A DNA stretch of 64,000 nucleotides from assembly GCA_024742285.1 (NCBI GenBank), contig JANSYR010000003.1, positions 62,001 to 126,000 of the forward strand. Reading direction: 5' to 3'. The translations under genes and the position numbers were made by a program. Positions 1-64,000 of this stretch are shown here, one piece after another (positions within the stretch are counted from its first letter, which is position 1; each line of letters begins with the position of its first letter). Below the pieces are notes generated by a model. The model was not told the origin of the DNA. It searched no databases and saw only the letters and a list, made by a program, of their open reading frames with translations. Origin of the DNA: a bacterium (GTDB taxonomy: Bacteria; Myxococcota_A; UBA9160; UBA4427).

Positions 1-652
1 TCGCGAAGCCGGCTTCCTCGCTGAAGAGCGCATCGCCGCGCCAACCTGCGCGCCGGAGGTGCTTGACGATGTAGGAGGCCACGCCGTTTCTGGGCAGGGG
101 GGCGAACTCGAGCTGCAGCGTCTGGATCCGGTCCAGCCACCAGAGGAGCGGCGCCGGCGTTTCGCCTTCCCGGGCGGCGAGGTTCGCGAGCAGGATGCTC
201 TGGACGACCGGGAAGTCCTGGTCGGTCCGATAGCTGAGGAGCACGTCGAGATGGTCGAGGAAGTCCTCGGTCGCGTGCTCGGCCTGATCGATCACCAGAA
301 CGAGCCGGCGGTCGGCGCGCGCTTCCACGAGGGCGGATCGCGAGAGTCGTCCGTCGTCGAGTCCCCACTGGCGCGCGATCCCGTCCCGGCACGTCTCCCA
401 GGCGACCCCGGCATCGAGCACGTTCGCGACGCGCGCCTCGTCGCCGAGCAGCTTCGGGAGCGCCCGCGCGAGGCTGGTCTTGCCGAGACCGGCGGCGCCG
501 CTCACGCAGATCCGGGACGCGCCCTCGTCGAGTCCGCCGCGAATCGTGCCGAACGCATCGCGCAGCGCCCGCGTCCCGAGGACGACCTGGCTCTGGGCCC
601 TCCCCTCGAAGGGGGACTGCTCGAGCTCGAAGAACTTCAGGTAGGCGGACAC
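1..652 (-). CDS. ExeA/MshM-like AAA ATPase (3' end cut by window)
   Basis: Reading leftward from a GTG at 652, the product begins VSAYLKFFELEQSPFEG, the N-terminal signature of ExeA/MshM-type ATPases. A Walker A loop GAAGLGKTS and a Walker B strand LVLVIDQAEHA follow, the latter with DQAEH where the family usually has DEAQ. GGGAGGAAGC directly precedes the GTG, which fixes the start. About 217 residues are visible and the C-terminus lies outside the window. ExeA-family ATPases help assemble type II secretion or type IV pilus envelope structures, often with a peptidoglycan-binding partner. A second, clearly MshM-like copy lies at 59026-59919. The exact job of this copy cannot be told from the fragment. 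Confidence 0.8.
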   Translation of the reverse strand, partial: MSAYLKFFELEQSPFEGRAQSQVVLGTRALRDAFGTIRGGLDEGASRICVSGAAGLGKTSLARALPKLLGDEARVANVLDAGVAWETCRDGIARQWGLDDGRLSRSALVEARADRRLVLVIDQAEHATEDFLDHLDVLLSYRTDQDFPVVQSILLANLAAREGETPAPLLWWLDRIQTLQLEFAPLPRNGVASYIVKHLRRAGWRGDALFSEEAGFA

Positions 653-1173
653 GCTTCCTCCCGACTCGCGGACCAGGCCAAACGTTCGGATTCGCAGGGA
701 AAATCGTCCGCTCAGGGGTCTGTCTTGAGCGGGGATAGTGGGTTTTTTGCCTCATTTGGGCAGATGAGCCGCCGAGGCGGGTCCCCGTGCGTTCGAGGCG
801 CGTCGGAAAATTCTCAGCTCGCTTCGATTCCGGCTGCGGCTCGCGCGAATCGGGGCGGTTCGGACGCCGGGTCTGCGCCTCGAGACCGCCCGGTGCCCGC
901 CCGCGGAACGTCGCGCCCGCCCGCGGCACCCCCGATCGGCCCCGGCTGTCGGGCGAGGGGGACCGTGCCTGATGGCGCGCACGGACGCGCTCGGAGGTGA
1001 TCCGGCGACCCGGTCCCGGCGGTGTTGCCGGGAGGAGGTCGCGCGTGTGTGCTTGGCGCCGAGCGGATCGAGCTGCAGACGCGGGTGAATTCCTCGGGCG
1101 ACGTGGCATAGAATCGTCCATGCATCGCCGGTCGCTTCCATAGAGCGTCGCGCGTACTAGGGAGTGAGCCAGC
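653..1173. other. Intergenic region between divergent genes
   Basis: No convincing gene here: the open frames are Arg/Ala-rich and lack ribosome-binding sites. Visible elements are a perfect 12-bp direct repeat (895-906 and 915-926), an inverted repeat CCGTGC/GCACGG (963-968 and 979-984) and a TAGAAT box at 1109-1114 that could be the -10 of the downstream redox operon. The region presumably carries the divergent promoters for the ExeA-like gene and the redox operon. Confidence 0.5.
1109..1114 (+). promoter_or_regulatory. Candidate -10 box for the redox operon
   Basis: TAGAAT lies 60 bp before the start of the FHA/ferredoxin fusion gene, with a weak TGAATT 17 bp upstream of it. Similar TAG[AT][AC]T boxes occur before several other genes here (7118, 17687, 18441, 33426). 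This rests on motif resemblance only. Confidence 0.3.
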
Positions 1174-4100
1174 TTGTCGATGCGCGCCACGTTGACCGTC
1201 ATGGGCGGTCTGCCCGACCAGGCCGGGCAGTCGTTCGACGTCGGTCCGGAGACCACGACGCTCGGGCGGGGTCTCGCGTGCGACGTGCAGCTGGCGGACC
1301 AGAGCATCTCCCGGCTCCACGCCGAGCTCGTCTGGGAGGGCGAGACCCTCGTCCTGGTGCACAAGAGCCAGGTGAACCGCACCCTGGTGAACGGCGTGCA
1401 GATCACCGATCGCCTCACGCTCGCCGGCGGCGAAGAGATCCAGCTCGCCGACCGCGTCGTCCTTCGGCTGCGGATCGAGCGGGTCGAGGAGGCGCCGAGC
1501 GAGCCGGCATCCCCGACCGCGGAGGTCGACGAGACCCGGGACGGTTCGGTCGAGCCGCCCGCCGCGCCCGTCGAAGCGCCGCCGGAGCCGGTCGCCCCGT
1601 CGCCGCGCGAAGAGCCGCCGGCACCCGCTGCCGCAGAGCCTGCGGCGCCATCGGAGTCGGAACCGGAGCCGGTCGCTCCGCCGCCCCTGCCCGAACCCGT
1701 CGCCCCTGAACCGCCGCGAGCACCGGAGCCCGAGCCGGTTGCGCCTCCCCCTCCGGAGCCGCCGCAGCCGCCGTCTGCGGCACCGATGGTGCAGGCCGAG
1801 CCTACGGAAGGGCCCGAGGTCACCAGCGCCCTTCTCCTCCGTCCGGTCTCTGCCGACGAACCGCCGCCGGATCCGTCGAGCGTGAAGCTCGCGATCATCG
1901 GGGCGGGCCCCGCCGGCATCGCGGCGGGCGTACGCGCTGCCGAGCGCGGCGTCGAGCATGCCCTCTACGAGCGGTCGGTCCTCGCCGACACGATCGTGAA
2001 GTACCAGAAGGGCAAGTTCGTGATGGCCGAGCCGCCGCAGCTCCCGCTGCAGGCGGACCTCAAGATGATCTTCGAGGAGGCGGTTCGCGAGCAGGTCCTC
2101 GAGTGGTGGGAGACCGCCGTCCGCGATGCCGGGACGAACCTGGTCGAAGCGACCGAGATCCTCTCGATCGAAGGCGAGAAGGGCGCTTTCCGGATCTCGG
2201 TGCGCGGCCCGAACGGCGCCGAGACGGTCGACGCGACCCACGTCGTCCTGTCGATCGGCGTGCAGGGCGACCTGCGCAAGTTCGGTGTGCCCGGCGACGA
2301 CCAGCCCTGGGTGACGTACCAGCTCGACGATCCGAAGGCCTATGAAGACAAGCGCGTGATCGTCGTCGGTGTCGGTGATGCAGGGATCGAGAACGCGATC
2401 GCCCTCGCGGAGAACGGCAACGAAGTCACGATCGTGAATCGTCGGGACGAGATCGATCGCGCGAAGCCGATGAACAAGGCGGCGATCGAGGCGAGAATCA
2501 AGTCGGGCGAGATCGCCTACCTGACGAACGCGAGCGCCGATCGCTTCGAGAGCGATTCCGCCATCTTCAAGACGAAGGACGGCGAAGAGGTCACCGTTCC
2601 CTGCGATCTCGTGATCGGTCGTCTCGGCGCGACGCCGCCACGCGCGTTCCTCGAGACGACGGGGATCTCCTTCCCGAGCGCCGACAAGGAGGCGATTCCG
2701 GACGTCTCCGACAAGTACGAGTCGAACATCCCCGGCATCTACATGGTGGGGGCGCTGGTCGGCTATCCGCTGATCAAGAACTGCATGAACCAGGGCTTCG
2801 AGGTCGTCGAGCACATCCTCGGGGCCGACGTGAAGCCGGCGGACGAGCCCGTCCTCATGCAGAAATTCCGGGAGGTCGGCGGGGCCGTCAGCGAGAACCT
2901 CGACCGGATCCAGGACACGATCCAGACTCTGGCGCCGCTCACGTCGGTCCAGCTCCGCCAGCTGATCTTCGAGTCGAACGTGCGGATCGTGCCGCCCGGG
3001 ACCGTCGTCTACCAGCGAGCGGACTTCGACAATACGTTCTTCTCGATCATCGAGGGCGAGGTCGAGCTCGCCTATCTCGACAACTCCGATCCGACGATCC
3101 CCGAGGACCTTCGCGCCGAGCATCGTGCGCGGCGAGGGGCAGGACAGTTCTTCGGCGAGGATGGCTTGATCTCGGGCCGACGTCGCGGCGAGACCGTGAC
3201 GACGACGGCGCGATGCATCCTGATCGAGACGCCGCGCAACTCGATGACCAAGCTCACGCGTTCGGTCGAAGACGTGAAGCGGGTGATCGACGCGTCCTAC
3301 GTGAACTCCGCGCTCGCGACGCTGTTCCCGAGTCTCGACGAGAGCTCGCGAAAGCGACTCGCGTACAGCGCGGAGACGCTCCTCCATCGCGCGGGCGAGA
3401 CGATCTTCGCCGAAGGCGAAGACTGCGACGGCCTCCACCTGATCCGACGCGGGACCGCGGACATCTACAAGAAGCACGAGGGCGTCGAGGAACAGATCGA
3501 CTCCCTGCGCGCCGGGTCGACGCTCGGCGAGATCGGCGTGCTCCATCCCGATCGCGGTCGCTCGGCGACGTCGAAGGCCGGGGTCGACTGCGAGACGGTG
3601 CTCTTTCCGAACGAAGTGATCCTGCCCCTGGTCGAGCAGTACCGGGAGGTCCGCGAGTACCTCGAGCGGAAGGAGCAGGAGTTCATCATCGCCGACGCGC
3701 GCCGGCAGCACGGTCGCGGCACGATGATGTGGCTGCAGAAGGCGGGCGGGAAGGAAGCGACCGACCTGCTCATGATCGACGAGACGCTCTGCGTCCGGTG
3801 CGACAACTGCGAGAAGGCCTGCGCGGAGACGCACGGCGGCGTGTCCCGTCTGAATCGCGAAGCCGGAGCGACCTACATGACGAGCGCGGGCAGCGCGCTC
3901 CACCTCCCGACCGCCTGCCAGCATTGCGAGAATCCGAAGTGCATGACCGACTGCCCTCCGGACGCCCTCAATCGCGATCCCAACGGCGAGGTCTGGATCA
4001 ACGACGAGACCTGCATCGGCTGCGGCAACTGCGAGGCGTACTGCCCCTACGACGTGATCAAGATGGCGAAGATCGACGACGACCCGGGCCCGGGCCTGCT

Positions 4101-4332
4101 CATGCGTCTTCTCTTCCCCCGGCGCGCGACGAAGAAGGCCGATGCGCCCAAGCCGGAGGAGGGCGGGGCGGCCGCGATCAAGAAGGCCGTGAAGTGTGAT
4201 CTCTGCCGCGAGCTGCCGGCCAAGAAGAGCGGGGCGCCGCGTGCGGCCTGCGTCGCCTCCTGTCCGACGGGCGCCATCGTTCGCATCGATCCCGGCGAGT
4301 ACGTCGACGAGATCTACGAAAGGCAGGGCTAA
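1174..4332 (+). CDS. FHA / FAD-NAD(P) oxidoreductase / 2x cNMP-binding / 4x[4Fe-4S] fusion protein
   Basis: A 1052-residue cytoplasmic multidomain protein. Residues about 6-107 form an FHA domain (LGRG, SRLHAEL). Residues 110-225 are a Pro/Glu-rich linker. From 237 there is a thioredoxin-reductase-like FAD domain (IIGAGPAGIAAG) with a second Rossmann motif near 394 (VVGVGDAGIENA), and no CxxC redox pair is seen. Two CRP-like cyclic-nucleotide domains follow (about 590-690 and 713-815). From 871 a four-cluster ferredoxin resembles DmsB/NrfC subunits, with 16 cysteines (CVRCDNCEKAC, CQHCENPKC, CIGCGNCEAYC, CDLC...CVASC). It probably passes electrons between NAD(P)H and the membrane partner encoded next, gated by phospho-Thr and cyclic nucleotides; this is inference. 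The start is TTG at 1174 with GGAG nine bases upstream; ATG at 1180 is the alternative. Confidence 0.85.
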   Translation: MSMRATLTVMGGLPDQAGQSFDVGPETTTLGRGLACDVQLADQSISRLHAELVWEGETLVLVHKSQVNRTLVNGVQITDRLTLAGGEEIQLADRVVLRLRIERVEEAPSEPASPTAEVDETRDGSVEPPAAPVEAPPEPVAPSPREEPPAPAAAEPAAPSESEPEPVAPPPLPEPVAPEPPRAPEPEPVAPPPPEPPQPPSAAPMVQAEPTEGPEVTSALLLRPVSADEPPPDPSSVKLAIIGAGPAGIAAGVRAAERGVEHALYERSVLADTIVKYQKGKFVMAEPPQLPLQADLKMIFEEAVREQVLEWWETAVRDAGTNLVEATEILSIEGEKGAFRISVRGPNGAETVDATHVVLSIGVQGDLRKFGVPGDDQPWVTYQLDDPKAYEDKRVIVVGVGDAGIENAIALAENGNEVTIVNRRDEIDRAKPMNKAAIEARIKSGEIAYLTNASADRFESDSAIFKTKDGEEVTVPCDLVIGRLGATPPRAFLETTGISFPSADKEAIPDVSDKYESNIPGIYMVGALVGYPLIKNCMNQGFEVVEHILGADVKPADEPVLMQKFREVGGAVSENLDRIQDTIQTLAPLTSVQLRQLIFESNVRIVPPGTVVYQRADFDNTFFSIIEGEVELAYLDNSDPTIPEDLRAEHRARRGAGQFFGEDGLISGRRRGETVTTTARCILIETPRNSMTKLTRSVEDVKRVIDASYVNSALATLFPSLDESSRKRLAYSAETLLHRAGETIFAEGEDCDGLHLIRRGTADIYKKHEGVEEQIDSLRAGSTLGEIGVLHPDRGRSATSKAGVDCETVLFPNEVILPLVEQYREVREYLERKEQEFIIADARRQHGRGTMMWLQKAGGKEATDLLMIDETLCVRCDNCEKACAETHGGVSRLNREAGATYMTSAGSALHLPTACQHCENPKCMTDCPPDALNRDPNGEVWINDETCIGCGNCEAYCPYDVIKMAKIDDDPGPGLLMRLLFPRRATKKADAPKPEEGGAAAIKKAVKCDLCRELPAKKSGAPRAACVASCPTGAIVRIDPGEYVDEIYERQG

Positions 4333-4336
4333 CCGC

Positions 4337-5173
4337 GTGATCGGGCCCCGTACCTTCCTCGAGTACGAGAACTACCGCTATCTCAAGGTCGCGCTCGGCA
4401 TCCTCGTCCTGTCGATCGGCGTCTACGCCTTCGACGATCCGCCGGGCGGCCGGAGTGGGAGCTCCTGGACGGGCTACGGCCTCGGGACGATCGCCGCGGC
4501 GATCATCTTCTGGCTGATGTGGCTCGGCGTGCGCAAGCGCAGCTACGCCTCGGCCGGAGCGCCGCTCAAGGGTTGGACTTCGGCGCACGTCTATCTCGGG
4601 ACGATGCTGGTCTTCCTCGTGCCGCTCCACTCGGCGTTCGAGTTCGGGTGGAACGTGCACACGCTGGCCTTTGCTCTCATGTGCGTGGTCTGCTTCAGCG
4701 GGATGCTCGGGGTCGCGTTCTACGCGCTCGTCCCGACGTCGATGACGAGGAACCGCAACAACATCACGCTGGACGCGATGCTCGAGCGGATCGCCGAGAT
4801 CGATGCGGAGTGCCGGATGGCGGCAGACGGTCTGCCCGACTACTACGCGCAGGCGGTCGTGACCTCGATCGACGAGACCCGGGTCGGGGGGACCCTCCGG
4901 TCGCAGCTCTCCGGACAGGATCCGGACTGCGGAACGAGTCGTGCGCTCAAGAGCCTGCGCATGTCGGAGATCGATCTCGACGGCGACGCGAAGGAGCAGG
5001 AGCGGAAGCTCGTCGAGCTGATCGCTCGGAAGGAGCTCCTCTTGAAGCAGATCCGGCGTGACGTTCGCTTCAAGGGTCTGCTCGATCTCTGGCTGATCGT
5101 CCACGTCCCCTTCGCGTTCGCGACCTGCGCGGCGCTCCTCGTCCACATCTTCGTCGTCTTCTGGTACCACTGA
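4337..5173 (+). CDS. Polytopic membrane protein, cytochrome-b-like anchor
   Basis: A 278-residue integral membrane protein with about five hydrophobic segments: four in residues 10-126 and one at the C-terminus (WLIVHVPFAFATCAALLVHI). Several His residues sit in or beside the membrane segments (AHVYLG, PLHSAF, NVHTLAF, IVHVPF, LVHIFV), which suggests b-type haem ligands. A charged soluble loop of about 120 residues lies between segments four and five. It starts at GTG 4337, four bases after the preceding stop, and overlaps the next ATG by one base, so it is co-translated with the iron-sulfur fusion protein and the decaheme protein. The likely role is transfer of electrons across the inner membrane. 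No named family is recognised, so the haem assignment is inference. Confidence 0.75.
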   Translation: MIGPRTFLEYENYRYLKVALGILVLSIGVYAFDDPPGGRSGSSWTGYGLGTIAAAIIFWLMWLGVRKRSYASAGAPLKGWTSAHVYLGTMLVFLVPLHSAFEFGWNVHTLAFALMCVVCFSGMLGVAFYALVPTSMTRNRNNITLDAMLERIAEIDAECRMAADGLPDYYAQAVVTSIDETRVGGTLRSQLSGQDPDCGTSRALKSLRMSEIDLDGDAKEQERKLVELIARKELLLKQIRRDVRFKGLLDLWLIVHVPFAFATCAALLVHIFVVFWYH

Positions 5174-7092
5174 TGCGCGTACGCCTGACAGAGATCCGAC
5201 TGCGCCCGACGGGAAAGAAGGTCCGACTCGATCGCGACCTCGACGTCGAGTCCCTCTTCATCGGCCGCGGTCCGGACAACGATCTCTCGCTCAAGGGCCT
5301 GACGATCTCCCTCCACCAGGCGACGCTTCGCATGGCGGAAGGCCGGCTCTACGTCGAGGCGGCACCCGGGCAGGACGTCAACGTCAACGGGTTGGTGACC
5401 CAGGGCGAGCGGCTCGCGATCGGCGACGTGCTCAAGATCGGCTCGTGGGAGCTGCGGGTCATCGAGCCGACGTCCCTCGGCGAATTCGACATCGCCCTCG
5501 AGTACGAGGAGACGGATCGCGGCGAAGGCGAGCGCGCCGCGCTCGACGCGAGGACGACGCTCGGCCTCGAGGCGGGCGCCTTCTCGATGCGTCCGCTTTC
5601 CTGGGCGGGAATCGTCCTGGTCCTGTTGCTCTTCCTTCTCCTGCCACTCGCTTGGGAGGGTGCACAGTCGCCCTGGAATACCGGCGACGTGAGCCGCGGC
5701 CACGCGTACATCGAGAACGACTGCCAGAGCTGCCACTCCGGCCTCTTCCGTCCCGTCCAGAACCAGGACTGCATGACGTGTCACCACGACATCGGTCGTC
5801 ATGCGCCCTCCGAGATGGCGATGGCGGAGCTCGACGACGCGTCGTGCGCGACCTGCCACCTCGAACACCGCGGTCGACAGGTCGATCTCGCCGATCTCGG
5901 CGCCGGCTTCTGCGCCGACTGCCACTCGGATCTCCGCGCGACGCTGCCCGCGACCGCGCTCCGGAACGCGAGCGACTTCGGCGAGGATCATCCGCCCTTC
6001 CAGCTCGCGCTGATCACCGATCCGAGCGAGGAGGCGGTCTCCGTCGACGTCACCCCCGACCTGGTCGAAGTCTCCGGGCTCGAGTTCAACCACCTCCGAC
6101 ACGTGGGCAAGGCCGTGAGCGGTCGCGGAGACGACAAGCAGTACCTGCAGTGCGGCGCCTGCCACCAGCCGGACGCCGGCGGGCTCTACATGAAGCCCAT
6201 CGTCTTCGAGGAGCACTGCGAGGACTGCCATCGACTCGATTTCGACGCGACGGCGCCGGAAGGGACGGTGCCCCACGGTGATCCGGCGGTGATCCGGGAT
6301 CGGATCCGCGGCTTCTACGCGAACCGCGTACTGGACGGGGACGTGAAGGATCCCGCTGCGCCGCGCCGTCTGCGGCTGCGCCGTCCGGGCAAGCGACTCA
6401 CGTCGGACGAGGCCGAGCTCTCGCGTCGCTGGGTCGACGGGAAGGTCGCCGCCGCCGAGCGACGCTTCTACGAGCGCCCGGGAACCTGCGACCTATGCCA
6501 TACGCTCGCACCGGACGAGGCACGCGACGGCGGGATGGGGATCGCGCCGGTGCAGATCCAGGACGTCTGGGTACCGGGCTCGATCTTCAGTCACGGCTCC
6601 CACGCGCCCTTCGCATGCGTGAAATGTCACCCGGCCGCCGGGGTCTTCGACCCCGAGGAGGACACGGCGCTCGCACGACCCGAGTGGTCCCTCGAAGGGG
6701 CGATCCCGTACGAGCTGATTCCGCGCGAGCCGACGACGCGGGTGAGCAGCGTCGCCGGCGACATCCTGATTCCGGACATGGAGGTCTGTCGGGACTGCCA
6801 CGCCGGGGGCGAAGCGAGCGGGGGCGAGAAGGTGCCGAGCCCGTGCTCGATGTGTCATCCGTTTCACGTTCGGGCGAATGGACCGATGGGCACGATCGTC
6901 GAATCGGATCCGGGCGCTCCGGCCGAGCCCGCCCTCCCCGAATCCGATCCGGAAGAGGCGTCCGATGCCGAGGCCCGGGCCGCCGTCCATCGCACGCTCT
7001 TCCGACACGACGCATCCGTCTCCTTCTCGCAGGGTCGCCCATCGACGGAGCCCTCCACCTTTCGCCATCCGCCGTTCAGTCGCCTGAATTAG
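5173..7092 (+). CDS. FHA-transmembrane-decaheme c-type cytochrome
   Basis: A 639-residue protein. Residues about 1-95 form an FHA domain (IGRGPDNDLSL, then ISLHQ where SxxH is usual). One transmembrane helix lies at about 143-161 (WAGIVLVLLLFLLLPLAW). The rest is predicted periplasmic and carries ten CXXCH haem sites, the first at C184 (CQSCH, CMTCH, CATCH, CADCH, CGACH, CEDCH, CDLCH, CVKCH, CRDCH, CSMCH). The N-in topology would put the FHA domain in the cytoplasm and the haems outside, physically coupling a phospho-Thr reader to a periplasmic electron wire. The start ATG shares its A with the stop of the upstream gene. The C-terminal 70 residues are acidic and Pro-rich. Haem count and topology are read from sequence; partners are inferred from order. 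Confidence 0.88.
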   Translation: MRVRLTEIRLRPTGKKVRLDRDLDVESLFIGRGPDNDLSLKGLTISLHQATLRMAEGRLYVEAAPGQDVNVNGLVTQGERLAIGDVLKIGSWELRVIEPTSLGEFDIALEYEETDRGEGERAALDARTTLGLEAGAFSMRPLSWAGIVLVLLLFLLLPLAWEGAQSPWNTGDVSRGHAYIENDCQSCHSGLFRPVQNQDCMTCHHDIGRHAPSEMAMAELDDASCATCHLEHRGRQVDLADLGAGFCADCHSDLRATLPATALRNASDFGEDHPPFQLALITDPSEEAVSVDVTPDLVEVSGLEFNHLRHVGKAVSGRGDDKQYLQCGACHQPDAGGLYMKPIVFEEHCEDCHRLDFDATAPEGTVPHGDPAVIRDRIRGFYANRVLDGDVKDPAAPRRLRLRRPGKRLTSDEAELSRRWVDGKVAAAERRFYERPGTCDLCHTLAPDEARDGGMGIAPVQIQDVWVPGSIFSHGSHAPFACVKCHPAAGVFDPEEDTALARPEWSLEGAIPYELIPREPTTRVSSVAGDILIPDMEVCRDCHAGGEASGGEKVPSPCSMCHPFHVRANGPMGTIVESDPGAPAEPALPESDPEEASDAEARAAVHRTLFRHDASVSFSQGRPSTEPSTFRHPPFSRLN

Positions 7093-7117
7093 GCCCGGCA
7101 ATTTCGTTCAGGACAGG

Positions 7118-7123
7118 TAGAAT
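7118..7123 (+). promoter_or_regulatory. Candidate -10 box upstream of the HbpS-like lipoprotein gene
   Basis: TAGAAT sits in the 276-bp gap after the decaheme gene, 246 bp before the next start. If used, it gives the distal three genes their own promoter and a leader of over 230 nt. No good -35 is visible, so this is weak. Confidence 0.3.
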
Positions 7124-7368
7124 CGATCGGGACGCGCGAGGGGCGCGCCAGATCGTTCTACCGACTTCGCTGCGCGTATCGAGCGCTCGCGAAGGAAGAC
7201 GGAACGCCCAGCGCCGATCCCCTGCACGCGTCGTCGTTGAACGAAGCAGCGAGTCGCGGTCGACCCCAGGTCGCGCCGGCTCGAAGCGGAAGCAGGAACA
7301 TGCCGGTGTTCCTTTCGTCGTGGCCTCTCGAGCAGGACGCGGCGGTCGGGGCCGGTCGGAGGCGCCCG

Positions 7369-9972
7369 ATGACCCCCCGTTTCCCGCGCGGCTCGCTCGA
7401 GCGCCGAGAGCGAAGGCTCTCGTCGCGGAGACCGGGCATCGTCGCGCTCGGAGCCTCGCTCCTCCTCGTCGCGATGCAGCTCGGCTGCCCCGACGGCAAC
7501 GTGTCGACCAATCAGGTCTGTCAGTTCCAGTGCGACTACACGCAGGACGGGACCGAGGTCGGCTATCCGGCCGAGGCCGCCGGCGTCGAGGCGCGACTCA
7601 CGATCCAGGACGTCGTGCAGGTGATCGCCAACGCGATCCACGAAGCCGAAGCCAACGGCATCCCCGACATCACGATCGTCGTCCTGGACCACCTCTCCAA
7701 CGTGCTCGCGGTCTACGACACCGACGCGGCGACCACGAACTACTCGCTGATCACGTCGGTCGAGTCACCGAACCGGACGGCCAACACGCCCTTCATCGTC
7801 GAGAACAACGGGGGATCGGCGGACTTCTCCGGCGTCGCGACGACCGCGGGCCTCGGCTCGCTCCAGACCGCCCTCGACGGGGTCTTCATCCCGGCGGCCT
7901 ACGCGGCGATCAGCAAGGCCGGCACGTCCAACTATTTCTCGACCCAGGGAAACGCGTTCACGTCGCGGACGGCGAGCACGCTGATCCAGCAGAACTTCTT
8001 CCCGGGCGAGACGGATCGGCCCGGCGGTCCGCTCTTCGCGGTCCAGATCGCCCAGCTCGTCTGCAGCGACATCAATACGCGCCAGAGCGTCGACCAGCTC
8101 GCCGACGCGACCGTGGCGGACGACCCGACCGATCTGATCGGCCCGCGCCGGCTCCCCGTCGGGTTCGCCGCGGATCCGGGCGGCATCTCGCTCTACAAGG
8201 ACGACATCGCCGAGCTCGACGCGCCGGTCTTCCTGGGCGGCGCACCGACCGGGCGAACGGGCAAGGTCGTCGTGGGGGCGGTCGGGATCGAGTTCAACGG
8301 CATCTACGGTCTCGACAAGGACGGCACGGATCGAGACCGCAACCTCGAGGAGCGGATCGCCTACGGCGCGACGATCGGGGCGACGGCCGACGAGAGCTTC
8401 AGCGCGGACGTGGAGCGACGGGCCTCCCGGATCACCGTCGCGGGTCGCGCCCTTCGCTGGGTCGACGACACCGGGCGCCGCGCCTCCCGCGCGACCGCGC
8501 CGATCATCACGGCCGGGGACGTCGCCAACATCGGGGCGATCAACGCCCGGCTGAACGGCTTGATCACCCTCGGTTCCGGAGCCGGCCAGTTCGTCTCCGA
8601 CCAGTTCTTCTTTCCCTTCACGGAGCCGCGCGCCGGCGTCTTCTTCCTCGACCCGACCTCCGGCGTGATCGGCGATACCTTCGCCGACACCGACGTCGCC
8701 GTGGGCAACGGCTACGTCGGAACCGCGAACGGCGAGAAGCTCGTCGACGCGCTCGGCGCCGACCGCTACCCCGCGATCGACAGCGTGAACCCACCGCCGC
8801 CGGCGGATCCGGCGAATCCCCTCCTCGCGGACGGCCTCTCCGCCGCGGACGTGCAGGAGCTCCTGATCGAAGCGCTGCTCCTCGCGGAGAACACGCGTGC
8901 CCAGACCCGCCGCCCTCTCGGTGGTCAGGCGCGGATCGACGTCGCGGTCGTCGATCTCGACGGAAACGTCCTCGGCTTCGCGCGTTCGCAGGACGCCCTC
9001 CTCGACGGCGTCGACGTCACGATCGCGAAGACCCGACAGGCGGCGTTCTGGTCGAAGGACAACACGCGGACCCAGCTCGAGGACGCGCTCGACCCGCTCG
9101 GCAACAACGGCAACCTGCTGAACACGCGCTCCTTCGACCAGTACCTCGCCGACACGCGCGCGTTCCTGGGGCTCGACCCTGCGGACCCGCTCTTCGAGGG
9201 CGAGTTCGCCTGGTCCTCGATCGCCCTGGGCGGAATCGCCAACCCCGACTTCCCGCCCGGCGTCGCCTCCGGCCAGAACGGTCCGCTCAGTCGAAATCCC
9301 GACATCGACGAGTGGAGCATCTTCTCGACCGGCATCCAGACCGAGACCGTCCTGCCGGCCATCGCGGTCGGCCTCTGCGAAGAGGTGCCGGATCTCGCCG
9401 GCGTGCTCTTCGATCTGAACGCGGCGGCCGGGCTCGGCGTCGCGCCGCCGGCCGGCGGACGCGCCGCGCTCTTCACCGACGCGGCCCAGCGCGACACGTT
9501 CTGTGACGGCGTCCGGACCTTCCTGATCGGCTCGGCCGACGCCGGCGCCCAGCTCGACTGCCTGCAGGGCACCCAGGACTTCCCGGCCGGCTCGGGGAAC
9601 ATCACGGGCCTCCAGAACGGGTTCCACATCTTCCAGGGCGCGGTCCCGATCTACCGGACGGACGCCACCACGGGCGACGCCGTGCTCGTCGGCGCCTACG
9701 GGGTGTCAGGCGACGGTGCCGAGCAGGACGACTTCGTGCCCTTCGTGGCCCTCGACGAAGTGGGCAAGGCCCAGGCCCGGGCCCCCCGCAGCATCGCGAA
9801 CCCGATCGGGAACGCGCCGGGCGTCGGTGTCGACACGACTCCGGTCGACGGAAGACCCGACGTCCAACGCGCCGACAACATCAGCGTCCAGAACGTGTTC
9901 CTACGGTACGTCGTCTGTCCGGTCGCGCCCTTCCTGAGCAGCAACGAGCAGAACGGGTGCGAGGGACGATGA
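7369..9972 (+). CDS. Lipoprotein with two HbpS/GlcG-like haem-binding domains
   Basis: An 867-residue protein. After an Arg-rich N-terminus comes a hydrophobic segment ending VAMQLGC, a slightly degenerate lipobox with C40. Two regions resemble the HbpS/GlcG (PF03928) fold: one starting near LTIQDVVQVIANAIHEAE with ITIVVLDHLSNVLAVYDTD, the other near LSAADVQELLIEALLLAEN with VAVVDLDGNVLGFAR. HbpS-type domains bind haem in known cases; here the assignment is by motif. ATG 7369 was chosen because GGAGG lies six bases upstream, although the frame stays open from 7237. It overlaps the start of the beta-barrel gene, so it is probably an envelope component of the same electron-transfer system. Confidence 0.78.
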   Translation: MTPRFPRGSLERRERRLSSRRPGIVALGASLLLVAMQLGCPDGNVSTNQVCQFQCDYTQDGTEVGYPAEAAGVEARLTIQDVVQVIANAIHEAEANGIPDITIVVLDHLSNVLAVYDTDAATTNYSLITSVESPNRTANTPFIVENNGGSADFSGVATTAGLGSLQTALDGVFIPAAYAAISKAGTSNYFSTQGNAFTSRTASTLIQQNFFPGETDRPGGPLFAVQIAQLVCSDINTRQSVDQLADATVADDPTDLIGPRRLPVGFAADPGGISLYKDDIAELDAPVFLGGAPTGRTGKVVVGAVGIEFNGIYGLDKDGTDRDRNLEERIAYGATIGATADESFSADVERRASRITVAGRALRWVDDTGRRASRATAPIITAGDVANIGAINARLNGLITLGSGAGQFVSDQFFFPFTEPRAGVFFLDPTSGVIGDTFADTDVAVGNGYVGTANGEKLVDALGADRYPAIDSVNPPPPADPANPLLADGLSAADVQELLIEALLLAENTRAQTRRPLGGQARIDVAVVDLDGNVLGFARSQDALLDGVDVTIAKTRQAAFWSKDNTRTQLEDALDPLGNNGNLLNTRSFDQYLADTRAFLGLDPADPLFEGEFAWSSIALGGIANPDFPPGVASGQNGPLSRNPDIDEWSIFSTGIQTETVLPAIAVGLCEEVPDLAGVLFDLNAAAGLGVAPPAGGRAALFTDAAQRDTFCDGVRTFLIGSADAGAQLDCLQGTQDFPAGSGNITGLQNGFHIFQGAVPIYRTDATTGDAVLVGAYGVSGDGAEQDDFVPFVALDEVGKAQARAPRSIANPIGNAPGVGVDTTPVDGRPDVQRADNISVQNVFLRYVVCPVAPFLSSNEQNGCEGR

Positions 9973-12239
9973 TGATGACGAGACGCGCGCCCGGTCTTTC
10001 ACGCTCCTTCGTCGTCGGCCTCGCCGCGTTCGCCATCCTCGGCGCGGATGCGGGTTGGGCGGCGAGACCCGTCGAGGATCCGGCGGTCGAGACGAAGCCG
10101 GGCGTCACGGAGCTCGAAGCGACCCTCGCCCCGTCGACCTCCGAAGATCTCCTTCTCGCCCAGGCCGACGTCGAGGACGACGGCGCGCGCGCCCGACGTC
10201 GTCGCCGCCCGCGCGGTCGAAGGCCCGGTGGCAGTCGCCAGGGCGATGCGGGCCAGGAACGCCCGCCCGCGCCTCCGCCGGCGCCGACGCAGCAGCCGGT
10301 CACGCCGCCGGAGCCCGAGCCCTCGGGTGGCGCACCGACGCCGGAGGCGGCGCCCACACCGGTCGTCCCCACGCCCCCGCCCCCGCCCGCGCCCCCGACC
10401 CCCACGCCGGAGCCGCCCCTCGACGAGGGCACGTGGACGCCGGCGCCGCGTCAGCCGGCGCCGCCGCCTCCGCCGCGGCGACCGACCCCGGTCCGTCCAG
10501 GAACCACGGAGTCCGATCAGGACTCCGGCGCCACGCCGGAGGCGGAGCCCGCGCCGCGTCCGATCCCGCGTTCCGAGTGGGTGCCGGGCGAGCCGCCGCC
10601 CCAGCGAAGCGATGGACAGCGGCCGAGCCGGCGCAACGCGCCGACCTACGAGAACGAGCTGCCCGACTACGAGTTCGTGGCGCTGCCCGACCGCTGGCGG
10701 ATCGTCGAGAACCTCGGCGTGAACGAGAAGTGGTGGGACCCGTACAACCAGAACACGCTCAAGGCCGATCGACCGATCCCCGGAACCAAGGACTGGTTCG
10801 TCAACCTCAACATCGTCGCCGACCAGGTCTTCGAGCCGCGGCGCATCCCGATCCCGACGGGCGCCGCCGGCGACAACGACCAGGAAGTCGATCTCTTCGG
10901 CGACGGCGTCGCGTGGGAGAGCCAGACGACGCTGCTCACCTCGGTCGCGCTGATCCAGGGTGACACGACGTTCCGGCCGCCGGACTGGGAGATCCGCGTC
11001 ACCCCGGCGCTCAACGTCAACAAGGTCTGGGTCCAGCAGCTGGGCGCCGTCAAGCTCGACCCGAAGGCCGGCGACGATCGCCTCGACTACCACTTCACGC
11101 TCCAGGAAGCCTTCGTCGACAAGCATCTCTGGAACCGGACGGATCGCTTCGACTTCGATTCGATTCGAATCGGGATCCAGCCCTTCAACGCCGATTTCAG
11201 AGGCTTCCTCTTCGACAGCTCGGAGCCCGGGGTCCGCCTCTTCGGCAACTTCGCCAACAATCGTGCCCAGTACAACCTGGCCTGGTTCGGTCGCCTCAAC
11301 AAGGACACGAACTCGGCGCTCAACGATCTCGAGTCCTGGCGCGACGACCATACGATCATCGCCAACTTCTACTACCAGGACTTCCCGGTCCTCGGCTTCA
11401 ACGTCGAGGCGATTTTCGCGGCGAACATCAACCGCGAGGGCGACGAGCGTGACTTCGATCGCAACAAGAACCTGGTGATCCCGGCGCCGGTCGGCCTGAT
11501 CGGTGGCAAGGACTACGAGGTCTACTACGTGGGGATCGGCGGCGATGGCCACATCGAGCGCCTGAACCTCACGTTCCAGATCTACGGGGCCTTCGGGAAC
11601 GAGGACTACAACGGGGTCGCCCAGCGCAGCCAGGACATCGAGGCGTGGTTCGCAGCCTTCGAGGCGAGCTACGACATCGACTGGATGCGCTGGAAGGCGT
11701 ACATGCTCTGGGCGTCCGGCGACGAAGATCCCTTCGACGACAAGGCGCAGGGCTTCGACACGATCCTCGACAACCCGAACTTCGCCGGCGGGACGACGTC
11801 CTTCTGGATGCGCCAGCAGGTTCCCTTCGTCTTCGGCGGAAGTGTCGCGCTCTCGGGCAAGAACTCGATCGTGCCCTCGCTGCGAAGCTCGAAGATCGAG
11901 GGCCAGAGCAACTTCGTGAACCCCGGGATCTGGCAGGTCGGCGCCGGCGCGGACTTCGACGTCCTTCCGCAGCTCCGGCTGCTCACGAACGTGACCTGGC
12001 TCCAGTGGGACACGACGACGGTCCTCCAGACGCTTCGCCAGCAGGGTCGGCTCGATCGCGAGATCGGCTGGGACGTGTCGGCGGGCCTGATCTATCGGCC
12101 GCTCTTCACGAACAACATCATCCTGCGCGCCTCGGGGTCGGTTCTGATCCCGGAGAGCGGCTACGAAGAACTCTTCGAGGAACGTCGCGACGACGATCCG
12201 CCCTACTCGGTGCTCTTCAATGCGACGTTCACGTACTGA
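9969..12239 (+). CDS. Outer-membrane beta-barrel protein with Pro-rich N-terminal region
   Basis: About 756 residues. A signal peptide (SFVVGLAAFAILGADAGWAA) is followed by an Arg-rich patch and a long Pro/Ala/Glu-rich segment to about residue 215. A domain rich in alternating aromatic/polar strands then runs to the last residues SVLFNATFTY; a terminal aromatic is typical of outer-membrane barrels. Gly/Asn/Asp-rich loops and repeated strand-like stretches support a porin of about 500 residues. Sitting between haem-protein genes, it is the candidate conduit of a porin-cytochrome complex. The start lies within ATGATGATG (9969-9977) overlapping the upstream stop; the GAGGG upstream could serve the second or third ATG equally well. 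Confidence 0.75.
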   Translation: MMMTRRAPGLSRSFVVGLAAFAILGADAGWAARPVEDPAVETKPGVTELEATLAPSTSEDLLLAQADVEDDGARARRRRRPRGRRPGGSRQGDAGQERPPAPPPAPTQQPVTPPEPEPSGGAPTPEAAPTPVVPTPPPPPAPPTPTPEPPLDEGTWTPAPRQPAPPPPPRRPTPVRPGTTESDQDSGATPEAEPAPRPIPRSEWVPGEPPPQRSDGQRPSRRNAPTYENELPDYEFVALPDRWRIVENLGVNEKWWDPYNQNTLKADRPIPGTKDWFVNLNIVADQVFEPRRIPIPTGAAGDNDQEVDLFGDGVAWESQTTLLTSVALIQGDTTFRPPDWEIRVTPALNVNKVWVQQLGAVKLDPKAGDDRLDYHFTLQEAFVDKHLWNRTDRFDFDSIRIGIQPFNADFRGFLFDSSEPGVRLFGNFANNRAQYNLAWFGRLNKDTNSALNDLESWRDDHTIIANFYYQDFPVLGFNVEAIFAANINREGDERDFDRNKNLVIPAPVGLIGGKDYEVYYVGIGGDGHIERLNLTFQIYGAFGNEDYNGVAQRSQDIEAWFAAFEASYDIDWMRWKAYMLWASGDEDPFDDKAQGFDTILDNPNFAGGTTSFWMRQQVPFVFGGSVALSGKNSIVPSLRSSKIEGQSNFVNPGIWQVGAGADFDVLPQLRLLTNVTWLQWDTTTVLQTLRQQGRLDREIGWDVSAGLIYRPLFTNNIILRASGSVLIPESGYEELFEERRDDDPPYSVLFNATFTY

Positions 12240-12258
12240 GCGGGATCGGAACGAACTG

Positions 12259-15200
12259 ATGACCGAACACGAAAAGAACCGTTCCCCGTTCCTCTCTTCG
12301 GCGGCCGTGATCGCGGCGACGGTCGCGGGCTTCCTCGTCCTCGCGATCCTCGGCGCGGAGAGTCCGTCGACCGCGGCGGAAGGCGAGACGCCCCTCGAGA
12401 TCGAGTATCCGGTCTATCCCCCGGCACCGGCGGATCAGACCGAGACCGAGGCGGCGGTGAAGACGGCGGGCTGCGTGACGTGTCATACGAAGTCCGACGA
12501 GGCGACGATGCATCCGCAGCGTTCGGTCGTCCTCGGCTGCACGGACTGCCACGGCGGCGACGCCACGGCGGTCACGAGCGACTACGACCCGGGCTCCGCC
12601 GAGTTCCTCGAGGCGAAGGCGCGGGCCCACGTCCAGCCCGCCATGCCCGAGACGTGGAAGAACCGTCGAAACGAGCAACGGACCTACGCGCTCCTCAATC
12701 TGGAGAGCCCCGAGTACGTCCGTTTCGTGAACCCCTCGGACTACCGCGTCGCCGACGAGGCCTGTGGTGCCTGCCACCAGACGATCGTGGACAAGGCGAA
12801 ACGCTCGATCATGGCGACGGGCGCGATGCTGTGGGGCGGTGGCTCCTACAACAACGGGATCGTCCCCTTCAAGCGCTACATCCTCGGCGAGGCCTACACC
12901 CGCGAAGGCAAGCCTGCCGCGATCCAGGCACGCTTCGAAGTGACTCGCGAGCAATCGGACATGGGCGTCATGCAGATGGCGTTTCCGCTTCCCGCATGGG
13001 AGACGGTTCCGCCGGCCGACATCTTCCGGATCTTCGAGCGCGGCGGCCGCAACGTGAACAGCTTCTTTCCGGAGACGGGAATCCCGAACCCGGAGGAAGA
13101 GCCGGGCAAGCCGGACGTGCGCGCGTCCTTTCGCGGCCCCGGCACGGGCAACCGCGTCTCGATCCCGGTCCTGAACATCCACAAGACGCGGCTAAACGAT
13201 CCGAACATGTGGTTCATGGGTACCAAGGATCAGCCTGGCGACTTCCGCAGCTCGGGCTGCGCCGGCTGCCACGTGGTCTACGCGAACGACCGCGAGTGGT
13301 ACAGCTCCGGCTCCTACGCCAAGTACGGCAATCGCGGTCAGACCCAGACCGTCGATCCGATGATCGCGAACCTGAAGAACGAGAAGGGCGAGAAGGAGTG
13401 GGGGCACCCGATCAAGCACGCCTTCTCCCGCGCGATCCCGACCTCCCAGTGCATGAACTGCCACATGCATCAGCCGAACATGTTCCTCAATTCGTATCTC
13501 GGATACACGATGTGGGACTACGAGTCCGACGCACCGCTCATGTGGCCCGAAGAGCAGCAGTACCCGAACTACTCCGAGCAGCTCGAAGTCCTCGAGCGCA
13601 ATCCCGAAGAGGCGTCCTACAAGGGCAAGTGGGCCGACGTCGAGTTCCTCGCCGAGGTCCATACCGAGGTGAACCCGGAGACGAAGGACACGAAGTTCGC
13701 CGACTATCACGGTCACGGCTGGAACTTCCGCGCGATCTTCAAGCGCTCGCGGGACGGCACGCTCCTCGACGCCGCGGGCAACGCGATTCCCGAAGGCCTC
13801 TCCAACAAGGAGAAGTTCGATCGCGCGGTCCACATGCGCGACATCCACGCCGAGATCGGCATGCAGTGCGCCGATTGCCACTTCGCCGACGACGCCCACG
13901 GCAACGGCGAGCTCCACGGCGAGGTCGCGGCGGAAGTGAACATCCGCTGCCGCGACTGCCACGGCACGGCCGACGAATACGCGACCCTCAAGACGTCCGG
14001 GCCGGCGTCGCCCCCCGATGGCCGCGACCTCTCCCGCCTGCGCAACGCCGACAACCGCAAGCGCTTTGAGTGGCGCGGCGGAAAGCTCTACCAGCGCCTG
14101 CTGCTCCCGCCCCACAACGAGTTCCAGGTCAGCCAGGTGAAGGACTCCGTGACGCCGGGCAACCCGGAGTACAACCGGAAGGCCGCCCGGGCGAAGATGA
14201 TGTCGAAGGGGACGGACCAGTCCTGGGGCACGGGCGTCGCGAAGGCGGATCGTGCCCACGGCGACGACGACATCGCCTGCTTCTCCTGCCACAGCTCCTG
14301 GGTCACGAGCTGTGGCGGCTGCCACCTGACGATCCAGGCGAACTGGAAGACCGAGATCCACAAGTACGACGCCAAGACGAGTCGGAACTTCGCGACCTAC
14401 AACCCGCAGGTCGCCCGCGACCAGATGTTCCAGCTCGGCAAGCACGGCACGGTCAAGGACGGGATCATCGCGCCCATCCGATCGAGCTCCGCCCTCGTCC
14501 TCTCCTCGACGGACATCAACCGCAACCGGATCTACATCCAGCAGCAGCCGGTCTCCGCCGGCGGCTATTCCGCGCAGGCCTTCGCACCGCATTTCCCGCA
14601 CACGGTTCGCAAGGCCGAGACCAAGGGATGCGAGGACTGCCACGTCTCCGAGTCCAACGACAACAACGCGATCATGGCCCAGCTCCTCCTGCTCGGGACC
14701 AACTTCGTGAACTTCATGGGCTTCAACGCCTGGGTCGGGACCGACGAAGAGGTCGTCGCGATCCAGGTGACGGAATGGGACGAGCCCCAGGCCGTGATCG
14801 GGAGCTACCTCCACGAATACGCCTATCCGGACTACTTCCAGGAGCACGAGGACCGCGAACGCGAGCTGACGATGGTCACACCGGGCTACCAGGACGGCGA
14901 TCCCGGTTGGGTGAAGCGCCTCCGCCAGTTCTTCTCGCGCGAGCTGCCCGAGTGGACGGGGATCCGAGACGCCCTCTACGACGGCGAGTACACCCATCAT
15001 TCGGGTCGCGTCGAGTGCATCCAGCTCCGCGGCGAGTACCTCTATGCAGCAGAGGGCCGAAAGGGCATGCAGGCCTTCGACGTCTCGACGATCGGCACGA
15101 AGGGCTTCTCCGAGCGGATCATCACCGCTCCCTTCTCGCCGCTCGGCCAGAACGTACGGATCAAGTCGAAGAACGCGACCTGCGTGGCGCTCCCGACGAC

Positions 15201-16128
15201 GCAGCTCCTGCGACCCGAACTCAACCGGACGGACCTCGCCCAGCAGGTGAACCTCGAGCAGCCGATGCATCCCATCTACAGCTACGTCGCAGTCACCGAC
15301 GCGGAAGAGGGCTTGATCCTGGTCAACAACGAGACGCTGACCGACTTCGAGCCGCGCAACAACTTCTTCGACCGGGCGATCACCTGGAATCCGAACGGCG
15401 TGCTCGACGGCGCGAACTACGCGCACTTCGCGGGGCATCTGCTCTACGTGTCCGCGAAGGCGGGCGTCGTGATCGTCGACCTCGACGATCCGCTCGAGCC
15501 GAAGGTGCTATCGACGATTCCGCTTTCCGGGGCGCGCGGGACGATGGTGCAGTTCCGCTACCTCTTCGCGACGACGGCGAACGGGCTCGAAGTCGTCGAC
15601 GTGACGGACCCGGCGAAGCCGCGGATCGTCGAAGGGGCGACCGTCCCCCTCGCCGAGGCGCGGCGCGTGATGGTCTCCCGGACCTACGCCTATGTGGCGG
15701 CGGGCTCGGAAGGCCTCGTGATCGTCGACGTCGAGCAGCCGGAGAAGCCTACGGTCTTCATGCGGTACACCGCGGACGGTCAACTGGACGACGCCCAGGA
15801 CGTCGCCGTCGCGACGACCAACGCCTCGCTCTTCGCCTACGTGGCGGACGGGGCGAACGGTCTGAAGGTCCTGCAGCTGACGTCGCCGGAGCTGAACCCG
15901 AAGTTCTACGGCTTCAGCCCCGCGCCCAACCCGAAGCTGATCGCCTGGCGCAAGACGAAGAGCGAGGCCCTCGCGGTCTCGCGACCCCTCGAGCGCGACC
16001 GCGCCGTGGATGAGACGGGCCATCAGATCGCCGTTCTCGGCCGCCTCGGCTCGCGTCCCTTCAATCTCGAGGAGATGAAGAAGCTGTATCTGACCGAGCA
16101 GGGGCGCGTCTGGACGGTCAAGGACTGA
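12259..16128 (+). CDS. Large decaheme c-type cytochrome with C-terminal LVIVD beta-propeller repeats
   Basis: A 1289-residue protein with an N-terminal hydrophobic signal (AAVIAATVAGFLVLAILGA). Ten CXXCH sites lie between residues 72 and about 795 (CVTCH, CTDCH, CGACH, CAGCH, CMNCH, CADCH, CRDCH, CFSCH, CGGCH, CEDCH). The last 300 residues have no haem and carry LVIVD-type repeats (GVVIVDLDDPLEP, GLEVVDVTDPAKP, GLVIVDVEQPEKP, GLKVLQLTSP), which form a beta-propeller in proteins often found at the cell surface. It begins 19 bases after the barrel gene. It is the likely terminal, surface-side partner of the conduit. The substrate is unknown: metal or mineral, humics, or an electrode-like acceptor are possible, as is electron uptake. 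Confidence 0.88.
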   Translation: MTEHEKNRSPFLSSAAVIAATVAGFLVLAILGAESPSTAAEGETPLEIEYPVYPPAPADQTETEAAVKTAGCVTCHTKSDEATMHPQRSVVLGCTDCHGGDATAVTSDYDPGSAEFLEAKARAHVQPAMPETWKNRRNEQRTYALLNLESPEYVRFVNPSDYRVADEACGACHQTIVDKAKRSIMATGAMLWGGGSYNNGIVPFKRYILGEAYTREGKPAAIQARFEVTREQSDMGVMQMAFPLPAWETVPPADIFRIFERGGRNVNSFFPETGIPNPEEEPGKPDVRASFRGPGTGNRVSIPVLNIHKTRLNDPNMWFMGTKDQPGDFRSSGCAGCHVVYANDREWYSSGSYAKYGNRGQTQTVDPMIANLKNEKGEKEWGHPIKHAFSRAIPTSQCMNCHMHQPNMFLNSYLGYTMWDYESDAPLMWPEEQQYPNYSEQLEVLERNPEEASYKGKWADVEFLAEVHTEVNPETKDTKFADYHGHGWNFRAIFKRSRDGTLLDAAGNAIPEGLSNKEKFDRAVHMRDIHAEIGMQCADCHFADDAHGNGELHGEVAAEVNIRCRDCHGTADEYATLKTSGPASPPDGRDLSRLRNADNRKRFEWRGGKLYQRLLLPPHNEFQVSQVKDSVTPGNPEYNRKAARAKMMSKGTDQSWGTGVAKADRAHGDDDIACFSCHSSWVTSCGGCHLTIQANWKTEIHKYDAKTSRNFATYNPQVARDQMFQLGKHGTVKDGIIAPIRSSSALVLSSTDINRNRIYIQQQPVSAGGYSAQAFAPHFPHTVRKAETKGCEDCHVSESNDNNAIMAQLLLLGTNFVNFMGFNAWVGTDEEVVAIQVTEWDEPQAVIGSYLHEYAYPDYFQEHEDRERELTMVTPGYQDGDPGWVKRLRQFFSRELPEWTGIRDALYDGEYTHHSGRVECIQLRGEYLYAAEGRKGMQAFDVSTIGTKGFSERIITAPFSPLGQNVRIKSKNATCVALPTTQLLRPELNRTDLAQQVNLEQPMHPIYSYVAVTDAEEGLILVNNETLTDFEPRNNFFDRAITWNPNGVLDGANYAHFAGHLLYVSAKAGVVIVDLDDPLEPKVLSTIPLSGARGTMVQFRYLFATTANGLEVVDVTDPAKPRIVEGATVPLAEARRVMVSRTYAYVAAGSEGLVIVDVEQPEKPTVFMRYTADGQLDDAQDVAVATTNASLFAYVADGANGLKVLQLTSPELNPKFYGFSPAPNPKLIAWRKTKSEALAVSRPLERDRAVDETGHQIAVLGRLGSRPFNLEEMKKLYLTEQGRVWTVKD

Positions 16129-16167
16129 GCGGACGTCGGTCCGCACGGACCGAACTTTCGGATCCGC
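16129..16167 (+). terminator. Hairpin after the decaheme gene, probable terminator
   Basis: A perfect inverted repeat CGGTCCG-CA-CGGACCG (16137-16152) sits nine bases after the stop, followed by AACTTT. An outer GCGGA (16129) / TCCGC (16163) pair can enclose it. The T-tract is poor, so factor-independent termination is plausible but not certain. Confidence 0.5.
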
Positions 16168-16298
16168 AAGGCTCCGCATGGTAGGGTGAAGCGAAGCCGG
16201 AACGGCGCTGCGCGTGCACGCGTCGGCCGGGGAAGCCCCTGGGTCGCCCGTGAAGCGTGTCGCCGGCGATGCGAGGGTTCGATCCGCGAGGAACGCCG

Positions 16299-17645
16299 AT
16301 GTCCGAGAGATGGCGAAGCGCGATCGTCGTCGCGTTGCTGGTGCTCGGCATCGCGACGAGCGCGCAGGCGATCGGTCTCGTGGGCAACTACCACGAGTCG
16401 AGCGGAGTCGTGCTGAACATTCCGTTGAACCCGCCCGTCGTCCCCTGCGACGCATCCGCGGACAACGCGCGCTGCCACTTCAAGCAACAGAAGTTCTGGG
16501 GCCAGGTGGGGTTGGCGCGCACGGAAGCGCCGGCGATCGGGGTGCCCGGAGCGACATCGATCGCCGGCGATCCACGGAGTGTGGGCGCGCCCTTCACGTT
16601 GCCCACGGGCTTCATGCACCAGGACCGGACCCAGGCGACGCCAGTACTGGGGGCCGTCGCGATCTACCGCGCCACGTCGTTCGACGCGATCGCCCCCGCC
16701 GCCGAGCGGGACAAGCACCTCGGTCTGACCGGGATGGATCCGGGCTTCGTTCCCAATCCGAACACGCGCGTCTTCGCCCCACGCACGTTCTCGACGGCGA
16801 ACCTGTCCGCCTTCGGGCAGAACAACGGCCTCGCGACGACCGATCCGGACTATCGCTACCGCCGCGCGCTCGACACGACGTACACCGCTTCTGTCCCGTT
16901 CACCTCCAGACCAGTGCGCTCGGGTTGGATCACCGTGACGTATCGCGGCGGAAGCGGCTTCAGCGGGACGGCCGGTCTGCTCCTCGACGGGAGCGGCGAT
17001 GTCTACCTCGGAGGGCCGAACATCGACGTGTTCGGCACCCCCGCGCAGGCGCCGGTCCTCCTCCGCTATCCGACCGGCGACGACGTGAGCGGAAATCCTG
17101 AGCTTCGGGCCGGGATGGGCTGGGACTACATCGTCACCGCCGTTCAGGACGCAGGCGCGCTCAAGACCTTTGGGCTGGGTACGCACGATCCACTGCCGGG
17201 CGGATTCTGCACGACGACGGCGGCGCCGGCGCTTCCGGCGGGCTGCAACGTCGTGGTCGGGTTCGACACGAACGGCGGCCCCGGCCCCTTCCAGCCTCCC
17301 GGCGTCACCACGGTTCGGCATGCCTTTCCCTGGACGACGGGTACGGTGACGGTCACGGTCGTCTCGCGGTGGGATTCGTTCGTCAACACCGTCACGGTCC
17401 GCGGTCGCGGGCATGACGCGACTTCTCCCTTCGCGACGGGGCAACGGCGCAGTCTGGGCCTGGTGGCCGGCGGCTACGCGGCCCGGAAGGATCCTGCCGG
17501 CGGCTCCACCGGGATCTATCCCGTGCTCGCCGGCATGAACCTGGTGTTCACCCCCGAGCCCTCGTCCACGATCGCGCTTCTCGTCGGCGTCGGTCTGCTC
17601 GGCGCTCTGGCCGCGCGACGGGGGCGATCGATTCGAGGCGACTGA
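16299..17645 (+). CDS. PEP-CTERM sorting domain protein
   Basis: A 448-residue secreted protein. The signal peptide ends LGIATSAQA. The C-terminus is a canonical PEP-CTERM tail: TPEPSSTIALLVGVGLLG followed by AARRGRS. PEP-CTERM proteins are processed by an exosortase and delivered to the envelope or extracellular matrix; no exosortase is in this window. The central region is Gly/Thr-rich with few Cys and no recognised catalytic motif. ATG 16299 follows GAGGAA by five bases. It stands alone after the redox operon terminator and in front of a second, shorter sorting-tail protein. Function beyond surface export is unknown. Confidence 0.85.
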   Translation: MSERWRSAIVVALLVLGIATSAQAIGLVGNYHESSGVVLNIPLNPPVVPCDASADNARCHFKQQKFWGQVGLARTEAPAIGVPGATSIAGDPRSVGAPFTLPTGFMHQDRTQATPVLGAVAIYRATSFDAIAPAAERDKHLGLTGMDPGFVPNPNTRVFAPRTFSTANLSAFGQNNGLATTDPDYRYRRALDTTYTASVPFTSRPVRSGWITVTYRGGSGFSGTAGLLLDGSGDVYLGGPNIDVFGTPAQAPVLLRYPTGDDVSGNPELRAGMGWDYIVTAVQDAGALKTFGLGTHDPLPGGFCTTTAAPALPAGCNVVVGFDTNGGPGPFQPPGVTTVRHAFPWTTGTVTVTVVSRWDSFVNTVTVRGRGHDATSPFATGQRRSLGLVAGGYAARKDPAGGSTGIYPVLAGMNLVFTPEPSSTIALLVGVGLLGALAARRGRSIRGD

Positions 17646-17686
17646 ACGGAGTCGCGGGGCGCCGGCCATCCGCGAGCCGCGCGTGC

Positions 17687-17692
17687 TAGTCT
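17687..17692 (+). promoter_or_regulatory. Candidate -10 box
   Basis: TAGTCT preceded by TGC (an extended -10 arrangement) lies about 35 bp before the start of the short PEP-CTERM-like gene. No clear -35 is seen. Confidence 0.3.
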
Positions 17693-17727
17693 GAGCCTCT
17701 GGGAAGGTCGGCGCCGTGGAGAAACGG

Positions 17728-18354
17728 ATGAGGCGGATCGCTTCCCTGATCGCAGGTTGTCTGGTGTTCGTGTGCGCCGGGACCGCAGTGTCCGCGCTGC
17801 ACATCGAAGTGACGTCGGATGTGGATCCTCTCCGATTGATCCCCGATTCGGACGTCACCTTCACGATCACCCTGACCACGGACCTGCCCGGCGAGGCGCG
17901 TGGCCTGACCCTGCGTGCGGCGGGCCTGGGCGATGACCTGGCTTTCCGCTCGGCGACGGTTCCGAACTTCGGTGGACCGGGTTCCCCGAATGGAGAAATC
18001 TTCGGGCGCGACATCGGCTTCGGATTCATCAGCGACGGGATCGAGAGCGTCCTTCCAGGCCCGATCGACAATGGTGACAACGTCGTTCTCTTCGATGGCG
18101 TGTCCACTTTAGGGACCTACAGCGCCGGCCCGGAAGTCTTTACCCTGACCTTGCGGGTGATCGGCTTCGGCGCGGGAGCGATCGAGGTGGGGGCGCTGAG
18201 GCCGTTCGGCGACGCCTACGTCAGCGACGTCGACGGCACATCCTATCCAGTGGTCTCGATCCCCTATGCCGTAAGCGGCATCCTCGAGCCCGGTCCCGCG
18301 CTTCTCGTGGGGCTCGGGCTCACCTGGCTCGGCGCGGTGGGCCGACCGCGGTAG
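17728..18354 (+). CDS. Small secreted protein with degenerate PEP-CTERM tail
   Basis: A 208-residue protein. A signal peptide (RRIASLIAGCLVFVCAGTAVSA) precedes a beta-rich region resembling cohesin-like extracellular modules (repeated T/V-rich strands such as VTFTITLTT and VFTLTLRVIG). The tail ILEPGPALLVGLGLTWLG followed by GRPR has the layout of PEP-CTERM, but Leu replaces the first Pro. Whether an exosortase would still accept it is unclear. ATG 17728 has GGAG six bases upstream; GTG 17716 would add four residues and has GGGAAGG upstream. Function unknown. Confidence 0.7.
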   Translation: MRRIASLIAGCLVFVCAGTAVSALHIEVTSDVDPLRLIPDSDVTFTITLTTDLPGEARGLTLRAAGLGDDLAFRSATVPNFGGPGSPNGEIFGRDIGFGFISDGIESVLPGPIDNGDNVVLFDGVSTLGTYSAGPEVFTLTLRVIGFGAGAIEVGALRPFGDAYVSDVDGTSYPVVSIPYAVSGILEPGPALLVGLGLTWLGAVGRPR

Positions 18355-18440
18355 CGACCGCGCCCGAAAGGCGGCTCGAGATCGCCGAGCCGCTCGCGGG
18401 TCCGATCTCGCCCCCGGCTCCGCCATCCTGCCACGCGAGC

Positions 18441-18446
18441 TAGTCT
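18441..18446 (+). promoter_or_regulatory. Candidate -10 box seven bases before an ATG
   Basis: TAGTCT is separated by only seven bases from ATG 18454, which has no Shine-Dalgarno sequence. If the box is real, the transcript would start at or next to the ATG and be leaderless; otherwise the internal ATG at 18487 is the true start. Confidence 0.35.
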
Positions 18447-18453
18447 CTCGTCG

Positions 18454-19989
18454 ATGCAACTCTCGGGTGGGGCGAGACGGTCGCCAATGCAGCCCTCGGA
18501 CGGCGAACGCGTGCGGGTCCGCGGTCGCGCGCGGCCGGCGGAGCTGGTCGGCGTCGCGCTCGCGCTGGCGGAACGCGACGCGCTCGACGAGCGGGATCGG
18601 CGGCGACTCGATCGGGAGATCGGCGGCGACGCGACGCCCGCGGACGGCCTCGCGATCGTGCGTCACTGGCTGGCGAACGCGCCGGGACCGTCGACGCGCG
18701 CGCGGATCGAGCGCGTCGGGTCGGCGCTGTCGATGGCGCGCTGGATCCTCTTCGCCGTCGGCCTCGCGCTCGGGTGGAGCGCCGCCGCGGCGCTCCTCCG
18801 GATCGAGGTCCACGAAGGCCGCGTCAACATCGTCCTCTTCGTCGGCCTCCTCGTCCTGCTTCCCGGCCTCCTCCTCCTGATGGCCGTTGCGGCCGCCGCC
18901 TGGGCGAATCGGGGGTCGAGCGCGGGCGGGGGAGGGGGATGGCGCGCGCTGACGCTCGGACGCGGGGTCCGCGCCCTCCTGCCGCAGAGCGTTCGGGACG
19001 ACGTCGAAGTGCTGGTCGGACGCCTGTCCGCCCAGGATCGACGCTACGCGCGGGCCCGGCGCGCACTCCTCTTCGCCTGGTCCCAGACGATGGGCCTCGC
19101 CTTCGCTGGAGGCGCCCTGCTCGCGACCCTCGGACACGTCGTCTTCACGGATCTCGCCTTCGGGTGGAGCACGACCCTCGACGTCGAGGCCGCGCGCGTC
19201 CATGCGCTCGTGGCGGGCTTCGCAGCGCCGTGGGCGGGCCTCTGGCCGGAGGCCGCGCCGACCCTCGATCTGGTCGAAACCACGCGGTACTTCCGCGTCG
19301 CCCCCGACGTCCCCCACGTCCACTTCATCGACCCGATCGCCTACGGCGCCTGGTGGCCCTTCCTCGTCATGTCGCTCGTCGCCTACGCGATCGTTCCGCG
19401 CGCCCTGGCGGCGGGCTTCGCCGAGCGACGCCTCGGCACCGAGTGCGCGAGCGCGATCGCGGAGACGCCGGGGGTCGATCGGCTGATCGAGCGGCTGCTC
19501 GCGCCGCCGGTCGACACGCGAGCGCTGGAAGAGGAGGGCGAGACGGGTCACGCCGCGGCGGGGCGGCTCGACTGCGTCGACTCGTCCGCCTGGATCGCCG
19601 CCGCCGAAGACGACTCGTTCGCGATCGCCTGGGCCGAATCGGTCGACGACGCGGGCTGGGCGCGCCTCGCCGGGTCCGAGGCGCCGTTCCGGCTGCGCGA
19701 CGCCGGCGGTCGCCGAAGCCTCGCAGAGGACGCGGAGCGGATCGCCGAGATCGCCGGCGCGGCGGGTCGGGTCGCGATCTGCGTTCGCGCGTACGAGCCG
19801 CCGATGCTCGAGTTCCTCGACTTCCTCACGGATCTTCGCGCCGCCGTCGGCGGCGACCGGGCGCTCGCGGTGTTCCTGATCGGCGGCGGGCCCGGCGATC
19901 ACGACGCGTGGCGTCGCAAGCTCTCGACCCTCGGTGATCCCGGGCTCGTCTGCGCCGAGGTCCGGAGCGCGGTGGAGGGCGCGGGATGA
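18454..19989 (+). CDS. DUF2868 domain membrane protein
   Basis: A 511-residue protein with predicted membrane segments near residues 90-110 (MARWILFAVGLALGWSAAAAL), 125-150 (VLFVGLLVLLPGLLLLMAVAAAA), 210-235 and 300-320. A soluble C-terminal half follows. The order and the following GTPase match the known DUF2868/DUF3482 gene pair of proteobacteria, whose biochemical role is not established. The stop overlaps the GTPase start (ATGA), so the two are translationally coupled. The start is uncertain: ATG 18454 lacks a ribosome-binding site but has a -10-like box just upstream, while ATG 18487 is the alternative. Confidence 0.8.
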   Translation: MQLSGGARRSPMQPSDGERVRVRGRARPAELVGVALALAERDALDERDRRRLDREIGGDATPADGLAIVRHWLANAPGPSTRARIERVGSALSMARWILFAVGLALGWSAAAALLRIEVHEGRVNIVLFVGLLVLLPGLLLLMAVAAAAWANRGSSAGGGGGWRALTLGRGVRALLPQSVRDDVEVLVGRLSAQDRRYARARRALLFAWSQTMGLAFAGGALLATLGHVVFTDLAFGWSTTLDVEAARVHALVAGFAAPWAGLWPEAAPTLDLVETTRYFRVAPDVPHVHFIDPIAYGAWWPFLVMSLVAYAIVPRALAAGFAERRLGTECASAIAETPGVDRLIERLLAPPVDTRALEEEGETGHAAAGRLDCVDSSAWIAAAEDDSFAIAWAESVDDAGWARLAGSEAPFRLRDAGGRRSLAEDAERIAEIAGAAGRVAICVRAYEPPMLEFLDFLTDLRAAVGGDRALAVFLIGGGPGDHDAWRRKLSTLGDPGLVCAEVRSAVEGAG

Positions 19990-21413
19990 GTACGCCCCGC
20001 CTGGCCGTCGTCGGCCACCCGAACAAGGGCAAGTCGAGTCTCGTCGCGACGCTGGCCGAGGACGACAGCGTGGGGATCGGGCCGACGCCGGGGACCACGC
20101 TGCGGACTCGCGAGTACCCGATGAGCGTCGAGGGTCGCCTCCTGTATACGCTGATCGACACGCCCGGGTTCCAACGCGCCCGGCGCGTGCTCACCTGGCT
20201 CCAGGAGCGCGCTGCGGCGGAGCCGTCGACGGCCGCCGACCGTCCCCGGCTCGTCGCCGAGTTCGTCGCCGCGCCCGGCCACGCGGAGCGGTTTCCCGAC
20301 GAGTGCGAGCTCCTGCGTCCCCTCGTCGAAGGCGCGGGCATCCTCTACGTCGTCGACGGCGGTGTGCCCTACGGTCCCGAGTACGAGGCCGAGATGGAGG
20401 TGCTCCGCTGGACCGGGCGGCCGAGCCTCGCGGTCGTCAATCCGATCGGGCGGCGGGACCACGTGGCGGACTGGGAGGCGGCCCTCGGTCAGTTCTTCCG
20501 AATCGTGCGGGTGATCGACGCGCTCCACGCGGACTTCGAGACGCGCCGGCAGCTGCTCCTGGCCTTCGCGGAGCTGGAGGCCGACTGGCGGGCACCGATC
20601 GCCGAGGCCGTCGCCGTTCTCGACGCGGCCCGGGACCAGCGTCGTCGCGAGACGGCCCTCGAGATCGCGCATTTCGTGGCTGACGGGCTCGCGCTGGCCA
20701 CGGAGAAGAAGCTCGGCCCCTCGGAGGACGTCCGGGCCCACGAGGCGGCCCTCGAACGCGAGTATCGCGCTGCCCTCGACGCGCTCGAATCGGCCCACCG
20801 GAGCCGCGTTCAGCGCCTCCATGGCCATCGTGAGCTCGAGGCGACGGCCAGCGCCCTCGAGCTGCTCGAGGCGGATCTCTTCGACGAAGGGACCTGGCTC
20901 GCCTTCGGCCTGCGACGGCGGGACCTCGTGACCGTCGGGGCGATCGGCGGGGCCGCGACCGGCGGGGTGATCGATGCCTCCGTCGGGGGAGCGGCCTTCC
21001 TGGTCGGCACGGCGATCGGGGGGGCGGTCGGCGGCGTCCTCGGCTGGCTGGGGGCCGATCGTCTCGCCGAGCTCTCCGTCGTGGATCGCCCGCTCGGAGG
21101 GCGGCTCGCGCGCTTCGGGCCTTCGAAGAATCCGAACTTCCCGTTCGTGCTCTTCGGGCGGGCTCGCTTCCACGCGGGCCTCGTCGCCGCTCGGACCCAC
21201 GCTCGGCGCGACGTGATGGCGCTGGAGTCCGGGGGCGAAGGAGGGGCCGCACTTCCCCTCGACGCGGCGCATCAGCGAAGCCTGGCCCGGATCTTCGGCG
21301 CGCTGCGGAAGCAGGCACCGGGATCGCCTCGCTACCGCGCCGCGATCGAGGAACTGACCGGCATTACGGCGGCAATTCTCGAGGAGGATGCGGACGAGCG
21401 GCCGATCGAGTGA
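19986..21413 (+). CDS. Era-like GTPase with C-terminal DUF3482
   Basis: A 475-residue protein. The N-terminal GTPase domain has G1 VVGHPNKGKSS, a G2-region Thr in TPGTTLRT, G3 IDTPG and a VVNPIG strand in the position of G4 (the usual NKxD is not obvious). The C-terminal part contains a Gly-rich amphipathic or membrane-interacting stretch (GGAATGGVIDASVGGAAFLV) as in DUF3482 proteins. It forms a two-gene unit with the DUF2868 protein. The family is thought to act at the membrane; the substrate or process is unknown. Confidence 0.85.
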   Translation: MSTPRLAVVGHPNKGKSSLVATLAEDDSVGIGPTPGTTLRTREYPMSVEGRLLYTLIDTPGFQRARRVLTWLQERAAAEPSTAADRPRLVAEFVAAPGHAERFPDECELLRPLVEGAGILYVVDGGVPYGPEYEAEMEVLRWTGRPSLAVVNPIGRRDHVADWEAALGQFFRIVRVIDALHADFETRRQLLLAFAELEADWRAPIAEAVAVLDAARDQRRRETALEIAHFVADGLALATEKKLGPSEDVRAHEAALEREYRAALDALESAHRSRVQRLHGHRELEATASALELLEADLFDEGTWLAFGLRRRDLVTVGAIGGAATGGVIDASVGGAAFLVGTAIGGAVGGVLGWLGADRLAELSVVDRPLGGRLARFGPSKNPNFPFVLFGRARFHAGLVAARTHARRDVMALESGGEGGAALPLDAAHQRSLARIFGALRKQAPGSPRYRAAIEELTGITAAILEEDADERPIE

Positions 21414-21563
21414 GTCCCGATCTGCTCTGGAGGGCACCTACTTGAAGAGCCAGGAACGCCCTGACGCAATTTCGGGTTGCAGGACCCTCGCGAGAGGGGA
21501 AGAGGGCGATATCGTTTCGCCAGGGACGCCTCCTTCGGGGCGCAGCCCGAATGGAGCCCGAGA

Positions 21564-23405
21564 ATGACGGATCACGACGCGCCGTCCGCCGCCGAGCCCC
21601 CCACGTCCGAGGCCGACGCGCCCACGCGCAACGCGCGCCTCCTCGCCTGGGTGGACGAGATCGCCGCCCTCACGCGCCCCGATCGCATCGAATGGTGTGA
21701 CGGCTCGCAGGCCGAGTACGACCGGATGTTCGAGATCATGCTCGAGACCGGGACGGCGGAGCGCCTGAACGACGCGAAGCGCCCCAACAGCTACCTCGTC
21801 CAGTCGGATCCGGCGGACGTCGCCCGGGTCGAGGACCGCACCTTCATCTGCTGCGAGAACGAGGCCGACGCCGGCCCGACCAACAACTGGCGGGATCCGG
21901 CGGAAATGCGCGGCACCCTGCGCGAGCTCTTCGAGGGCTCCATGCGCGGGCGGACCATGTATGTCATCCCGTTCTCGATGGGGCCGATCGGTTCGCACAT
22001 CGCGCACATCGGCGTGCAGATCTCGGACAGCCCCTACGTCGTGGCGAACATGCGGATCATGACGCGCATGGGCGCCCGCGTGCTCGACGTCCTCGGGGAC
22101 GAGGGCGAGTTCGTGCCGTGCCTCCATTCCGTGGGCGCCCCGCTCGAGCCCGGACAGGCGGACGTGGCCTGGCCCTGCGACGGCGAGAACAAGTACATCG
22201 TGCACTTCCCCGAGACGCGCGAAATCTGGAGCTACGGTTCGGGCTACGGCGGCAACGCGCTGCTCGGCAAGAAGTGCTTCGCACTCCGGATCGCCTCGGC
22301 GATGGCCCGGGACGAGGGCTGGCTCGCCGAGCACATGCTGATCCTCAAGCTCACGTCGCCCGCTGGCGAGAGCAAATACGTCGCGGCGGCGTTCCCGAGC
22401 GCCTGCGGCAAGACGAACCTCGCGATGATGCAGCCGGTCCTCGACGGCTGGGAGATCGAAACCGTCGGCGACGACATCTGTTGGATGAAGTTCGGCCAGG
22501 ACGGAAGGCTCTACGCGATCAATCCCGAGGCGGGCTTCTTCGGCGTGGCGCCGGGCACGAGCGACAAGTCGAACCCGAACGCGATGCGCGGGCTCGACGA
22601 GAACTGCATCTTCACGAACGTCGCGAAGACCGACGACGGCGACGTCTGGTGGGAAGACATGGGTGAAGCGCCCGACCACCTGATCGACTGGCGTGGCAAT
22701 GACTGGGCGCCTTCGAACGACGACCCGGCAGCCCATCCGAACGCGCGCTTCACGGCGCCAGCCAAGCAGTGCCCGGTGATCGCGAACGAGTGGGAAGACC
22801 CCAACGGCGTCCCGATTTCGGCCATTCTCTTCGGTGGGCGCCGTGCGACGGTCGTCCCCCTGGTCCACGAGGCCCACGACTGGAACCACGGGACCTTCCT
22901 CGGCTCGATCATTTCGAGCGAGAAGACGGCGGCGGCGGCCGGGACCGTCGGGGAGCTGCGTCGGGACCCGATGGCCATGCTGCCCTTCTGCGGATACAAC
23001 ATGGCGGACTACTGGGCCCACTGGCTGTCGATCGGCCAGCGCAAAGGCGCCCAGCTCCCGCGCATCTTCTACGTGAACTGGTTCCGGAAGGGCGACGACG
23101 GCTCGTTCCTGTGGCCCGGGTTCGGCGACAACAGCCGGGTCCTCAAGTGGGTGTACCAGCGCTGCGCCGAGAAGGTGAGTGGCGTCGAGACGCCGATCGG
23201 GACGCTGCCGGGGGAGGGGGAGCTCGACCTCGACGGTCTCGATCTCTCGTCCGCGGCCCTCGAAACCCTGACGTCCGTCGACGTCGAGGGCTGGCTCTCC
23301 GAGATTCCGAAGATCCGCGAGTTCTACGCGGGCTTCGGGGATCACATGCCCGCGGATCTCGAGGCGGAGCTCGACGCCCTCGAGAAGCGCCTGCGCGAGG
23401 CCTAG
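21564..23405 (+). CDS. pckG: Phosphoenolpyruvate carboxykinase (GTP)
   Basis: A 613-residue enzyme that converts oxaloacetate and GTP to phosphoenolpyruvate, GDP and CO2 in gluconeogenesis. The kinase-1 loop is FPSACGKTN with the reactive Cys of the GTP-dependent family. Other family motifs include [54 protein letters not shown] and FYVNWFRK. Length matches the family. ATG 21564 has GGAG seven bases upstream. It appears monocistronic. The class (GTP rather than ATP) is clear from the sequence. Confidence 0.97.
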
Positions 23406-23441
23406 GTCCGCGCGGCGCGGCGCCGATCGCTCCCCCGCTCC

Positions 23442-24245
23442 ATGACGTCGCCGAACCTGCAAGACGCCCGCGCGCTCTGCCGAACGTATCTCGCGTCCCT
23501 ACGGCTGCCGGCGGAGACGATCGAGGGGCCGGGCTGTCGCGTCGTACGTCAGGACCGGACGCCGCTCATCTACATGGTGAACCACCTGCAGCTCGATCCC
23601 GGGCGCGCGCTCGACGTCGATGCCGTGTTCGCGTTCTTCGAGGCGCAGCTCGGCCAACGCGACTACCGCTTCGTGATCACCGTGCCCTTCGTCGATCCGG
23701 TCTTCCAGGCGCGACTCGTCGAGGCGGACTTCCGGGCGGAGCCGGTCTGGCAGGGCCTGCTCACGGGGCCGCTCCAGGGGCCGACGCCCCGGGACCACGA
23801 GATCCGCCCCGTCGTGAGCGAAGCGGATTGGGGCCACCTCGATCGTCTCGTGCGGGCGGATCACGTCGAGACGAACGAGCGGACCGGTCGCGCGATCTTC
23901 ACGCCGGAAGTGACGGCGCAGATGCAGGAGACGCGGAGGATCTGTCGCGATCAGGTCCGTTTCTTCCTGGCCTGGGACGGAGACGAGCCGGTGGCCTTCT
24001 TCTCTTCCTGGCCGGGGGAAGGCGGCGTCGGGATGGTCGAGGACCTCTTCACGCTCCCGAGTCATCGCGGCCGGGGATACGCCCGCGCGCTGATCCATCA
24101 TTGTGTCGCGGACGCCCGGGCGCGGGGTGCGGAGCAGGTCCTGATCGGGGCGTTCGCCGACGACACGCCGAAGAACGCGTATGCGGCGATGGGTTTCCGG
24201 TCGACGTGCCTGACCTGGGAGTGGCTGAAGACCCCGAAAGGTTGA
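23442..24245 (+). CDS. GNAT family N-acetyltransferase
   Basis: A 267-residue protein. The C-terminal half is a GNAT domain with the acetyl-CoA motif A region DLFTLPSHRGRGYARALIHH (R/Q-x-x-G-x-A type) and the terminal NAYAAMGF strand-helix typical of the fold. The N-terminal about 120 residues hold a second, degenerate GNAT-like half. It starts 36 bases after pckG on the same strand and may be co-transcribed. Substrate unknown. Confidence 0.85.
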   Translation: MTSPNLQDARALCRTYLASLRLPAETIEGPGCRVVRQDRTPLIYMVNHLQLDPGRALDVDAVFAFFEAQLGQRDYRFVITVPFVDPVFQARLVEADFRAEPVWQGLLTGPLQGPTPRDHEIRPVVSEADWGHLDRLVRADHVETNERTGRAIFTPEVTAQMQETRRICRDQVRFFLAWDGDEPVAFFSSWPGEGGVGMVEDLFTLPSHRGRGYARALIHHCVADARARGAEQVLIGAFADDTPKNAYAAMGFRSTCLTWEWLKTPKG

Positions 24246-24332
24246 GCCGTCCTTCCAGGAATCTCGTCTGGCCGGCAGCTCGATCCGAGGGGCTTCTCGT
24301 CCGACCCGATCGGGAGGTACGCGAACACGAGC

Positions 24333-24491
24333 GTGAGCCACGATCGACACGACGCGAAGGCCCGGAACGGCCAAGACCTCTACTTCCTCGGGTGGGACCG
24401 AAGGATGGGCACGCTCGACGAGGGATACGAGGAAGCCTTCGCGGAGATGACCGATCGGCGTCCCGTGCAGGGTGCGGCGCGCTCCGCCTGA
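24333..24491 (+). CDS. Possible small protein, 52 residues
   Basis: An open frame from GTG 24333 to TGA 24491 with balanced, acidic composition (includes QDLYFLGWDRRMGTLDEGYE), unlike the Arg-rich noise frames of this GC-rich sequence. The only Shine-Dalgarno-like GGGAGG is about 14 bases upstream, and the frame stays open without a start codon back to the preceding gene, so it could be a remnant. No family recognised. Confidence 0.3.
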   Translation: MSHDRHDAKARNGQDLYFLGWDRRMGTLDEGYEEAFAEMTDRRPVQGAARSA

Positions 24492-24678
24492 TGATCGCCT
24501 GGTCCGCTCGTCCGTCTCCAGCCCCGTCTCCAGACCCCTATCGGAGTCCATGACGCGAATTCGCCGCTCCTCGACGCGAACCCGGGCACCGGTCGACGCC
24601 TCGCGGGGTCGAAGACCACCGTTTGCGCTCCTCGATCGCCTCATCCGCGCCGAAATCGGCCTCGATTCGCGGTGCCCA

Positions 24679-24706
24679 TTGAACGGGCCGAACGAGGACC
24701 TAGGGT
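24679..24706 (+). promoter_or_regulatory. Candidate promoter of the lipid-modification operon
   Basis: TTGAAC (24679-24684) and TAGGGT (24701-24706) are separated by 16 bp. The predicted transcript would start near 24713, inside the hairpin that precedes the first gene. Motif evidence only. Confidence 0.4.
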
Positions 24707-24707
24707 T

Positions 24708-24731
24708 CGTCGCCTGGGGGAGGGGGCGACG
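24708..24731 (+). promoter_or_regulatory. Hairpin abutting the ribosome-binding site
   Basis: CGTCGCC (24708-24714) pairs perfectly with GGCGACG (24725-24731) around a purine-rich 10-base loop. The last G of the stem is the first base of the GGAG ribosome-binding site of the methyltransferase gene, so folding could hide the site. Confidence 0.4.
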
Positions 24732-24739
24732 GAGACGAC

Positions 24740-25816
24740 ATGGCGGATTGGCTGGGCACGCTTCCTTCCACGTGGCTCTCGCGCGGCGTCGATGCAGCGG
24801 AGGCAGGGATCGTTCCCGACTTCATCCTGCGCGCGGCGATTCGCCGACTCTGTCGTACGCGCCTCGAGAGCGAGCGGGCGATCGGTCGGACCTCGGCGGA
24901 GTTCGCCGAGCGGATGGCGACCGCGGCCGTCGCGACCCACACGGACCTCGCCAACGAGCAGCACTACGAGGTCCCGACCGACTTCTTCCTGACGGTGCTC
25001 GGTCCGCAGCGGAAGTACAGCGCCTGCGAGTACCCGAGCCCCGAGGCTTCCCTGGACGAGGCCGAGCGACACACGCTCCAGCTCGCCTGCGAACGAGCGG
25101 GAATCGAGGACGGCATGGACGTGCTCGATCTCGGCTGCGGCTGGGGATCCTTCACCACCTGGGTCGCGGAGCGCTATCCGAATTGCCGGGTGACCGCGGT
25201 CTCGAACTCGAGCACCCAGCGCGCGTTCATCGAAGCGCGCTGCGACCAGGAGGGCTGGGCACCGGTCGAGGTGATCACCGCCGATGCCGCCACCTTCGAT
25301 CTCGGTCGAGATCGCTTCGATCGCGTGGTGTCCGTCGAGATGTTCGAACACATGCGGAACTGGGGCGCGCTCTTCGATCGGATCGCCGTCGCCCTCCGCC
25401 CGGACGGCGCCTTCTTCCAGCACGTCTTCTGCCACCGCGACCATCCCTACTTCTTCGAGGACGACGGCGACGGCGACTGGATGGCCCGGAACTTCTTCTC
25501 CGGCGGGATCATGCCGAGCTACGACCTCCCGCGGCACGTGAAGAGTGCGCTCGCCGTCGAGTCCCAGTGGCGGGTCGACGGCCGGGACTACGCGCGGACG
25601 CTGCGCGCCTGGCTGGACCGGCTCGACGCCCGACGCGCCGAGGTCGACGCCATCTTCGAGAAGGACCTCCCGAAGGCGGAGGCGCAGCGCGCGGTCCAAC
25701 GATGGCGAATGTTCTTCATGGCGTGCGAAGAGCTCTTCGCCTTCGACGAGGGAAGCGAGTGGTTCGTCGTGCACTCGCGGATGCGTCCGAGCGGCCCGGC
25801 GGAGGTGGGCGCATGA
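24740..25816 (+). CDS. Class I SAM-dependent methyltransferase, CFA-synthase/coclaurine N-methyltransferase-like
   Basis: A 358-residue protein. The SAM-binding motif I is VLDLGCGWGSF, with the preceding substrate-region signature QHYEVPTDFF and KYSACEY, then RVVSVEMFEHM and FQHVFCHRDHPYFFED. The same fold as cyclopropane-fatty-acid synthase, but in the branch with SGGIMPSYDLP resembling coclaurine N-methyltransferase-like proteins. First gene of a four-gene set with ATGA/GTGA overlaps. GGAG lies five bases before ATG 24740. It likely transfers a methyl or methylene group to a lipid or amine; the exact substrate is not deducible. Confidence 0.88.
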   Translation: MADWLGTLPSTWLSRGVDAAEAGIVPDFILRAAIRRLCRTRLESERAIGRTSAEFAERMATAAVATHTDLANEQHYEVPTDFFLTVLGPQRKYSACEYPSPEASLDEAERHTLQLACERAGIEDGMDVLDLGCGWGSFTTWVAERYPNCRVTAVSNSSTQRAFIEARCDQEGWAPVEVITADAATFDLGRDRFDRVVSVEMFEHMRNWGALFDRIAVALRPDGAFFQHVFCHRDHPYFFEDDGDGDWMARNFFSGGIMPSYDLPRHVKSALAVESQWRVDGRDYARTLRAWLDRLDARRAEVDAIFEKDLPKAEAQRAVQRWRMFFMACEELFAFDEGSEWFVVHSRMRPSGPAEVGA

Positions 25817-27060
25817 AGGTCGCGATCATCGGTTCCGGTATCTCGGGCCTCGTCTGTGCCCACCGTCTTCATCGTCGCCACGACGTCCACGTCTTCGAGC
25901 GAAACGACTGGATCGGCGGCCATACGCATACCGTCGACGTGCCCTTCGAAGGGACGACCTACTCGGTCGATACCGGGTTCATCGTCTACAACGAGCGCAA
26001 CTATCCCCACTTCAGCGCGCTCCTCGAGGAACTCGGCGTCGAGACCCAGCCGACGCGCATGACCTTCGGCTTCCGGTCCGAGCGAACGAGGCTCGAGTAC
26101 TCGGGCAGCTCGCTCCGCGGTCTCTTCGCCCAGCGAAGCAACCTCGTCCGACCGCGCTTCTGGAGCATGCTCTCCGAGATCCTCCGCTTCTTCCGCGAGG
26201 CGAAGGCGCTCCTCGCTTCGTCCCAGCCGGAGCGCTCGCTGGGCGAGTTCCTCGATGCCCACGGGTTCGGCCGGGACTTCCAGCAGGAGCATCTGCTGCC
26301 GATGGGGGCGGCGATCTGGTCGTGCCCGCCGGATCAGATGCGTGCCTTCCCCGCCGAGCGCTTCGCCCGCTTCTTCGCGAACCACGGGTTGCTCAGTCTG
26401 CGTGATCGCCCGCAGTGGCGAGTCGTCTCCGGAGGCTCGGCTCGCTACGTCGAGAAGCTGACTCGTCCCTTCCTGGATCGGATCCGACTCGGGATGCCGG
26501 TCCAGCGCGTCGTCCGCGACGCAGAGCGCGTGGAGCTCATCTTCGGCGACGGGTCGGTCGAGACCTTCGATTCCGTCGTCTTCGCCTGCCACAGCGACGA
26601 GGCGCTCGGGATGCTGGCGGACGCGAGTCCCCTCGAGAAGGACGTCCTCGGGGCGATCCGCTACCAGCCGAACGACGTGGTGCTGCATACGGACGCGAAG
26701 CTCCTCCCGCGCCACGCGGCGGCGAGATCGGCCTGGAACTACCACGTGCCGAACGACCCTACTGAGGCGGCGACGGTCACCTACGACATGAACCGCCTGC
26801 AGGGGATCGAGGCACCGGTCGACTTCCTCGTCACGCTGAACAGCAGCGAGGAGATCGACCCCGAGAAGGTGATCGGGCGCTACGCCTACGCCCATCCGGT
26901 CTTCGATCGTGATGCGATCCGCGTCCAGCGCCACCAGGACGGTCTGGGGGCGGAACGGCGCAGCGCCTTCTGCGGCGCCTACTGGGGCTACGGATTCCAC
27001 GAGGACGGCGTCCGGAGCGGACTGGTCGCCGCGGAGCAGATCGAAAGGCTGGGCGCGTGA
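25813..27060 (+). CDS. FAD/NAD(P)-dependent oxidoreductase (amine-oxidase-like)
   Basis: A 415-residue flavoprotein with the N-terminal dinucleotide motif VAIIGSGISGLVCAHRL and FERNDWIGGHT. It matches the family regularly found beside DUF1365 and CFA-synthase-like genes in proteobacteria and actinobacteria. It starts inside the stop of the upstream methyltransferase (ATGA), with GGAGGTGGGC just upstream. In related clusters such an oxidoreductase dehydrogenates or desaturates a methylated fatty acyl chain; here that is inference from context. Confidence 0.88.
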   Translation: MKVAIIGSGISGLVCAHRLHRRHDVHVFERNDWIGGHTHTVDVPFEGTTYSVDTGFIVYNERNYPHFSALLEELGVETQPTRMTFGFRSERTRLEYSGSSLRGLFAQRSNLVRPRFWSMLSEILRFFREAKALLASSQPERSLGEFLDAHGFGRDFQQEHLLPMGAAIWSCPPDQMRAFPAERFARFFANHGLLSLRDRPQWRVVSGGSARYVEKLTRPFLDRIRLGMPVQRVVRDAERVELIFGDGSVETFDSVVFACHSDEALGMLADASPLEKDVLGAIRYQPNDVVLHTDAKLLPRHAAARSAWNYHVPNDPTEAATVTYDMNRLQGIEAPVDFLVTLNSSEEIDPEKVIGRYAYAHPVFDRDAIRVQRHQDGLGAERRSAFCGAYWGYGFHEDGVRSGLVAAEQIERLGA

Positions 27061-27869
27061 TTCGCCCCGGCTTCTATCGCGGCCGGCTCTGGCATCGCCG
27101 CCACCGTCCCGAGCACGCGTTCTCGCGCGACCTGCTCCTGGCCCTGGCGGAGGTCGACGAGCTCGATGCCGCGCCCGGAGGCGTCCTCCCGCTCGCCGGT
27201 CGATGGCCGATCTGCTTTCGTCGGGAGGATCATCTACCAGGTAGCGCGATCGAGAGCCCGACGTCGCCCCCGCGATCGCTTCGCGAGTGCGTTGCCGAGA
27301 CCGTGCTTCGGCAGACCGGTCGGTCGCCGACCGGGCCGATGTACCTGGTCTCCCAGCCGAGGTGTTTCGGGCTGACTTTCGACCCGGTGAGCTTCGTCTA
27401 CTGCCTGGATCAGAACGGAATCGAGGCGGTCGTCGCCGAGGTGACGAACACGCCCTGGGGAGAGCGGCACGCCTACGTGCTCGCGGATCCGACCGAGGAC
27501 GAACGCGGCGACCTCCGATACACGCTCGCCAAACGAATGCACGTATCGCCCTTCTTCGAGATGGATCACGACTACGTCTTCGCGCTCCGCGAGCCCGACG
27601 AAGGGCTCCGTCTCTCGATCACGAACCTGCAGGCGGGACGCCGCGTCTTCGAGGCGGGCTTCGAGCTGCGTTTCGAGGCCGGGCTCGGTGAGACGCCGCC
27701 GCTCGGGGTCCTGCGTCACGCCCTCATGCCCTACGAGACCCTCGTCGGGATCTATTCCCAGGCGGCCCGACTCGCCTGGAAACGCGCGCCCTTCCACCCC
27801 CATCCACGCCGGTTGGGCGCGATCGCCCGCGCCGGCGAGCCGCCGCTCGATTCCGGAGGGACCCCGTGA
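27057..27869 (+). CDS. DUF1365 family protein
   Basis: A 270-residue protein with DUF1365 hallmarks: an N-terminal GRLWHRRHRPEHAFSRDL, the central QPRCFGLTFDPVSFVYC, EVTNTPWGERHAYV, and KRMHVSPFFEMDHDYVF near the middle. Such proteins accompany FAD oxidoreductases and CFA-like methyltransferases and are thought to work in unusual fatty-acid formation, though the reaction is not assigned here. GTG 27057 overlaps the upstream TGA by two bases. Confidence 0.9.
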   Translation: MIRPGFYRGRLWHRRHRPEHAFSRDLLLALAEVDELDAAPGGVLPLAGRWPICFRREDHLPGSAIESPTSPPRSLRECVAETVLRQTGRSPTGPMYLVSQPRCFGLTFDPVSFVYCLDQNGIEAVVAEVTNTPWGERHAYVLADPTEDERGDLRYTLAKRMHVSPFFEMDHDYVFALREPDEGLRLSITNLQAGRRVFEAGFELRFEAGLGETPPLGVLRHALMPYETLVGIYSQAARLAWKRAPFHPHPRRLGAIARAGEPPLDSGGTP

Positions 27870-29155
27870 GTACGACGACCAGCACCAGCACCGCCAGCAT
27901 CCTGCCTCGGCCGTCGCGTCGAATCCGACCCGCGCGGAGACAGCCGTCGCTCTTCCAGCGGTGGGCGAAGACCGCCATCGACCGTCGCCTGGAGGGCCTC
28001 GTCGGAGGCCCGGTCCGAATCCACGACGACGAGGGAACTCGCGAGTTCGGAGACGGCCGCGGGAAGGCGATCGAGGTGTGGGTGCGTTCTCCGCGGCTCT
28101 ACGCGCGGCTCGCCCGCGAAGGATCGCTCGGGGCGGGTACGTCCTGGATCGAGGGCGACTGGGAATGCAACGATCTCCCGGCGCTTCTCCGCCTGCTGGT
28201 GGCGCAGCCTGGATTCGTGGGACCCTCGGGTCGACTGGACTCGTTCCTCGCGCGCGGCGAGTCCGCGCTCCGGACGCTCGCTTCGCCGCTCACGAAGAAC
28301 ACCCGGGGCGGGAGTCGTCGCAACATCTCGGCCCACTACGACCTCGGCAACGACTTCTACGCGGCGATGCTCGATCCCTCGATGACCTACTCGTCGGCGA
28401 TCTTCGGCTTTCCCGGCGAGCCCCTCGAGTCGGCCCAGACGGAGAAGTACGACCGACTCTGCCGACAGCTCGATCTGCGCCCCTCCCATCGGCTGCTCGA
28501 GATCGGAACGGGCTGGGGCGGCTTCGCGCTCCACGCGGCGAAGCACTACGGCTGCCAGGTCACGACGACGACGATCAGCGCCGAGCAGCGCGCCCTCGCC
28601 CTCGAGCGCGTGGAAGCGGCGGGTCTGGGCGACCGGATCGACGTCCGCTTCGACGACTACCGCGACCTGACCGGACGCTACGACCGACTGGTGTCGATCG
28701 AGATGATCGAGGCGGTCGGCGCCGAGTACCTCGACCGCTTCGTCCAGGTCTGCTCGGATCGGCTCGAGCCCGACGGCGTGATGGGCCTGCAGGCGATCGT
28801 GATCGCGGATCAGCTCTATGAACGTTCGAAGCGGCACGTGGACTTCATCAAGAAGTACGTCTTCCCGGGCGGCTTCCTGCCCTCGGTCGCGGCGATCTCC
28901 GATCGCGTTGCCCGGGTCAGCGACTTCCGCATCCAGGACATCCACGACATCACTGCGGACTACGCCGAGACGCTGCGGCGTTGGCGCGCGAACCTCGACG
29001 AGAGACCGGAGGCCTATGCCTCGGTCGACGACAGCGGCGCCTTCGAGCGTCTGTGGGCCTACTACCTGGCCTACTGTGAGGCCGGATTCGAGGAGCGCCG
29101 GATCGGCTGCGTCCAGATGACGCTCACCAAGTCGGGCTGGCGTCCGGGGCGCTGA
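27866..29155 (+). CDS. Cyclopropane-fatty-acyl-phospholipid synthase-like methyltransferase
   Basis: A 429-residue protein of the Cfa family: HYDLGNDFY, MLDPSMTYSSAIF, LLEIGTGWGGFALHAAKHYG, TISAEQ, FDDYRDLTGRYDRLVSIEMIEAVG, KKYVFPGGFLPSV and an AYYLAYCEAGF end. Compared with E. coli Cfa as remembered, the Cys of the YSC motif is Ser (TYSSA) and the catalytic-pocket His of LLHTIG is replaced by Gln (GLQAIVI), so it may make a methylated or otherwise modified chain rather than a cyclopropane. It is the last gene of the four-gene operon; GTG 27866 overlaps the preceding stop. Confidence 0.9.
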   Translation: MSTTTSTSTASILPRPSRRIRPARRQPSLFQRWAKTAIDRRLEGLVGGPVRIHDDEGTREFGDGRGKAIEVWVRSPRLYARLAREGSLGAGTSWIEGDWECNDLPALLRLLVAQPGFVGPSGRLDSFLARGESALRTLASPLTKNTRGGSRRNISAHYDLGNDFYAAMLDPSMTYSSAIFGFPGEPLESAQTEKYDRLCRQLDLRPSHRLLEIGTGWGGFALHAAKHYGCQVTTTTISAEQRALALERVEAAGLGDRIDVRFDDYRDLTGRYDRLVSIEMIEAVGAEYLDRFVQVCSDRLEPDGVMGLQAIVIADQLYERSKRHVDFIKKYVFPGGFLPSVAAISDRVARVSDFRIQDIHDITADYAETLRRWRANLDERPEAYASVDDSGAFERLWAYYLAYCEAGFEERRIGCVQMTLTKSGWRPGR

Positions 29156-29195
29156 GCGGCCCCCCGGAGAGGGAGCCGCGCGCTTCCGCGACGGC
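29156..29195. terminator. GC-rich hairpin between convergent genes
   Basis: GCGGCCCCC...GGGAGCCGC can form a hairpin in the 40 bases between the methyltransferase and argG, which face each other. No T-tract is present. It could end transcription in either direction. Confidence 0.3.
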
Positions 29196-30443
29196 CTACT
29201 CTTCCCAGGCCGGCGCCACGATCTGTCCGGCGTTCGCCATCGCGATCGCCTCGACCGCCTGGACCTCGACGTAGCCCTGGCTCGACACCGGGTTCAGCCC
29301 GTCGCTCGCTTCCATCGAGGCGTCCGCCGGGTTGTAGAGCGAGCCCGTCACGTCGGTCAGCTGCTGGAAGAAGAGGCTGCCCTTGTAGAGCCCGAGCTCG
29401 ACGGTCCCGTTTGCGTTCTCGGCCATCAGATTGATCGCCGAGATCGCGGCGCGCGGCGCCGGGTCGAAGAGGCGGCCGTCGTAGACGGCCTCCGACACGA
29501 TCGTCGAGAGGTATCGGAAGAGGGTGGTCGCCCGACGGTCGAGGACGGCCTGATAGACCGCCTCGACGCCCGCGCCGAGGAGCGTCATGCCGGGCGCTTC
29601 GTAGACGCCGCGGCTCTTCGTGCCGATGATCCGGTTCTCGAGGGCGTTCGAGATGCCGACGCCGTTGCGACCGGCGACCTCGTTGGCCTCGACGAGCATG
29701 TCGAAGTGGCCGAGCGCCTTGCCGTTGAGCTCGACGCAGGTGCCCTTCTCGAAGCGCAGGGTGACCGTCTCGATCTTGTCGGGCGCGTCCTGCGGCCAGA
29801 CGCCCATCGTCGGTTCGACGATCGTGGCCGGCGTGGTCAGCTCTTCGAGGTCTTCGGCTTCGTGGGAGAGGCCCGCGACGTTCGCGTCGGTCGAGTAGCG
29901 TTTGGCACCGCCGACCGCAGCCTCGATTCCCTTGTCCTGGAGATAGGCGGCCATCTCGCGTCGGCCCGGGAACTGCTCGAGGAGCTGCGGGTCGCGCCAG
30001 GCGGCGTAGACCTTCATCTCGGGGGCGAGCACGTTCGTGTAGCGCTCGAAGCGGATCTGATCGTTGCCGCGGCCAGTCGCGCCGTGGGCGAGGACGGTGC
30101 AGCCCTCGGCCTTCATCGCCTCGAGGAGGCCGTGGACCGTGACGGCGCGGGCGATGCCCGTCGTGTTCCAGTAGCCGCCGTCGTAGCGCGCCTGCGCCTT
30201 GACCACGAGCATCGCGGCCTTCGCCATCGAGTCCCGCAGGTCGACGATCCGCGTCTCCGCGCCGGTCGGTGCCATCTTGCGCGGGATGTCTTCGATGTCC
30301 TCTTCGTCGGGCTGCGCGAGGTCGGCGGTGAAGCCGACGACGTCGAGGCCCGCCTCGATCAGGCGGGACGTCACCGACTTGCTGTCGAGGCCGCCCGAAA
30401 CACAGATTCCGATCTTTTCACCAGTGAGGTCACCGATCTGCAT
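29196..30443 (-). CDS. argG: Argininosuccinate synthase
   Basis: A 415-residue enzyme that joins citrulline and aspartate with ATP in arginine synthesis. The N-terminal PP-loop is CVSGGLDSKSV rather than the commoner YSGGLDTS. Further motifs are LAHGATGRGNDQIRFE, the SxDxN-like YSTDANVAGLSHEAEDL, and the conserved DFDxL-region equivalents GTKSRGVYEAPG and YDGRLFDP. ATG 30443 has GGAGAAG six bases upstream, which rules out the longer open frame. No other arginine gene is adjacent. Confidence 0.95.
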   Translation of the reverse strand: MQIGDLTGEKIGICVSGGLDSKSVTSRLIEAGLDVVGFTADLAQPDEEDIEDIPRKMAPTGAETRIVDLRDSMAKAAMLVVKAQARYDGGYWNTTGIARAVTVHGLLEAMKAEGCTVLAHGATGRGNDQIRFERYTNVLAPEMKVYAAWRDPQLLEQFPGRREMAAYLQDKGIEAAVGGAKRYSTDANVAGLSHEAEDLEELTTPATIVEPTMGVWPQDAPDKIETVTLRFEKGTCVELNGKALGHFDMLVEANEVAGRNGVGISNALENRIIGTKSRGVYEAPGMTLLGAGVEAVYQAVLDRRATTLFRYLSTIVSEAVYDGRLFDPAPRAAISAINLMAENANGTVELGLYKGSLFFQQLTDVTGSLYNPADASMEASDGLNPVSSQGYVEVQAVEAIAMANAGQIVAPAWEE

Positions 30444-30789
30444 GGTCTTCTCCGAGTCGCGCGCGCACCGGTCTCCGTCTGGAGTTAGGCGTAGCGCGTG
30501 AAGCGAATTCAGGATGGCCGGCCAGGACGGCCGGCGCTCGCGGCCCCGGACGGGGCGGAGCGCGGGGGACGATAGCAAGGCCGCTTCCGGGTGGGGAACC
30601 GGCATTCGCCGGAGCCGGAATCCGATTCGTCGAGGGGGACTTCGGGCGCGAGTTGCCTGCGTGGCAAGCCGGGTTCGTTTCGCCCTCCGAGAGGTCGGGA
30701 GATTCGCTGCCACGATCCCGGGGGTCTCGCCTACTTCCCTTATCGGCGCATTCGCGCCTTCCTGGGAACCCCGTCGAGAGGAATCGGCC
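30444..30789. other. Divergent intergenic region, argG / PEP-CTERM gene
   Basis: Holds the inverted repeats CCGGC-ATTC-GCCGG (30599-30612) and TTGCC-TGCGT-GGCAA (30653-30667). The second looks like a possible operator. No gene is supported. Confidence 0.45.
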
Positions 30790-31881
30790 ATGTCTCGCAT
30801 TGCGCCCTTCGTGCTCCTTGTTCTTCTTCTGGGCCTCGTCCCCGGCCACGTCTTCGCGCAGGCCCAGATCCAGCTTCTGGATGCCGGCGACGTGAGTCTG
30901 CCGGTGAGCCTGTCGGCCGACGGCTCGACGATCGCCTGGACCGGTCGAGCCGGATCGCGAGCGACCCTCTCCTCCCATCACATTCCGAGCGGCGTGACGA
31001 GGGAGTATCTGTCCGGGTGCTGCAACGCTCCCAGCACGCCCGCGATCAACAGCGATGGATCGATCATCGCCGGCTCCTATTTCTCCGGCGGTTCCAGTCG
31101 AATGTCCTACACGATCTCGAACGGTGTGCTCGCCGCCGGACCGCCGACGCTGCAGTTCGACCGGGCGATCTCGGACGACGGTCGCGTTCGGGTCGGCCAG
31201 ACGGGCACCGTCGCTTCGCGGACCGACGACGGGGTCTCGACGATTCTGGCCGATCCGCCCGGTGGCGGCACGATCAGCGTCGCCCGCGCGATCACCCCGG
31301 ACGGAAACATCATCGCCGGTACCGCCGCCGGATCCTTCGGTGCACAAGCCGCCGTGTGGCAGAACGGAAACGTGCGCCTCCTGCAGCCTCGCTTCGGCTC
31401 GGGATCGGGGAGCGGCGTCACGGCCATGACCGACGACGGTCGGACGCTGGCCGGCTTCGAGAACGGGGACTTCCAGCCGCAGGCCGTCTACTGGACCCGG
31501 TTCGGGGTCTTCGGCCCCTTCGTCATCCCGTCACCCGGGACGACGGCGCTGACGGACATGCAGGCGACCGACATCGGATCGACGCCCGAAGGCAATCTGA
31601 TCGTCGGAACCGGGTTCTCCGGCTCGACGGAGATCCCCTGGATCTGGGATGCCGAAGGTGGAACGCGAGAGCTCAGCGTCTTCCTCGAATCGATGGGCAT
31701 CGATACGCGTTCCACGCAACTCACGAGCGCCCTGATCAGCCGGGACGGACGTACGCTCGCCGGGGCGGGTCAGAACGCTTCCGGTCCGGTCGTCTGGTAC
31801 GCGGTGATCCCGGAGCCCGGGACCGCGCTGCTCCTCGGCCTCGGTCTCGCGGGCCTCGCCGCCCGCCGCGACCGCGCCTAG
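30790..31881 (+). CDS. PEP-CTERM protein with repeated S-x-DG-x-x-x-AG propeller-like motifs
   Basis: A 363-residue secreted protein. A signal peptide ends LVPGHVFAQA, and the C-terminus is VIPEPGTALLLGLGLAGLAA followed by RRDRA, a canonical exosortase sorting tail. The mature part contains about six copies of a beta-propeller-like repeat (ISDDGRVRVGQ, ITPDGNIIAGT, MTDDGRTLAGF, STPEGNLIVGT, ISRDGRTLAGA), resembling extracellular HAF-type repeats. ATG 30790 has GAGAGGAA six bases upstream. It is tail-to-tail with the five-heme cytochrome gene, with two bases between the stops. Probably a surface or matrix protein. Confidence 0.87.
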   Translation: MSRIAPFVLLVLLLGLVPGHVFAQAQIQLLDAGDVSLPVSLSADGSTIAWTGRAGSRATLSSHHIPSGVTREYLSGCCNAPSTPAINSDGSIIAGSYFSGGSSRMSYTISNGVLAAGPPTLQFDRAISDDGRVRVGQTGTVASRTDDGVSTILADPPGGGTISVARAITPDGNIIAGTAAGSFGAQAAVWQNGNVRLLQPRFGSGSGSGVTAMTDDGRTLAGFENGDFQPQAVYWTRFGVFGPFVIPSPGTTALTDMQATDIGSTPEGNLIVGTGFSGSTEIPWIWDAEGGTRELSVFLESMGIDTRSTQLTSALISRDGRTLAGAGQNASGPVVWYAVIPEPGTALLLGLGLAGLAARRDRA

Positions 31882-31883
31882 CG

Positions 31884-33293
31884 CTACTTCCCGCGGAGCT
31901 TCTTCTCGAGGGCCTGGAAGGCCTTCTTGGCTGCGTCCGGATTGAACTTGTCCGGGTCCGCCACCGAGTCGAGCAGCTTCGTCAGCTCGCGTTGCTCGAG
32001 GCCGTCGTAGACGTCGTCGTCGATCAGCGCCTCGGCGTAGTAGCCGTAGACGATCGTCTGGAGCGCCATCGCCGCCTGCTCGGAGCCGGCGTAGTCCGCG
32101 TACTCGCCGCCGAGGGCGTCGGCCAGGACGTTCTTCGAGAGGGCGCGAAGCGCCTTCGCGTCGACCTTCCACTTCTCCATCTTCGGGAGGAGCTTCGCGA
32201 TGTTCGCGCGGATGCGTCGGGCGATCGCCTTCGGATCGCCGCGGCCCTCGCTCGCTCCCTGGTGGAGCGTCTTCAGGTCGTTGCGGAGGGACTTCGCGCC
32301 GGCCGGGTCGATCAGCTGGAGCGCCTGGATCAGCATCAGGAAGTTCGAGTCGTTGAGCCGAACGACGCCCGGACCGAGGCCGGTGCTCGCGCGGGGGCGC
32401 CACCGGCGCATCTTGTCGATCCCGTGGTGGCAGGCCTGGCAGTCGTAGAGCACCAGCTCCGGGAAGAGGCCGAGCTTGTTGCGCTCGTCGTCGAGCATCG
32501 CATCGAGGACTTCGTCGACCGCGACCGCCTGCCCGATCGCCCAGAGCTTCACGTCCGAGGGCGCCTGCTTGCCGCGCGCGGTGTAGTCCTCGTCCGGCTC
32601 CCAGTGGTAGGGCTGGAGGATCGAGAAGAGGGCGACCTCGAAGCTCTGCCGCGGGTGTCCCGCGCCCATCAGTCGGTGGTCGACGAACTTCTTGCGGTCG
32701 CCGAGGTGGCACGACAGGCAGAGCCGCGTGCGCGCGACCGGCTCGTCGGTCGGGTACATGCCGAGCTCGATGTTCTTCGCGTGGGAAGCGCCGGAGTCGT
32801 GCGGTCGCAGCCAGCGCTCCGCACCGCCATGGCAGCCCTCGCAGCCGACGCCGTCCTCGACCCGGAAGCTGTTGTTCTCGGTGCGTCGTTTGTCGGGGGG
32901 CGGATTGTCCGCGTGGCAGTCGAGGCAGAGATCGTCCTGGTGGGGCGCCTTCTTCCGACCGAGATTCTTCGAGATCCGCTTGGAGTCGCGGTTCAGGAGA
33001 ACCTTGTAGGCGCGCTGGCTGTGGCGGTCCTCTTCGGTCCAGATCAGGACCTCGTCCTGGCGGACGTTGCGGTCGTTGCGCGGGGCGGCGCTGCCGTGGC
33101 AGGTGCTGCCGTCACAGCTCGAGACGCCCTCGTGTTTATCGGGGCCGTATTGCGGGATGACCGGCGCGTCGGCGGACGCGGAGAGCGTCGGAAGGGCGAG
33201 GGCGACCGCGAGGGCGAGGACCACGCGCCGTCCGGGCGCCGTCGCGCGACTCCTCCGGCCGGGGCCTCGAGATCGGATTCTCCCTCTCGCCAT
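31884..33293 (-). CDS. Multiheme c-type cytochrome (four CXXCH plus one CX4CH)
   Basis: A 469-residue periplasmic protein with an Arg-rich N-region and signal VVLALAVALALPTLSASA. Haem sites are CDGSTCH (CX4CH, near the N-terminus), CLDCH, CEGCH, CLSCH and CQACH. The pattern resembles the cytochrome c554/c' family, in which a first S/T-CHG site is common. The C-terminal 200 residues are helical and haem-free. ATG 33293 has GGGAGGA about nine bases upstream. The neighbour across a shared upstream region is a DUF4399 gene. It may deliver electrons to the envelope system further left, but there is no direct link. Confidence 0.85.
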   Translation of the reverse strand: MARGRIRSRGPGRRSRATAPGRRVVLALAVALALPTLSASADAPVIPQYGPDKHEGVSSCDGSTCHGSAAPRNDRNVRQDEVLIWTEEDRHSQRAYKVLLNRDSKRISKNLGRKKAPHQDDLCLDCHADNPPPDKRRTENNSFRVEDGVGCEGCHGGAERWLRPHDSGASHAKNIELGMYPTDEPVARTRLCLSCHLGDRKKFVDHRLMGAGHPRQSFEVALFSILQPYHWEPDEDYTARGKQAPSDVKLWAIGQAVAVDEVLDAMLDDERNKLGLFPELVLYDCQACHHGIDKMRRWRPRASTGLGPGVVRLNDSNFLMLIQALQLIDPAGAKSLRNDLKTLHQGASEGRGDPKAIARRIRANIAKLLPKMEKWKVDAKALRALSKNVLADALGGEYADYAGSEQAAMALQTIVYGYYAEALIDDDVYDGLEQRELTKLLDSVADPDKFNPDAAKKAFQALEKKLRGK

Positions 33294-33425
33294 CCTCGCG
33301 CGTCCTCCCATTGGGTCGACGCGATGGTAACGCTCGCGACGGGTCGAACGCGAGTCGCAGACGGCCCGCTCGTGCATCCAGGCCGGAAGCCGGGTCGCGT
33401 GGGTGTGGGCCCCTGCCGCGGGAGT

Positions 33426-33431
33426 TAGACT
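33426..33431 (+). promoter_or_regulatory. Candidate -10 box
   Basis: TAGACT about 47 bp before the DUF4399 gene; same family of boxes as at 17687 and 18441. Confidence 0.28.
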
Positions 33432-33477
33432 CGGGGCCGGCCGTAGGTGCCCACGGCCGATCGGAGGATGCCGAACG

Positions 33478-33930
33478 ATGACCCATTCGAGCCGCGTTTC
33501 CGTTGCGGTCGCTCTCGCCCTGACTCTCGCCGCGTCGCTGGCGTTGGCCGGGCACCACGAGGAGAACGGCCTTCCGCGGACCGAGCGACCCGACGACGCA
33601 CGGGTCTATTTCATCACGCCGACCGACGGGGAGACGACGAAGTCTCCGGTCGTCGTCCGCTTCGGACTCGGCGGGATGGGCGTCGCCCCGGCCGGCGTGG
33701 AGAAGAAGCACACCGGCCACCACCACCTGGTGATCGATGCAGAACTCCCGCCGGCGAACCTCCCGGTGCCCAAGAGCGACAACTACCGCCACTTCGGCGG
33801 CGGCCAGACCGAGGTGACCCTCGAGCTCGAGCCGGGAAAGCACACCCTCCAGCTCATGCTGGGTGATCATCTCCACATCCCCCACGATCCGCCGGTCGTC
33901 TCGGAGCGGATCACGATCATCGTGGAGTGA
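33478..33930 (+). CDS. DUF4399 domain secreted protein
   Basis: A 150-residue protein. The signal peptide ends LAASLALAG. The mature region shows the DUF4399 pattern: VYFITPTDGETTKSPVVVRF, GLGGMGVAPAGVE, a His cluster HTGHHHLVID, GGGQTEVTLELEPGKHTLQL and GDHLHIPHDPPV. The many His residues hint at metal binding, which is inference. GGAGG lies 11 bases upstream of the ATG. Divergent from the multiheme cytochrome gene. Function unknown. Confidence 0.9.
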   Translation: MTHSSRVSVAVALALTLAASLALAGHHEENGLPRTERPDDARVYFITPTDGETTKSPVVVRFGLGGMGVAPAGVEKKHTGHHHLVIDAELPPANLPVPKSDNYRHFGGGQTEVTLELEPGKHTLQLMLGDHLHIPHDPPVVSERITIIVE

Positions 33931-34109
33931 TCAGCGCTCGCCGCGTCCCGTCCCCCTCCGACCCCGGCCCGACCGCCTGACGGAATCCGGCCGGGAGGAC
34001 CCCGCGCGACCCGGAGTGGCTACATTCGACGTGCCGGTCGGCCGACACTGAGTGGGCGGATCGCGGACGATCCGTCGAGGGGGCAGCGGGGGCTGCCGGG
34101 GGCGAAGGC

Positions 34110-35912
34110 ATGACGCGGGACGACGAGAACGAAGCCGACCTCGTGGCGACCCGGGTCGTGCCCGATCCGGACGCCGCGGCGGAGACCCGAATCGTCCCGG
34201 ACGAGGATTCCGTTGCGCCGGTCGACCCCGCGACGGTCGAGACGAGGGTCGTCCCGGACGAGCCCGAAGAGGCCGAGACGACGGGCTCGGACGAAGACGC
34301 CACCCAGCTGGTGACCCGAGAGCCCACGCCGGACCCGCCGGCTCCCGCGGCGGGCCGCTCGGTTCCCGAGACGCGGGTCCTCGACGACAAGACGGAGCCG
34401 CCGCCGGTCGCGGCGGCCCAGCCGGCGAACCCGCCTCCGTCCCCTCGGAGCCCTCGGACCCCTCCGAACCCCCCGACGCCGATCGATCCCGATCGCGGAC
34501 TCGCGCCCGGCACGGTCCTCTTCGGCGAATACGAGATCGTGAACGTGCTCGGTGTCGGCGGGATGGGCGAGGTCTATCGCGCCCGGCATCGACGTCTCGA
34601 CGAGCATCGCGCGATCAAGGTCATGCACGCCGAGCTCTCGAAGAAGAAGGGCGCGTCCGAGTTCTTCTACCGCGAAGCGAAGGCGCTCCTCGCGGTCCGG
34701 CACCCCGCGGTCGTGCACTGTCACGACCTGCTCTCCGACGAACAGGGCCGGGTCTATCTCATCATGGAGATGATCGAGGGCATCCCGCTCTCGAAGAAGA
34801 TGAACGACGGGCCGCTCTCGCCGGACGACGTCGCGATCCTCGGCGCGCGGGTCTCCCACGGTCTCGCGGCCGCCCATCGCAAGGGCGTGATCCACCGCGA
34901 CGTCTCGCCGGACAACATCGTCCTCCCGAATGGCCGCGTGCAGGAAGCGAAGATCATCGACTTCGGGATCGCCAAGCTCCTCGAAGAGGGCGAGGGCACG
35001 ATCGTCGACGGCTTCAAGGGCAAACTCTCCTACGCCTCGCCCGAGCAGCTGGGCTTCCACGGGGGCCGGATCGACGGCCGCTCGGACTTCTACAGCCTCG
35101 GTCTCGTGCTCGTCGCGGCGGCGCTCGGACGTCCGATGCCGATGGGGACGACGGTGGTCGACGCGGTCGATGCCCGACGCAACTTCAAGAAGCTCCCGGA
35201 CGCGATTCCGATGGGGCTCGCGTCGGCGATCCGGCCGCTCCTCGAGCTCGATCCGGACGATCGCCCCAAGTACGTCGATCGGCTCTTCGTGGTGCCCGGC
35301 GGCGTCGAAGGGGCGGATACGGGGCCGATCTCGACGGGCAGCGTCGCCCGGAGCGGTCCCGCGAAGAGCGCGCCCGCTCCGCGGACGGGACTCTTCGCCG
35401 GGATGGCCGCCGTGCTGGCGCTCCTGGCGGGCGGTGGGTTCTATCTCTCGAGCGACTCGGGCTCCGCTCCACCGGTCGAGCCGATGCCCGCCCCCGCGGC
35501 CTCCACCGCCGAAGCGCCCGCGCCCGTTCCGGAGGTCACGAAGCCGACGCCCGTCCCGCCTGCGCCCGTCCCCGAGCCGCTGGCTCCGGTCGCTCGCAAA
35601 CTCACGGCCGGGGATCGCCTCAAGATCATCGGACTCTCGCGGAACGCCGCGACGGCGCTGCGCGAGAACCGGCTGATGACTCCCGTCGGCGACAACGCCT
35701 ACGCCCAGTACCGGGAGATTCTGAAGATCGATCCGAACAACGCCGACGCCCGAAGCGGGATGCGAAACATCGCGAGTCGCTACGTCGCGATGGCGGACCG
35801 CGCGATCGACGGCAGTGATCTCGAGAAGGCGCGGACCTACGTCGACCGCGCGAAGCAGGCGGACGACGGCTACCCGGGCATCCGGGCGATCGAGGAGCGC
35901 CTCGGTCGTTAG
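34110..35912 (+). CDS. Hanks-type Ser/Thr protein kinase with repeated N-terminal Thr motifs
   Basis: A 600-residue protein. An acidic, Pro-rich N-terminal 135 residues hold repeated [AE]TR[VI][VL] motifs (T14, T26, T45, T88, and TREP at T69). The kinase domain spans about 141-395: Gly loop GVGGMGEVY, catalytic HRDVSPDN at 262-269 and DFGIAK. A transmembrane helix lies at about 427-447, and a Pro-rich linker leads to a helical, TPR-like C-terminal domain in the periplasm. The repeated Thr motifs look like autophosphorylation or FHA-docking sites, which fits the two FHA-fused redox proteins elsewhere in the window; that link is inference. ATG 34110 preceded by GAAGG. Confidence 0.9.
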   Translation: MTRDDENEADLVATRVVPDPDAAAETRIVPDEDSVAPVDPATVETRVVPDEPEEAETTGSDEDATQLVTREPTPDPPAPAAGRSVPETRVLDDKTEPPPVAAAQPANPPPSPRSPRTPPNPPTPIDPDRGLAPGTVLFGEYEIVNVLGVGGMGEVYRARHRRLDEHRAIKVMHAELSKKKGASEFFYREAKALLAVRHPAVVHCHDLLSDEQGRVYLIMEMIEGIPLSKKMNDGPLSPDDVAILGARVSHGLAAAHRKGVIHRDVSPDNIVLPNGRVQEAKIIDFGIAKLLEEGEGTIVDGFKGKLSYASPEQLGFHGGRIDGRSDFYSLGLVLVAAALGRPMPMGTTVVDAVDARRNFKKLPDAIPMGLASAIRPLLELDPDDRPKYVDRLFVVPGGVEGADTGPISTGSVARSGPAKSAPAPRTGLFAGMAAVLALLAGGGFYLSSDSGSAPPVEPMPAPAASTAEAPAPVPEVTKPTPVPPAPVPEPLAPVARKLTAGDRLKIIGLSRNAATALRENRLMTPVGDNAYAQYREILKIDPNNADARSGMRNIASRYVAMADRAIDGSDLEKARTYVDRAKQADDGYPGIRAIEERLGR

Positions 35913-36052
35913 GCGCGGATCGGGGGACTGCGGACGCTCTGCACGACCCGTGCGCCGCCCTTGCTTCGGGGACGCAGGGCCCTCGCCGGTCCGGACGGAG
36001 ATGCGACGACGCTGCCGTCGAGCGCGTCGGGAATCCATCCGATCTGCGGTTC

Positions 36053-36766
36053 ATGGCCCCGTCCACCCAACGACTCGCCTCCGCGTCCGGGCTCGTCTGC
36101 GCCCTGGCCCTATTGGGTCTCGCCCTCCCGGCCCACTCGGCGCGGATCGCGGAGTGGAACTTCGACGACGGAACGGCGAACGACTCGGTCGGCGCCTTCG
36201 ACCTGAGCCTCGTCGGCGGCGGGCCGACGATCTCCGGGGGCCTCGCGCGCTTCGACGGGGACGAAGGGTCGCCGAGCTTCCTCGAGACCGGCGGCTACGG
36301 GGCCCATCCCGAGTGGTCGATCGCCCTGCGGATCCGCTCCGAGGCGCCCTTCGATCAGGGCGGCTACCAGGGCATCTTCAGCAACAACGGCAGCTCGACG
36401 GCGAACTACTCCTGGCAGGTCGAGAACTTCGACGGTCGCTATCAGTTCCGCACGACGAGCGGCGTGTACGACATCGGCGCTCCCACGGGCGGCTGGGACA
36501 CGATCGTCGTCCGCAAGACCGGCGGCAACGACGGCGACATCTGGCTGAACGGCGTCCAGGTCGTGGCGAGCTTCGGGTCCAACCCCGGTGGCCTGCAGAA
36601 CTTCCGGATCGGCACGAACCGCAACACCAACAACTTCTACGCCTTCGAGGCAGACTGGTTCCGCGTCTACGACACCTTCGAGGATCCAGCGCTGATCCCC
36701 GAGCCCGGAACGGCCCTGCTCCTCGGCCTCGGCCTGGTCGGCCTCGCCACCCGTCGCCGCTCGTAG
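36053..36766 (+). CDS. LamG-like PEP-CTERM protein
   Basis: A 237-residue secreted protein. Signal peptide ending LALPAHSA. The mature part is a concanavalin/LamG-like beta-sandwich (IAEWNFDDGTANDSVG at the start, WSIALRIR, DGDIWLNGVQV, FRIGTNRNTNNFYAFEADWF). The tail LIPEPGTALLLGLGLVGLAT followed by RRRS is a textbook PEP-CTERM signal. LamG-like domains often bind sugars or proteins at the surface. The ribosome-binding site before ATG 36053 is weak. Confidence 0.87.
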   Translation: MAPSTQRLASASGLVCALALLGLALPAHSARIAEWNFDDGTANDSVGAFDLSLVGGGPTISGGLARFDGDEGSPSFLETGGYGAHPEWSIALRIRSEAPFDQGGYQGIFSNNGSSTANYSWQVENFDGRYQFRTTSGVYDIGAPTGGWDTIVVRKTGGNDGDIWLNGVQVVASFGSNPGGLQNFRIGTNRNTNNFYAFEADWFRVYDTFEDPALIPEPGTALLLGLGLVGLATRRRS

Positions 36767-36831
36767 CCTCCGGCTGCGGGTTCAGCGAGGCGCTTCGTCT
36801 CGAGCCCCCGTCGCCGAGCGCCCGCAGGCGA

Positions 36832-38850
36832 CTACAACGACGGTGAGTCCATGGCGTAGCGCTTGAGGTCGCTCTTGAGCGTACCCATCTCCTTCTGCTT
36901 GATCTCTCGAAGCACGATGGAGTAGGCGGCCTTGCGCGCCGCGGAGAGGTAGTCGCCTTCGCCCACGAAGCGCGTCGCCTCTTCGCTGTACTGCTCTTCC
37001 GGGTCCTGCAGGAAGTCGACGAGCTTCACGCCGATCTCGTCCGAGATCTTGTCGGCGAGGCCGCCGGAGCCCGAGAGGATCTCGATGTCGGGCGGGAGCT
37101 CGACGAAGTCGGTCTCCTGCTTGAAGGCGCCGAGCTGCACGCCCTGGCGACCCTCGTCCTGGAATTCCTGCTTCGTCTGCATCGAGTCCGTGAACAGGAC
37201 CCGCCCCGACGCGGCGTCGACGACCCGGTAGGAGACGGAGATGATGCCGACCTTGCGGACGTTGTTGACCTCGATCGTCACGTCCTCGGTCACGTCTCGC
37301 TGGATCGATCGCAGAGGCTCCGCCGTTCGGGATCGGTCACGCTCGGACATCGCCATCCAGCGGGTGTGCTCCGGGTTCGTGATCGTCTCCTGGCCGGTCA
37401 CGACGCGACGGGTCTCGCGCCCGACCTTCGAGGTCGTCTCGACCTTCGCGTCGAGGATCGTGCCCTGGACGATGAAGTCCGCGGTGTCGAGGTCCTCGCA
37501 GGTCCCCGTCCGGTTGCACTCCTCGAGAATGCGCTCGAGCTGCTCGCGCTCGACGATCCGCACGTCCGACGGGATCGTCCGGAAGATGTGTTGGACGACC
37601 TTCGACGAGACGGCGTCGCCGACCTTGGCGGCGGAGTTCGCGGGATCCTCGAAGGGGTAGGCGGTCAGGCCACGAACCGCGCGGCGCGCGATCTCGTCCC
37701 GGGTCTTGCGGAGCTTCTGCCGAATCTGGGGCGTCGTCGGACCGAACTCGGTCATGACGGTGAGGTAGCCCCAGGCCGCGCCGAATTCGCCGGCGGCGTA
37801 GGCCTTGTCGAACCGCTTCTCGACCTTCTTCAGGAAGGTCGGGACGCCCGGCAGCTTCGCCTTGCGGTCGAGGAGGAGCTGCGAGATCACCGCCGCGTCC
37901 TGGTATCGGCCGTAGGCGGCGGCGAGATCGTTCGCCGTGACGGACTCCTGGCCGATCATGCCGAAGGCCTCGACGAGGGGCGCCGCGTCAGCGGCGAGGC
38001 TCGCCTTGATGTCGCCGAAGCAGTCCGTGGTCGAGAACTCCTGGAGCATCTCGACCGTCCGGCCGAAGCGTCCGGTCGCGAGGGAGTCGTTGAAGCGCTT
38101 GACGATCACCTTGCCGTCGACGTCGCACTTCGTCTTCTGGGCCTGGGCGTCCTCGGGGTTCACCTCGGCCACGATGCCGAGGAGGTCCTGTGCCTTCTCG
38201 TAGTCCTCGTTCCGAATCGCCTCTTCGGCTTCCTTCGAGACGTTGCGCAGGATCTCGTCCCGCTCGGCCGCGTAGCGGGCCTGCTTCTCGGAGCCGGTTC
38301 CGGAGAGGGCGGAGAGGGCCGAGAGGAGGTTGATTCGCTCGAGGATCTCGCTCTCGGGCGTGGTCGACAGGGCCGACTCGCGCTCGCGGATCGCCCCGCG
38401 CGTCGCCTCGAGCTCGCCGTTCAGCTCGTTCTCGATCTGGCGGTGGACGTTGATGTCGTAGCGTCGGATCTCGGCGAGGCCGCCCTGTTCCTTCTCGAGG
38501 GCGCCGAGCGGGAGCTTCCCGTCGATGCGCTCGACCTGGGACAGGCGCGTGCGTGTGGCGGCCGCGGCGCGGTTCGCCAGCTCCCCGCCGACCTGACCGA
38601 GCTGCTGCTGGAGCCGAATGGCGGCGTCGCTGCCAGGCTTCGCGCTCTGGAGCTGCAGAGTGATCTGATCGAAGAGTCCTTCGAGCTCCGTCTGACCGGC
38701 GCCCTTCGGGTCCGCAGGAATCTGGACGGCGGGACCGGAGCTGCCGCCGCAGCCGGCGAGGACGAGGGCGGTCAACACCGCGAGGGCCGCCAGGGCGAGG
38801 CCGCCGCGGAGGCCGGCCGGGTTGGAGTCGTGCTGCGTGCTCTTTCGCAT
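36832..38850 (-). CDS. Lipoprotein with CsgG-like C-terminal region
   Basis: A 672-residue protein. The signal sequence ends in lipobox LVLAGC (C34). The long central part is helical with coiled-coil or TPR-like character (residues 45-400). The C-terminal part resembles the CsgG/curli-assembly fold: VVQHIFRTIPSDVRIVEREQ, ADFIVQGTILDAKVET, ISVSYRVVDAASGRVLFTDS. CsgG-type proteins form outer-membrane export complexes, but many relatives have unknown roles. It is divergent from murA and stands alone. Confidence 0.8.
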   Translation of the reverse strand: MRKSTQHDSNPAGLRGGLALAALAVLTALVLAGCGGSSGPAVQIPADPKGAGQTELEGLFDQITLQLQSAKPGSDAAIRLQQQLGQVGGELANRAAAATRTRLSQVERIDGKLPLGALEKEQGGLAEIRRYDINVHRQIENELNGELEATRGAIRERESALSTTPESEILERINLLSALSALSGTGSEKQARYAAERDEILRNVSKEAEEAIRNEDYEKAQDLLGIVAEVNPEDAQAQKTKCDVDGKVIVKRFNDSLATGRFGRTVEMLQEFSTTDCFGDIKASLAADAAPLVEAFGMIGQESVTANDLAAAYGRYQDAAVISQLLLDRKAKLPGVPTFLKKVEKRFDKAYAAGEFGAAWGYLTVMTEFGPTTPQIRQKLRKTRDEIARRAVRGLTAYPFEDPANSAAKVGDAVSSKVVQHIFRTIPSDVRIVEREQLERILEECNRTGTCEDLDTADFIVQGTILDAKVETTSKVGRETRRVVTGQETITNPEHTRWMAMSERDRSRTAEPLRSIQRDVTEDVTIEVNNVRKVGIISVSYRVVDAASGRVLFTDSMQTKQEFQDEGRQGVQLGAFKQETDFVELPPDIEILSGSGGLADKISDEIGVKLVDFLQDPEEQYSEEATRFVGEGDYLSAARKAAYSIVLREIKQKEMGTLKSDLKRYAMDSPSL

Positions 38851-39224
38851 GGGATTCGGTTCGCTCCTCGATCCAGGTGGGCTCCGCCGGGACCGACCGG
38901 TCGGGGCCGGGGCGGATGCCGCCGCTCCGAATCAGTGCCCGGAAACGACTCGGGGGAGGCTATGGGACCCGTCGGGTGCGGGGCAACCTCGGTTGAGTCC
39001 GTTCCGGGAATCTCGACAAACCTGCGAAAGAAAAGGTGAACCGAACTGCAGGAGCGGGCTCCAACCTGCCGATACGGGAGAGGAGTCAGCTCGCTCTGAT
39101 GTGTGGCTGATTCGACCCGATCGGGCCGCGCTGTGGCTCGATCCCCCGGGTTCGGCGATCATGACCCCGCGCGACGCGGGCAGAGCACCGGCGTTGGCGC
39201 TGGGGTGGGTGAGGGAGAAGTCTT
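38851..39224. other. Divergent intergenic region, CsgG-like lipoprotein / murA
   Basis: No gene supported. A GGAGC-GG-GCTCC palindrome lies at 39051-39062. An AT-richer stretch near 39015-39040 may hold promoters. The strong GAGGGAGAAG ribosome-binding site of murA is at 39211-39220. Confidence 0.4.
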
Positions 39225-40505
39225 TTGAGTCGTTTCGTGATCCGTGGCGGTCGTCCGCTCGAGGGCGAGATCGTGGCCTCCGGCAGCAAGAACGCCGTCC
39301 TGCCGATGATCGCGGCGGCCCTGCTGACCGAGGAAGAGGTCGTGCTCGAGAACGTCCCGTCGATCCGCGACGTGGACGTGATGCTCGAGATCGCGGGGTC
39401 GATCGGCGCGGAGGTTTCACGCCTCGAGGATCGCGTGACGATTCGCGGCGCGAACCTGACCGACGCGCCGCTGCCGGCGGAGCTCTGCGAGCGGGTCCGG
39501 ACGTCGGTCCTCTTCGTCGCCCCGCTGATGCACCGACTCGGCCGCGCGAAGCTCCATCCGCCGGGCGGCGACGGGATCGGCAGGCGGCGCCTGGACACCC
39601 ACTTCTACGGCCTGCGCCAGCTCGGGGCCGTCGTCGACGACGTCGAGTTCGAGTTCACCGCCCCCGAGCGCCTCGAAGGTGCGAAGATCTTCTTCGACGA
39701 AGCGAGCGTGACGGCGACCGAGCACATCCTGATGGCGGCGGCGCTCGCGAAGGGCACGACCACCATCCTGAACGCCGCGAGCGAGCCCCACGTGATGGAC
39801 CTCGCGAAGCTGCTGATCGAGATGGGCGCGCAGATCGACGGGCTCTACACGAATACCCTGACCGTGACCGGTGTGGAGCGTCTCCACGGCGCGACCCATC
39901 GCGTGGTCTCCGATCACATCGAGGTCGGCTCGTACCTCGCCCTCGCCGCCGCGACCGGCGGCGGCCTGACGATCCACGACACCGTGCGCGGTCACTACTG
40001 GATGATGAACCGGGTCTTCGAGCGCTTCGGCCTCGAGCTCGACATCAAGAGCGACCGGATCGTCCTGCCCGCCGGTCAGACGCCGCGGATCCAGACCGAC
40101 GCCGGCGGCGCCATTCCGCAGGTCGACGACGGCCCGTGGCCGCAGTTCCCGACGGACATGATGAGCCCCTTCCTCGTCCTCGCGACCCAGAGCGAAGGCA
40201 CGATCCTCTTCTTCGAGAAGATGTTCGAAGGGCGGATGTACTTCGTCGACCCGCTGATCCAGATGGGCGCGAACGCGGTGATCTGCGATCCGCATCGCGT
40301 GATCATCACCGGCCCCGCGAAGCTGCGCGGCCAGACCGTCCGCAGCCCGGACATCCGAGCCGGCATGGCGATGATCATCGCCGCGCTCTGCGCGACGGGA
40401 CGCCCCTGCGTGGTCCAGAACGCCGAGATCGTCGACCGTGGCTACGAGCGCGTCGAAGAGAAGCTGCGCGCGATGGGCGCGGACATCGAGAGGGAAGCGG
40501 ACTAG
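39225..40505 (+). CDS. murA: UDP-N-acetylglucosamine 1-carboxyvinyltransferase, Cys-to-Asp type
   Basis: A 426-residue enzyme of the first committed step of peptidoglycan synthesis, transferring enolpyruvate from PEP to UDP-GlcNAc. Family motifs: SGSKNAVLPMIAAALL, SVTATEHILMAA, NAASEPHVMDLA, PQFPTDMM, RMYFVDPLIQMGA and DIRAGMAMIIAAL. The catalytic loop reads PPGGDGIGRRRLD, with Asp116 where most bacteria have Cys115; this substitution is known to make MurA insensitive to fosfomycin (mycobacteria, chlamydiae). The start is TTG 39225: an in-frame TGA at 39210-39212 excludes anything longer, and GAGGGAGAAG precedes it by four bases. Its stop overlaps that of the opposing PAS gene. Confidence 0.95.
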   Translation: MSRFVIRGGRPLEGEIVASGSKNAVLPMIAAALLTEEEVVLENVPSIRDVDVMLEIAGSIGAEVSRLEDRVTIRGANLTDAPLPAELCERVRTSVLFVAPLMHRLGRAKLHPPGGDGIGRRRLDTHFYGLRQLGAVVDDVEFEFTAPERLEGAKIFFDEASVTATEHILMAAALAKGTTTILNAASEPHVMDLAKLLIEMGAQIDGLYTNTLTVTGVERLHGATHRVVSDHIEVGSYLALAAATGGGLTIHDTVRGHYWMMNRVFERFGLELDIKSDRIVLPAGQTPRIQTDAGGAIPQVDDGPWPQFPTDMMSPFLVLATQSEGTILFFEKMFEGRMYFVDPLIQMGANAVICDPHRVIITGPAKLRGQTVRSPDIRAGMAMIIAALCATGRPCVVQNAEIVDRGYERVEEKLRAMGADIEREAD

Positions 40506-41716
40506 CTCTCGTCCTTCTCCACGTCGAGCGCGGGCGTTTCCTCCAGCGCGCGTGAGACGGCTGCGCTGAGCTCGTCGGGCGCCAGGGTCGCCGCGGGGAT
40601 GTCTTCGTGCGTTCGTCCGTCGCGATCGGTCACATCGCGCAGGATGCACACGATGCGGCGCTCGCCACCGTGGGTGTCGTAGGTGCGGGCGGTCAGCTCG
40701 GCGTAGACCGCCTCGCCGTCGGCCCCGTGGAGTCGAAGGATTTCCTGCGTCGCGCGGCCGGTCGGGAGCTGGAAGAGCGCCTCGACGACCTCGTCGGTGC
40801 GGTCGTGCCACGTCGCCGGCGTCCAGAGTCGGTAGTGGCTGCCGGTGACCTGTTCGGGGGCGTAGCCGATCAGGTTCTCGACGGACGCGCTCACGTACAC
40901 GACCCGCCCGTCGCGGTCGATCTCGCACAGGACGTCGACCGCCGTATCGACGAGGGCCCGATAGCGCTGTTCGCTCACGGCCAGGGCGGCGTTCGCGCGG
41001 CGAAGGGCCTCGTTCTTGGCGTGGAGCTCGACCTGCTGCGCTTCGAGGAAGCGGAGGACGTCGCCGGCGGAGAAGACCGTGCGCACGATCCGACCGAGGC
41101 GGGCCAGCAGGGTGGGCGAGGGCGGTACGGCGATCGTGTACCAGGCTTCCCGCTCGCGGATGTCGGCGATCACGACGGCCTCTCGAAGTCCGATCACTTT
41201 GGGGATCGCCTCGGCCCCGCCGACCGCGAAGTGGAAGAGCTCGGGGCAGGCGCGTTGCCCCTTGGCGATCCTCGCGTGGATCTCGATCTGACCGTCTGCG
41301 GCCCGGGTGACCGTCGTCTCGACGGCGGGCATCGCTCGACGAAGCGCCCAGCCCGCGGCCGCGCGGTAGAGGGTGCGGGGCGAAGCGGCGAGGCCCGCCA
41401 GGCTCCCCAGCGCGCGCGCCGGCTTCATCGGCCCGAGCCGCGCGGCGCAGCGTTCGAGCTCGGCCGGACCGCCGACCGCGTGGGAGAGCCGCTTCATGAA
41501 CTCGACGAAGTGGTCCCAGTCGACGGCCTCGACGACTTCGCCGTTCTCGCCGAGGACGACGGGCAGATCCCCGAGCAGCTCGCCGGCCGGAAGGCCCTGG
41601 CGCTCGAGCACCCGGAACAGATCCGACAGGAAGCGGCCGGAGACCTTGCTGGGGTCGGCCGTAGTCCCGGTGTCGTCCGTCTGATCGTTCGCTCGCTCGC
41701 TCGAATCCGACTGCAT
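40502..41716 (-). CDS. PAS-domain sensor protein without output domain
   Basis: A 404-residue soluble protein. The N-terminal about 230 residues form an alpha/beta region (RFLSDLFRVLERQG, VDWDHFVEFMKRL, AWYTIAVPP) resembling ligand-sensing domains found ahead of AraC-type or sensor-kinase modules. A short coiled coil (LHAKNEALRRANAALAVSEQ) leads into a PAS domain (RYRALVDTAVDVLCEIDRDG, LIGYAPEQVTG, with a PAC-like tail IVCILRDVTDR). No histidine kinase, GGDEF or helix-turn-helix follows. It may work by protein-protein contact. ATG 41716 has a weak upstream site. Convergent with murA, sharing CTAG at the stops. Confidence 0.75.
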   Translation of the reverse strand: MQSDSSERANDQTDDTGTTADPSKVSGRFLSDLFRVLERQGLPAGELLGDLPVVLGENGEVVEAVDWDHFVEFMKRLSHAVGGPAELERCAARLGPMKPARALGSLAGLAASPRTLYRAAAGWALRRAMPAVETTVTRAADGQIEIHARIAKGQRACPELFHFAVGGAEAIPKVIGLREAVVIADIREREAWYTIAVPPSPTLLARLGRIVRTVFSAGDVLRFLEAQQVELHAKNEALRRANAALAVSEQRYRALVDTAVDVLCEIDRDGRVVYVSASVENLIGYAPEQVTGSHYRLWTPATWHDRTDEVVEALFQLPTGRATQEILRLHGADGEAVYAELTARTYDTHGGERRIVCILRDVTDRDGRTHEDIPAATLAPDELSAAVSRALEETPALDVEKDES

Positions 41717-41996
41717 CGCCCAAGGAGTTCCGGGTTGGGAAATTCGTAAGAAAAATGACACAGATGGGCGTCGAATTGGCCTCGAACGTCGCCATATTGA
41801 ACCACTGTCGGTAGGACCTGGAAAAAAGCGCTGGGAGATCGTGGGTCTAGCCTCGGAACTGCGGATTCCGCCGTCTCGGGGAAGCCCCCGAAAGACGCCG
41901 GTTCGCACCGCGCTATCCTCACGGCTACCCCTCGGGCCCCGGAGGTGGACCGTCTCGCACGGTCCCCAGGCGGGGCTGCCGGGACGTGGAGGCGGC
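41717..41996. other. Divergent intergenic region with an AT-richer island
   Basis: Between the PAS gene and the large kinase gene. The stretch at 41736-41835 is clearly less GC-rich than its surroundings and probably contains divergent promoters. No gene is supported. Confidence 0.35.
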
Positions 41997-44900
41997 GTGA
42001 GGCCGATCCAGTCTTCCCTATCCCAACAGCATGCGGTTCGAACGACCACGCGGCGCCCCTCCCGAGACGAGGGGCGGACGTGGAACCGGGACGCCTGCGT
42101 CTCGCGTCCGGCGCGTTTCCTCGCCTCGATGCTGTTGGGCGCCTCGTTGTGGATGGTCGGCCCGGCGTCGGCCGCGCCGGCGTCGGACGCGATCCGAGGC
42201 CCCTGGCGCTGGCTCGAGTCCGATTTCGGAGCCCTCGCCGCCGCAGCGCCGGAGACCGTCGGACCCTGGCGGGACGTCGCGATCACGCGGGATGCGAACC
42301 GCCGCTCCGCGGAGATCGATCGACTCGAAGCCGAGCTCGTGGCGCGGGATGGCGGCCTCGTCGGTGCCTGGGATGCGCCTGGAACGCGGCGCGCGCCGAT
42401 CCTCCGTCGGGCGGCTCTGGATTCCGCTCGGCTGCTCGAGGCCGCGGGGGAGTCCGTCGCGGCGGCCCGCGCCTTCGGCAGCGTGATCGATTCGGGCGAG
42501 GTGGTGCTCGTCGACGTCTGGCATGGCCTGGCGGTCAACCTGGCGCGGTCGGGGGATGCCCTCGCGGCAGAGCGCGCCTTCCTTCGTGGTCTGGACGCGT
42601 CGGGTCGCGCCTCGGACCAGATTCGATTCCGATACGACCTCGCCGGGTTCTATGCACGCGAAGGACGGCTCGTCGAGTCGGCCGCGGTGGTGGAGGCGCT
42701 GGCGCCCCACGCGCCGGAGTCGCCGGCGCTGCTCGATGCGGCGCGTGCCCTCTCGACCGGGATCGAGGTCGTCGCGCTCACGCGGCCGCGAGGCGTTGCC
42801 GTGCCGTGGCCGGCGCCACCGCCGGTCGAGCCCGGCTGGGACCGCTTCGATTCCCGCGTCGTCGCCGTCGTCGAGCAGCTTCCCGCCTCCTGGCAGACGG
42901 GGCTCCTGCCGTTGGCGTTGCGCTTCGAATCGGAGGAGGGGCTGCGGCTCGCGGTGTACGCCGGCGGGGCGCTGCTGGTCCTCCTCGCCGGCTTCGTGCT
43001 GCTGCGCCAACGCGGCGACGTCACCGTCACGATCGCCTACCCCGACGAGCTGCGCGGCCTCTTCCAGGTCCGGGTCCGGAACGGGCGCCGCGCGGTCCCG
43101 GAGCCCGCGAGCGAAGAGGAGATCCGAAAGGGTGGGGCCTCCACGCGCAAGGAACACCACATGGTGTCGCGAGAGACGCACTTCCAGCGCCTCTTCACCG
43201 GCCGCTACCACCTGGTCGTGGACGGGTTGCTCGTGGATCCCGAGTCCGACGAGGTCCTCGACAAGATCCGGGAAGAGAAGCCCCTGCGCGTGCGTCACCG
43301 CCGCACGGTCCGCATGGAGTTCGACGCGCATCCGTCGACCTGTCCCGTCGATCTGCACGTCGTCTGGGGCGATCGTCCCGCCAGCGAAGCCAAGGTCACG
43401 GTTCCCGGTTTCATCGAGAAGCCGCGCTCCGCTGCCGACGGCAAGATCCGCGTCCTGCTGCCGAAGGGGCAGTTCCGACTCCTCATCGGTTGCGGCGATC
43501 GCGTGTTCGATCAGCCGCTCTCGGTCGACAGCTTCCGTCCTTCGCGACTGGCCCTCGACGTGCTCGAGGCCGAGGCCGTGTTCAAGGGTTGTCCGCCTGC
43601 GGTGGAGCCCTATCTCCGAAGCGATCTGCCCGCCGTGGCCCGTGCCCTCGAGCGCGATGGCCAGGCCGAGCTCGGCTTTCGGCTCCTCGCGACCCAGCAC
43701 CAGGCGGAAGGCCAGACGGGTCGCGCCGCGGACTTCTACGAATCCGCCGGCGACCTCGTCGCCGCTGCGCAGCTGCGACTCGAGCAGGGCGAGATCGGCC
43801 GCGCCGCCGCGCTCTTCGAGCAGGCGGAGAAGTGGGTCGAGGCCGGCGACGCCCACCGGCAGGGCGGTCAGGTCCTCGCCGCCGGCGAGTGCTACGAGCG
43901 CGCCCTCGACTACGAGCGGGCGATCCAGTGCTTCCGGGAGAGCGGGGCGATCGACCGCTGGCTGACGGCCCTCGAGCGCTATGGCGACGTCTTCCCGGCA
44001 GCGAAGCTCGCGCTCGAGCACAACCAGCGACCGCGGGCGATCCGCTTGCTCCAGCGCGTCGAGCCGACGGACGAGGACTTCCGCGAGGCCTGCGCGCTGC
44101 TCGCCGAGGCTTTCGAGACCGAAGGCCACTACGACCTCGCCGCGGGCAAGCTCGACGAGTACATCGCGACCTTCCGACCGGCCTTCGCGACCGCCGATAC
44201 CTACTCGCGCCTCGCCGAGCTCTGGGAGAACGCCGGCCACTTCGAGCGCGCCCTCGACGTCCTCGAAGACCTGCGCCGTCGCGAGCCGACGTTCCCGAAC
44301 ATCGCGGCGCGGATCGAGCTCCTGCGCAAGCAGCGCAGCGCTTCGGGCCACCTCTACTCTTCCGGCAGCAGCCGGACTTCGGCCGAGCCGGGAGCGACCG
44401 CCTTCGTCGGCGACGTCCGCTACGACCTGATCGAGGAGATCGGGCGCGGCGGAATGGGCGTCGTCTACCGCGCGAAGGACACGCGCCTCGATCGGATCGT
44501 CGCGCTGAAGCGCCTGCCCGAGGGCCTTCGCCGCCACCACCCGCGCGCGCTCCAGTTCTTCCTGCGCGAGGCGCAGTCGGCGGCACGCCTCAATCACCCG
44601 AACATCGTGACCGTCTTCGACGCGGATCAGCAGGACGGGCAGTTCTTCATCACGATGGAGCTCCTCGAGGGTCAGCCCCTGCACGCGATCCTGCACGAAC
44701 GCGGGCAGCTCTCGCCCTCGAACGTCCTCGGAATCGCGCGCCAGGCCTGCCGTGGCCTCGACTACGCCCACGAGCAGGGCGTCGTCCACCGCGACATCAA
44801 GACCGCCAACCTCTTCGTGACCACCGAGCGCGTCGTGAAGATCATGGATTTCGGGCTCGCGAAGGTCCTCGAAGAGGTGCGCGGGGCGACGACCCTCGTG

Positions 44901-45206
44901 ACCGGCACGCCCTACTACATGTCGCCGGAGCAGGTGCTCGGACAGGACGTCGACCACCGCTCGGATCTCTACTCCCTCGGCGCCATGCTCTTCGAGCTCG
45001 CGACGGGCGGTGTGCCCTTCGAGTCCGGCGAGGTCGCGTATCACCACCGCCATTCACCGCCGCCGGATCCGCAATCCCTTCGCCCGGACCTGCCCGACGA
45101 CCTCTCGGCGCTGATCCTGCGGCTGCTCGAGAAGGAGCCGGCCGCCCGCTTCCAGTCGGCGGCGGAGGTGCTCGACGCGTTGACCGCCATCGATCCAGCG
45201 GCGTAG
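41997..45206 (+). CDS. Membrane Ser/Thr kinase: periplasmic sensor, TPR region, C-terminal kinase
   Basis: A 1069-residue protein in reversed order compared with PknB-type kinases. An N-terminal signal/anchor (FLASMLLGASLWMVGPASAA) is followed by a helical periplasmic region of about 260 residues. A second transmembrane helix lies near 319-338 (LAVYAGGALLVLLAGFVLL). A cytoplasmic TPR-rich stretch follows, and the kinase domain runs from about 809 to 1065: GRGGMGVVY, ALKRL, HRDIKTANL (H931, R932, D933), DFGLAK and GTPYYMSPEQ. All catalytic residues are present. GTG 41997 follows GGAGG by four bases; the frame is open further upstream, so the start is the main uncertainty. Ligand unknown. Confidence 0.85.
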   Translation: MRPIQSSLSQQHAVRTTTRRPSRDEGRTWNRDACVSRPARFLASMLLGASLWMVGPASAAPASDAIRGPWRWLESDFGALAAAAPETVGPWRDVAITRDANRRSAEIDRLEAELVARDGGLVGAWDAPGTRRAPILRRAALDSARLLEAAGESVAAARAFGSVIDSGEVVLVDVWHGLAVNLARSGDALAAERAFLRGLDASGRASDQIRFRYDLAGFYAREGRLVESAAVVEALAPHAPESPALLDAARALSTGIEVVALTRPRGVAVPWPAPPPVEPGWDRFDSRVVAVVEQLPASWQTGLLPLALRFESEEGLRLAVYAGGALLVLLAGFVLLRQRGDVTVTIAYPDELRGLFQVRVRNGRRAVPEPASEEEIRKGGASTRKEHHMVSRETHFQRLFTGRYHLVVDGLLVDPESDEVLDKIREEKPLRVRHRRTVRMEFDAHPSTCPVDLHVVWGDRPASEAKVTVPGFIEKPRSAADGKIRVLLPKGQFRLLIGCGDRVFDQPLSVDSFRPSRLALDVLEAEAVFKGCPPAVEPYLRSDLPAVARALERDGQAELGFRLLATQHQAEGQTGRAADFYESAGDLVAAAQLRLEQGEIGRAAALFEQAEKWVEAGDAHRQGGQVLAAGECYERALDYERAIQCFRESGAIDRWLTALERYGDVFPAAKLALEHNQRPRAIRLLQRVEPTDEDFREACALLAEAFETEGHYDLAAGKLDEYIATFRPAFATADTYSRLAELWENAGHFERALDVLEDLRRREPTFPNIAARIELLRKQRSASGHLYSSGSSRTSAEPGATAFVGDVRYDLIEEIGRGGMGVVYRAKDTRLDRIVALKRLPEGLRRHHPRALQFFLREAQSAARLNHPNIVTVFDADQQDGQFFITMELLEGQPLHAILHERGQLSPSNVLGIARQACRGLDYAHEQGVVHRDIKTANLFVTTERVVKIMDFGLAKVLEEVRGATTLVTGTPYYMSPEQVLGQDVDHRSDLYSLGAMLFELATGGVPFESGEVAYHHRHSPPPDPQSLRPDLPDDLSALILRLLEKEPAARFQSAAEVLDALTAIDPAA

Positions 45207-45339
45207 AGGCCGACGGCTCCCGCCCGCGATCGAACCGTTCGCCGTGCGACACGAATCCCGCATCTGAGGGATCGTCAATGTCGGCCGCGGTGAGTTCGGT
45301 CACTTTCGGGCTGCGTGGGTGGGGCCATGATGGGCCGCG

Positions 45340-45972
45340 ATGCGAGTGACCCCTTTCCTGGATTCCGACGCCGATCCCAGCGAGAAGGACGAGCCGGAGC
45401 TACGGGCGCTGGTCGACGCCTTCTCCCCGCGCGTGCCCCGAGCGGCGGCACGCACGATGCGACGGTGGGGGCTGCCCGAGAGCGTGCGGGACGACCTCGT
45501 CTCCGCCGGGTACCTCGGGCTGTGGAAGGCGCTGCAGAATCGGCGCGCCGACGCGCACGAATTCGAGCTGTCCGCCTACGTCTCCCGCCGGATCGAGGGC
45601 GCGGTTCTGGACGAGGCGCGTACGGTCCTCGGTCGGGCGACGCGATGTGCCTCGATCGATCCGGACCTGCTCGACCTCGAGCCGTCGAGCGGGGAGCGGG
45701 CGTCGGGCTTCGCGGAGTCCGTGATCGGTGAAGATCCGGAGGCGCTCGCCATGCGCGCCGATCGCTGGACGCACGTCGAGGCTTCACTCGAGGCGCTCGA
45801 TGCGGACGTGCGGGAGCTCCTGCTCGGCCTCGCGGCGGGGCATTCGGTGGCGGAGCTCGCCCGCGCGAACGGGCGGACGGCGGGGCAGCTCCAGGCGCGG
45901 CTCGCCCGCGGTGCCCGGCGGCTGCGGGGAAGCGCGCCCGAGCTGCGGCGGCTGCTCCGAGAGGCCCTGTAG
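45340..45972 (+). CDS. Small sigma-70 family RNA polymerase sigma factor
   Basis: A 210-residue protein. Region 2 is recognisable and FliA-like: DDLVSAGYLGLWKALQNR then FELSAYVSRRIEGAVLDEAR. Region 4 is short and Ala/Arg-rich (SVAELARANGRTAGQLQARL), keeping the helix-turn-helix layout; a canonical region 3 is not evident. It lies 133 bp after the large kinase gene on the same strand, without an anti-sigma gene beside it. Target promoters are not identified. Possibly an alternative sigma factor for envelope or stress genes. Confidence 0.78.
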   Translation: MRVTPFLDSDADPSEKDEPELRALVDAFSPRVPRAAARTMRRWGLPESVRDDLVSAGYLGLWKALQNRRADAHEFELSAYVSRRIEGAVLDEARTVLGRATRCASIDPDLLDLEPSSGERASGFAESVIGEDPEALAMRADRWTHVEASLEALDADVRELLLGLAAGHSVAELARANGRTAGQLQARLARGARRLRGSAPELRRLLREAL

Positions 45973-46300
45973 CCCGCCGACGGGTCGGACTCGACGCGGC
46001 GCCGAGAACAGGGGACGAGCCCCCCTGGTCTGCCATCTCGCGCACACGCATTCGTTCCAGCCGCAATCCGGAAACGAAGGGTCGCGATCCAGGGGGGCCC
46101 GAAATCGGATCCGCATTATTCCCGGATCGGAACGGACCGGGGTGAAAAACACGCCTGGGATCGCAACGATGCGTCCCGCCTGCCGGTCCGAGAGGGCCCT
46201 GGGTCGCGTCGGCGGGGGTCGAACGGAAGCGGGAGGGGCCTTACCCTACGCGTTCGCCGGCCGTCCCGGGCCGGCGTTGCTTCGAAGAGGGGAGACAACG
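45973..46300. other. Intergenic region with nested inverted repeats
   Basis: No gene is supported. It is dominated by the multi-layer hairpin at 46019-46098 and a smaller GATCCG/CGGATC inverted repeat (46108-46113, 46123-46128). It could hold the end of the sigma-factor transcript and the leader of the DsbA-like gene. Confidence 0.5.
46019..46098 (+). ncRNA. Candidate structured RNA element (nested hairpin)
   Basis: GCCCCCCTGG (46019-46028) pairs perfectly with CCAGGGGGGC (46089-46098). Inside, TCGCG (46038-46042) pairs with CGCGA (46083-46087). Innermost, TTCGTTCC (46051-46058) pairs with GGAAACGAA (46070-46078) with one bulged A, closing an 11-base loop. Three co-axial layers in 80 bases are unlikely by chance. 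It may be a leader, attenuator or small RNA, on either strand. Confidence 0.45.
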
Positions 46301-47038
46301 GTGGCTGAGAATTCGAGTGGACGCCCGATCATCATCGCGGCGGTGCTGGTGAGCTTTTCGATCCTGGGAGCCAGCTTCTTCATCGGGAGCTCTCTCGAGC
46401 GGACGACGGCCGAGCTCGCCGCCGTGACGGAGGCGCTCGAAGAACTGGAGCTCGCAGGCGGCGGCGCGCCGCCGAGCCGTCCGCCGTCGCGACCGTCTCG
46501 ACCGGACCGTGACAAGGAATACGACGTCGAGATCGGCGAGGCGCCGATCAAGGGCCCGAAGGACGCACTCGTCACGATCGTCGAGTGGTCCGACTTCCAA
46601 TGTCCCTTCTGCAACCGCGTGTCGCCGACCCTCGCGCAGATCGAAGAGGAGTACGGGGACAAGGTCCGGCTCGTCTTCAAGCACATGCCGCTCTCGATCC
46701 ATCCCCAGGCGCCGCAGGCCCACGCCGCTTCCGAGGCGGCCCATCGGCAGGGCAAGTTCTGGGAGATGCACGACCGGATCTTCGCCAACCAGCGTGACCT
46801 CTCCATCGCCACCCTCGAGTCCCACGCGCGGGCCATCGGCCTCGACATGGATCAGTACGCGAAGGACGTCGCGGACGCTTCGGTCAAGGCGCGAATCGAC
46901 GATGACATGAAGCAGGCGGCGGGCCTGAACGTGACGGGCACGCCGTCCTTCTTCATCAATGGTCGCTTCCTCTCCGGAGCGCAGCCCTTCGAGAACTTCA
47001 AGCGAGCGATCGACGCGGCCATCGAGCGCGCGTCCTAG
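46301..47038 (+). CDS. Membrane-anchored DsbA-family thiol oxidoreductase
   Basis: A 245-residue protein. A signal anchor (IIIAAVLVSFSILGASFFIG) is followed by a short coiled coil, a Pro/Arg linker and a DsbA/thioredoxin_4 domain with the active site CPFC in EWSDFQCPFCNRV. Supporting motifs: VFKHMPLSIHPQAPQAH and the cis-Pro loop VTGTPSFFINGRF. It probably forms or isomerises disulfides in exported proteins. GTG 46301 has AGGGGAG about six bases upstream. It could serve the many Cys-containing exported proteins here, which is inference. Confidence 0.9.
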   Translation: MAENSSGRPIIIAAVLVSFSILGASFFIGSSLERTTAELAAVTEALEELELAGGGAPPSRPPSRPSRPDRDKEYDVEIGEAPIKGPKDALVTIVEWSDFQCPFCNRVSPTLAQIEEEYGDKVRLVFKHMPLSIHPQAPQAHAASEAAHRQGKFWEMHDRIFANQRDLSIATLESHARAIGLDMDQYAKDVADASVKARIDDDMKQAAGLNVTGTPSFFINGRFLSGAQPFENFKRAIDAAIERAS

Positions 47039-47058
47039 CCGGTGGAGCGCGTCTCGCC

Positions 47059-47820
47059 TTGATTCGCGGGATCGTCTTCGATCTCTTCGACACGCTGGTC
47101 GACCAGAACCACGAGCGGCTCATGCCGGTCGAGGTCGAGGGGCGACGCGTGGGCGCGACGACGCCGGCGTTGCACGCGTGCGCCCGGGATCGGTTCGGCG
47201 TCGATCTGCCGATCCTCGAGTTCGCGGATCGCGCGCGGGACGTCGACCGGGAGCTCCGCGTGGACACGATCGATCGGGGGATCGAGCTCTCGACCCTCGA
47301 CCGCTTCACCGCGCTCGGGACGCGGCTCGGCCAGCCCGACGTCCTCGCCTTCGCGCAGGCGCTCACCGACGTCCACATGGGCGCGCTCTACGAAGCCTGC
47401 ACGGTTCCCGAGCACCACGAGAACATCCTCGTGGCCCTCTCCCTCGACTATCCGATGGCGCTCTGTTCGAATTTCACCCATGCGGCGACGGCGCGCGCGG
47501 TCCTGCGCGACGCCCGCTTCGAGCCGCATCTCTCGAGCGTCGTGATCTCCGAGGAACTGGGGATCCGCAAGCCGCGGCCCGAGATCTTCGAGGCGGTCGT
47601 CGACGAGCTCGGCATTCCTCCGCACGAGCTGCTGCACGTCGGCGACAACCTGGTCGCGGACATCGGGGGCGCGGCGGCGCTCGGGATCCGGACCGTCTGG
47701 CTGACGCGCAAGGTCGAGGATCCGGATGCGGCGCTCGCTGCGTACCAGGGACCGCCCCCCGACTTCGCCCTCGAAGATCTGATGGACCTGCCCGTCCTGG
47801 CCGCGCGGCTCTCGGTGTGA
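47059..47820 (+). CDS. HAD-superfamily hydrolase
   Basis: A 253-residue protein with the HAD motifs in order: motif I FDLFDTLVD, motif II ALCSN (Ser/Thr type), motif III Lys in IRKPRPEIF, and motif IV HVGDNLVADIGGA. This is a subfamily I HAD with a helical cap between motifs I and II. Substrate unknown: phosphoglycolate-like or haloacid-like enzymes share the layout. TTG 47059 is the only plausible start, with GGAG 11 bases upstream. It lies 20 bases after the DsbA-like gene, probably co-transcribed. Confidence 0.9.
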   Translation: MIRGIVFDLFDTLVDQNHERLMPVEVEGRRVGATTPALHACARDRFGVDLPILEFADRARDVDRELRVDTIDRGIELSTLDRFTALGTRLGQPDVLAFAQALTDVHMGALYEACTVPEHHENILVALSLDYPMALCSNFTHAATARAVLRDARFEPHLSSVVISEELGIRKPRPEIFEAVVDELGIPPHELLHVGDNLVADIGGAAALGIRTVWLTRKVEDPDAALAAYQGPPPDFALEDLMDLPVLAARLSV

Positions 47821-47876
47821 GGCGAGGTGCGCCCACGACCGGCCGGGTCGGTCGCGCCGCCGGGTGCGTCGGTCGT

Positions 47877-48287
47877 TCAGTGGATCGAGCCGGGCTGCAT
47901 CAGCTGGAAGAGCGCGACCTCGGCTTCGAACTCCGTGCCGTCCGTGCGTTGCATGTCGAAGATGCCCGCCATCGAGCCGAAGGGCGTCGGCAGAGGGCAG
48001 CCGGAGGTGTATTCGAAGCCCTGCCCGGGCTCGAGGACGGGCTGCTCGCCGACCACGCCGGGACCGTGGACCTCCTCGGTGTGGCCGGTCCCGTCGACGA
48101 TCGTCCAGTGTCGGTTCAGGAGCTGGACCGTCGTGTCGCCCTCGTTCGTGATCCGGATCGTGTAGAGGAAGAACCAGCGACTCGAGGCCGGATTGCTGTG
48201 CGCTTCGGAGTAGCGCGCGCGGACTTCGACGCGAACGTCGCTCGTCACGGCGACGGAAGTGGTCTCGAAGAGGTCGGCGTCTTCCAC
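47877..48287 (-). CDS. apaG: ApaG-like protein
   Basis: A 136-residue protein of the ApaG/DUF525 family, a beta-sandwich. Typical motifs are VRVEVRARYSEAHSNP, FLYTIRITNEG, VQLLNRHWTI, VHGPGVVGEQPVLEPG, FEYTSGCPLPTPFGSM and a final FDMQ region. ApaG has been linked to Co2+ resistance and diadenosine tetraphosphate levels; its molecular role is unclear. GTG 48287 has no Shine-Dalgarno, but TACTTT lies seven bases upstream on the same strand, so the mRNA may be leaderless. Divergent from rsmE. Confidence 0.93.
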   Translation of the reverse strand: MEDADLFETTSVAVTSDVRVEVRARYSEAHSNPASSRWFFLYTIRITNEGDTTVQLLNRHWTIVDGTGHTEEVHGPGVVGEQPVLEPGQGFEYTSGCPLPTPFGSMAGIFDMQRTDGTEFEAEVALFQLMQPGSIH

Positions 48288-48294
48288 GCGGAGG

Positions 48295-48300
48295 AAAGTA
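48295..48300 (-). promoter_or_regulatory. Candidate -10 box of a leaderless apaG transcript
   Basis: TACTTT on the minus strand, exactly seven bases before the GTG start; the same spacing as at 18441-18454. Confidence 0.35.
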
Positions 48301-48346
48301 GCAGCGTGGGGCGGTGCCGTGGATCCATCGTCGCGGTTGGTCCGCG

Positions 48347-49060
48347 ATGAACTGTCTGCTGCTCGAACCGGAGGAGCTCGCGGCGGAGGACGGGCTCGTT
48401 CGTCTCGACGGTCGCCGCCGTCGTCACGCGGACGAAATCCTCAAGGTCCGTGAAGGCGACACGCTTCGGGTGGGCGTGATCGATGGCGCGCTCGGCGAAG
48501 GCCAGATCCTGCGGCTCGATCGCGACGTTCTCGAGCTGCGCGTGACCCTGGGCGGCGCACCGCCGCCGAAGCTCGCCCTCGACGTCGTTCTGGCGCTGCC
48601 GCGGCCGCCGGTCTTCCGACGGCTGCTCTCGACGATCGCGAGCCTCGGTGCGGCGTCGATCCTCGTCGTCGGCACGAAGCGGACCGAGAAGAGCTTCTGG
48701 AACAGTCATGTGATCGAGTCCGACGCCGTACGCGAACGTCTGCTCCTCGGACTCGAGCAGGCGAAGGACACCCGCCTGCCGAAGGTCGCGTTCCAGCGCT
48801 ACTTCGAGCCGCTCGTCGAGGAGGTGCTCCCGCCGCGGATCGAAGGGCGCCGCGCGCTGCTCCCCCATCCGGGAAGCGCCGCGCCGTGTCCGCACGCGAT
48901 CGACGCCGAGGCCACGGTCTTCATCGGGCCCGAGGGCGGCTTCCTCGACTACGAGGTCGATCGTCTCGCCGGGATCGGGTTCGAGCCGGTGACGCTCGGC
49001 GAGCGGGTGCTCCGGGTGGAGCCCGTCATTCCGCTGCTGGTCGGCCGGCTGTTTCCATGA
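48347..49060 (+). CDS. rsmE: 16S rRNA (uracil-1498-N3)-methyltransferase
   Basis: A 237-residue SPOUT methyltransferase. Motifs: RRRHADEILKVREGD in the N-terminal PUA-like part, PRPPVFRRLLSTIASLGA (usual KGDRxE region replaced by PRP), RTEKSFWNSHVI, EQAKDTRLPKV, and the SAM knot IGPEGGFLDYEVDRL with LGERVLRVE. ATG 48347 gives the family's usual N-terminus; a longer in-frame start at 48314 adds a Trp/Arg-rich stub. Its last 35 bases overlap the convergent DUF5658-like gene. Confidence 0.9.
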   Translation: MNCLLLEPEELAAEDGLVRLDGRRRRHADEILKVREGDTLRVGVIDGALGEGQILRLDRDVLELRVTLGGAPPPKLALDVVLALPRPPVFRRLLSTIASLGAASILVVGTKRTEKSFWNSHVIESDAVRERLLLGLEQAKDTRLPKVAFQRYFEPLVEEVLPPRIEGRRALLPHPGSAAPCPHAIDAEATVFIGPEGGFLDYEVDRLAGIGFEPVTLGERVLRVEPVIPLLVGRLFP

Positions 49061-49622
49061 TCGCCGACGGTGCGTCCACTTCCATGCCGTAGCGCGTGGT
49101 CGTCGCCGCCTCCGCTTCGATCGCGGCTTCGGTCGGCGGCTCGATGCCGAGCAGGACGATGCCGAAGTGCATCAGCATGAGGAGCGCGTAGACCACGAGG
49201 CTCGCGTAGAGGCCGATCCGTGCGAAGCGGAAGTTCTTGTGGGCGACCAGGATCAAGAGCCAGAAGCCGACGACGAGACATTTCTGGACGAGGAAGGCAG
49301 TCGGGCTGATGTCGAGGAAGAAGTCCATGACCGGGTTGGCTTCCCGGCCGCCCCGGGAGAGCCACTGCATGGTCATCCAGGCGTCGAATACGTTCAGCAG
49401 GAAGACCGAGAGCAGGAGCACGACGTCCCGTCGCGTGTAGCGATCCACGTAGCCGGCCCGGTCGCTGTCGCGTCGCCCTCCGGCGCGGCGCCGGGGCGTG
49501 AGCCAGCCGCCGAAGAGCCGCGTCGGCTCGTCCCGCCGATCCCCGGCACGACGGTCGACGCCGTCCCAAGCCGGGCGGTTCGCGTCCTCTTCCGACGCCT
49601 GCGGATTGCCAGCCGACTGCAA
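49026..49622 (-). CDS. DUF5658-like small membrane protein
   Basis: About 198 residues. An Arg/Asp-rich hydrophilic N-terminus (VDRRAGDRRDEPTR) is followed by three transmembrane segments. The DUF5658 signature is FLLNVFDAWMTMQWL then GGREANPVMDFFL. TTG 49622 is preferred because GGAG lies eight bases upstream; an in-frame TTG at 49691 would add 23 residues but has no ribosome-binding site. A perfect palindrome sits just upstream (49641-49658). The gene end overlaps rsmE tail-to-tail by 35 bases. Function unknown. Confidence 0.72.
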   Translation of the reverse strand: MQSAGNPQASEEDANRPAWDGVDRRAGDRRDEPTRLFGGWLTPRRRAGGRRDSDRAGYVDRYTRRDVVLLLSVFLLNVFDAWMTMQWLSRGGREANPVMDFFLDISPTAFLVQKCLVVGFWLLILVAHKNFRFARIGLYASLVVYALLMLMHFGIVLLGIEPPTEAAIEAEAATTTRYGMEVDAPSAIMETAGRPAAE

Positions 49623-49640
49623 GCGAGTTGCTCCTCGAAG

Positions 49641-49658
49641 CCGCCCGGAACCGGGCGG
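49641..49658. promoter_or_regulatory. 18-bp palindrome upstream of the DUF5658-like gene
   Basis: CCGCCCGG-AA-CCGGGCGG, a perfect 8-bp inverted repeat with a two-base centre. The short centre favours a DNA operator over an RNA hairpin. It sits just upstream of the GGAG that sets the downstream TTG start. Confidence 0.4.
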
Positions 49659-49724
49659 CGTCCTGAGCGTATCGGTCGGATTCGCGATCAAACTGAGGGG
49701 AGAAGCCCTGTCGCGGCGGCGGCA

Positions 49725-50987
49725 TCAGCCTCCGAGGGCGCGCTCCGCGAACCAGTAGAGGCCCAGCCCGCAGAGAGCTGCGGCCGAGAGCTCTGCCGCC
49801 CAACGGACGGTGCCCTCCGAAGCGAAGCGCCGTCCCGCCCAGAGCGCGGGCCAGAGCAGGAGCACGACGCCGATCTGCCCGATCTCGACGCCCAGGTTGA
49901 AGCCCAGGAGGGCAGGGACGAGTCGGTCCGCGGGCAGTGTCATCTCGACCAGGATGCCGGCGAAGCCGAAGCCGTGAACGAGACCGAACGCGAAGGTGAG
50001 GCAGATGCGGAGCCACTGACTCGAGCTGCGGGTGAGGAGCGCGAAGTAGCAGAGGGTGAAGATCGCGAGTCCGCCCACGGTCAGGAGCGGCAGCTCCATC
50101 GTTCCGGTCGTCGTCGCGAGCCCGACGCCGGCGAGGCCGGCGAGGACCGCGAACGGGACGACGCGCGGGCGTCCCGCGAGCATCCAGCCCTTCTCGATCG
50201 CCACGAGCGCGACGGAGAACGCGATCACTGCTTCGACGGCGGCGGCCCGAGGGTGCACGACCTCCATGACGGCGAGGGCCAGGGTCAGGCTGTGGGCCAG
50301 GGTGAAGCCGGTGACGAGGCGCGCGACTTCGCCCAGGCGTCCGGCGAGGAGCAGCAGACCGAAGACGAACGCAAGGTGGTCCCAGCCGGTCAGGATGTGC
50401 TCGACGCCGAGGACGAGGTAGTCGATCAGGCGACTGCCCGCGGCGTCTTCGATCGGAGTCGCCTCGCCGCCGATCGATCGCAGGACGAAGGACGGGTTCG
50501 CTTCGGTCAGGACCTGCTCCCGCAGCGTCTCGGACTGGCCGGCGAAGCGGGCGCGAGCGAAGTGCATGTGGCTCGGTGCGACGGCCAGGAGGAGTCGGCT
50601 TCGGATCGCGAGGTGGGTGGCTTCTTCGGGACAGACGACCCGCCACTCGTATCGGACCCAGCCCTCTCGATCCGGACGGCGGACCGCGCGGTCGCTGGGG
50701 ACACAGGCCACGCCGTCGGCGACCAGCTGGAGCTCCGTCGGGAAGACGCGCGCCGGCAGGTCTGGACTGCCCGCGGCGGGCGCGACCGAGACGCTCCCGG
50801 GCGGTAGGGCCTCCGGGCCGATCCGGCTCAACTCGAGCAGCTTCAGACGGACGGAGACGCGCGCCTCGGCGCCATCGATCTCCCAGCTCGAGTAGGAGAC
50901 GCTCTTTCCATGCGCATGGGCCTGGCCGCTGGCCCAGAGCGCCAGGAGCAGAGAGAGGACGAGCAGGGATCGCGGGCGAGGGGCCAT
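49725..50987 (-). CDS. HupE/UreJ-type membrane protein
   Basis: A 420-residue protein. The signal peptide ends ALWASGQAHAHG. A periplasmic beta-rich domain spans about 25-175. A polytopic C-terminal domain follows with the HupE/UreJ_2 signature: VLGVEHILTGWDHLAFVFGL, VTGFTLAHSLTLALA, VEAVIAFSVALVAIE, FAFGLVHGFGFAGIL and LGFNLGVEIGQ. Conserved His/Asp in these segments suggest metal (nickel/cobalt) transport, but the long secreted-domain form is not characterised. ATG 50987 has no ribosome-binding site; TAGAGT lies nine bases upstream. Confidence 0.88.
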   Translation of the reverse strand: MAPRPRSLLVLSLLLALWASGQAHAHGKSVSYSSWEIDGAEARVSVRLKLLELSRIGPEALPPGSVSVAPAAGSPDLPARVFPTELQLVADGVACVPSDRAVRRPDREGWVRYEWRVVCPEEATHLAIRSRLLLAVAPSHMHFARARFAGQSETLREQVLTEANPSFVLRSIGGEATPIEDAAGSRLIDYLVLGVEHILTGWDHLAFVFGLLLLAGRLGEVARLVTGFTLAHSLTLALAVMEVVHPRAAAVEAVIAFSVALVAIEKGWMLAGRPRVVPFAVLAGLAGVGLATTTGTMELPLLTVGGLAIFTLCYFALLTRSSSQWLRICLTFAFGLVHGFGFAGILVEMTLPADRLVPALLGFNLGVEIGQIGVVLLLWPALWAGRRFASEGTVRWAAELSAAALCGLGLYWFAERALGG

Positions 50988-51165
50988 CGGCGCGCGACTC
51001 TAGCGCGCCGATTCCCCCGGGTGAAGTCCGTGCGAACGCGCTTCCGAGGGGGTTTCGCGTCGCGCTCGAAACGCGAGAAATCGGCGAGAGATGGGCGTGC
51101 TGGACGCCGAATCCGAGGTCTGGAGCCGGAAAAACGCGTCCTCAGATCGTTCTTCCCGCCTGGGG

Positions 51166-51193
51166 TTGCGGAAACTCCAACCTGTGCTAGTAT
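51166..51193 (+). promoter_or_regulatory. Sigma-70-like promoter facing a terminator
   Basis: TTGCGG (51166-51171), a 16-bp spacer ending in TGC (extended -10), then TAGTAT (51188-51193). Transcription would start near 51200 and run at once into the hairpin at 51209-51246. Confidence 0.5.
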
Positions 51194-51208
51194 CTGGCTA
51201 TCGCATTC

Positions 51209-51246
51209 AAAAATCCCGCAAGCCACACGGCTCGCGGGATTTTTTC
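51209..51246. terminator. Bidirectional Rho-independent terminator
   Basis: AAAAATCCCGC and AGCC pair with GGCT and GCGGGATTTTT around an ACAC loop, with a single opposed A/C mismatch (51220/51233) in the stem. A-tract and T-tract flank it on both strands. It ends the minus-strand pilus operon, whose last stop is about 55 bases away. Confidence 0.88.
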
Positions 51247-51301
51247 GTTCCGGGGGGGGCTCTCCGGGCTGTCGCTCTCCCCAGGGGGCTGTCGCGTGTC
51301 C

Positions 51302-51964
51302 TCAGAGGCCGAAGAGCCAGCGGAGGAGCCAGCCCAGCCAGCCCCAGCCGCCATCGTCGTCCTCGTCTTCTTCATCGTCCTCTTCATCTTCCTCCTCCCC
51401 TTCGTCCTCCTCGGGCTCGTCCGCCGGCTCTTCTTCCTCCTCGGGATCCTCCTCGACCTCTTCTTCGTCGTCCTCTTCCTCTTCTCCGCCCCCGCCGCCT
51501 CCGCCCCCCACGGTCGCGGGATCGACGAACGCGATCGCGAGGGTCTCCTCCCGGTAGACGAAGTCCCGACCGGGACTGCCGTCGCTCACGCTCACCGACA
51601 GGTGGACGCTCAGGCGTTCGGCATCGTCCTCGACGTGTCGGGACTCGGTGCACGAGACCACGACGCTCTGGCCGGACAGAGCGCCGCCCGAGAGAGTCAG
51701 GGTGGTGGACGCGCTCGGGCATCCGACCGCTGCGACGGCGGCGGCGCGAGCCCACTCCGTACCGGCGCGGGCCGCCCACTCCGCGCGCTCTCCGAGCACG
51801 GCCTGGCTCGCGGCCGACGTCTGGAGCGCATTCATCCGAATCATCAAAGCACCGGTCGTACCGAGCACGGCGAGGAGCGCGAGCGCGGCGATCAGCGCGA
51901 ATCCGCCGCTTCCGCGTCGAGGTGCCGGCGACGGGCTGGATCGGATGGCCGCTTCACGGTGCAT
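51302..51964 (-). CDS. MshP-like pseudopilin with acidic, Trp-ended tail
   Basis: A 220-residue protein. Prepilin-like N-terminus: basic leader ending GSGG, then FALIAALALLAVLGTTGALM, without the usual Glu5, as in MshP/PilX-type proteins. The body is small with two Cys. Residues 153-160 are eight Gly. Residues 161-204 hold 38 Asp/Glu out of 44, and the last 16 residues are Trp/Leu-rich (GGWGWLGWLLRWLFGL). It is the last gene of the MSHA-type operon and overlaps the MshO-like gene by 11 bases. The tail is unlike ordinary MshP. Confidence 0.75.
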   Translation of the reverse strand: MHREAAIRSSPSPAPRRGSGGFALIAALALLAVLGTTGALMIRMNALQTSAASQAVLGERAEWAARAGTEWARAAAVAAVGCPSASTTLTLSGGALSGQSVVVSCTESRHVEDDAERLSVHLSVSVSDGSPGRDFVYREETLAIAFVDPATVGGGGGGGGEEEEDDEEEVEEDPEEEEEPADEPEEDEGEEEDEEDDEEDEDDDGGWGWLGWLLRWLFGL

Positions 51965-52865
51965 GGCGGACCTCCACCTGCTCGAGAACGCGAACGCGTT
52001 CCCCGCCGCTCTCGACGACCAGCTCGATGGTGACCAGCCCGCCCTTGTCCGACGCGCCCGGATCGTAGGAGAACGAACATCGCTCGACGTCGACCGCCGC
52101 GAGCGCGGCGCTTCCGCCCGTCAGCGGGGCCGCGTTCCGGTCGCTGGGCTGGGCCGCATGGGTTCCGTAGCTCGTGACGCGCCAGAGGCTTCGGTCGGTC
52201 GAATCCCACACGTAGCTGATCGGCGCGTGCGTGAAGTAGAAGCGCTGGGTCACGGAGGCGCCAGCGAAGGTGTGTGCGGACGTGAGCTGGATCTGGTCCT
52301 CGTCGCCGTCGTCGACGACGCTCACGCGGGCGGAGAAGGGTGTGATCGCGCCCGGGTCGCGGTTGGCGGCCGCGTCGTCCCACAGGGTCGTTGGACTCGT
52401 CGGACCGACGACGACCCGCGCGCCCGAAGCCATGTTCACGCCGTAGGCGACGGTTCGGTTCGCGAGCCGTCCGAGGACGTTGAAGCTGTCGTCGGCCGCG
52501 AGCGTCAGCCGATCCGAATCCGCCGAGTGGTCCGCTTCGTCGGGCCCGCCGGGATCGTTGACGCCCTCGGTCGCGCGGTAGGGGCCTGCGTGCGTCGCAG
52601 GCATGAGCTCGAGCGCGGATCCGCCGGCGGCGACGCGAACGCTCTTGGGGACCGCCTGTTGGATGTCTCGCGTCAGGCGAGTCAACGCGATCTCGGCGAT
52701 CTCCACCATCTCGGCGCGGCGCCCGACGGCTTCCCGAGCGGCGACCGGATGACGCAGGAGTCCCGTGAGGCCGACCGCGAGCACGCCCGTCATGGCGATC
52801 GTGATCGTCAGCTCGAGGATCGTCAGTCCGTCGTTTCGCCCTTTCGACATGCCGCGCCGACTCAT
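51954..52865 (-). CDS. MshO-like minor pseudopilin
   Basis: A 303-residue protein. Type IV prepilin leader and cleavage region: NDG then LTILELTITIAMTGVLAVGL with Glu5. The body is beta-rich, with pairs such as RFYFTHAPISYVWD and RCSFSYDPG. Position between MshD-like and MshP-like genes matches mshO of the Vibrio MSHA locus. ATG 52865 overlaps the MshD-like stop (ATGA); an internal ATG at 52850 is possible. Confidence 0.82.
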   Translation of the reverse strand: MSRRGMSKGRNDGLTILELTITIAMTGVLAVGLTGLLRHPVAAREAVGRRAEMVEIAEIALTRLTRDIQQAVPKSVRVAAGGSALELMPATHAGPYRATEGVNDPGGPDEADHSADSDRLTLAADDSFNVLGRLANRTVAYGVNMASGARVVVGPTSPTTLWDDAAANRDPGAITPFSARVSVVDDGDEDQIQLTSAHTFAGASVTQRFYFTHAPISYVWDSTDRSLWRVTSYGTHAAQPSDRNAAPLTGGSAALAAVDVERCSFSYDPGASDKGGLVTIELVVESGGERVRVLEQVEVRHAP

Positions 52866-53347
52866 CGGTTCGTCCGGAACGCGCTCAGGACGACCCGGCG
52901 ACCGGTCGGATCGGTCACGGTCGAGTCGATGCGCAGTACGTCGTTCGGGCCGATCAACGCTCCGAGGCTCGCGTCCGTCACGACGTCGATCTGGACGCGG
53001 TAACCTTCCAGCCCCGTGATCGCCGTGTCGAACTGGTCGCGTGCGCCCGTCTGGTCGAGGCCGTCGAAGTCGCAGACGTTGTCGTAGAGATCGCGGCTCG
53101 CCTCCGGCGTGGGGCAGACGTCGCTCGTCTCCGGATCGAGGTAGTCGAGGGCGACGGCTTCGGTCAGGTAGGCGCTCGCGATCGAGAGCGCCTGCCGCTC
53201 GAGCATCGGCGCCGTGCTCTGCCGGGTCGTCGTGTCGACCACGAGCATCGTCCCCGTCAACGCGATCGAGATCACGACGATCGCGACGACGAGCTCGATC
53301 AGACTCGTCCCTGCCGTTCGCCGCGAAGTACGTGCCTCAGAGCGCAC
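52862..53347 (-). CDS. MshD-like minor pseudopilin
   Basis: A 161-residue protein. Short leader VRSEARTSRRTAG, then TSLIELVVAIVVISIALTGT, a prepilin helix with Glu5. Four Cys are absent from the helix, and two lie in a VCPTPEA...NVCDFD pair that may form a disulfide. GTG 53347 gives the expected short leader and overlaps the MshC-like gene by 11 bases; a longer frame to 53437 would give an implausible 44-residue leader. Named by position and N-terminus. Confidence 0.78.
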   Translation of the reverse strand: MRSEARTSRRTAGTSLIELVVAIVVISIALTGTMLVVDTTTRQSTAPMLERQALSIASAYLTEAVALDYLDPETSDVCPTPEASRDLYDNVCDFDGLDQTGARDQFDTAITGLEGYRVQIDVVTDASLGALIGPNDVLRIDSTVTDPTGRRVVLSAFRTNR

Positions 53348-53840
53348 GGACCAGCCCCGTTTCTCCGACGGCCGAGATCGTGCGGCCCCCGACGGAGACG
53401 GTCGCGTCGAAGACGGCACCCGCATCGTTCGTGACACGGCCCAGCTCGTCGAAGATCATCGGGTCCAGGTCGCTGGTGATCGCGACACCCGACGGCATCG
53501 TCGCTACGAAAGGGGTGCGATTCGTCTCGGGGTCGGCGATCGGCGAACCGAAGGCGCCGGTTCGACAGGAAGCCCGCTGGTCGAGCGTGTAGCCCGACCC
53601 GGAGAAGGCGACGCGAACCGGGCAGCCCGAGCTGGCGCCGAGGCGCCGTGCGAAGCGCAGGTCTGCGAGCGCCTTCCGGTGGGCCTGAGCCGCGGCCAGA
53701 TCGCTGATCGAGAGCATGCGGGGCGCCGCGGTCACGGCGACGATGCCGATGATCACGATCACGACGATCGTCTCGAGCAGCGTGAAGCCCTCGCCCAGGC
53801 GAGGATCAAGCTCCCGTTCGCGATCGTGTCCGCCGGGCAC
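53337..53840 (-). CDS. MshC-like minor pseudopilin
   Basis: A 167-residue protein. Leader RERELDPRLGEG then FTLLETIVVIVIIGIVAVTA, a canonical prepilin peptidase site with Glu5. One Cys pair (SSGCPVRV, RASCRTG) is typical of MshC. The start is GTG 53840, ten bases after the major-pilin-like gene. Lies directly downstream of the MshA-like gene, as in Vibrio. Confidence 0.83.
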   Translation of the reverse strand: MPGGHDRERELDPRLGEGFTLLETIVVIVIIGIVAVTAAPRMLSISDLAAAQAHRKALADLRFARRLGASSGCPVRVAFSGSGYTLDQRASCRTGAFGSPIADPETNRTPFVATMPSGVAITSDLDPMIFDELGRVTNDAGAVFDATVSVGGRTISAVGETGLVRAL

Positions 53841-53849
53841 GAATCCGTC

Positions 53850-54356
53850 TCAGGGGACGGTGACCACGATCTGCCCGTTGCCCGTGTTGTAGGCGATCGA
53901 GCGACCCGCGACGGGATTGTACGTGTACGTGCAGGTCGTGTTGTCGGTCGTGGCCTGCCATTCGGCGGAGGTGTTGGTCGCGATCGAGGGCGCGTCGCTC
54001 AGCAGCGAGTTCCAGACCTGGATGCATTCGGTTGCCGAGGTCGTCCCGTTGCCGCCGCCGGCATTCGAGTTCTCCGGCCAGCCGGCATCGTTGAAGCCGA
54101 TGGTCACGCCGCCTTCCAGGGTGGCGGAGTTCACCGCGGCCGTGGCGCCCTGCGCAATCCAGGACGCGTGGCTCAGGTTCACGCCGCTCGAGATCGCGCC
54201 GCCGATCGCCTGGGTCTTGGCGTTGTGCGCCTCCCCGGTCATGTCGATGAAGCGGGGCAGCGCGGTCGCCGCGAGAATGCCGATGATGACGATCACGACG
54301 ACCAGCTCGATGATCGTGAAGCCCTGGTTTCGACGTCGATGAGTGCGAGCGTCCAT
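53850..54356 (-). CDS. MshA-like major type IV pilin
   Basis: A 168-residue protein. Short leader MDARTHRRRNQG and mature N-terminus FTIIELVVVIVIIGILAATA with Glu5, a strong type IVa/MSHA pilin signature. The C-terminal region has the two-Cys D-region (ATECIQVW, NTTCTYTY). ATG 54356 has AGGAG six bases upstream; ATG 54380 would extend the leader. A 179-bp gap with an inverted repeat separates it from the machinery genes, as expected for a pilin needing higher expression. Probably the main fibre subunit. Confidence 0.87.
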   Translation of the reverse strand: MDARTHRRRNQGFTIIELVVVIVIIGILAATALPRFIDMTGEAHNAKTQAIGGAISSGVNLSHASWIAQGATAAVNSATLEGGVTIGFNDAGWPENSNAGGGNGTTSATECIQVWNSLLSDAPSIATNTSAEWQATTDNTTCTYTYNPVAGRSIAYNTGNGQIVVTVP

Positions 54357-54535
54357 GGAGATCTCCTGTGAATGCGCCATCGATTCTCCGATCGGAGGTC
54401 CGTACCGTGCCCGGCGCACTGGGTTGGAATTCGGTTCACCACACCTCGAGCTTTACCGTGTGAGTGGATTCCTTCGATTCGCTCCACCGGGGCTCGATGA
54501 ATGACCCGAGCACGCCTACGGTCATTTCTCCAGGG
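54357..54535. other. Gap between MshG-like and MshA-like genes
   Basis: A 179-bp spacer in an otherwise tightly packed operon. It contains AATGACC (54500-54506) and GGTCATT (54520-54526), a 7-bp inverted repeat around 13 bases. It may hold a pilin-specific promoter or an mRNA processing hairpin. Confidence 0.4.
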
Positions 54536-55762
54536 TCATCCCTTGGCGGCCGACGCCATCTCCCACATCGGGAGGTAGACGCCGAGGGCGAGGACGAGGA
54601 CGAGCGCGCCGACGAAGATCATCATCACGGGCTCGATGAGGTCGCCGAGGGTCTTCAGGTCGTAGTCGACCTCGCGCTCGTAGTACCCGGCGACTTCCGA
54701 GAGCGTGTCCTCGACGGCACCGGTCTCCTCCCCGACCGAAAGCATCTGGAGGACGAGCGGGGTGAACAGGCCGCTCGAGTAGGCGGCCGCCGTCAGTGCG
54801 TCGCCGCCCTCGATGTCCCGCCGGATCTCCTGGATCTGTTCACCGACGGAGTCGTTGTCGACCGCTCGAGCAGCGATCGAGAGGCATTGCGTCACCGGGA
54901 GCCCGGCGCCCAGGGTGATCGCGAGCGTGCGGCAGAACCGGGCCATCAGCGCGCGTTCGAGGATCCCGCCGATCTTCGGTACGCGAAGGACCAGACGGTC
55001 CCACTGCTTGTGCCCCTCCGGAGTGGCGTGCCATTTGCGCGCCAGCCATGCGGCGCAGAGGAGCATGGAGAGAGCGATGTGCCAGTAAGTGGTCGTGAGC
55101 TCCGACGTCGTGATGAGGAGCCGGGTCGCCCAGGGGAGGTCGGAGCCGAAGCTCGAGAAGAGATTCGCGAAGGGCGGTACGACGTAGACGTCGATCACCG
55201 CGACCGAGACGATCATCGCGATCAGCACCATCGTCGGATACCGGAACGCGCTCTTGATCCGTTTGCGGGTCTCGTCCTCGAGCTCGAGGTAGCCGTGCAG
55301 CTGCTCGAAGGACTCTTCCAACCGTCCGGAGCTCTCTCCGATGTGGACGACCGAGATGAAGAGGTTCGAGAAGACGTCGGGATAGTTCTGCAGGACACTC
55401 GCGAGTTCGCGTCCCTTCTCCAACTCGTCGGCGACTTCACCGAGGATGCGCCCGAACTCGGGATTGCGCATCGAATCCGCGAGGCCACGCAGGCCGCGCG
55501 TGATCGGGACGCCCGCGCGGGACAACGTCACCATCTGGCGACAGAACATGATCACGTCCACGAGATCGATCGATCGACGATTCCACCAGCGGGAGAGCCC
55601 GGACGCGACGTCGTCGCCCGCTGCGCCGGATTCCTGGATCCGGACCGGAACGATCCCCTTCGCCGTCAGCTCTGCCGCGACGCTGCTCGTGGACGCGGCT
55701 TCGATCCGTCCCCGGATCGACTCTCCGCTCGAGCTCCGGCCTGTGTACTCGAATAACGCCAA
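54536..55762 (-). CDS. MshG-like inner-membrane platform protein (GspF family)
   Basis: A 408-residue protein of the T2SF/PilC family. N-terminal FEYTGRSSSGESIRGRI and IMFCRQMVTLSRAGVPITRGL, a duplicated T2SF domain (second copy LMARFCRTLAITLGAGLPV), and transmembrane helices near 170-195, 220-240 and 380-400 (MMIFVGALVLVLALGVYLP). It forms the inner-membrane base on which the assembly ATPase acts. TTG 55762 has GGAG eight bases upstream. Confidence 0.92.
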   Translation of the reverse strand: MALFEYTGRSSSGESIRGRIEAASTSSVAAELTAKGIVPVRIQESGAAGDDVASGLSRWWNRRSIDLVDVIMFCRQMVTLSRAGVPITRGLRGLADSMRNPEFGRILGEVADELEKGRELASVLQNYPDVFSNLFISVVHIGESSGRLEESFEQLHGYLELEDETRKRIKSAFRYPTMVLIAMIVSVAVIDVYVVPPFANLFSSFGSDLPWATRLLITTSELTTTYWHIALSMLLCAAWLARKWHATPEGHKQWDRLVLRVPKIGGILERALMARFCRTLAITLGAGLPVTQCLSIAARAVDNDSVGEQIQEIRRDIEGGDALTAAAYSSGLFTPLVLQMLSVGEETGAVEDTLSEVAGYYEREVDYDLKTLGDLIEPVMMIFVGALVLVLALGVYLPMWEMASAAKG

Positions 55763-55806
55763 CGGGTATCTCCAGCTTGCCTGCTCGGATCAGGCCCGCC
55801 CGGGGC

Positions 55807-57552
55807 TCAGGCCGTCACCTTCGCGGCTCGCGCCTTCAGACCGGCGCCGGTGTCTTCCTGCTCACCGGCGATCCGGAGGACTTCCTCGAGGGTCGTCGTC
55901 CCCTTGGAGGCGTACTCGAGGGCGCAGATCGAGAGCGGGCGGAATCCCTTCGTCTCGGCCGCGGCGGCGATGTACGCCTGGGTGTCGTTCCGACGAAGGG
56001 CGTCAGCCATCGCTTCGTCGATCTCGAGCAGCTCGTAGACGCCCGTGCGACCCTTGTAGCCCGTGCCATTGCATTGCGGGCATCCCCGGCCCATGAGGAA
56101 ATCCAGGAACTCCGCGCTCTCTCCGGCATTCGCCCGAAGCCACATCTTCTCCTGGCTCGTCAGCTTGTAGGGCTCCGCGCACGACTCGCACACGCGCCGA
56201 ATCAAGCGCTGCGCGAGGACCGCGGAAAGCGCGGTCGCGACGAGGAAGCCTTCCGCGCCCATGTCCAGGAGACGAGCGGCGCTCCCCGCGGCGCTGTTCG
56301 TGTGGAGGGTCGAGAAGACGAGGTGTCCGGTCATCGCCGATCGAAGCGCGATCTCCGCCGTCTCCTGGTCGCGCATCTCACCGATCATCACCACGTCCGG
56401 ATCCTGTCGGAGGGCCGATCGGAGCACGGAGGCGAAGCTCAATCCGATCTTCGCGTTGACCTGGCATTGCTGGATTCGTGGCAGGCGGTATTCGACCGGA
56501 TCCTCCGCGGAGATGATCTTCTTGGTCGACTCGTTGAGTTCGGCGAGCGCGCCATAGAGTGTCGTCGTCTTGCCGCTACCGGTCGGGCCCGTCACGAGGA
56601 TGAGCCCGTGTGGCTGATGGATGAAGTGACGGAAGCGGCGAAGGATTCTGTCCGGCATGCCGATGCCGTCGAGCCCGAGGGCATCGTCGCTCTGGTCCAG
56701 GAGGCGCATGACGACGGATTCTCCCCACTGAACGGGGAGGGTCGACACGCGCACGTCGATGTTGCGCCCGCTCACGCGGATGTTGAAGCGGCCATCCTGG
56801 GGCAACCGTCGCTCGGAGATGTTCAGGCCGGACATCAGCTTGAGCCGCAGGACCAGCGCCGACGCGATTCGCGTCTCCTTCATCGTCTGTTCGTTCAGGA
56901 CACCGTCGACCCGTTGACGGATTCGAAGGCAGTTCTCGTCGGGCTCGATGTGGATGTCCGACGTGCCGACCTGGACGGCGTCCTCGAAGATCGATTTCAG
57001 GAGCCGGACGACCGCCGCGTCGTTCTCCTGCGCGCCCGACTCCAGCTGCGAAAGGTCGAAATCCGAACCGGAATCGAGCTCCTCGTGAAGCTCCTCGGCG
57101 AGCGTGTGGATCTCGCTCGTCTTCCGGTAGTTCCGGTCGATCGCGGCGAGCAGCTCCGATTCCCGCACGACGGCGGGCTCGACCGACGTCTTGATGATCC
57201 GCTCGATCTCGTCCATCGCGAAGATGTTCGTCGGATCGGCCATGCCCACGAGCGCCGTGTCGTTCTTGACGTCGAGCACGATCGCGCGAAATCGGCGCGC
57301 GTAGGTCTCGGGCAGGAGCTCGACGACCTTGGGCTTCGTTTCGTACCGGGTCATGTCGACCTTGGGGATGTCGAGCTGCTGCGAGAGGAAGTTCAGGAAC
57401 TCGTCCTCGTCGATGTACCGGGCCTCGATCAGCTGTCGTCCCAGCTTGAGCCCGCTCTTCTTCTGGGCGGCGAGCGCGGATTCGAGCTGCTGCTGGGAGA
57501 TGACCTCGTTCTCGACCAGGAGCTCGCCGATTCGGACCTTCTTGCGGGCCAT
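55807..57552 (-). CDS. MshE-like pilus extension ATPase (GspE/PulE family)
   Basis: A 581-residue AAA ATPase. The N-terminal MshEN domain starts RIGELLVENEVISQQQLESA and repeats LGRQLIEARYIDEDEFLNF; in Vibrio MshE this tandem motif binds c-di-GMP. The core has Walker A GPTGSGKTTT (about 321-330), an Asp box (AEDPVEYRL), Walker B RQDPDVVMIGEMRD, a His box STLHTN, and a zinc tetracysteine (CESC, CPQC). It powers pilus extension. ATG 57552 is preceded by GGAGGAA overlapping the previous stop, so the two genes are coupled. Confidence 0.95.
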   Translation of the reverse strand: MARKKVRIGELLVENEVISQQQLESALAAQKKSGLKLGRQLIEARYIDEDEFLNFLSQQLDIPKVDMTRYETKPKVVELLPETYARRFRAIVLDVKNDTALVGMADPTNIFAMDEIERIIKTSVEPAVVRESELLAAIDRNYRKTSEIHTLAEELHEELDSGSDFDLSQLESGAQENDAAVVRLLKSIFEDAVQVGTSDIHIEPDENCLRIRQRVDGVLNEQTMKETRIASALVLRLKLMSGLNISERRLPQDGRFNIRVSGRNIDVRVSTLPVQWGESVVMRLLDQSDDALGLDGIGMPDRILRRFRHFIHQPHGLILVTGPTGSGKTTTLYGALAELNESTKKIISAEDPVEYRLPRIQQCQVNAKIGLSFASVLRSALRQDPDVVMIGEMRDQETAEIALRSAMTGHLVFSTLHTNSAAGSAARLLDMGAEGFLVATALSAVLAQRLIRRVCESCAEPYKLTSQEKMWLRANAGESAEFLDFLMGRGCPQCNGTGYKGRTGVYELLEIDEAMADALRRNDTQAYIAAAAETKGFRPLSICALEYASKGTTTLEEVLRIAGEQEDTGAGLKARAAKVTA

Positions 57553-57554
57553 GT

Positions 57555-59009
57555 CTATTCCTCCGCGTCCAGTCGCTCGATTCGCGCGGCGGCCCACTGT
57601 CGCGAAGCGCGCGGGAGGGTGCCGAGCTGCATCGCGATTCGATAGACGTCCGCGGCCTCCGCGCGTCGTGTGAGAGCGTCGAGGGAGATGCCCAGACCGA
57701 GCCACCACTTCGATTCGCCGGGGTACCTTCGGACGATCGCCTCGTAGCGAACGACGGCATCCTCATGCCGTCCGGCCCGCTGCAGGATCGCCGCGGCCAA
57801 CGCATGGAGCTCGGGGGCCTCGGTCACGCTCGTCGTGGCGGACTCGAGAACTCGCAGGGCCTCGTCGGGGTGGCCTCCGTCGTCGAGCAGACGCGCCAAC
57901 AACATCGCGATCTCCGGCTCATCGCCGCGGGTGCCGTGGGCGCGCGCCGCGAGGGCGATCGCCTCTTCGATCCGTCCGGAGTCGCGGAGGAGGGTGGCCC
58001 ACTCGACGAGGGCCGCGTCGTGGGTCTCGTCGTGCGCGAGGGCCTCGCGAAAATGCCCTTCGGCCTGTTCGAGGTCCCCGCCGTCGCGAGCCCGTCGCGC
58101 CGCGAGGGTTGCCTCGGCTGCAAGCGCCCTGGCTTCCGCCTGCCTGCGTCGCGCGCGCTCCGCAAAGGAAGGTTCGATTTCCATCGTCGCTTCCCGCTTC
58201 GGAGAGAGAGCGGACCCGGTCGAGTCCGTGACGTATCGGAGCGGCGCGGCGATCCGGGACTTCGGCCCGCCCGCGGGCTCTTCGGCGCCGAGCTCGACTT
58301 CCGTCGCGTCGGTCGTCGACGCCGCGAGATCGAGGAGCAGGGTCGATCCCGACTCGCTCTCGAGCGATTGCGTTCGAACGTGCGTTCCGGGATCGAGCTC
58401 GAAGGCCAGATGCAGTGAATCGTCGCGCTGTGCGGTCGAAACGGCCCGGATGGGGGTGTCGACGAGGTCGAGCTCGGGACGCCAGGATCCGAGTCGGGTT
58501 CGTTCGAGGACGATCGCGAGTCGGTTCGCCTCATCGATCCGGCGCGTGAGGTGGCGCGTGCGACCGTCCGTCGAGATCCGAACCAACACGCGTCCCGCGT
58601 CACGCTCGAGCGCCATCGCGCGCAGCCGAACGGGGCGCTCGATCCGCGTGCCTTCGACGGCCCCGGTCGTCGCGACGTCGCCCGCGGCGGCGTCCGGCGG
58701 CCTCGGAATGGCCTCCGACGCCGGTTGCCGGCTTTGCTCGACTTCGCTTGCCGGGCCCGTGGTCGCGACCGCCGGCGCGGGTCTCGCCGCGACCGCCGGC
58801 GGTCGTGCGGTCTTCGGCGCGTCGAGGATCCAGAAGAGCGAGACCCCGATGAACGAGAGGGTGATCCCCGTCGCCCACCACTTGCCGCGGCGCGAGCGCC
58901 GTCGCTCCCGGACCCGCTCGCGAGCACTCAGGCCGCGAGCGACATCGTCCCTCCCGTACGGGCCGGGCCGTTCCTCGAACCCGAGGATGAGATCGTTGAT
59001 GAGGCTCAT
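57555..59009 (-). CDS. MshN-like TPR protein with AMIN-like region
   Basis: A 484-residue protein. A cytoplasmic N-terminus (MSLINDLILGFEERPG), one transmembrane helix (WWATGITLSFIGVSLFWIL), a Pro/Ala linker, a beta-rich AMIN-like region (NRLAIVLERTRLGSWRPE, LHLAFELDPGTHVRTQSL) and TPR repeats to the C-terminus. Size, topology and place between mshM and mshE match MshN, a periplasmic scaffold of the MSHA system. ATG 59009 has GGAGAG six bases upstream. Confidence 0.85.
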   Translation of the reverse strand: MSLINDLILGFEERPGPYGRDDVARGLSARERVRERRRSRRGKWWATGITLSFIGVSLFWILDAPKTARPPAVAARPAPAVATTGPASEVEQSRQPASEAIPRPPDAAAGDVATTGAVEGTRIERPVRLRAMALERDAGRVLVRISTDGRTRHLTRRIDEANRLAIVLERTRLGSWRPELDLVDTPIRAVSTAQRDDSLHLAFELDPGTHVRTQSLESESGSTLLLDLAASTTDATEVELGAEEPAGGPKSRIAAPLRYVTDSTGSALSPKREATMEIEPSFAERARRRQAEARALAAEATLAARRARDGGDLEQAEGHFREALAHDETHDAALVEWATLLRDSGRIEEAIALAARAHGTRGDEPEIAMLLARLLDDGGHPDEALRVLESATTSVTEAPELHALAAAILQRAGRHEDAVVRYEAIVRRYPGESKWWLGLGISLDALTRRAEAADVYRIAMQLGTLPRASRQWAAARIERLDAEE

Positions 59010-59025
59010 CGAGTTCTCTCCTCGA

Positions 59026-59919
59026 TCAGCGCGTCAGGCTCGACCAGCGTTGGGCGAGCGGCCGGGTGCCGGTTCGGGTCGAGAAGAGCGGACGCTTCTG
59101 CCACCGCTGGACGCCTTCGGTGTCGACGAGCGCCTTTCCGACGTGCCGTCGCCCGACCTGATAAGCACTCTCGCTCACGGCGGCGAGGAGCGCCTTGTGG
59201 CAGATGACGTTGATGAGCCGCGGAATGCCGCCACTCGCGCGGTGGATCCGTTCGATCGCGGCGGGCGTGAAGATCGTCTCGGGGCGGGCTGCGTCGGCCT
59301 CCGCCAGTCGGCCCCAGACGTAGTCCCGACAGGCCTTCCGGTCGATCGGCTCGAGTCGGGCAGTCCAGGTGATGCGTTGCTGGAGCTGACGCATCGAGTA
59401 GCGGGAGAGTCGCTCGTCGAGCTCGGGCTGCCCGAAGAGAACGACCTGCAACATGCGCCCCTGGCTGCTCTCCAGGTTCGAGAGGAGTCGCAGCTCTTCG
59501 AGGCTCTCGATCGGTGCCGTCTGCGCCTCGTCGACGAAGATCACGACGCGGGATCCCTTTCGCGCGATCTCGAGGAGGACTTCCCGGATCTCCCTGTGAG
59601 CCAGGTGGTGGCTGCCGCGCGGAGGCATGGTGATGTCGAGCTCGTCGGCGATCGCGTGCAGCAGGTCGAGCCGCCTCATCGCCGGATTGGGCAGGTAGAC
59701 GGGGATGAACGAATCATCGATCTGGTCGAGCAGGCTCCGACAGAGCGCGGTCTTTCCGGTGCCGACCTCGCCGGTGATCTTGACGAAGCCCTCGCCCGAT
59801 CGGAGCCCGAAGAGGATCGTGTTCAGCGCGTCGCGGTGGTCCGGGAGGTCTACGTAGACCGATGCATTGGAAACGGTCTCGAAGGGCATGCGAGTCAGCC
59901 CGAAGTAGTCGAGGTACAT
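59026..59919 (-). CDS. MshM-like AAA ATPase (ExeA family)
   Basis: A 297-residue protein beginning MYLDYFGLTRMPFE. Walker A GEVGTGKTAL, Walker B VVIFVDEAQTAP, LLSNLESS sensor region and QQRITWTARLEPID, all typical of ExeA/MshM. It likely helps place the secretin in the envelope. Followed downstream by the MshN-like gene at 16 bases. Compared with the partial copy at 1-652 it keeps the DEAQ Walker B. Confidence 0.93.
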   Translation of the reverse strand: MYLDYFGLTRMPFETVSNASVYVDLPDHRDALNTILFGLRSGEGFVKITGEVGTGKTALCRSLLDQIDDSFIPVYLPNPAMRRLDLLHAIADELDITMPPRGSHHLAHREIREVLLEIARKGSRVVIFVDEAQTAPIESLEELRLLSNLESSQGRMLQVVLFGQPELDERLSRYSMRQLQQRITWTARLEPIDRKACRDYVWGRLAEADAARPETIFTPAAIERIHRASGGIPRLINVICHKALLAAVSESAYQVGRRHVGKALVDTEGVQRWQKRPLFSTRTGTRPLAQRWSSLTR

Positions 59920-59943
59920 CGTCGGATTCCTCTCGCGCGTCGC

Positions 59944-61701
59944 CTAGCGACTCACCGGCGGCTGCGGAGGCAGCCAACCGTCCAGTTCGATCTCGCGGTC
60001 CGGTCGATCGCGGCCCGTGTTCCAGATCCCATCGATCCGTCCGGACGTGGACCGGAGCTCACCGCTCCAGACGTCGTTGTCGACGACCATCGGCCGCAGC
60101 AGGATCACGAGCTCGGTCTGGCGGCTCGCGAGGCGCGAGTGCTCGAAGAGTCGTCCGAGCCAGGGGACCCGACTGATCCAGGGGATGCCCGAGGTCTCGT
60201 CGCGCGCGTTGCTCTGGATCAGTCCGCCGATCACGACGATCTGGCCCGATCGGGCGCGCACGATGCTGTCCGACTCGCGAATGGTAGAGAAGGCGAGGGG
60301 GAGCTCGAGGGTCTCGTCCGCGACCGTGAAGGACTTCGTCTGGTCCGTGACCTCGGTGATCGCGGGATGGACGTGGAGGATCACGTCGTCCGTGTCGCTG
60401 ATCTGGGGCGTGACGTCGAGCGCGATCCCCGAGAAGAAGGGCGTGAGCGTCACGTTGGGGGTCGACGTGGTCGCGGTGCCCGTGACGGTGGTCGTCGAGA
60501 CCTCGGTCACGAAGAACTCGTCGCTGCCGACCTTGATGACCGCCTTCTGGTTGTTGACGGTCGAGATCCGGGGATTGGAGAGGGTGCGGACCTTGCCCTG
60601 GGTCTCGAGCAGCTCGATGAATGCGCTGAACTTGTCCGCCTGGATCGCGAGCGAGAAGACACCGCCGAAGGCGCTTCCGGCGGTGCCGGCGAGCAGATCT
60701 TCGAGGGGCGGGCCGATGTTCTGGCTGCTTCCGCGGCTGTCGGAGAAGCCGTTCTCGAAGACGGAGCCGCCGCCGCTCTGGCCGATCACGGCGGAGTCTC
60801 CGTCGTGGGTCGCCATCTGTGCCCAGTTGATTCCGGACTGGAAGCCGTCGTTGAGCGTCACCTCGAGGATCTTGGCCTCGAGGATCACGACGCGGTTCAG
60901 GTTCGCTTCGGCGCGTCGGAGGTACTGCGAGACCTTTCCCTGCTCGGCCGGGAACGCTCGCACGACGAGCAGTCCCGCGTGCGGACTCGCGTAGACGGAG
61001 CGGCCTTCCCCCTCGCCTACGATCGACTGGACGCTCGCGACGATCTCGTTCCAGAGGTCGGTCTTGCTGCTGGTCTGAATGCGGCTCCCCGCGCCGCTCT
61101 CTCCGCTGGCCGAGCCCTGTAGCTGCCCGACGTCTCCGCCCACGACGTCCGAGATCTGCCCCGCGCTCACGCGCGTCTCGGAGGATCCGGATCGCTGCAG
61201 GTTCAGGTAGTCGAGATGGAAGACGCGCGTACGAAGGCCAGCGGGCAGGACCATGAAGCCCGTTCGGGTCTTCTCGTAGCCGTAGCCGTAGGCCTGCTGG
61301 AGGGTGTCGAGCACTTCTTCGACGGTCACGTCCCGGAGCGCCAGCGAGATCTCGCCGGCGACGCCCGGGGCGAGGGCGATGCTGTACGGCGTGCCTTCGA
61401 CGAGGGACATGAAGAACTGTCGTGCTTCCGCGCGATCGACCGTGACGTCGAAGCGGGGTTCGTTCGTCGCCCCCGACTCCTCGCCGCGGAGCGCCAGGCT
61501 GAAGGACGGCATCAGGGATTCCCGGACTTCGTCGGGGAGCGCGGGCTCAGCCGGCGGCGGAGCCTCGGCGACGCCTTCGAACGGCTCCTCCTCCGGAGCT
61601 TCGGGGTTCGGCGTCGCGCAGCCCACGAGGAGCGCCGCGAGGACGAAGGTCGGCGAGAGGGCGCGTCGCATTCGCGATCGGATCCTGGGAACGGAGATCA
61701 T
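59944..61701 (-). CDS. MshL-like secretin
   Basis: A 585-residue outer-membrane pore protein. Signal sequence with lipobox LLVGC (C28), an N-terminal STN-like domain (ISLALRDVTVEEVLDTLQQA), an N1-type domain (HAGLLVVRAFPAEQGKVSQY), and the secretin core: VVILEAKILEVTLNDGFQSG, VRTLSNPRISTVNNQKAVIKVG, IALDVTPQISDTDDVILHVH and SGQIVVIGGLIQSN. It is the exit pore for the pilus. ATG 61701 overlaps the MshK-like stop (ATGA). Confidence 0.94.
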   Translation of the reverse strand: MISVPRIRSRMRRALSPTFVLAALLVGCATPNPEAPEEEPFEGVAEAPPPAEPALPDEVRESLMPSFSLALRGEESGATNEPRFDVTVDRAEARQFFMSLVEGTPYSIALAPGVAGEISLALRDVTVEEVLDTLQQAYGYGYEKTRTGFMVLPAGLRTRVFHLDYLNLQRSGSSETRVSAGQISDVVGGDVGQLQGSASGESGAGSRIQTSSKTDLWNEIVASVQSIVGEGEGRSVYASPHAGLLVVRAFPAEQGKVSQYLRRAEANLNRVVILEAKILEVTLNDGFQSGINWAQMATHDGDSAVIGQSGGGSVFENGFSDSRGSSQNIGPPLEDLLAGTAGSAFGGVFSLAIQADKFSAFIELLETQGKVRTLSNPRISTVNNQKAVIKVGSDEFFVTEVSTTTVTGTATTSTPNVTLTPFFSGIALDVTPQISDTDDVILHVHPAITEVTDQTKSFTVADETLELPLAFSTIRESDSIVRARSGQIVVIGGLIQSNARDETSGIPWISRVPWLGRLFEHSRLASRQTELVILLRPMVVDNDVWSGELRSTSGRIDGIWNTGRDRPDREIELDGWLPPQPPVSR

Positions 61702-62150
61702 GATTCGAATCCTTCGCGGCGCGCCGGCGGCGTTTCCACGGTTTCAGCGTTCCCCCGGTCCGGGGCGGCGACGAGCGGGGCGTCGTCTCGACCGGCCGCG
61801 CCTCGCTGGGTGCGTCGCTTGATTTCCACCGGGATCAGCTCGAGCTCGATCGTTCGACCCTGGCGTCGAAGCGTGACCCGATCTCCCTCGATCGAGACCA
61901 CGCGGGCCGACAGCACGACGTCGCCCACGCCGACGCGCTGGTCGTTCACGATCGCGATCCGCCGCGAGTCCGCCTGGAAGACGGCCTGAAGCGAGAGCGC
62001 CTCGGACTCGCCGGATTCCGACGTCTCGACCGACGCCCCGAAGGCCGGCGGTCGTGTCGGGTCCGGGGTCGTGTCGGCCGCCGACGGAAGGGCGAAGGCC
62101 GCGGCCAGGGCGAGCAGCGCCAAGTTCAGCGTGATCGAGCGATCAGACAC
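61698..62150 (-). CDS. MshK-like protein
   Basis: A 150-residue exported protein. Signal ALLALAAAFALPSAAD, then the DPTRPP motif typical of MshK/PilP-like proteins, and a small beta domain (LQAVFQADSRRIAIVNDQRV, VGDVVLSARVVSIEGDRVTL). It likely links the inner-membrane complex to the secretin. GTG 62150 overlaps the MshJ-like stop by eight bases. Confidence 0.85.
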   Translation of the reverse strand: MSDRSITLNLALLALAAAFALPSAADTTPDPTRPPAFGASVETSESGESEALSLQAVFQADSRRIAIVNDQRVGVGDVVLSARVVSIEGDRVTLRRQGRTIELELIPVEIKRRTQRGAAGRDDAPLVAAPDRGNAETVETPPARREGFES

Positions 62151-62835
62151 CGATCCATTCCTCCACTTCGCTCAGGGTGTGGAGGTCGATCGTGATGCGC
62201 GCGTGGGGGTACGCGATCACCTCGTACTCGAGTCGATCCCACAGGAGGTGCCAACGCGCGCGCTCCACCCGCTCGAGGTATTCGACGGTCGAAGCGAAAT
62301 CGCCGACGAGCTCGACGTGCATGCCGTGGCGGTAGAGGCTCGTCGTCGCATCGAGGACACTCGGCTCCGCTTCGTCGAGAGCGCCGGAGCCCACGCGGTG
62401 CGGCGTTTCGCTCGCGACCCGGACGAGCTCGAGGCCGTCGCTCGAACGAAGCATCGCCTCGAGGACGGAGACGACGTCTTCGGGCGGGACGAGCTCGGAG
62501 ACCTCGCTCGCGATGTCGCGGTTGACGGACTCGAGCGCCCCTTCGAGCACCTGACGTCGTTGGCGCCAGGCGATCTCGTCCGGGCTGAGCTCGACTCTGT
62601 CGAGCGTCTCACGTTTCTCCTCGAGCGACTCGATCTCCTGCCGGATCGACCTGGAGAGTTGCTCGGCCCGCTTGATCTCGGCCTCCGCGGGCTGGATCAG
62701 GACATTGTCGAAGAAGAGGACGAGGACCGCGACCGCGCCGATGCCCACCACCGCGCGCTCGCGAGTGGTGAGGGCCTGGAACTTCTCGTCGAGACGAAGG
62801 AACTCGCTCTGGAAGGTCTCGCGAAGCCGTCTCAA
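62143..62835 (-). CDS. MshJ-like PilO-family protein
   Basis: A 230-residue protein. One N-terminal transmembrane helix (AVVGIGAVAVLVLFFDNVLI), a coiled coil (IKRAEQLSRSIRQEIESLEE) and a ferredoxin-like C-terminal domain (MHVELVGDFASTVEYLERVE). This matches MshJ/PilO. TTG 62835 overlaps the stop of the MshI-like gene by four bases. Confidence 0.87.
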   Translation of the reverse strand: MRRLRETFQSEFLRLDEKFQALTTRERAVVGIGAVAVLVLFFDNVLIQPAEAEIKRAEQLSRSIRQEIESLEEKRETLDRVELSPDEIAWRQRRQVLEGALESVNRDIASEVSELVPPEDVVSVLEAMLRSSDGLELVRVASETPHRVGSGALDEAEPSVLDATTSLYRHGMHVELVGDFASTVEYLERVERARWHLLWDRLEYEVIAYPHARITIDLHTLSEVEEWIGV

Positions 62836-64000
62836 GACTCGCCCTCCCCGCCGTAGACACTCGGCTCGTCCCGGTTCTTCCCGGAGAGGTCCTCGCTCTG
62901 CGAATCGTCGAGGGTCGCGAGGCGAAAGGCGATCGCTGGGTCGCGCCCGTCGCGTCGTTCGAGCAGGAAGGTCCGGAACCGTCGATCCTCGAAGCCGGAA
63001 TCGCTTCCGAGACGACGGAGGTATCTGGGAATCGCCTCGGGCGTGAGCGATTTCCCCTCGATCTCGATGGCGTCGCCGCCGCTGGAGAAGCGGATTCGCT
63101 GCAGCCAGATCGACTCGAGGTCCTGGCGGGCGAGTCCACCGAGGAGGTTCGAGAACGAAGCGTCGCGTCGAGAGGTTCGCTGGGTCATGTCACGGAGGAT
63201 CGAACGCCGGGCATCGAGCTCGGCGCTCAAGGCCGCGATCTCGGCCTCGGGATCCGCCTCGACGCCGCCCGCGACGGCGGCGGAGACGCGCGCGTCGACC
63301 TCGGCCGCCAGGAGGTCACGCCGCGACTGCAGGGCAGAGACTTCGGTCTCGAGCAGCTCCGCTCGCCAGGTCGCGAGCCCCAGGTAGATCGAGAGCAGGA
63401 CGAGCACCGCCGCGGCCATTCGCGCGACGGAGGCGATTCCGAATCCACCTCGTCGCTTGCGGAGGGTCGTGGGCAGGAGTGCGTCGCCGATCGGACTCAT
63501 TGCCCCGGTCGTGCAGCCGGCGGCCATCGCGACGGACAGGTGGAGATCCGTGGGTACGTCGGAAGGCGCCGCGAAGTAGCTGTCGAACTCGAACCACTCG
63601 ATCGCGAGCGGCCGGAGCGCTTCGCTGAGGATCGGAACGAGCGGTGAGGTGTCGACCGTCGAAGGCAGGAGGGTGAGTCGCGAGGCCGGTGCGAGCCCGT
63701 ACTCGCTCTCGTAGTAGTCGAGGGATCGCTGGATGTCGAGGAGCAGGGGATCCACGCCTTCCATGACCTCGGGCGCCATCGAGTCGCCGGAGAGCGCGAT
63801 CTGGGCTGCGCGGTCGATCGCATCGAGGTCGACGTGGAGGTTTCTTGCGAGATGGAGATCGCCGCCCTGGGCGATCGTGAGCACGCTCGCCTTCTCGTCC
63901 ATTCGCAACATCGCGGATCCCGAGACGATCTCGGGCATCTGCTGCGCGAGGGCGACCATTGCCGTCTCGACCACGTCGAAGCCGATGGGCCGAAGTCCGG
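62832..64000 (-). CDS. MshI-like protein, PilM/PilN fusion type (5' end beyond window)
   Basis: At least 389 residues; the frame is still open at the window edge. The visible N-terminal part is the end of an actin-like PilM-type domain (IQRSLDYYESEYGLAPASRL). A transmembrane helix (MAAAVLVLLSIYLGLATW) follows, then a coiled coil and a PilN-like domain (IRFSSGGDAIEIEGKSLTPE). In Vibrio, mshI precedes mshJ in the same order. It forms the inner-membrane alignment complex with the MshJ-like protein. Confidence 0.85.
   Translation of the reverse strand, partial: GLRPIGFDVVETAMVALAQQMPEIVSGSAMLRMDEKASVLTIAQGGDLHLARNLHVDLDAIDRAAQIALSGDSMAPEVMEGVDPLLLDIQRSLDYYESEYGLAPASRLTLLPSTVDTSPLVPILSEALRPLAIEWFEFDSYFAAPSDVPTDLHLSVAMAAGCTTGAMSPIGDALLPTTLRKRRGGFGIASVARMAAAVLVLLSIYLGLATWRAELLETEVSALQSRRDLLAAEVDARVSAAVAGGVEADPEAEIAALSAELDARRSILRDMTQRTSRRDASFSNLLGGLARQDLESIWLQRIRFSSGGDAIEIEGKSLTPEAIPRYLRRLGSDSGFEDRRFRTFLLERRDGRDPAIAFRLATLDDSQSEDLSGKNRDEPSVYGGEGES

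Follow-up and report, generated by a model that had tools for sequence, protein, structure and literature searches.

The locus raises the question of whether six neighboring genes in a window of 64,000 nucleotides (the whole stretch of DNA analyzed) encode a path for electrons across the cell envelope and, if so, how that path relates to known conduits, in which direction it runs and what controls it. All six open reading frames (ORFs) were present and co-directional on the + strand, from 1174 to 16128 (Table 1). The conduit gene set described in the first-pass annotation is real, with every layer present and the domains as stated there (Pfam/NCBIfam).

Table 1. Positions of the genes and domains discussed, counted from the first letter of the window
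Feature	Position	Strand	Product or domain	Basis
Gene 1	1174..4332	+	Cytoplasmic fusion: FHA, FAD-NAD(P), tandem cNMP, ferredoxin	Pfam/NCBIfam, PDB profile matches
Gene 1, FHA	about 1219-1446	+		
Gene 1, FAD-NAD(P) domain	1885-2796	+	YpdA/FNR-like	
Gene 1, second cNMP-binding domain	3388-3642	+		
Gene 1, ferredoxin	about 3769-4284	+	NrfC/DmsB/HycB-like, 16 Cys (four [4Fe-4S])	
Gene 2	4337..5173	+	Predicted di-heme b-type membrane cytochrome	Ni_hydr_CYTB, invariant His, hydropathy
Gene 3	5173..7092	+	FHA, one TM helix, decaheme c-type domain	
Gene 3, FHA	about 5233-5463	+	N-terminal	
Gene 3, TM helix	5596-5652	+		
Gene 4	7369..9972	+	Exported lipoprotein, HbpS-like domains	Pfam HbpS-like, lipobox
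Gene 5	9957..12239	+	Pro-rich N-terminal stretch, then predicted 18-strand outer-membrane beta-barrel	
Gene 6	12220..16128	+	Exported decaheme c-type cytochrome, motifs at residues 85-808	
Gene 6, LVIVD beta-propeller	about 15007-15969	+	C-terminal	
Gene 7 (accessory)	31884-33377	-	Pentaheme C554-like cytochrome, one CX4CH and four CXXCH	
Hanks-type Ser/Thr kinase	34110..35912	+	Near gene 7	Pfam Pkinase E 2.8e-37

Conservation of the gene cluster

Co-occurrence in relatives, on which the first-pass annotation had staked its proposal, was borne out. In 23 loci from delta/Myxococcota-type bacteria, alpha- and gammaproteobacteria, the full set of six shares one strand and follows an identical order. 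Among 369 evenly drawn genomes of Gammaproteobacteria, gene 1 was present in all 13 that contained gene 6 (hypergeometric p 8e-21), and the module occurred in about 3.5% of the sample. The trees of genes 1 to 5 each correlated with that of gene 6 (Mantel r 0.76-0.93, p 0.001). Conserved order and the co-occurrence of genes 1 and 6 rule out a chance assembly. Named isolates carrying the module include Chromatocurvus halotolerans, Pseudoteredinibacter isoporae, and Tahibacter harae.

The six-gene order was thus upheld, but not the size of the unit, as a seventh multiheme gene usually accompanies it. In most relatives the gene 7 ortholog directly adjoins gene 6, usually after it; the window's copy is found 15.8 kb downstream of gene 6. 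Two loci (L110 and L111) encode genes 1-2-3 as a separate trio together with gene 7, with genes 4-6 absent. Such a trio is expected if genes 1-3 form an inner-membrane input module whose outputs are exchangeable.

Predicted cofactors from the cytoplasm to the outer membrane

Cofactor motifs are found in every layer: FAD/NAD(P) sites, 16 Cys, five membrane His, and 10 plus 10 hemes. Profile searches of the PDB matched gene 1 to YpdA, to HycB ferredoxins and, for its tandem cyclic nucleotide-binding domains (cNBDs), most closely to PKA/PKG regulatory units. All 16 Cys of the ferredoxin are invariant in the orthologs, and an RR motif suggests a preference for NADPH. YpdA/TrxR-type ferredoxin-NADP reductases and AegA/YgfT-type fusions share the FAD-NAD(P) fold, likewise fused to a DmsB/NrfC-like ferredoxin, whereas in gene 1 two cNMP domains separate the flavin part from the ferredoxin. 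The flavin domain contains no redox CXXC and scored 153.9 on the YpdA equivalog model, below its cut-off of 339.9, which rules out a thioredoxin or bacillithiol reductase.

The ORF of gene 2 is open from 4196, with translation probably starting at the GTG at 4337. Five membrane-segment His (ORF residues 131, 145, 155, 303, and 317) are invariant in 24 sequences and include two pairs spaced 14 apart. The match to Pfam Ni_hydr_CYTB (28.0 bits) was under the cut-off of 30.1, and a PDB search with the gene 2 profile returned nothing useful. A quinone site in this protein is possible and would count against a chain that is not fed by quinol. Gene 3 contains 10 CXXCH motifs in 22 of 23 orthologs (9 in L073), along with 10 additional invariant His in the decaheme domain. 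Its PDB profile matches were GSU1996-type polyheme c7 and, weakly, chain A of 6r2q, an entry that we take to be MtrCAB, while the search tool labels that chain otherwise. As an inner-membrane b/c cytochrome pair, genes 2 and 3 resemble a split CbcL, but a cytoplasmic NAD(P)H-FAD-4x[4Fe-4S] protein comes before them and gene 3 lacks a NapC/NirT domain.

Gene 4 has an ORF open from 7237 and probably starts near 7369. Its lipobox Cys is Cys84 of the ORF, a lipobox is found in most orthologs, and the HbpS-like match scored 43.4 bits against a Pfam gathering score of 25. No heme motif was found in gene 4 and no His is invariant among its orthologs, which leaves heme binding unsupported. Gene 5, which had been proposed as the outer-membrane beta-barrel, was modeled by AlphaFold2 as an 18-strand barrel (pLDDT 70.6, pTM 0.72). 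The best PDB matches of the model in Foldseek were outer-membrane porins, with AlgE first (E 1.6e-16); they were of AlgE/Occ type, and MtrB was absent among the 50 matches listed. One ortholog matches Pfam Alginate_exp, the only NCBIfam match was to DESULF_POR1 (E 1.9e-6, under cut-off), and a PDB sequence search with gene 5 gave nothing useful. The barrel layer was retained, as an AlgE-like rather than an MtrB-like protein; MtrB is a 26-strand barrel (PMC12133095). With 18 strands, as modeled, the barrel may lack the width to surround a decaheme, which counts against a conduit.

Gene 6 contains 10 CXXCH motifs in 25 of 26 sequences (8 in one MAG copy, L036) and at least 10 further conserved His, with 53-64% identity outside the window's genus. 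Its propeller was predicted by AlphaFold2 at pLDDT > 90, with generic propeller matches only in Foldseek, and the heme region was low-confidence (mean pLDDT 54.5). PDB searches with both sequence and profile returned nothing useful. Its signal peptide mostly lacks a lipobox, which occurs in L062 only; this usual absence is unlike the surface cytochromes of known conduits. In the arrangement that we favor, gene 6 would be surface exposed and the barrel would provide the passage.

Relation to known conduits and direction of electron flow

Porin-cytochrome conduits are recognized by a periplasmic multiheme c-cytochrome, an outer-membrane integral beta protein, an outer-membrane lipoprotein with a redox cofactor, and demonstrated electron transfer (PMC6148476). 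The first corresponds to gene 3, with its N-terminal TM helix and conserved hemes, and the second to gene 5, whereas the third would be divided between the lipobox of gene 4, which has no heme motif, and the hemes of gene 6. A periplasmic decaheme, an outer-membrane barrel, and a second decaheme are the plan shared with MtrCAB, MtoAB, and PioAB. Gene 5 did not match an MtrB model. Gene 3, unlike MtrA, is membrane tethered with an FHA domain and scored 23.3 on TIGR03508 (DmsE/MtrA family; cut-off 192.2). Gene 6 differs from MtrC/OmcA in its LVIVD repeats and scored 19.3 on the MtrC/MtrF Pfam family PF22113 (cut-off 30). Membership in MtrCAB/PioAB was rejected on the barrel and on the MtrA and MtrC scores.

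Multiheme cytochromes are also shared with the ext conduits of Geobacter (ExtABCD, ExtHIJKLMNOPQS). ExtB has 18 predicted strands, similar to gene 5 (PMC6148476), and the extI cluster likewise includes an inner-membrane b cytochrome (PMC5877670). Compared with ext, the six-gene system lacks the Rieske protein ExtO, the rhodanese ExtH, and ExtKL. Gene 6 is closest to ExtM among NCBIfam models, with a score of 73.9 against a cut-off of 800, 10 hemes rather than 12, and a fused propeller; on equivalog score and heme count it is not ExtM. To our knowledge, no report describes an Ext cluster that includes FHA domains or a fusion of the NAD(P)H-flavin-cNMP-ferredoxin kind. The best reading is a porin-cytochrome conduit variant that is neither MtrCAB nor Ext. 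Our search of openly accessible journal papers found neither a description of such a system, with LVIVD, FHA, cNMP or porin alongside multiheme cytochromes, nor published biochemistry on any member.

A barrel of AlgE/Occ solute-channel type, rather than MtrB type, could instead admit a specific solute, which gene 6 would reduce in the periplasm using electrons supplied by genes 1-3; the outer-membrane part would then be a dedicated reductase. The scarcity of a lipobox on gene 6, the proximity of gene 6 to ExtM, which belongs to a selenite/tellurite cluster, and a lipoprotein of HbpS/GlcG type are all consistent with this. We nonetheless regard it as unlikely, as ExtB of a genetically supported ext conduit is also predicted with 18 TM segments (PMC6148476), the propeller on the 10-heme protein suggests partner or surface contact, and all gene 6 hemes could be bis-His, leaving no obvious open catalytic heme. 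Candidate solutes for such a reductase include an oxyanion, a metal complex, a sugar acid, and a quinone-like compound.

Returning to the conduit variant, we consider it rather probable that the six genes form one trans-envelope electron chain, fed by NAD(P)H and gated by cyclic nucleotide. From the conserved gene set with its cofactor motifs and ligand-type His and Cys, the predicted barrel and propeller folds, the co-occurrence, and the regulatory neighbors, we infer the electron path, its outward direction, and its gating as follows. NAD(P)H would reduce the FAD domain of gene 1, whose four [4Fe-4S] clusters would relay electrons to gene 2. The two b hemes there would carry them across the inner membrane and on to gene 3, the tethered decaheme. 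Electrons would then reach the gene 6 decaheme, located at the outer membrane or past it, for which the gene 5 barrel and the lipoprotein of gene 4 would form the outer-membrane module. Cyclic nucleotide on the tandem cNMP domains of gene 1 would gate electron entry, and the FHA domains could bind phosphorylated partners or keep the complex assembled, with a dependence on phospho-Thr (pThr) that may vary by lineage.

The chain is apparently not fed by quinol. The only quinone of C. halotolerans is ubiquinone 8, and the group that includes this isolate is described as aerobic (PMC3679898), which fits direct NAD(P)H input better than a menaquinol-fed chain. Electrons are probably exported. No element of the six-gene chain fixes its direction, and multiheme conduits are reversible in principle, with homologous conduits acting in Fe(II) oxidation. 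In the opposite reading, gene 6 would take in electrons from an extracellular donor, and these would reduce NAD(P)+ or ferredoxin within gene 1. Such uptake seems quite improbable, as reduction of NAD(P)+ by external donors costs energy and the operon encodes no pump or reverse-flow complex, gene 1 resembles NADPH-oxidizing enzymes, and the module is present in an aerobic photoheterotroph isolate (PMC3679898).

Regulatory domains and implications

Sequence lends good support to the proposed cyclic-nucleotide control. All 18 gene 1 orthologs have tandem cNMP domains, and E662 and R671, which bind phosphate in the first cNBD, are invariant in these; in the second, E786 is found in 9 and R796 in 17. 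Class III cyclase genes lie near the operon in some relatives (L041, L062, L078, and L111).

Control by phospho-Thr, also proposed, drew its support mainly from gene neighborhood, while the canonical FHA residues are lost in many orthologs. The FHA of gene 3 has a Pfam match in 17 of 23 orthologs, with the canonical pThr Arg and Asn both kept in 10 of the 23, including the window, which suggests a general fold with often degenerate binding residues. On gene 1, the FHA occurs in the window's genus only and was rejected as a defining feature. Directly downstream of the operon, ten gammaproteobacterial loci have PP2C and double-FHA genes, and in the Chromatocurvus genome this PP2C is the sole PF13672 match. 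The Hanks-type kinase of the window has repeated TRVVPD-like motifs at its N-terminus and lies 18 kb from the operon amid housekeeping genes. Such kinases also occur in L065 and L036, and beside gene 7 in L059 and L077. The kinase is a candidate FHA partner, linked through neighborhood alone.

Regulatory domains on both inner-membrane components, along with the nearby kinase, phosphatase, and cyclase genes, would also suit a relay that informs the cNMP/pThr network of redox conditions outside the cell instead of carrying metabolic flux. This is very improbable, since 20 c hemes, four Fe-S clusters, and an NAD(P)H-flavin module far exceed the needs of a sensor, and the redox cofactor elements are all conserved while the FHA residues are not. 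We know of no signal-sensing domains built into the electron conduits of known bacterial wires.

A broader and more tentative reading of the conduit variant, to which we give a little less than even weight, is a widespread, undescribed class of extracellular electron transfer that is fed by NADPH rather than quinol, switched by cNMP and phospho-Thr, led across the outer membrane by an 18-strand AlgE-type barrel, and present in aerobic heterotrophs as well. Signaling in such a class would act directly on the redox proteins. The idea is directly testable in cultures because named isolates carry the module. If true, extracellular electron transfer would be more than an anaerobic respiration that draws on the quinone pool: in aerobes it would also serve as a regulated outlet for NAD(P)H, controlled by second messengers at the protein level.

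Conservation of the six-gene module

In the 6.5 Mb source assembly, the six genes are closely spaced or overlapping, and the ORF upstream of them lies on the reverse strand (see table). The closest named records to gene 6 were 84-96% identical and belonged to the MAGs bacterium Co_bin.94, Deltaproteobacteria UBA4427, Deltaproteobacteria SP124 and Myxococcota PW6, which places the host in an uncultured lineage of delta/Myxococcota type. All six genes were present on a single strand and in a single order in 23 fetched loci, which come from close relatives, from MAGs named as Rhodospirillaceae and from many gammaproteobacteria, among them the isolates Chromatocurvus halotolerans, Pseudoteredinibacter isoporae and Tahibacter harae; the loci are not all independent because some are closely related to one another. 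Among evenly drawn genomes, 8 of 284 from the window's own phylum had matches at E <= 1e-20, including a few that were distant homologues only, and gene 6 and gene 1 were found in 13 and 17 of 369 gammaproteobacteria, respectively. All 13 genomes with gene 6 also carried gene 1 (hypergeometric p 8e-21) and 12 carried gene 3, confirming the co-occurrence in relatives on which the first-pass annotation depended. Tree distances of genes 1-5 correlated with those of gene 6 (r 0.76-0.93), and the window's taxonomic order stayed together in the gene 6 tree.

Exceptions were evident in four loci from other genomes. L064 has a shortened gene 6 and no other module genes nearby. L110 and L111 contain genes 1-2-3 and gene 7 without genes 4-6, and in L065 genes 4-6 are present with gene 1 displaced downstream, which suggests that genes 1-2-3 may form an input module at the inner membrane, able to feed different outputs. 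The proteins encoded downstream of the trio in L110 are perhaps an alternative output module.

Gene 7, a pentaheme C554-like cytochrome with one CX4CH, adjoins gene 6 in most relatives, and was not found there in several Lysobacterales-type loci (e.g., L052, L067, L068). Relatives of the second secreted-looking protein 3' of gene 6 also follow gene 6 in L032 and L038. Genome G060, of the window's genus, has two copies of the module (L034 and L036): the gene 6 of one shares 84% identity with that of the window, and the other copy is nearer another family of the order (L035). Homologues distantly related to the gene 6 heme region (26-36% identity, ORFs of ~890-1510 aa) occur in further genomes from the order and the phylum (L037, L084, L085).

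Features in the window and in locus L110
Feature	Position	Strand
Six ORFs (genes 1-6)	1174-16128	+
PEP-CTERM gene (at 16257) and another secreted-looking protein, directly 3' of gene 6	16257-18354	
Gene 7	31884-33377	-
Hanks-type kinase adjoining gene 7	34110-35912	
Second large ORF with protein-kinase domain (PF00069 match)	41841-45206	
Gene run resembling, by eye, a type IV/MSHA-type pilus system (prepilin-like N-termini, ExeA/MshM-like ATPase)	51302-63974	-
L110: five-heme cytochrome and 542-aa protein without Pfam family	14883-18276	

Predicted route of electrons across the envelope

From the components and their conservation, which are directly supported, we infer the electron path, direction of flow, location of the gene 6 product and ligand effects. 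Electrons from NAD(P)H would enter at the FAD of gene 1, pass its four Fe-S clusters, reach the two b hemes of gene 2 and continue through the gene 3 decaheme to that of gene 6, with a cyclic nucleotide gating flow at gene 1. Gene 1 contains FHA, Pyr_redox/YpdA-like, two cNMP and 4Fe-4S dicluster domains (Pfam/NCBIfam), and a profile of 18 orthologues matched YpdA, PKA and PKG tandem cNMP domains, and HycB-type ferredoxins in the PDB. CXXC is absent from its flavin domain, which contains just two Cys, and the 16 invariant Cys of its C-terminal part would be enough for four [4Fe-4S] clusters. The sole hint of a preference for NADPH over NADH is a conserved RR that follows the second nucleotide motif. 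The gene 2 membrane protein falls just under the Pfam cytochrome b561 cut-off (28.0 vs 30.1); five His are invariant across 24 sequences, and two pairs, each 14 residues apart, fit the pattern expected of two stacked b hemes.

Gene 3 encodes an FHA domain, one TM helix, 10 CXXCH motifs and 10 further invariant His, and gene 6 combines 10 CXXCH motifs and no fewer than 10 additional conserved His with an LVIVD propeller. Gene 4 contains HbpS-like domains, with a lipobox in most orthologues. Conduits by the general definition include an outer-membrane redox lipoprotein; in this case the lipobox is on gene 4 and the heme motifs are on gene 6.

The assignment of gene 5 as an outer-membrane barrel was borne out, since its AlphaFold2 model (26 orthologues; mean pLDDT 70.6, pTM 0.72) has 18 strands ending at the C-terminus, Foldseek matched it best to AlgE (E 1.6e-16) and next to OprD/Occ porins, and one orthologue has a Pfam Alginate_exp match. 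MtrB was not among the 50 Foldseek matches listed, and the modeled barrel is not of the MtrB kind. Geobacter ExtB is likewise predicted to have 18 TM segments (PMC6148476).

Regulatory domains and neighboring genes

Of the two modes of control first proposed, the sequences favor that by cyclic nucleotides, and phospho-Thr control draws its support mainly from neighboring genes. Both cNMP domains are present in 18 of 18 gene 1 orthologues scanned. The FHA domain of gene 1 is confined to the window's genus and that of gene 3, a Pfam match in 17 of 23 orthologues, jointly keeps its Arg and Asn in only 10 of the 23, including the window. Glu662 and Arg671 are invariant in the first cNMP domain; the second keeps the Arg, and its Glu is replaced by Gln, Asn or Phe in half.

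Genes for PP2C and double-FHA proteins directly follow gene 7 in L045-L051, L055, L057 and L065, and the PP2C is the sole PF13672 match in the Chromatocurvus genome. In L065 a Hanks kinase sits between PP2C/FHA and gene 1, and in L036 one is found a short way upstream. The window's Hanks-type kinase, one of 13 PF00069 matches in its genome, is 18 kb from the operon, and its position ties it weakly to the module. Its N-terminus carries repeated TRVVPD/TRIVPD motifs, possibly autophosphorylation sites read by FHA domains. Across the genus it is conserved along with gene 7 and with a DUF4399 protein. Class III cyclases are located near the module in L041, L062, L078 and L111; the window's own genome has three, none adjoining the operon.

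Relation to known conduits

No description of the module was found in the open-access literature searched, which is not proof of absence. Membership tests placed it outside both MtrCAB and ExtM. The inner-membrane components CymA, CbcL/MtrH/MtoC and ImcH of extracellular electron transfer act on the quinone pool (PMC6295460). In this module the operon includes, as a fixed member, a cytoplasmic NAD(P)H-FeS protein. Ubiquinone 8 is the sole quinone of one host, C. halotolerans (PMC3679898). With the corrections above the proposal of a trans-envelope electron conduit stands, and the module would work like a porin-cytochrome conduit.
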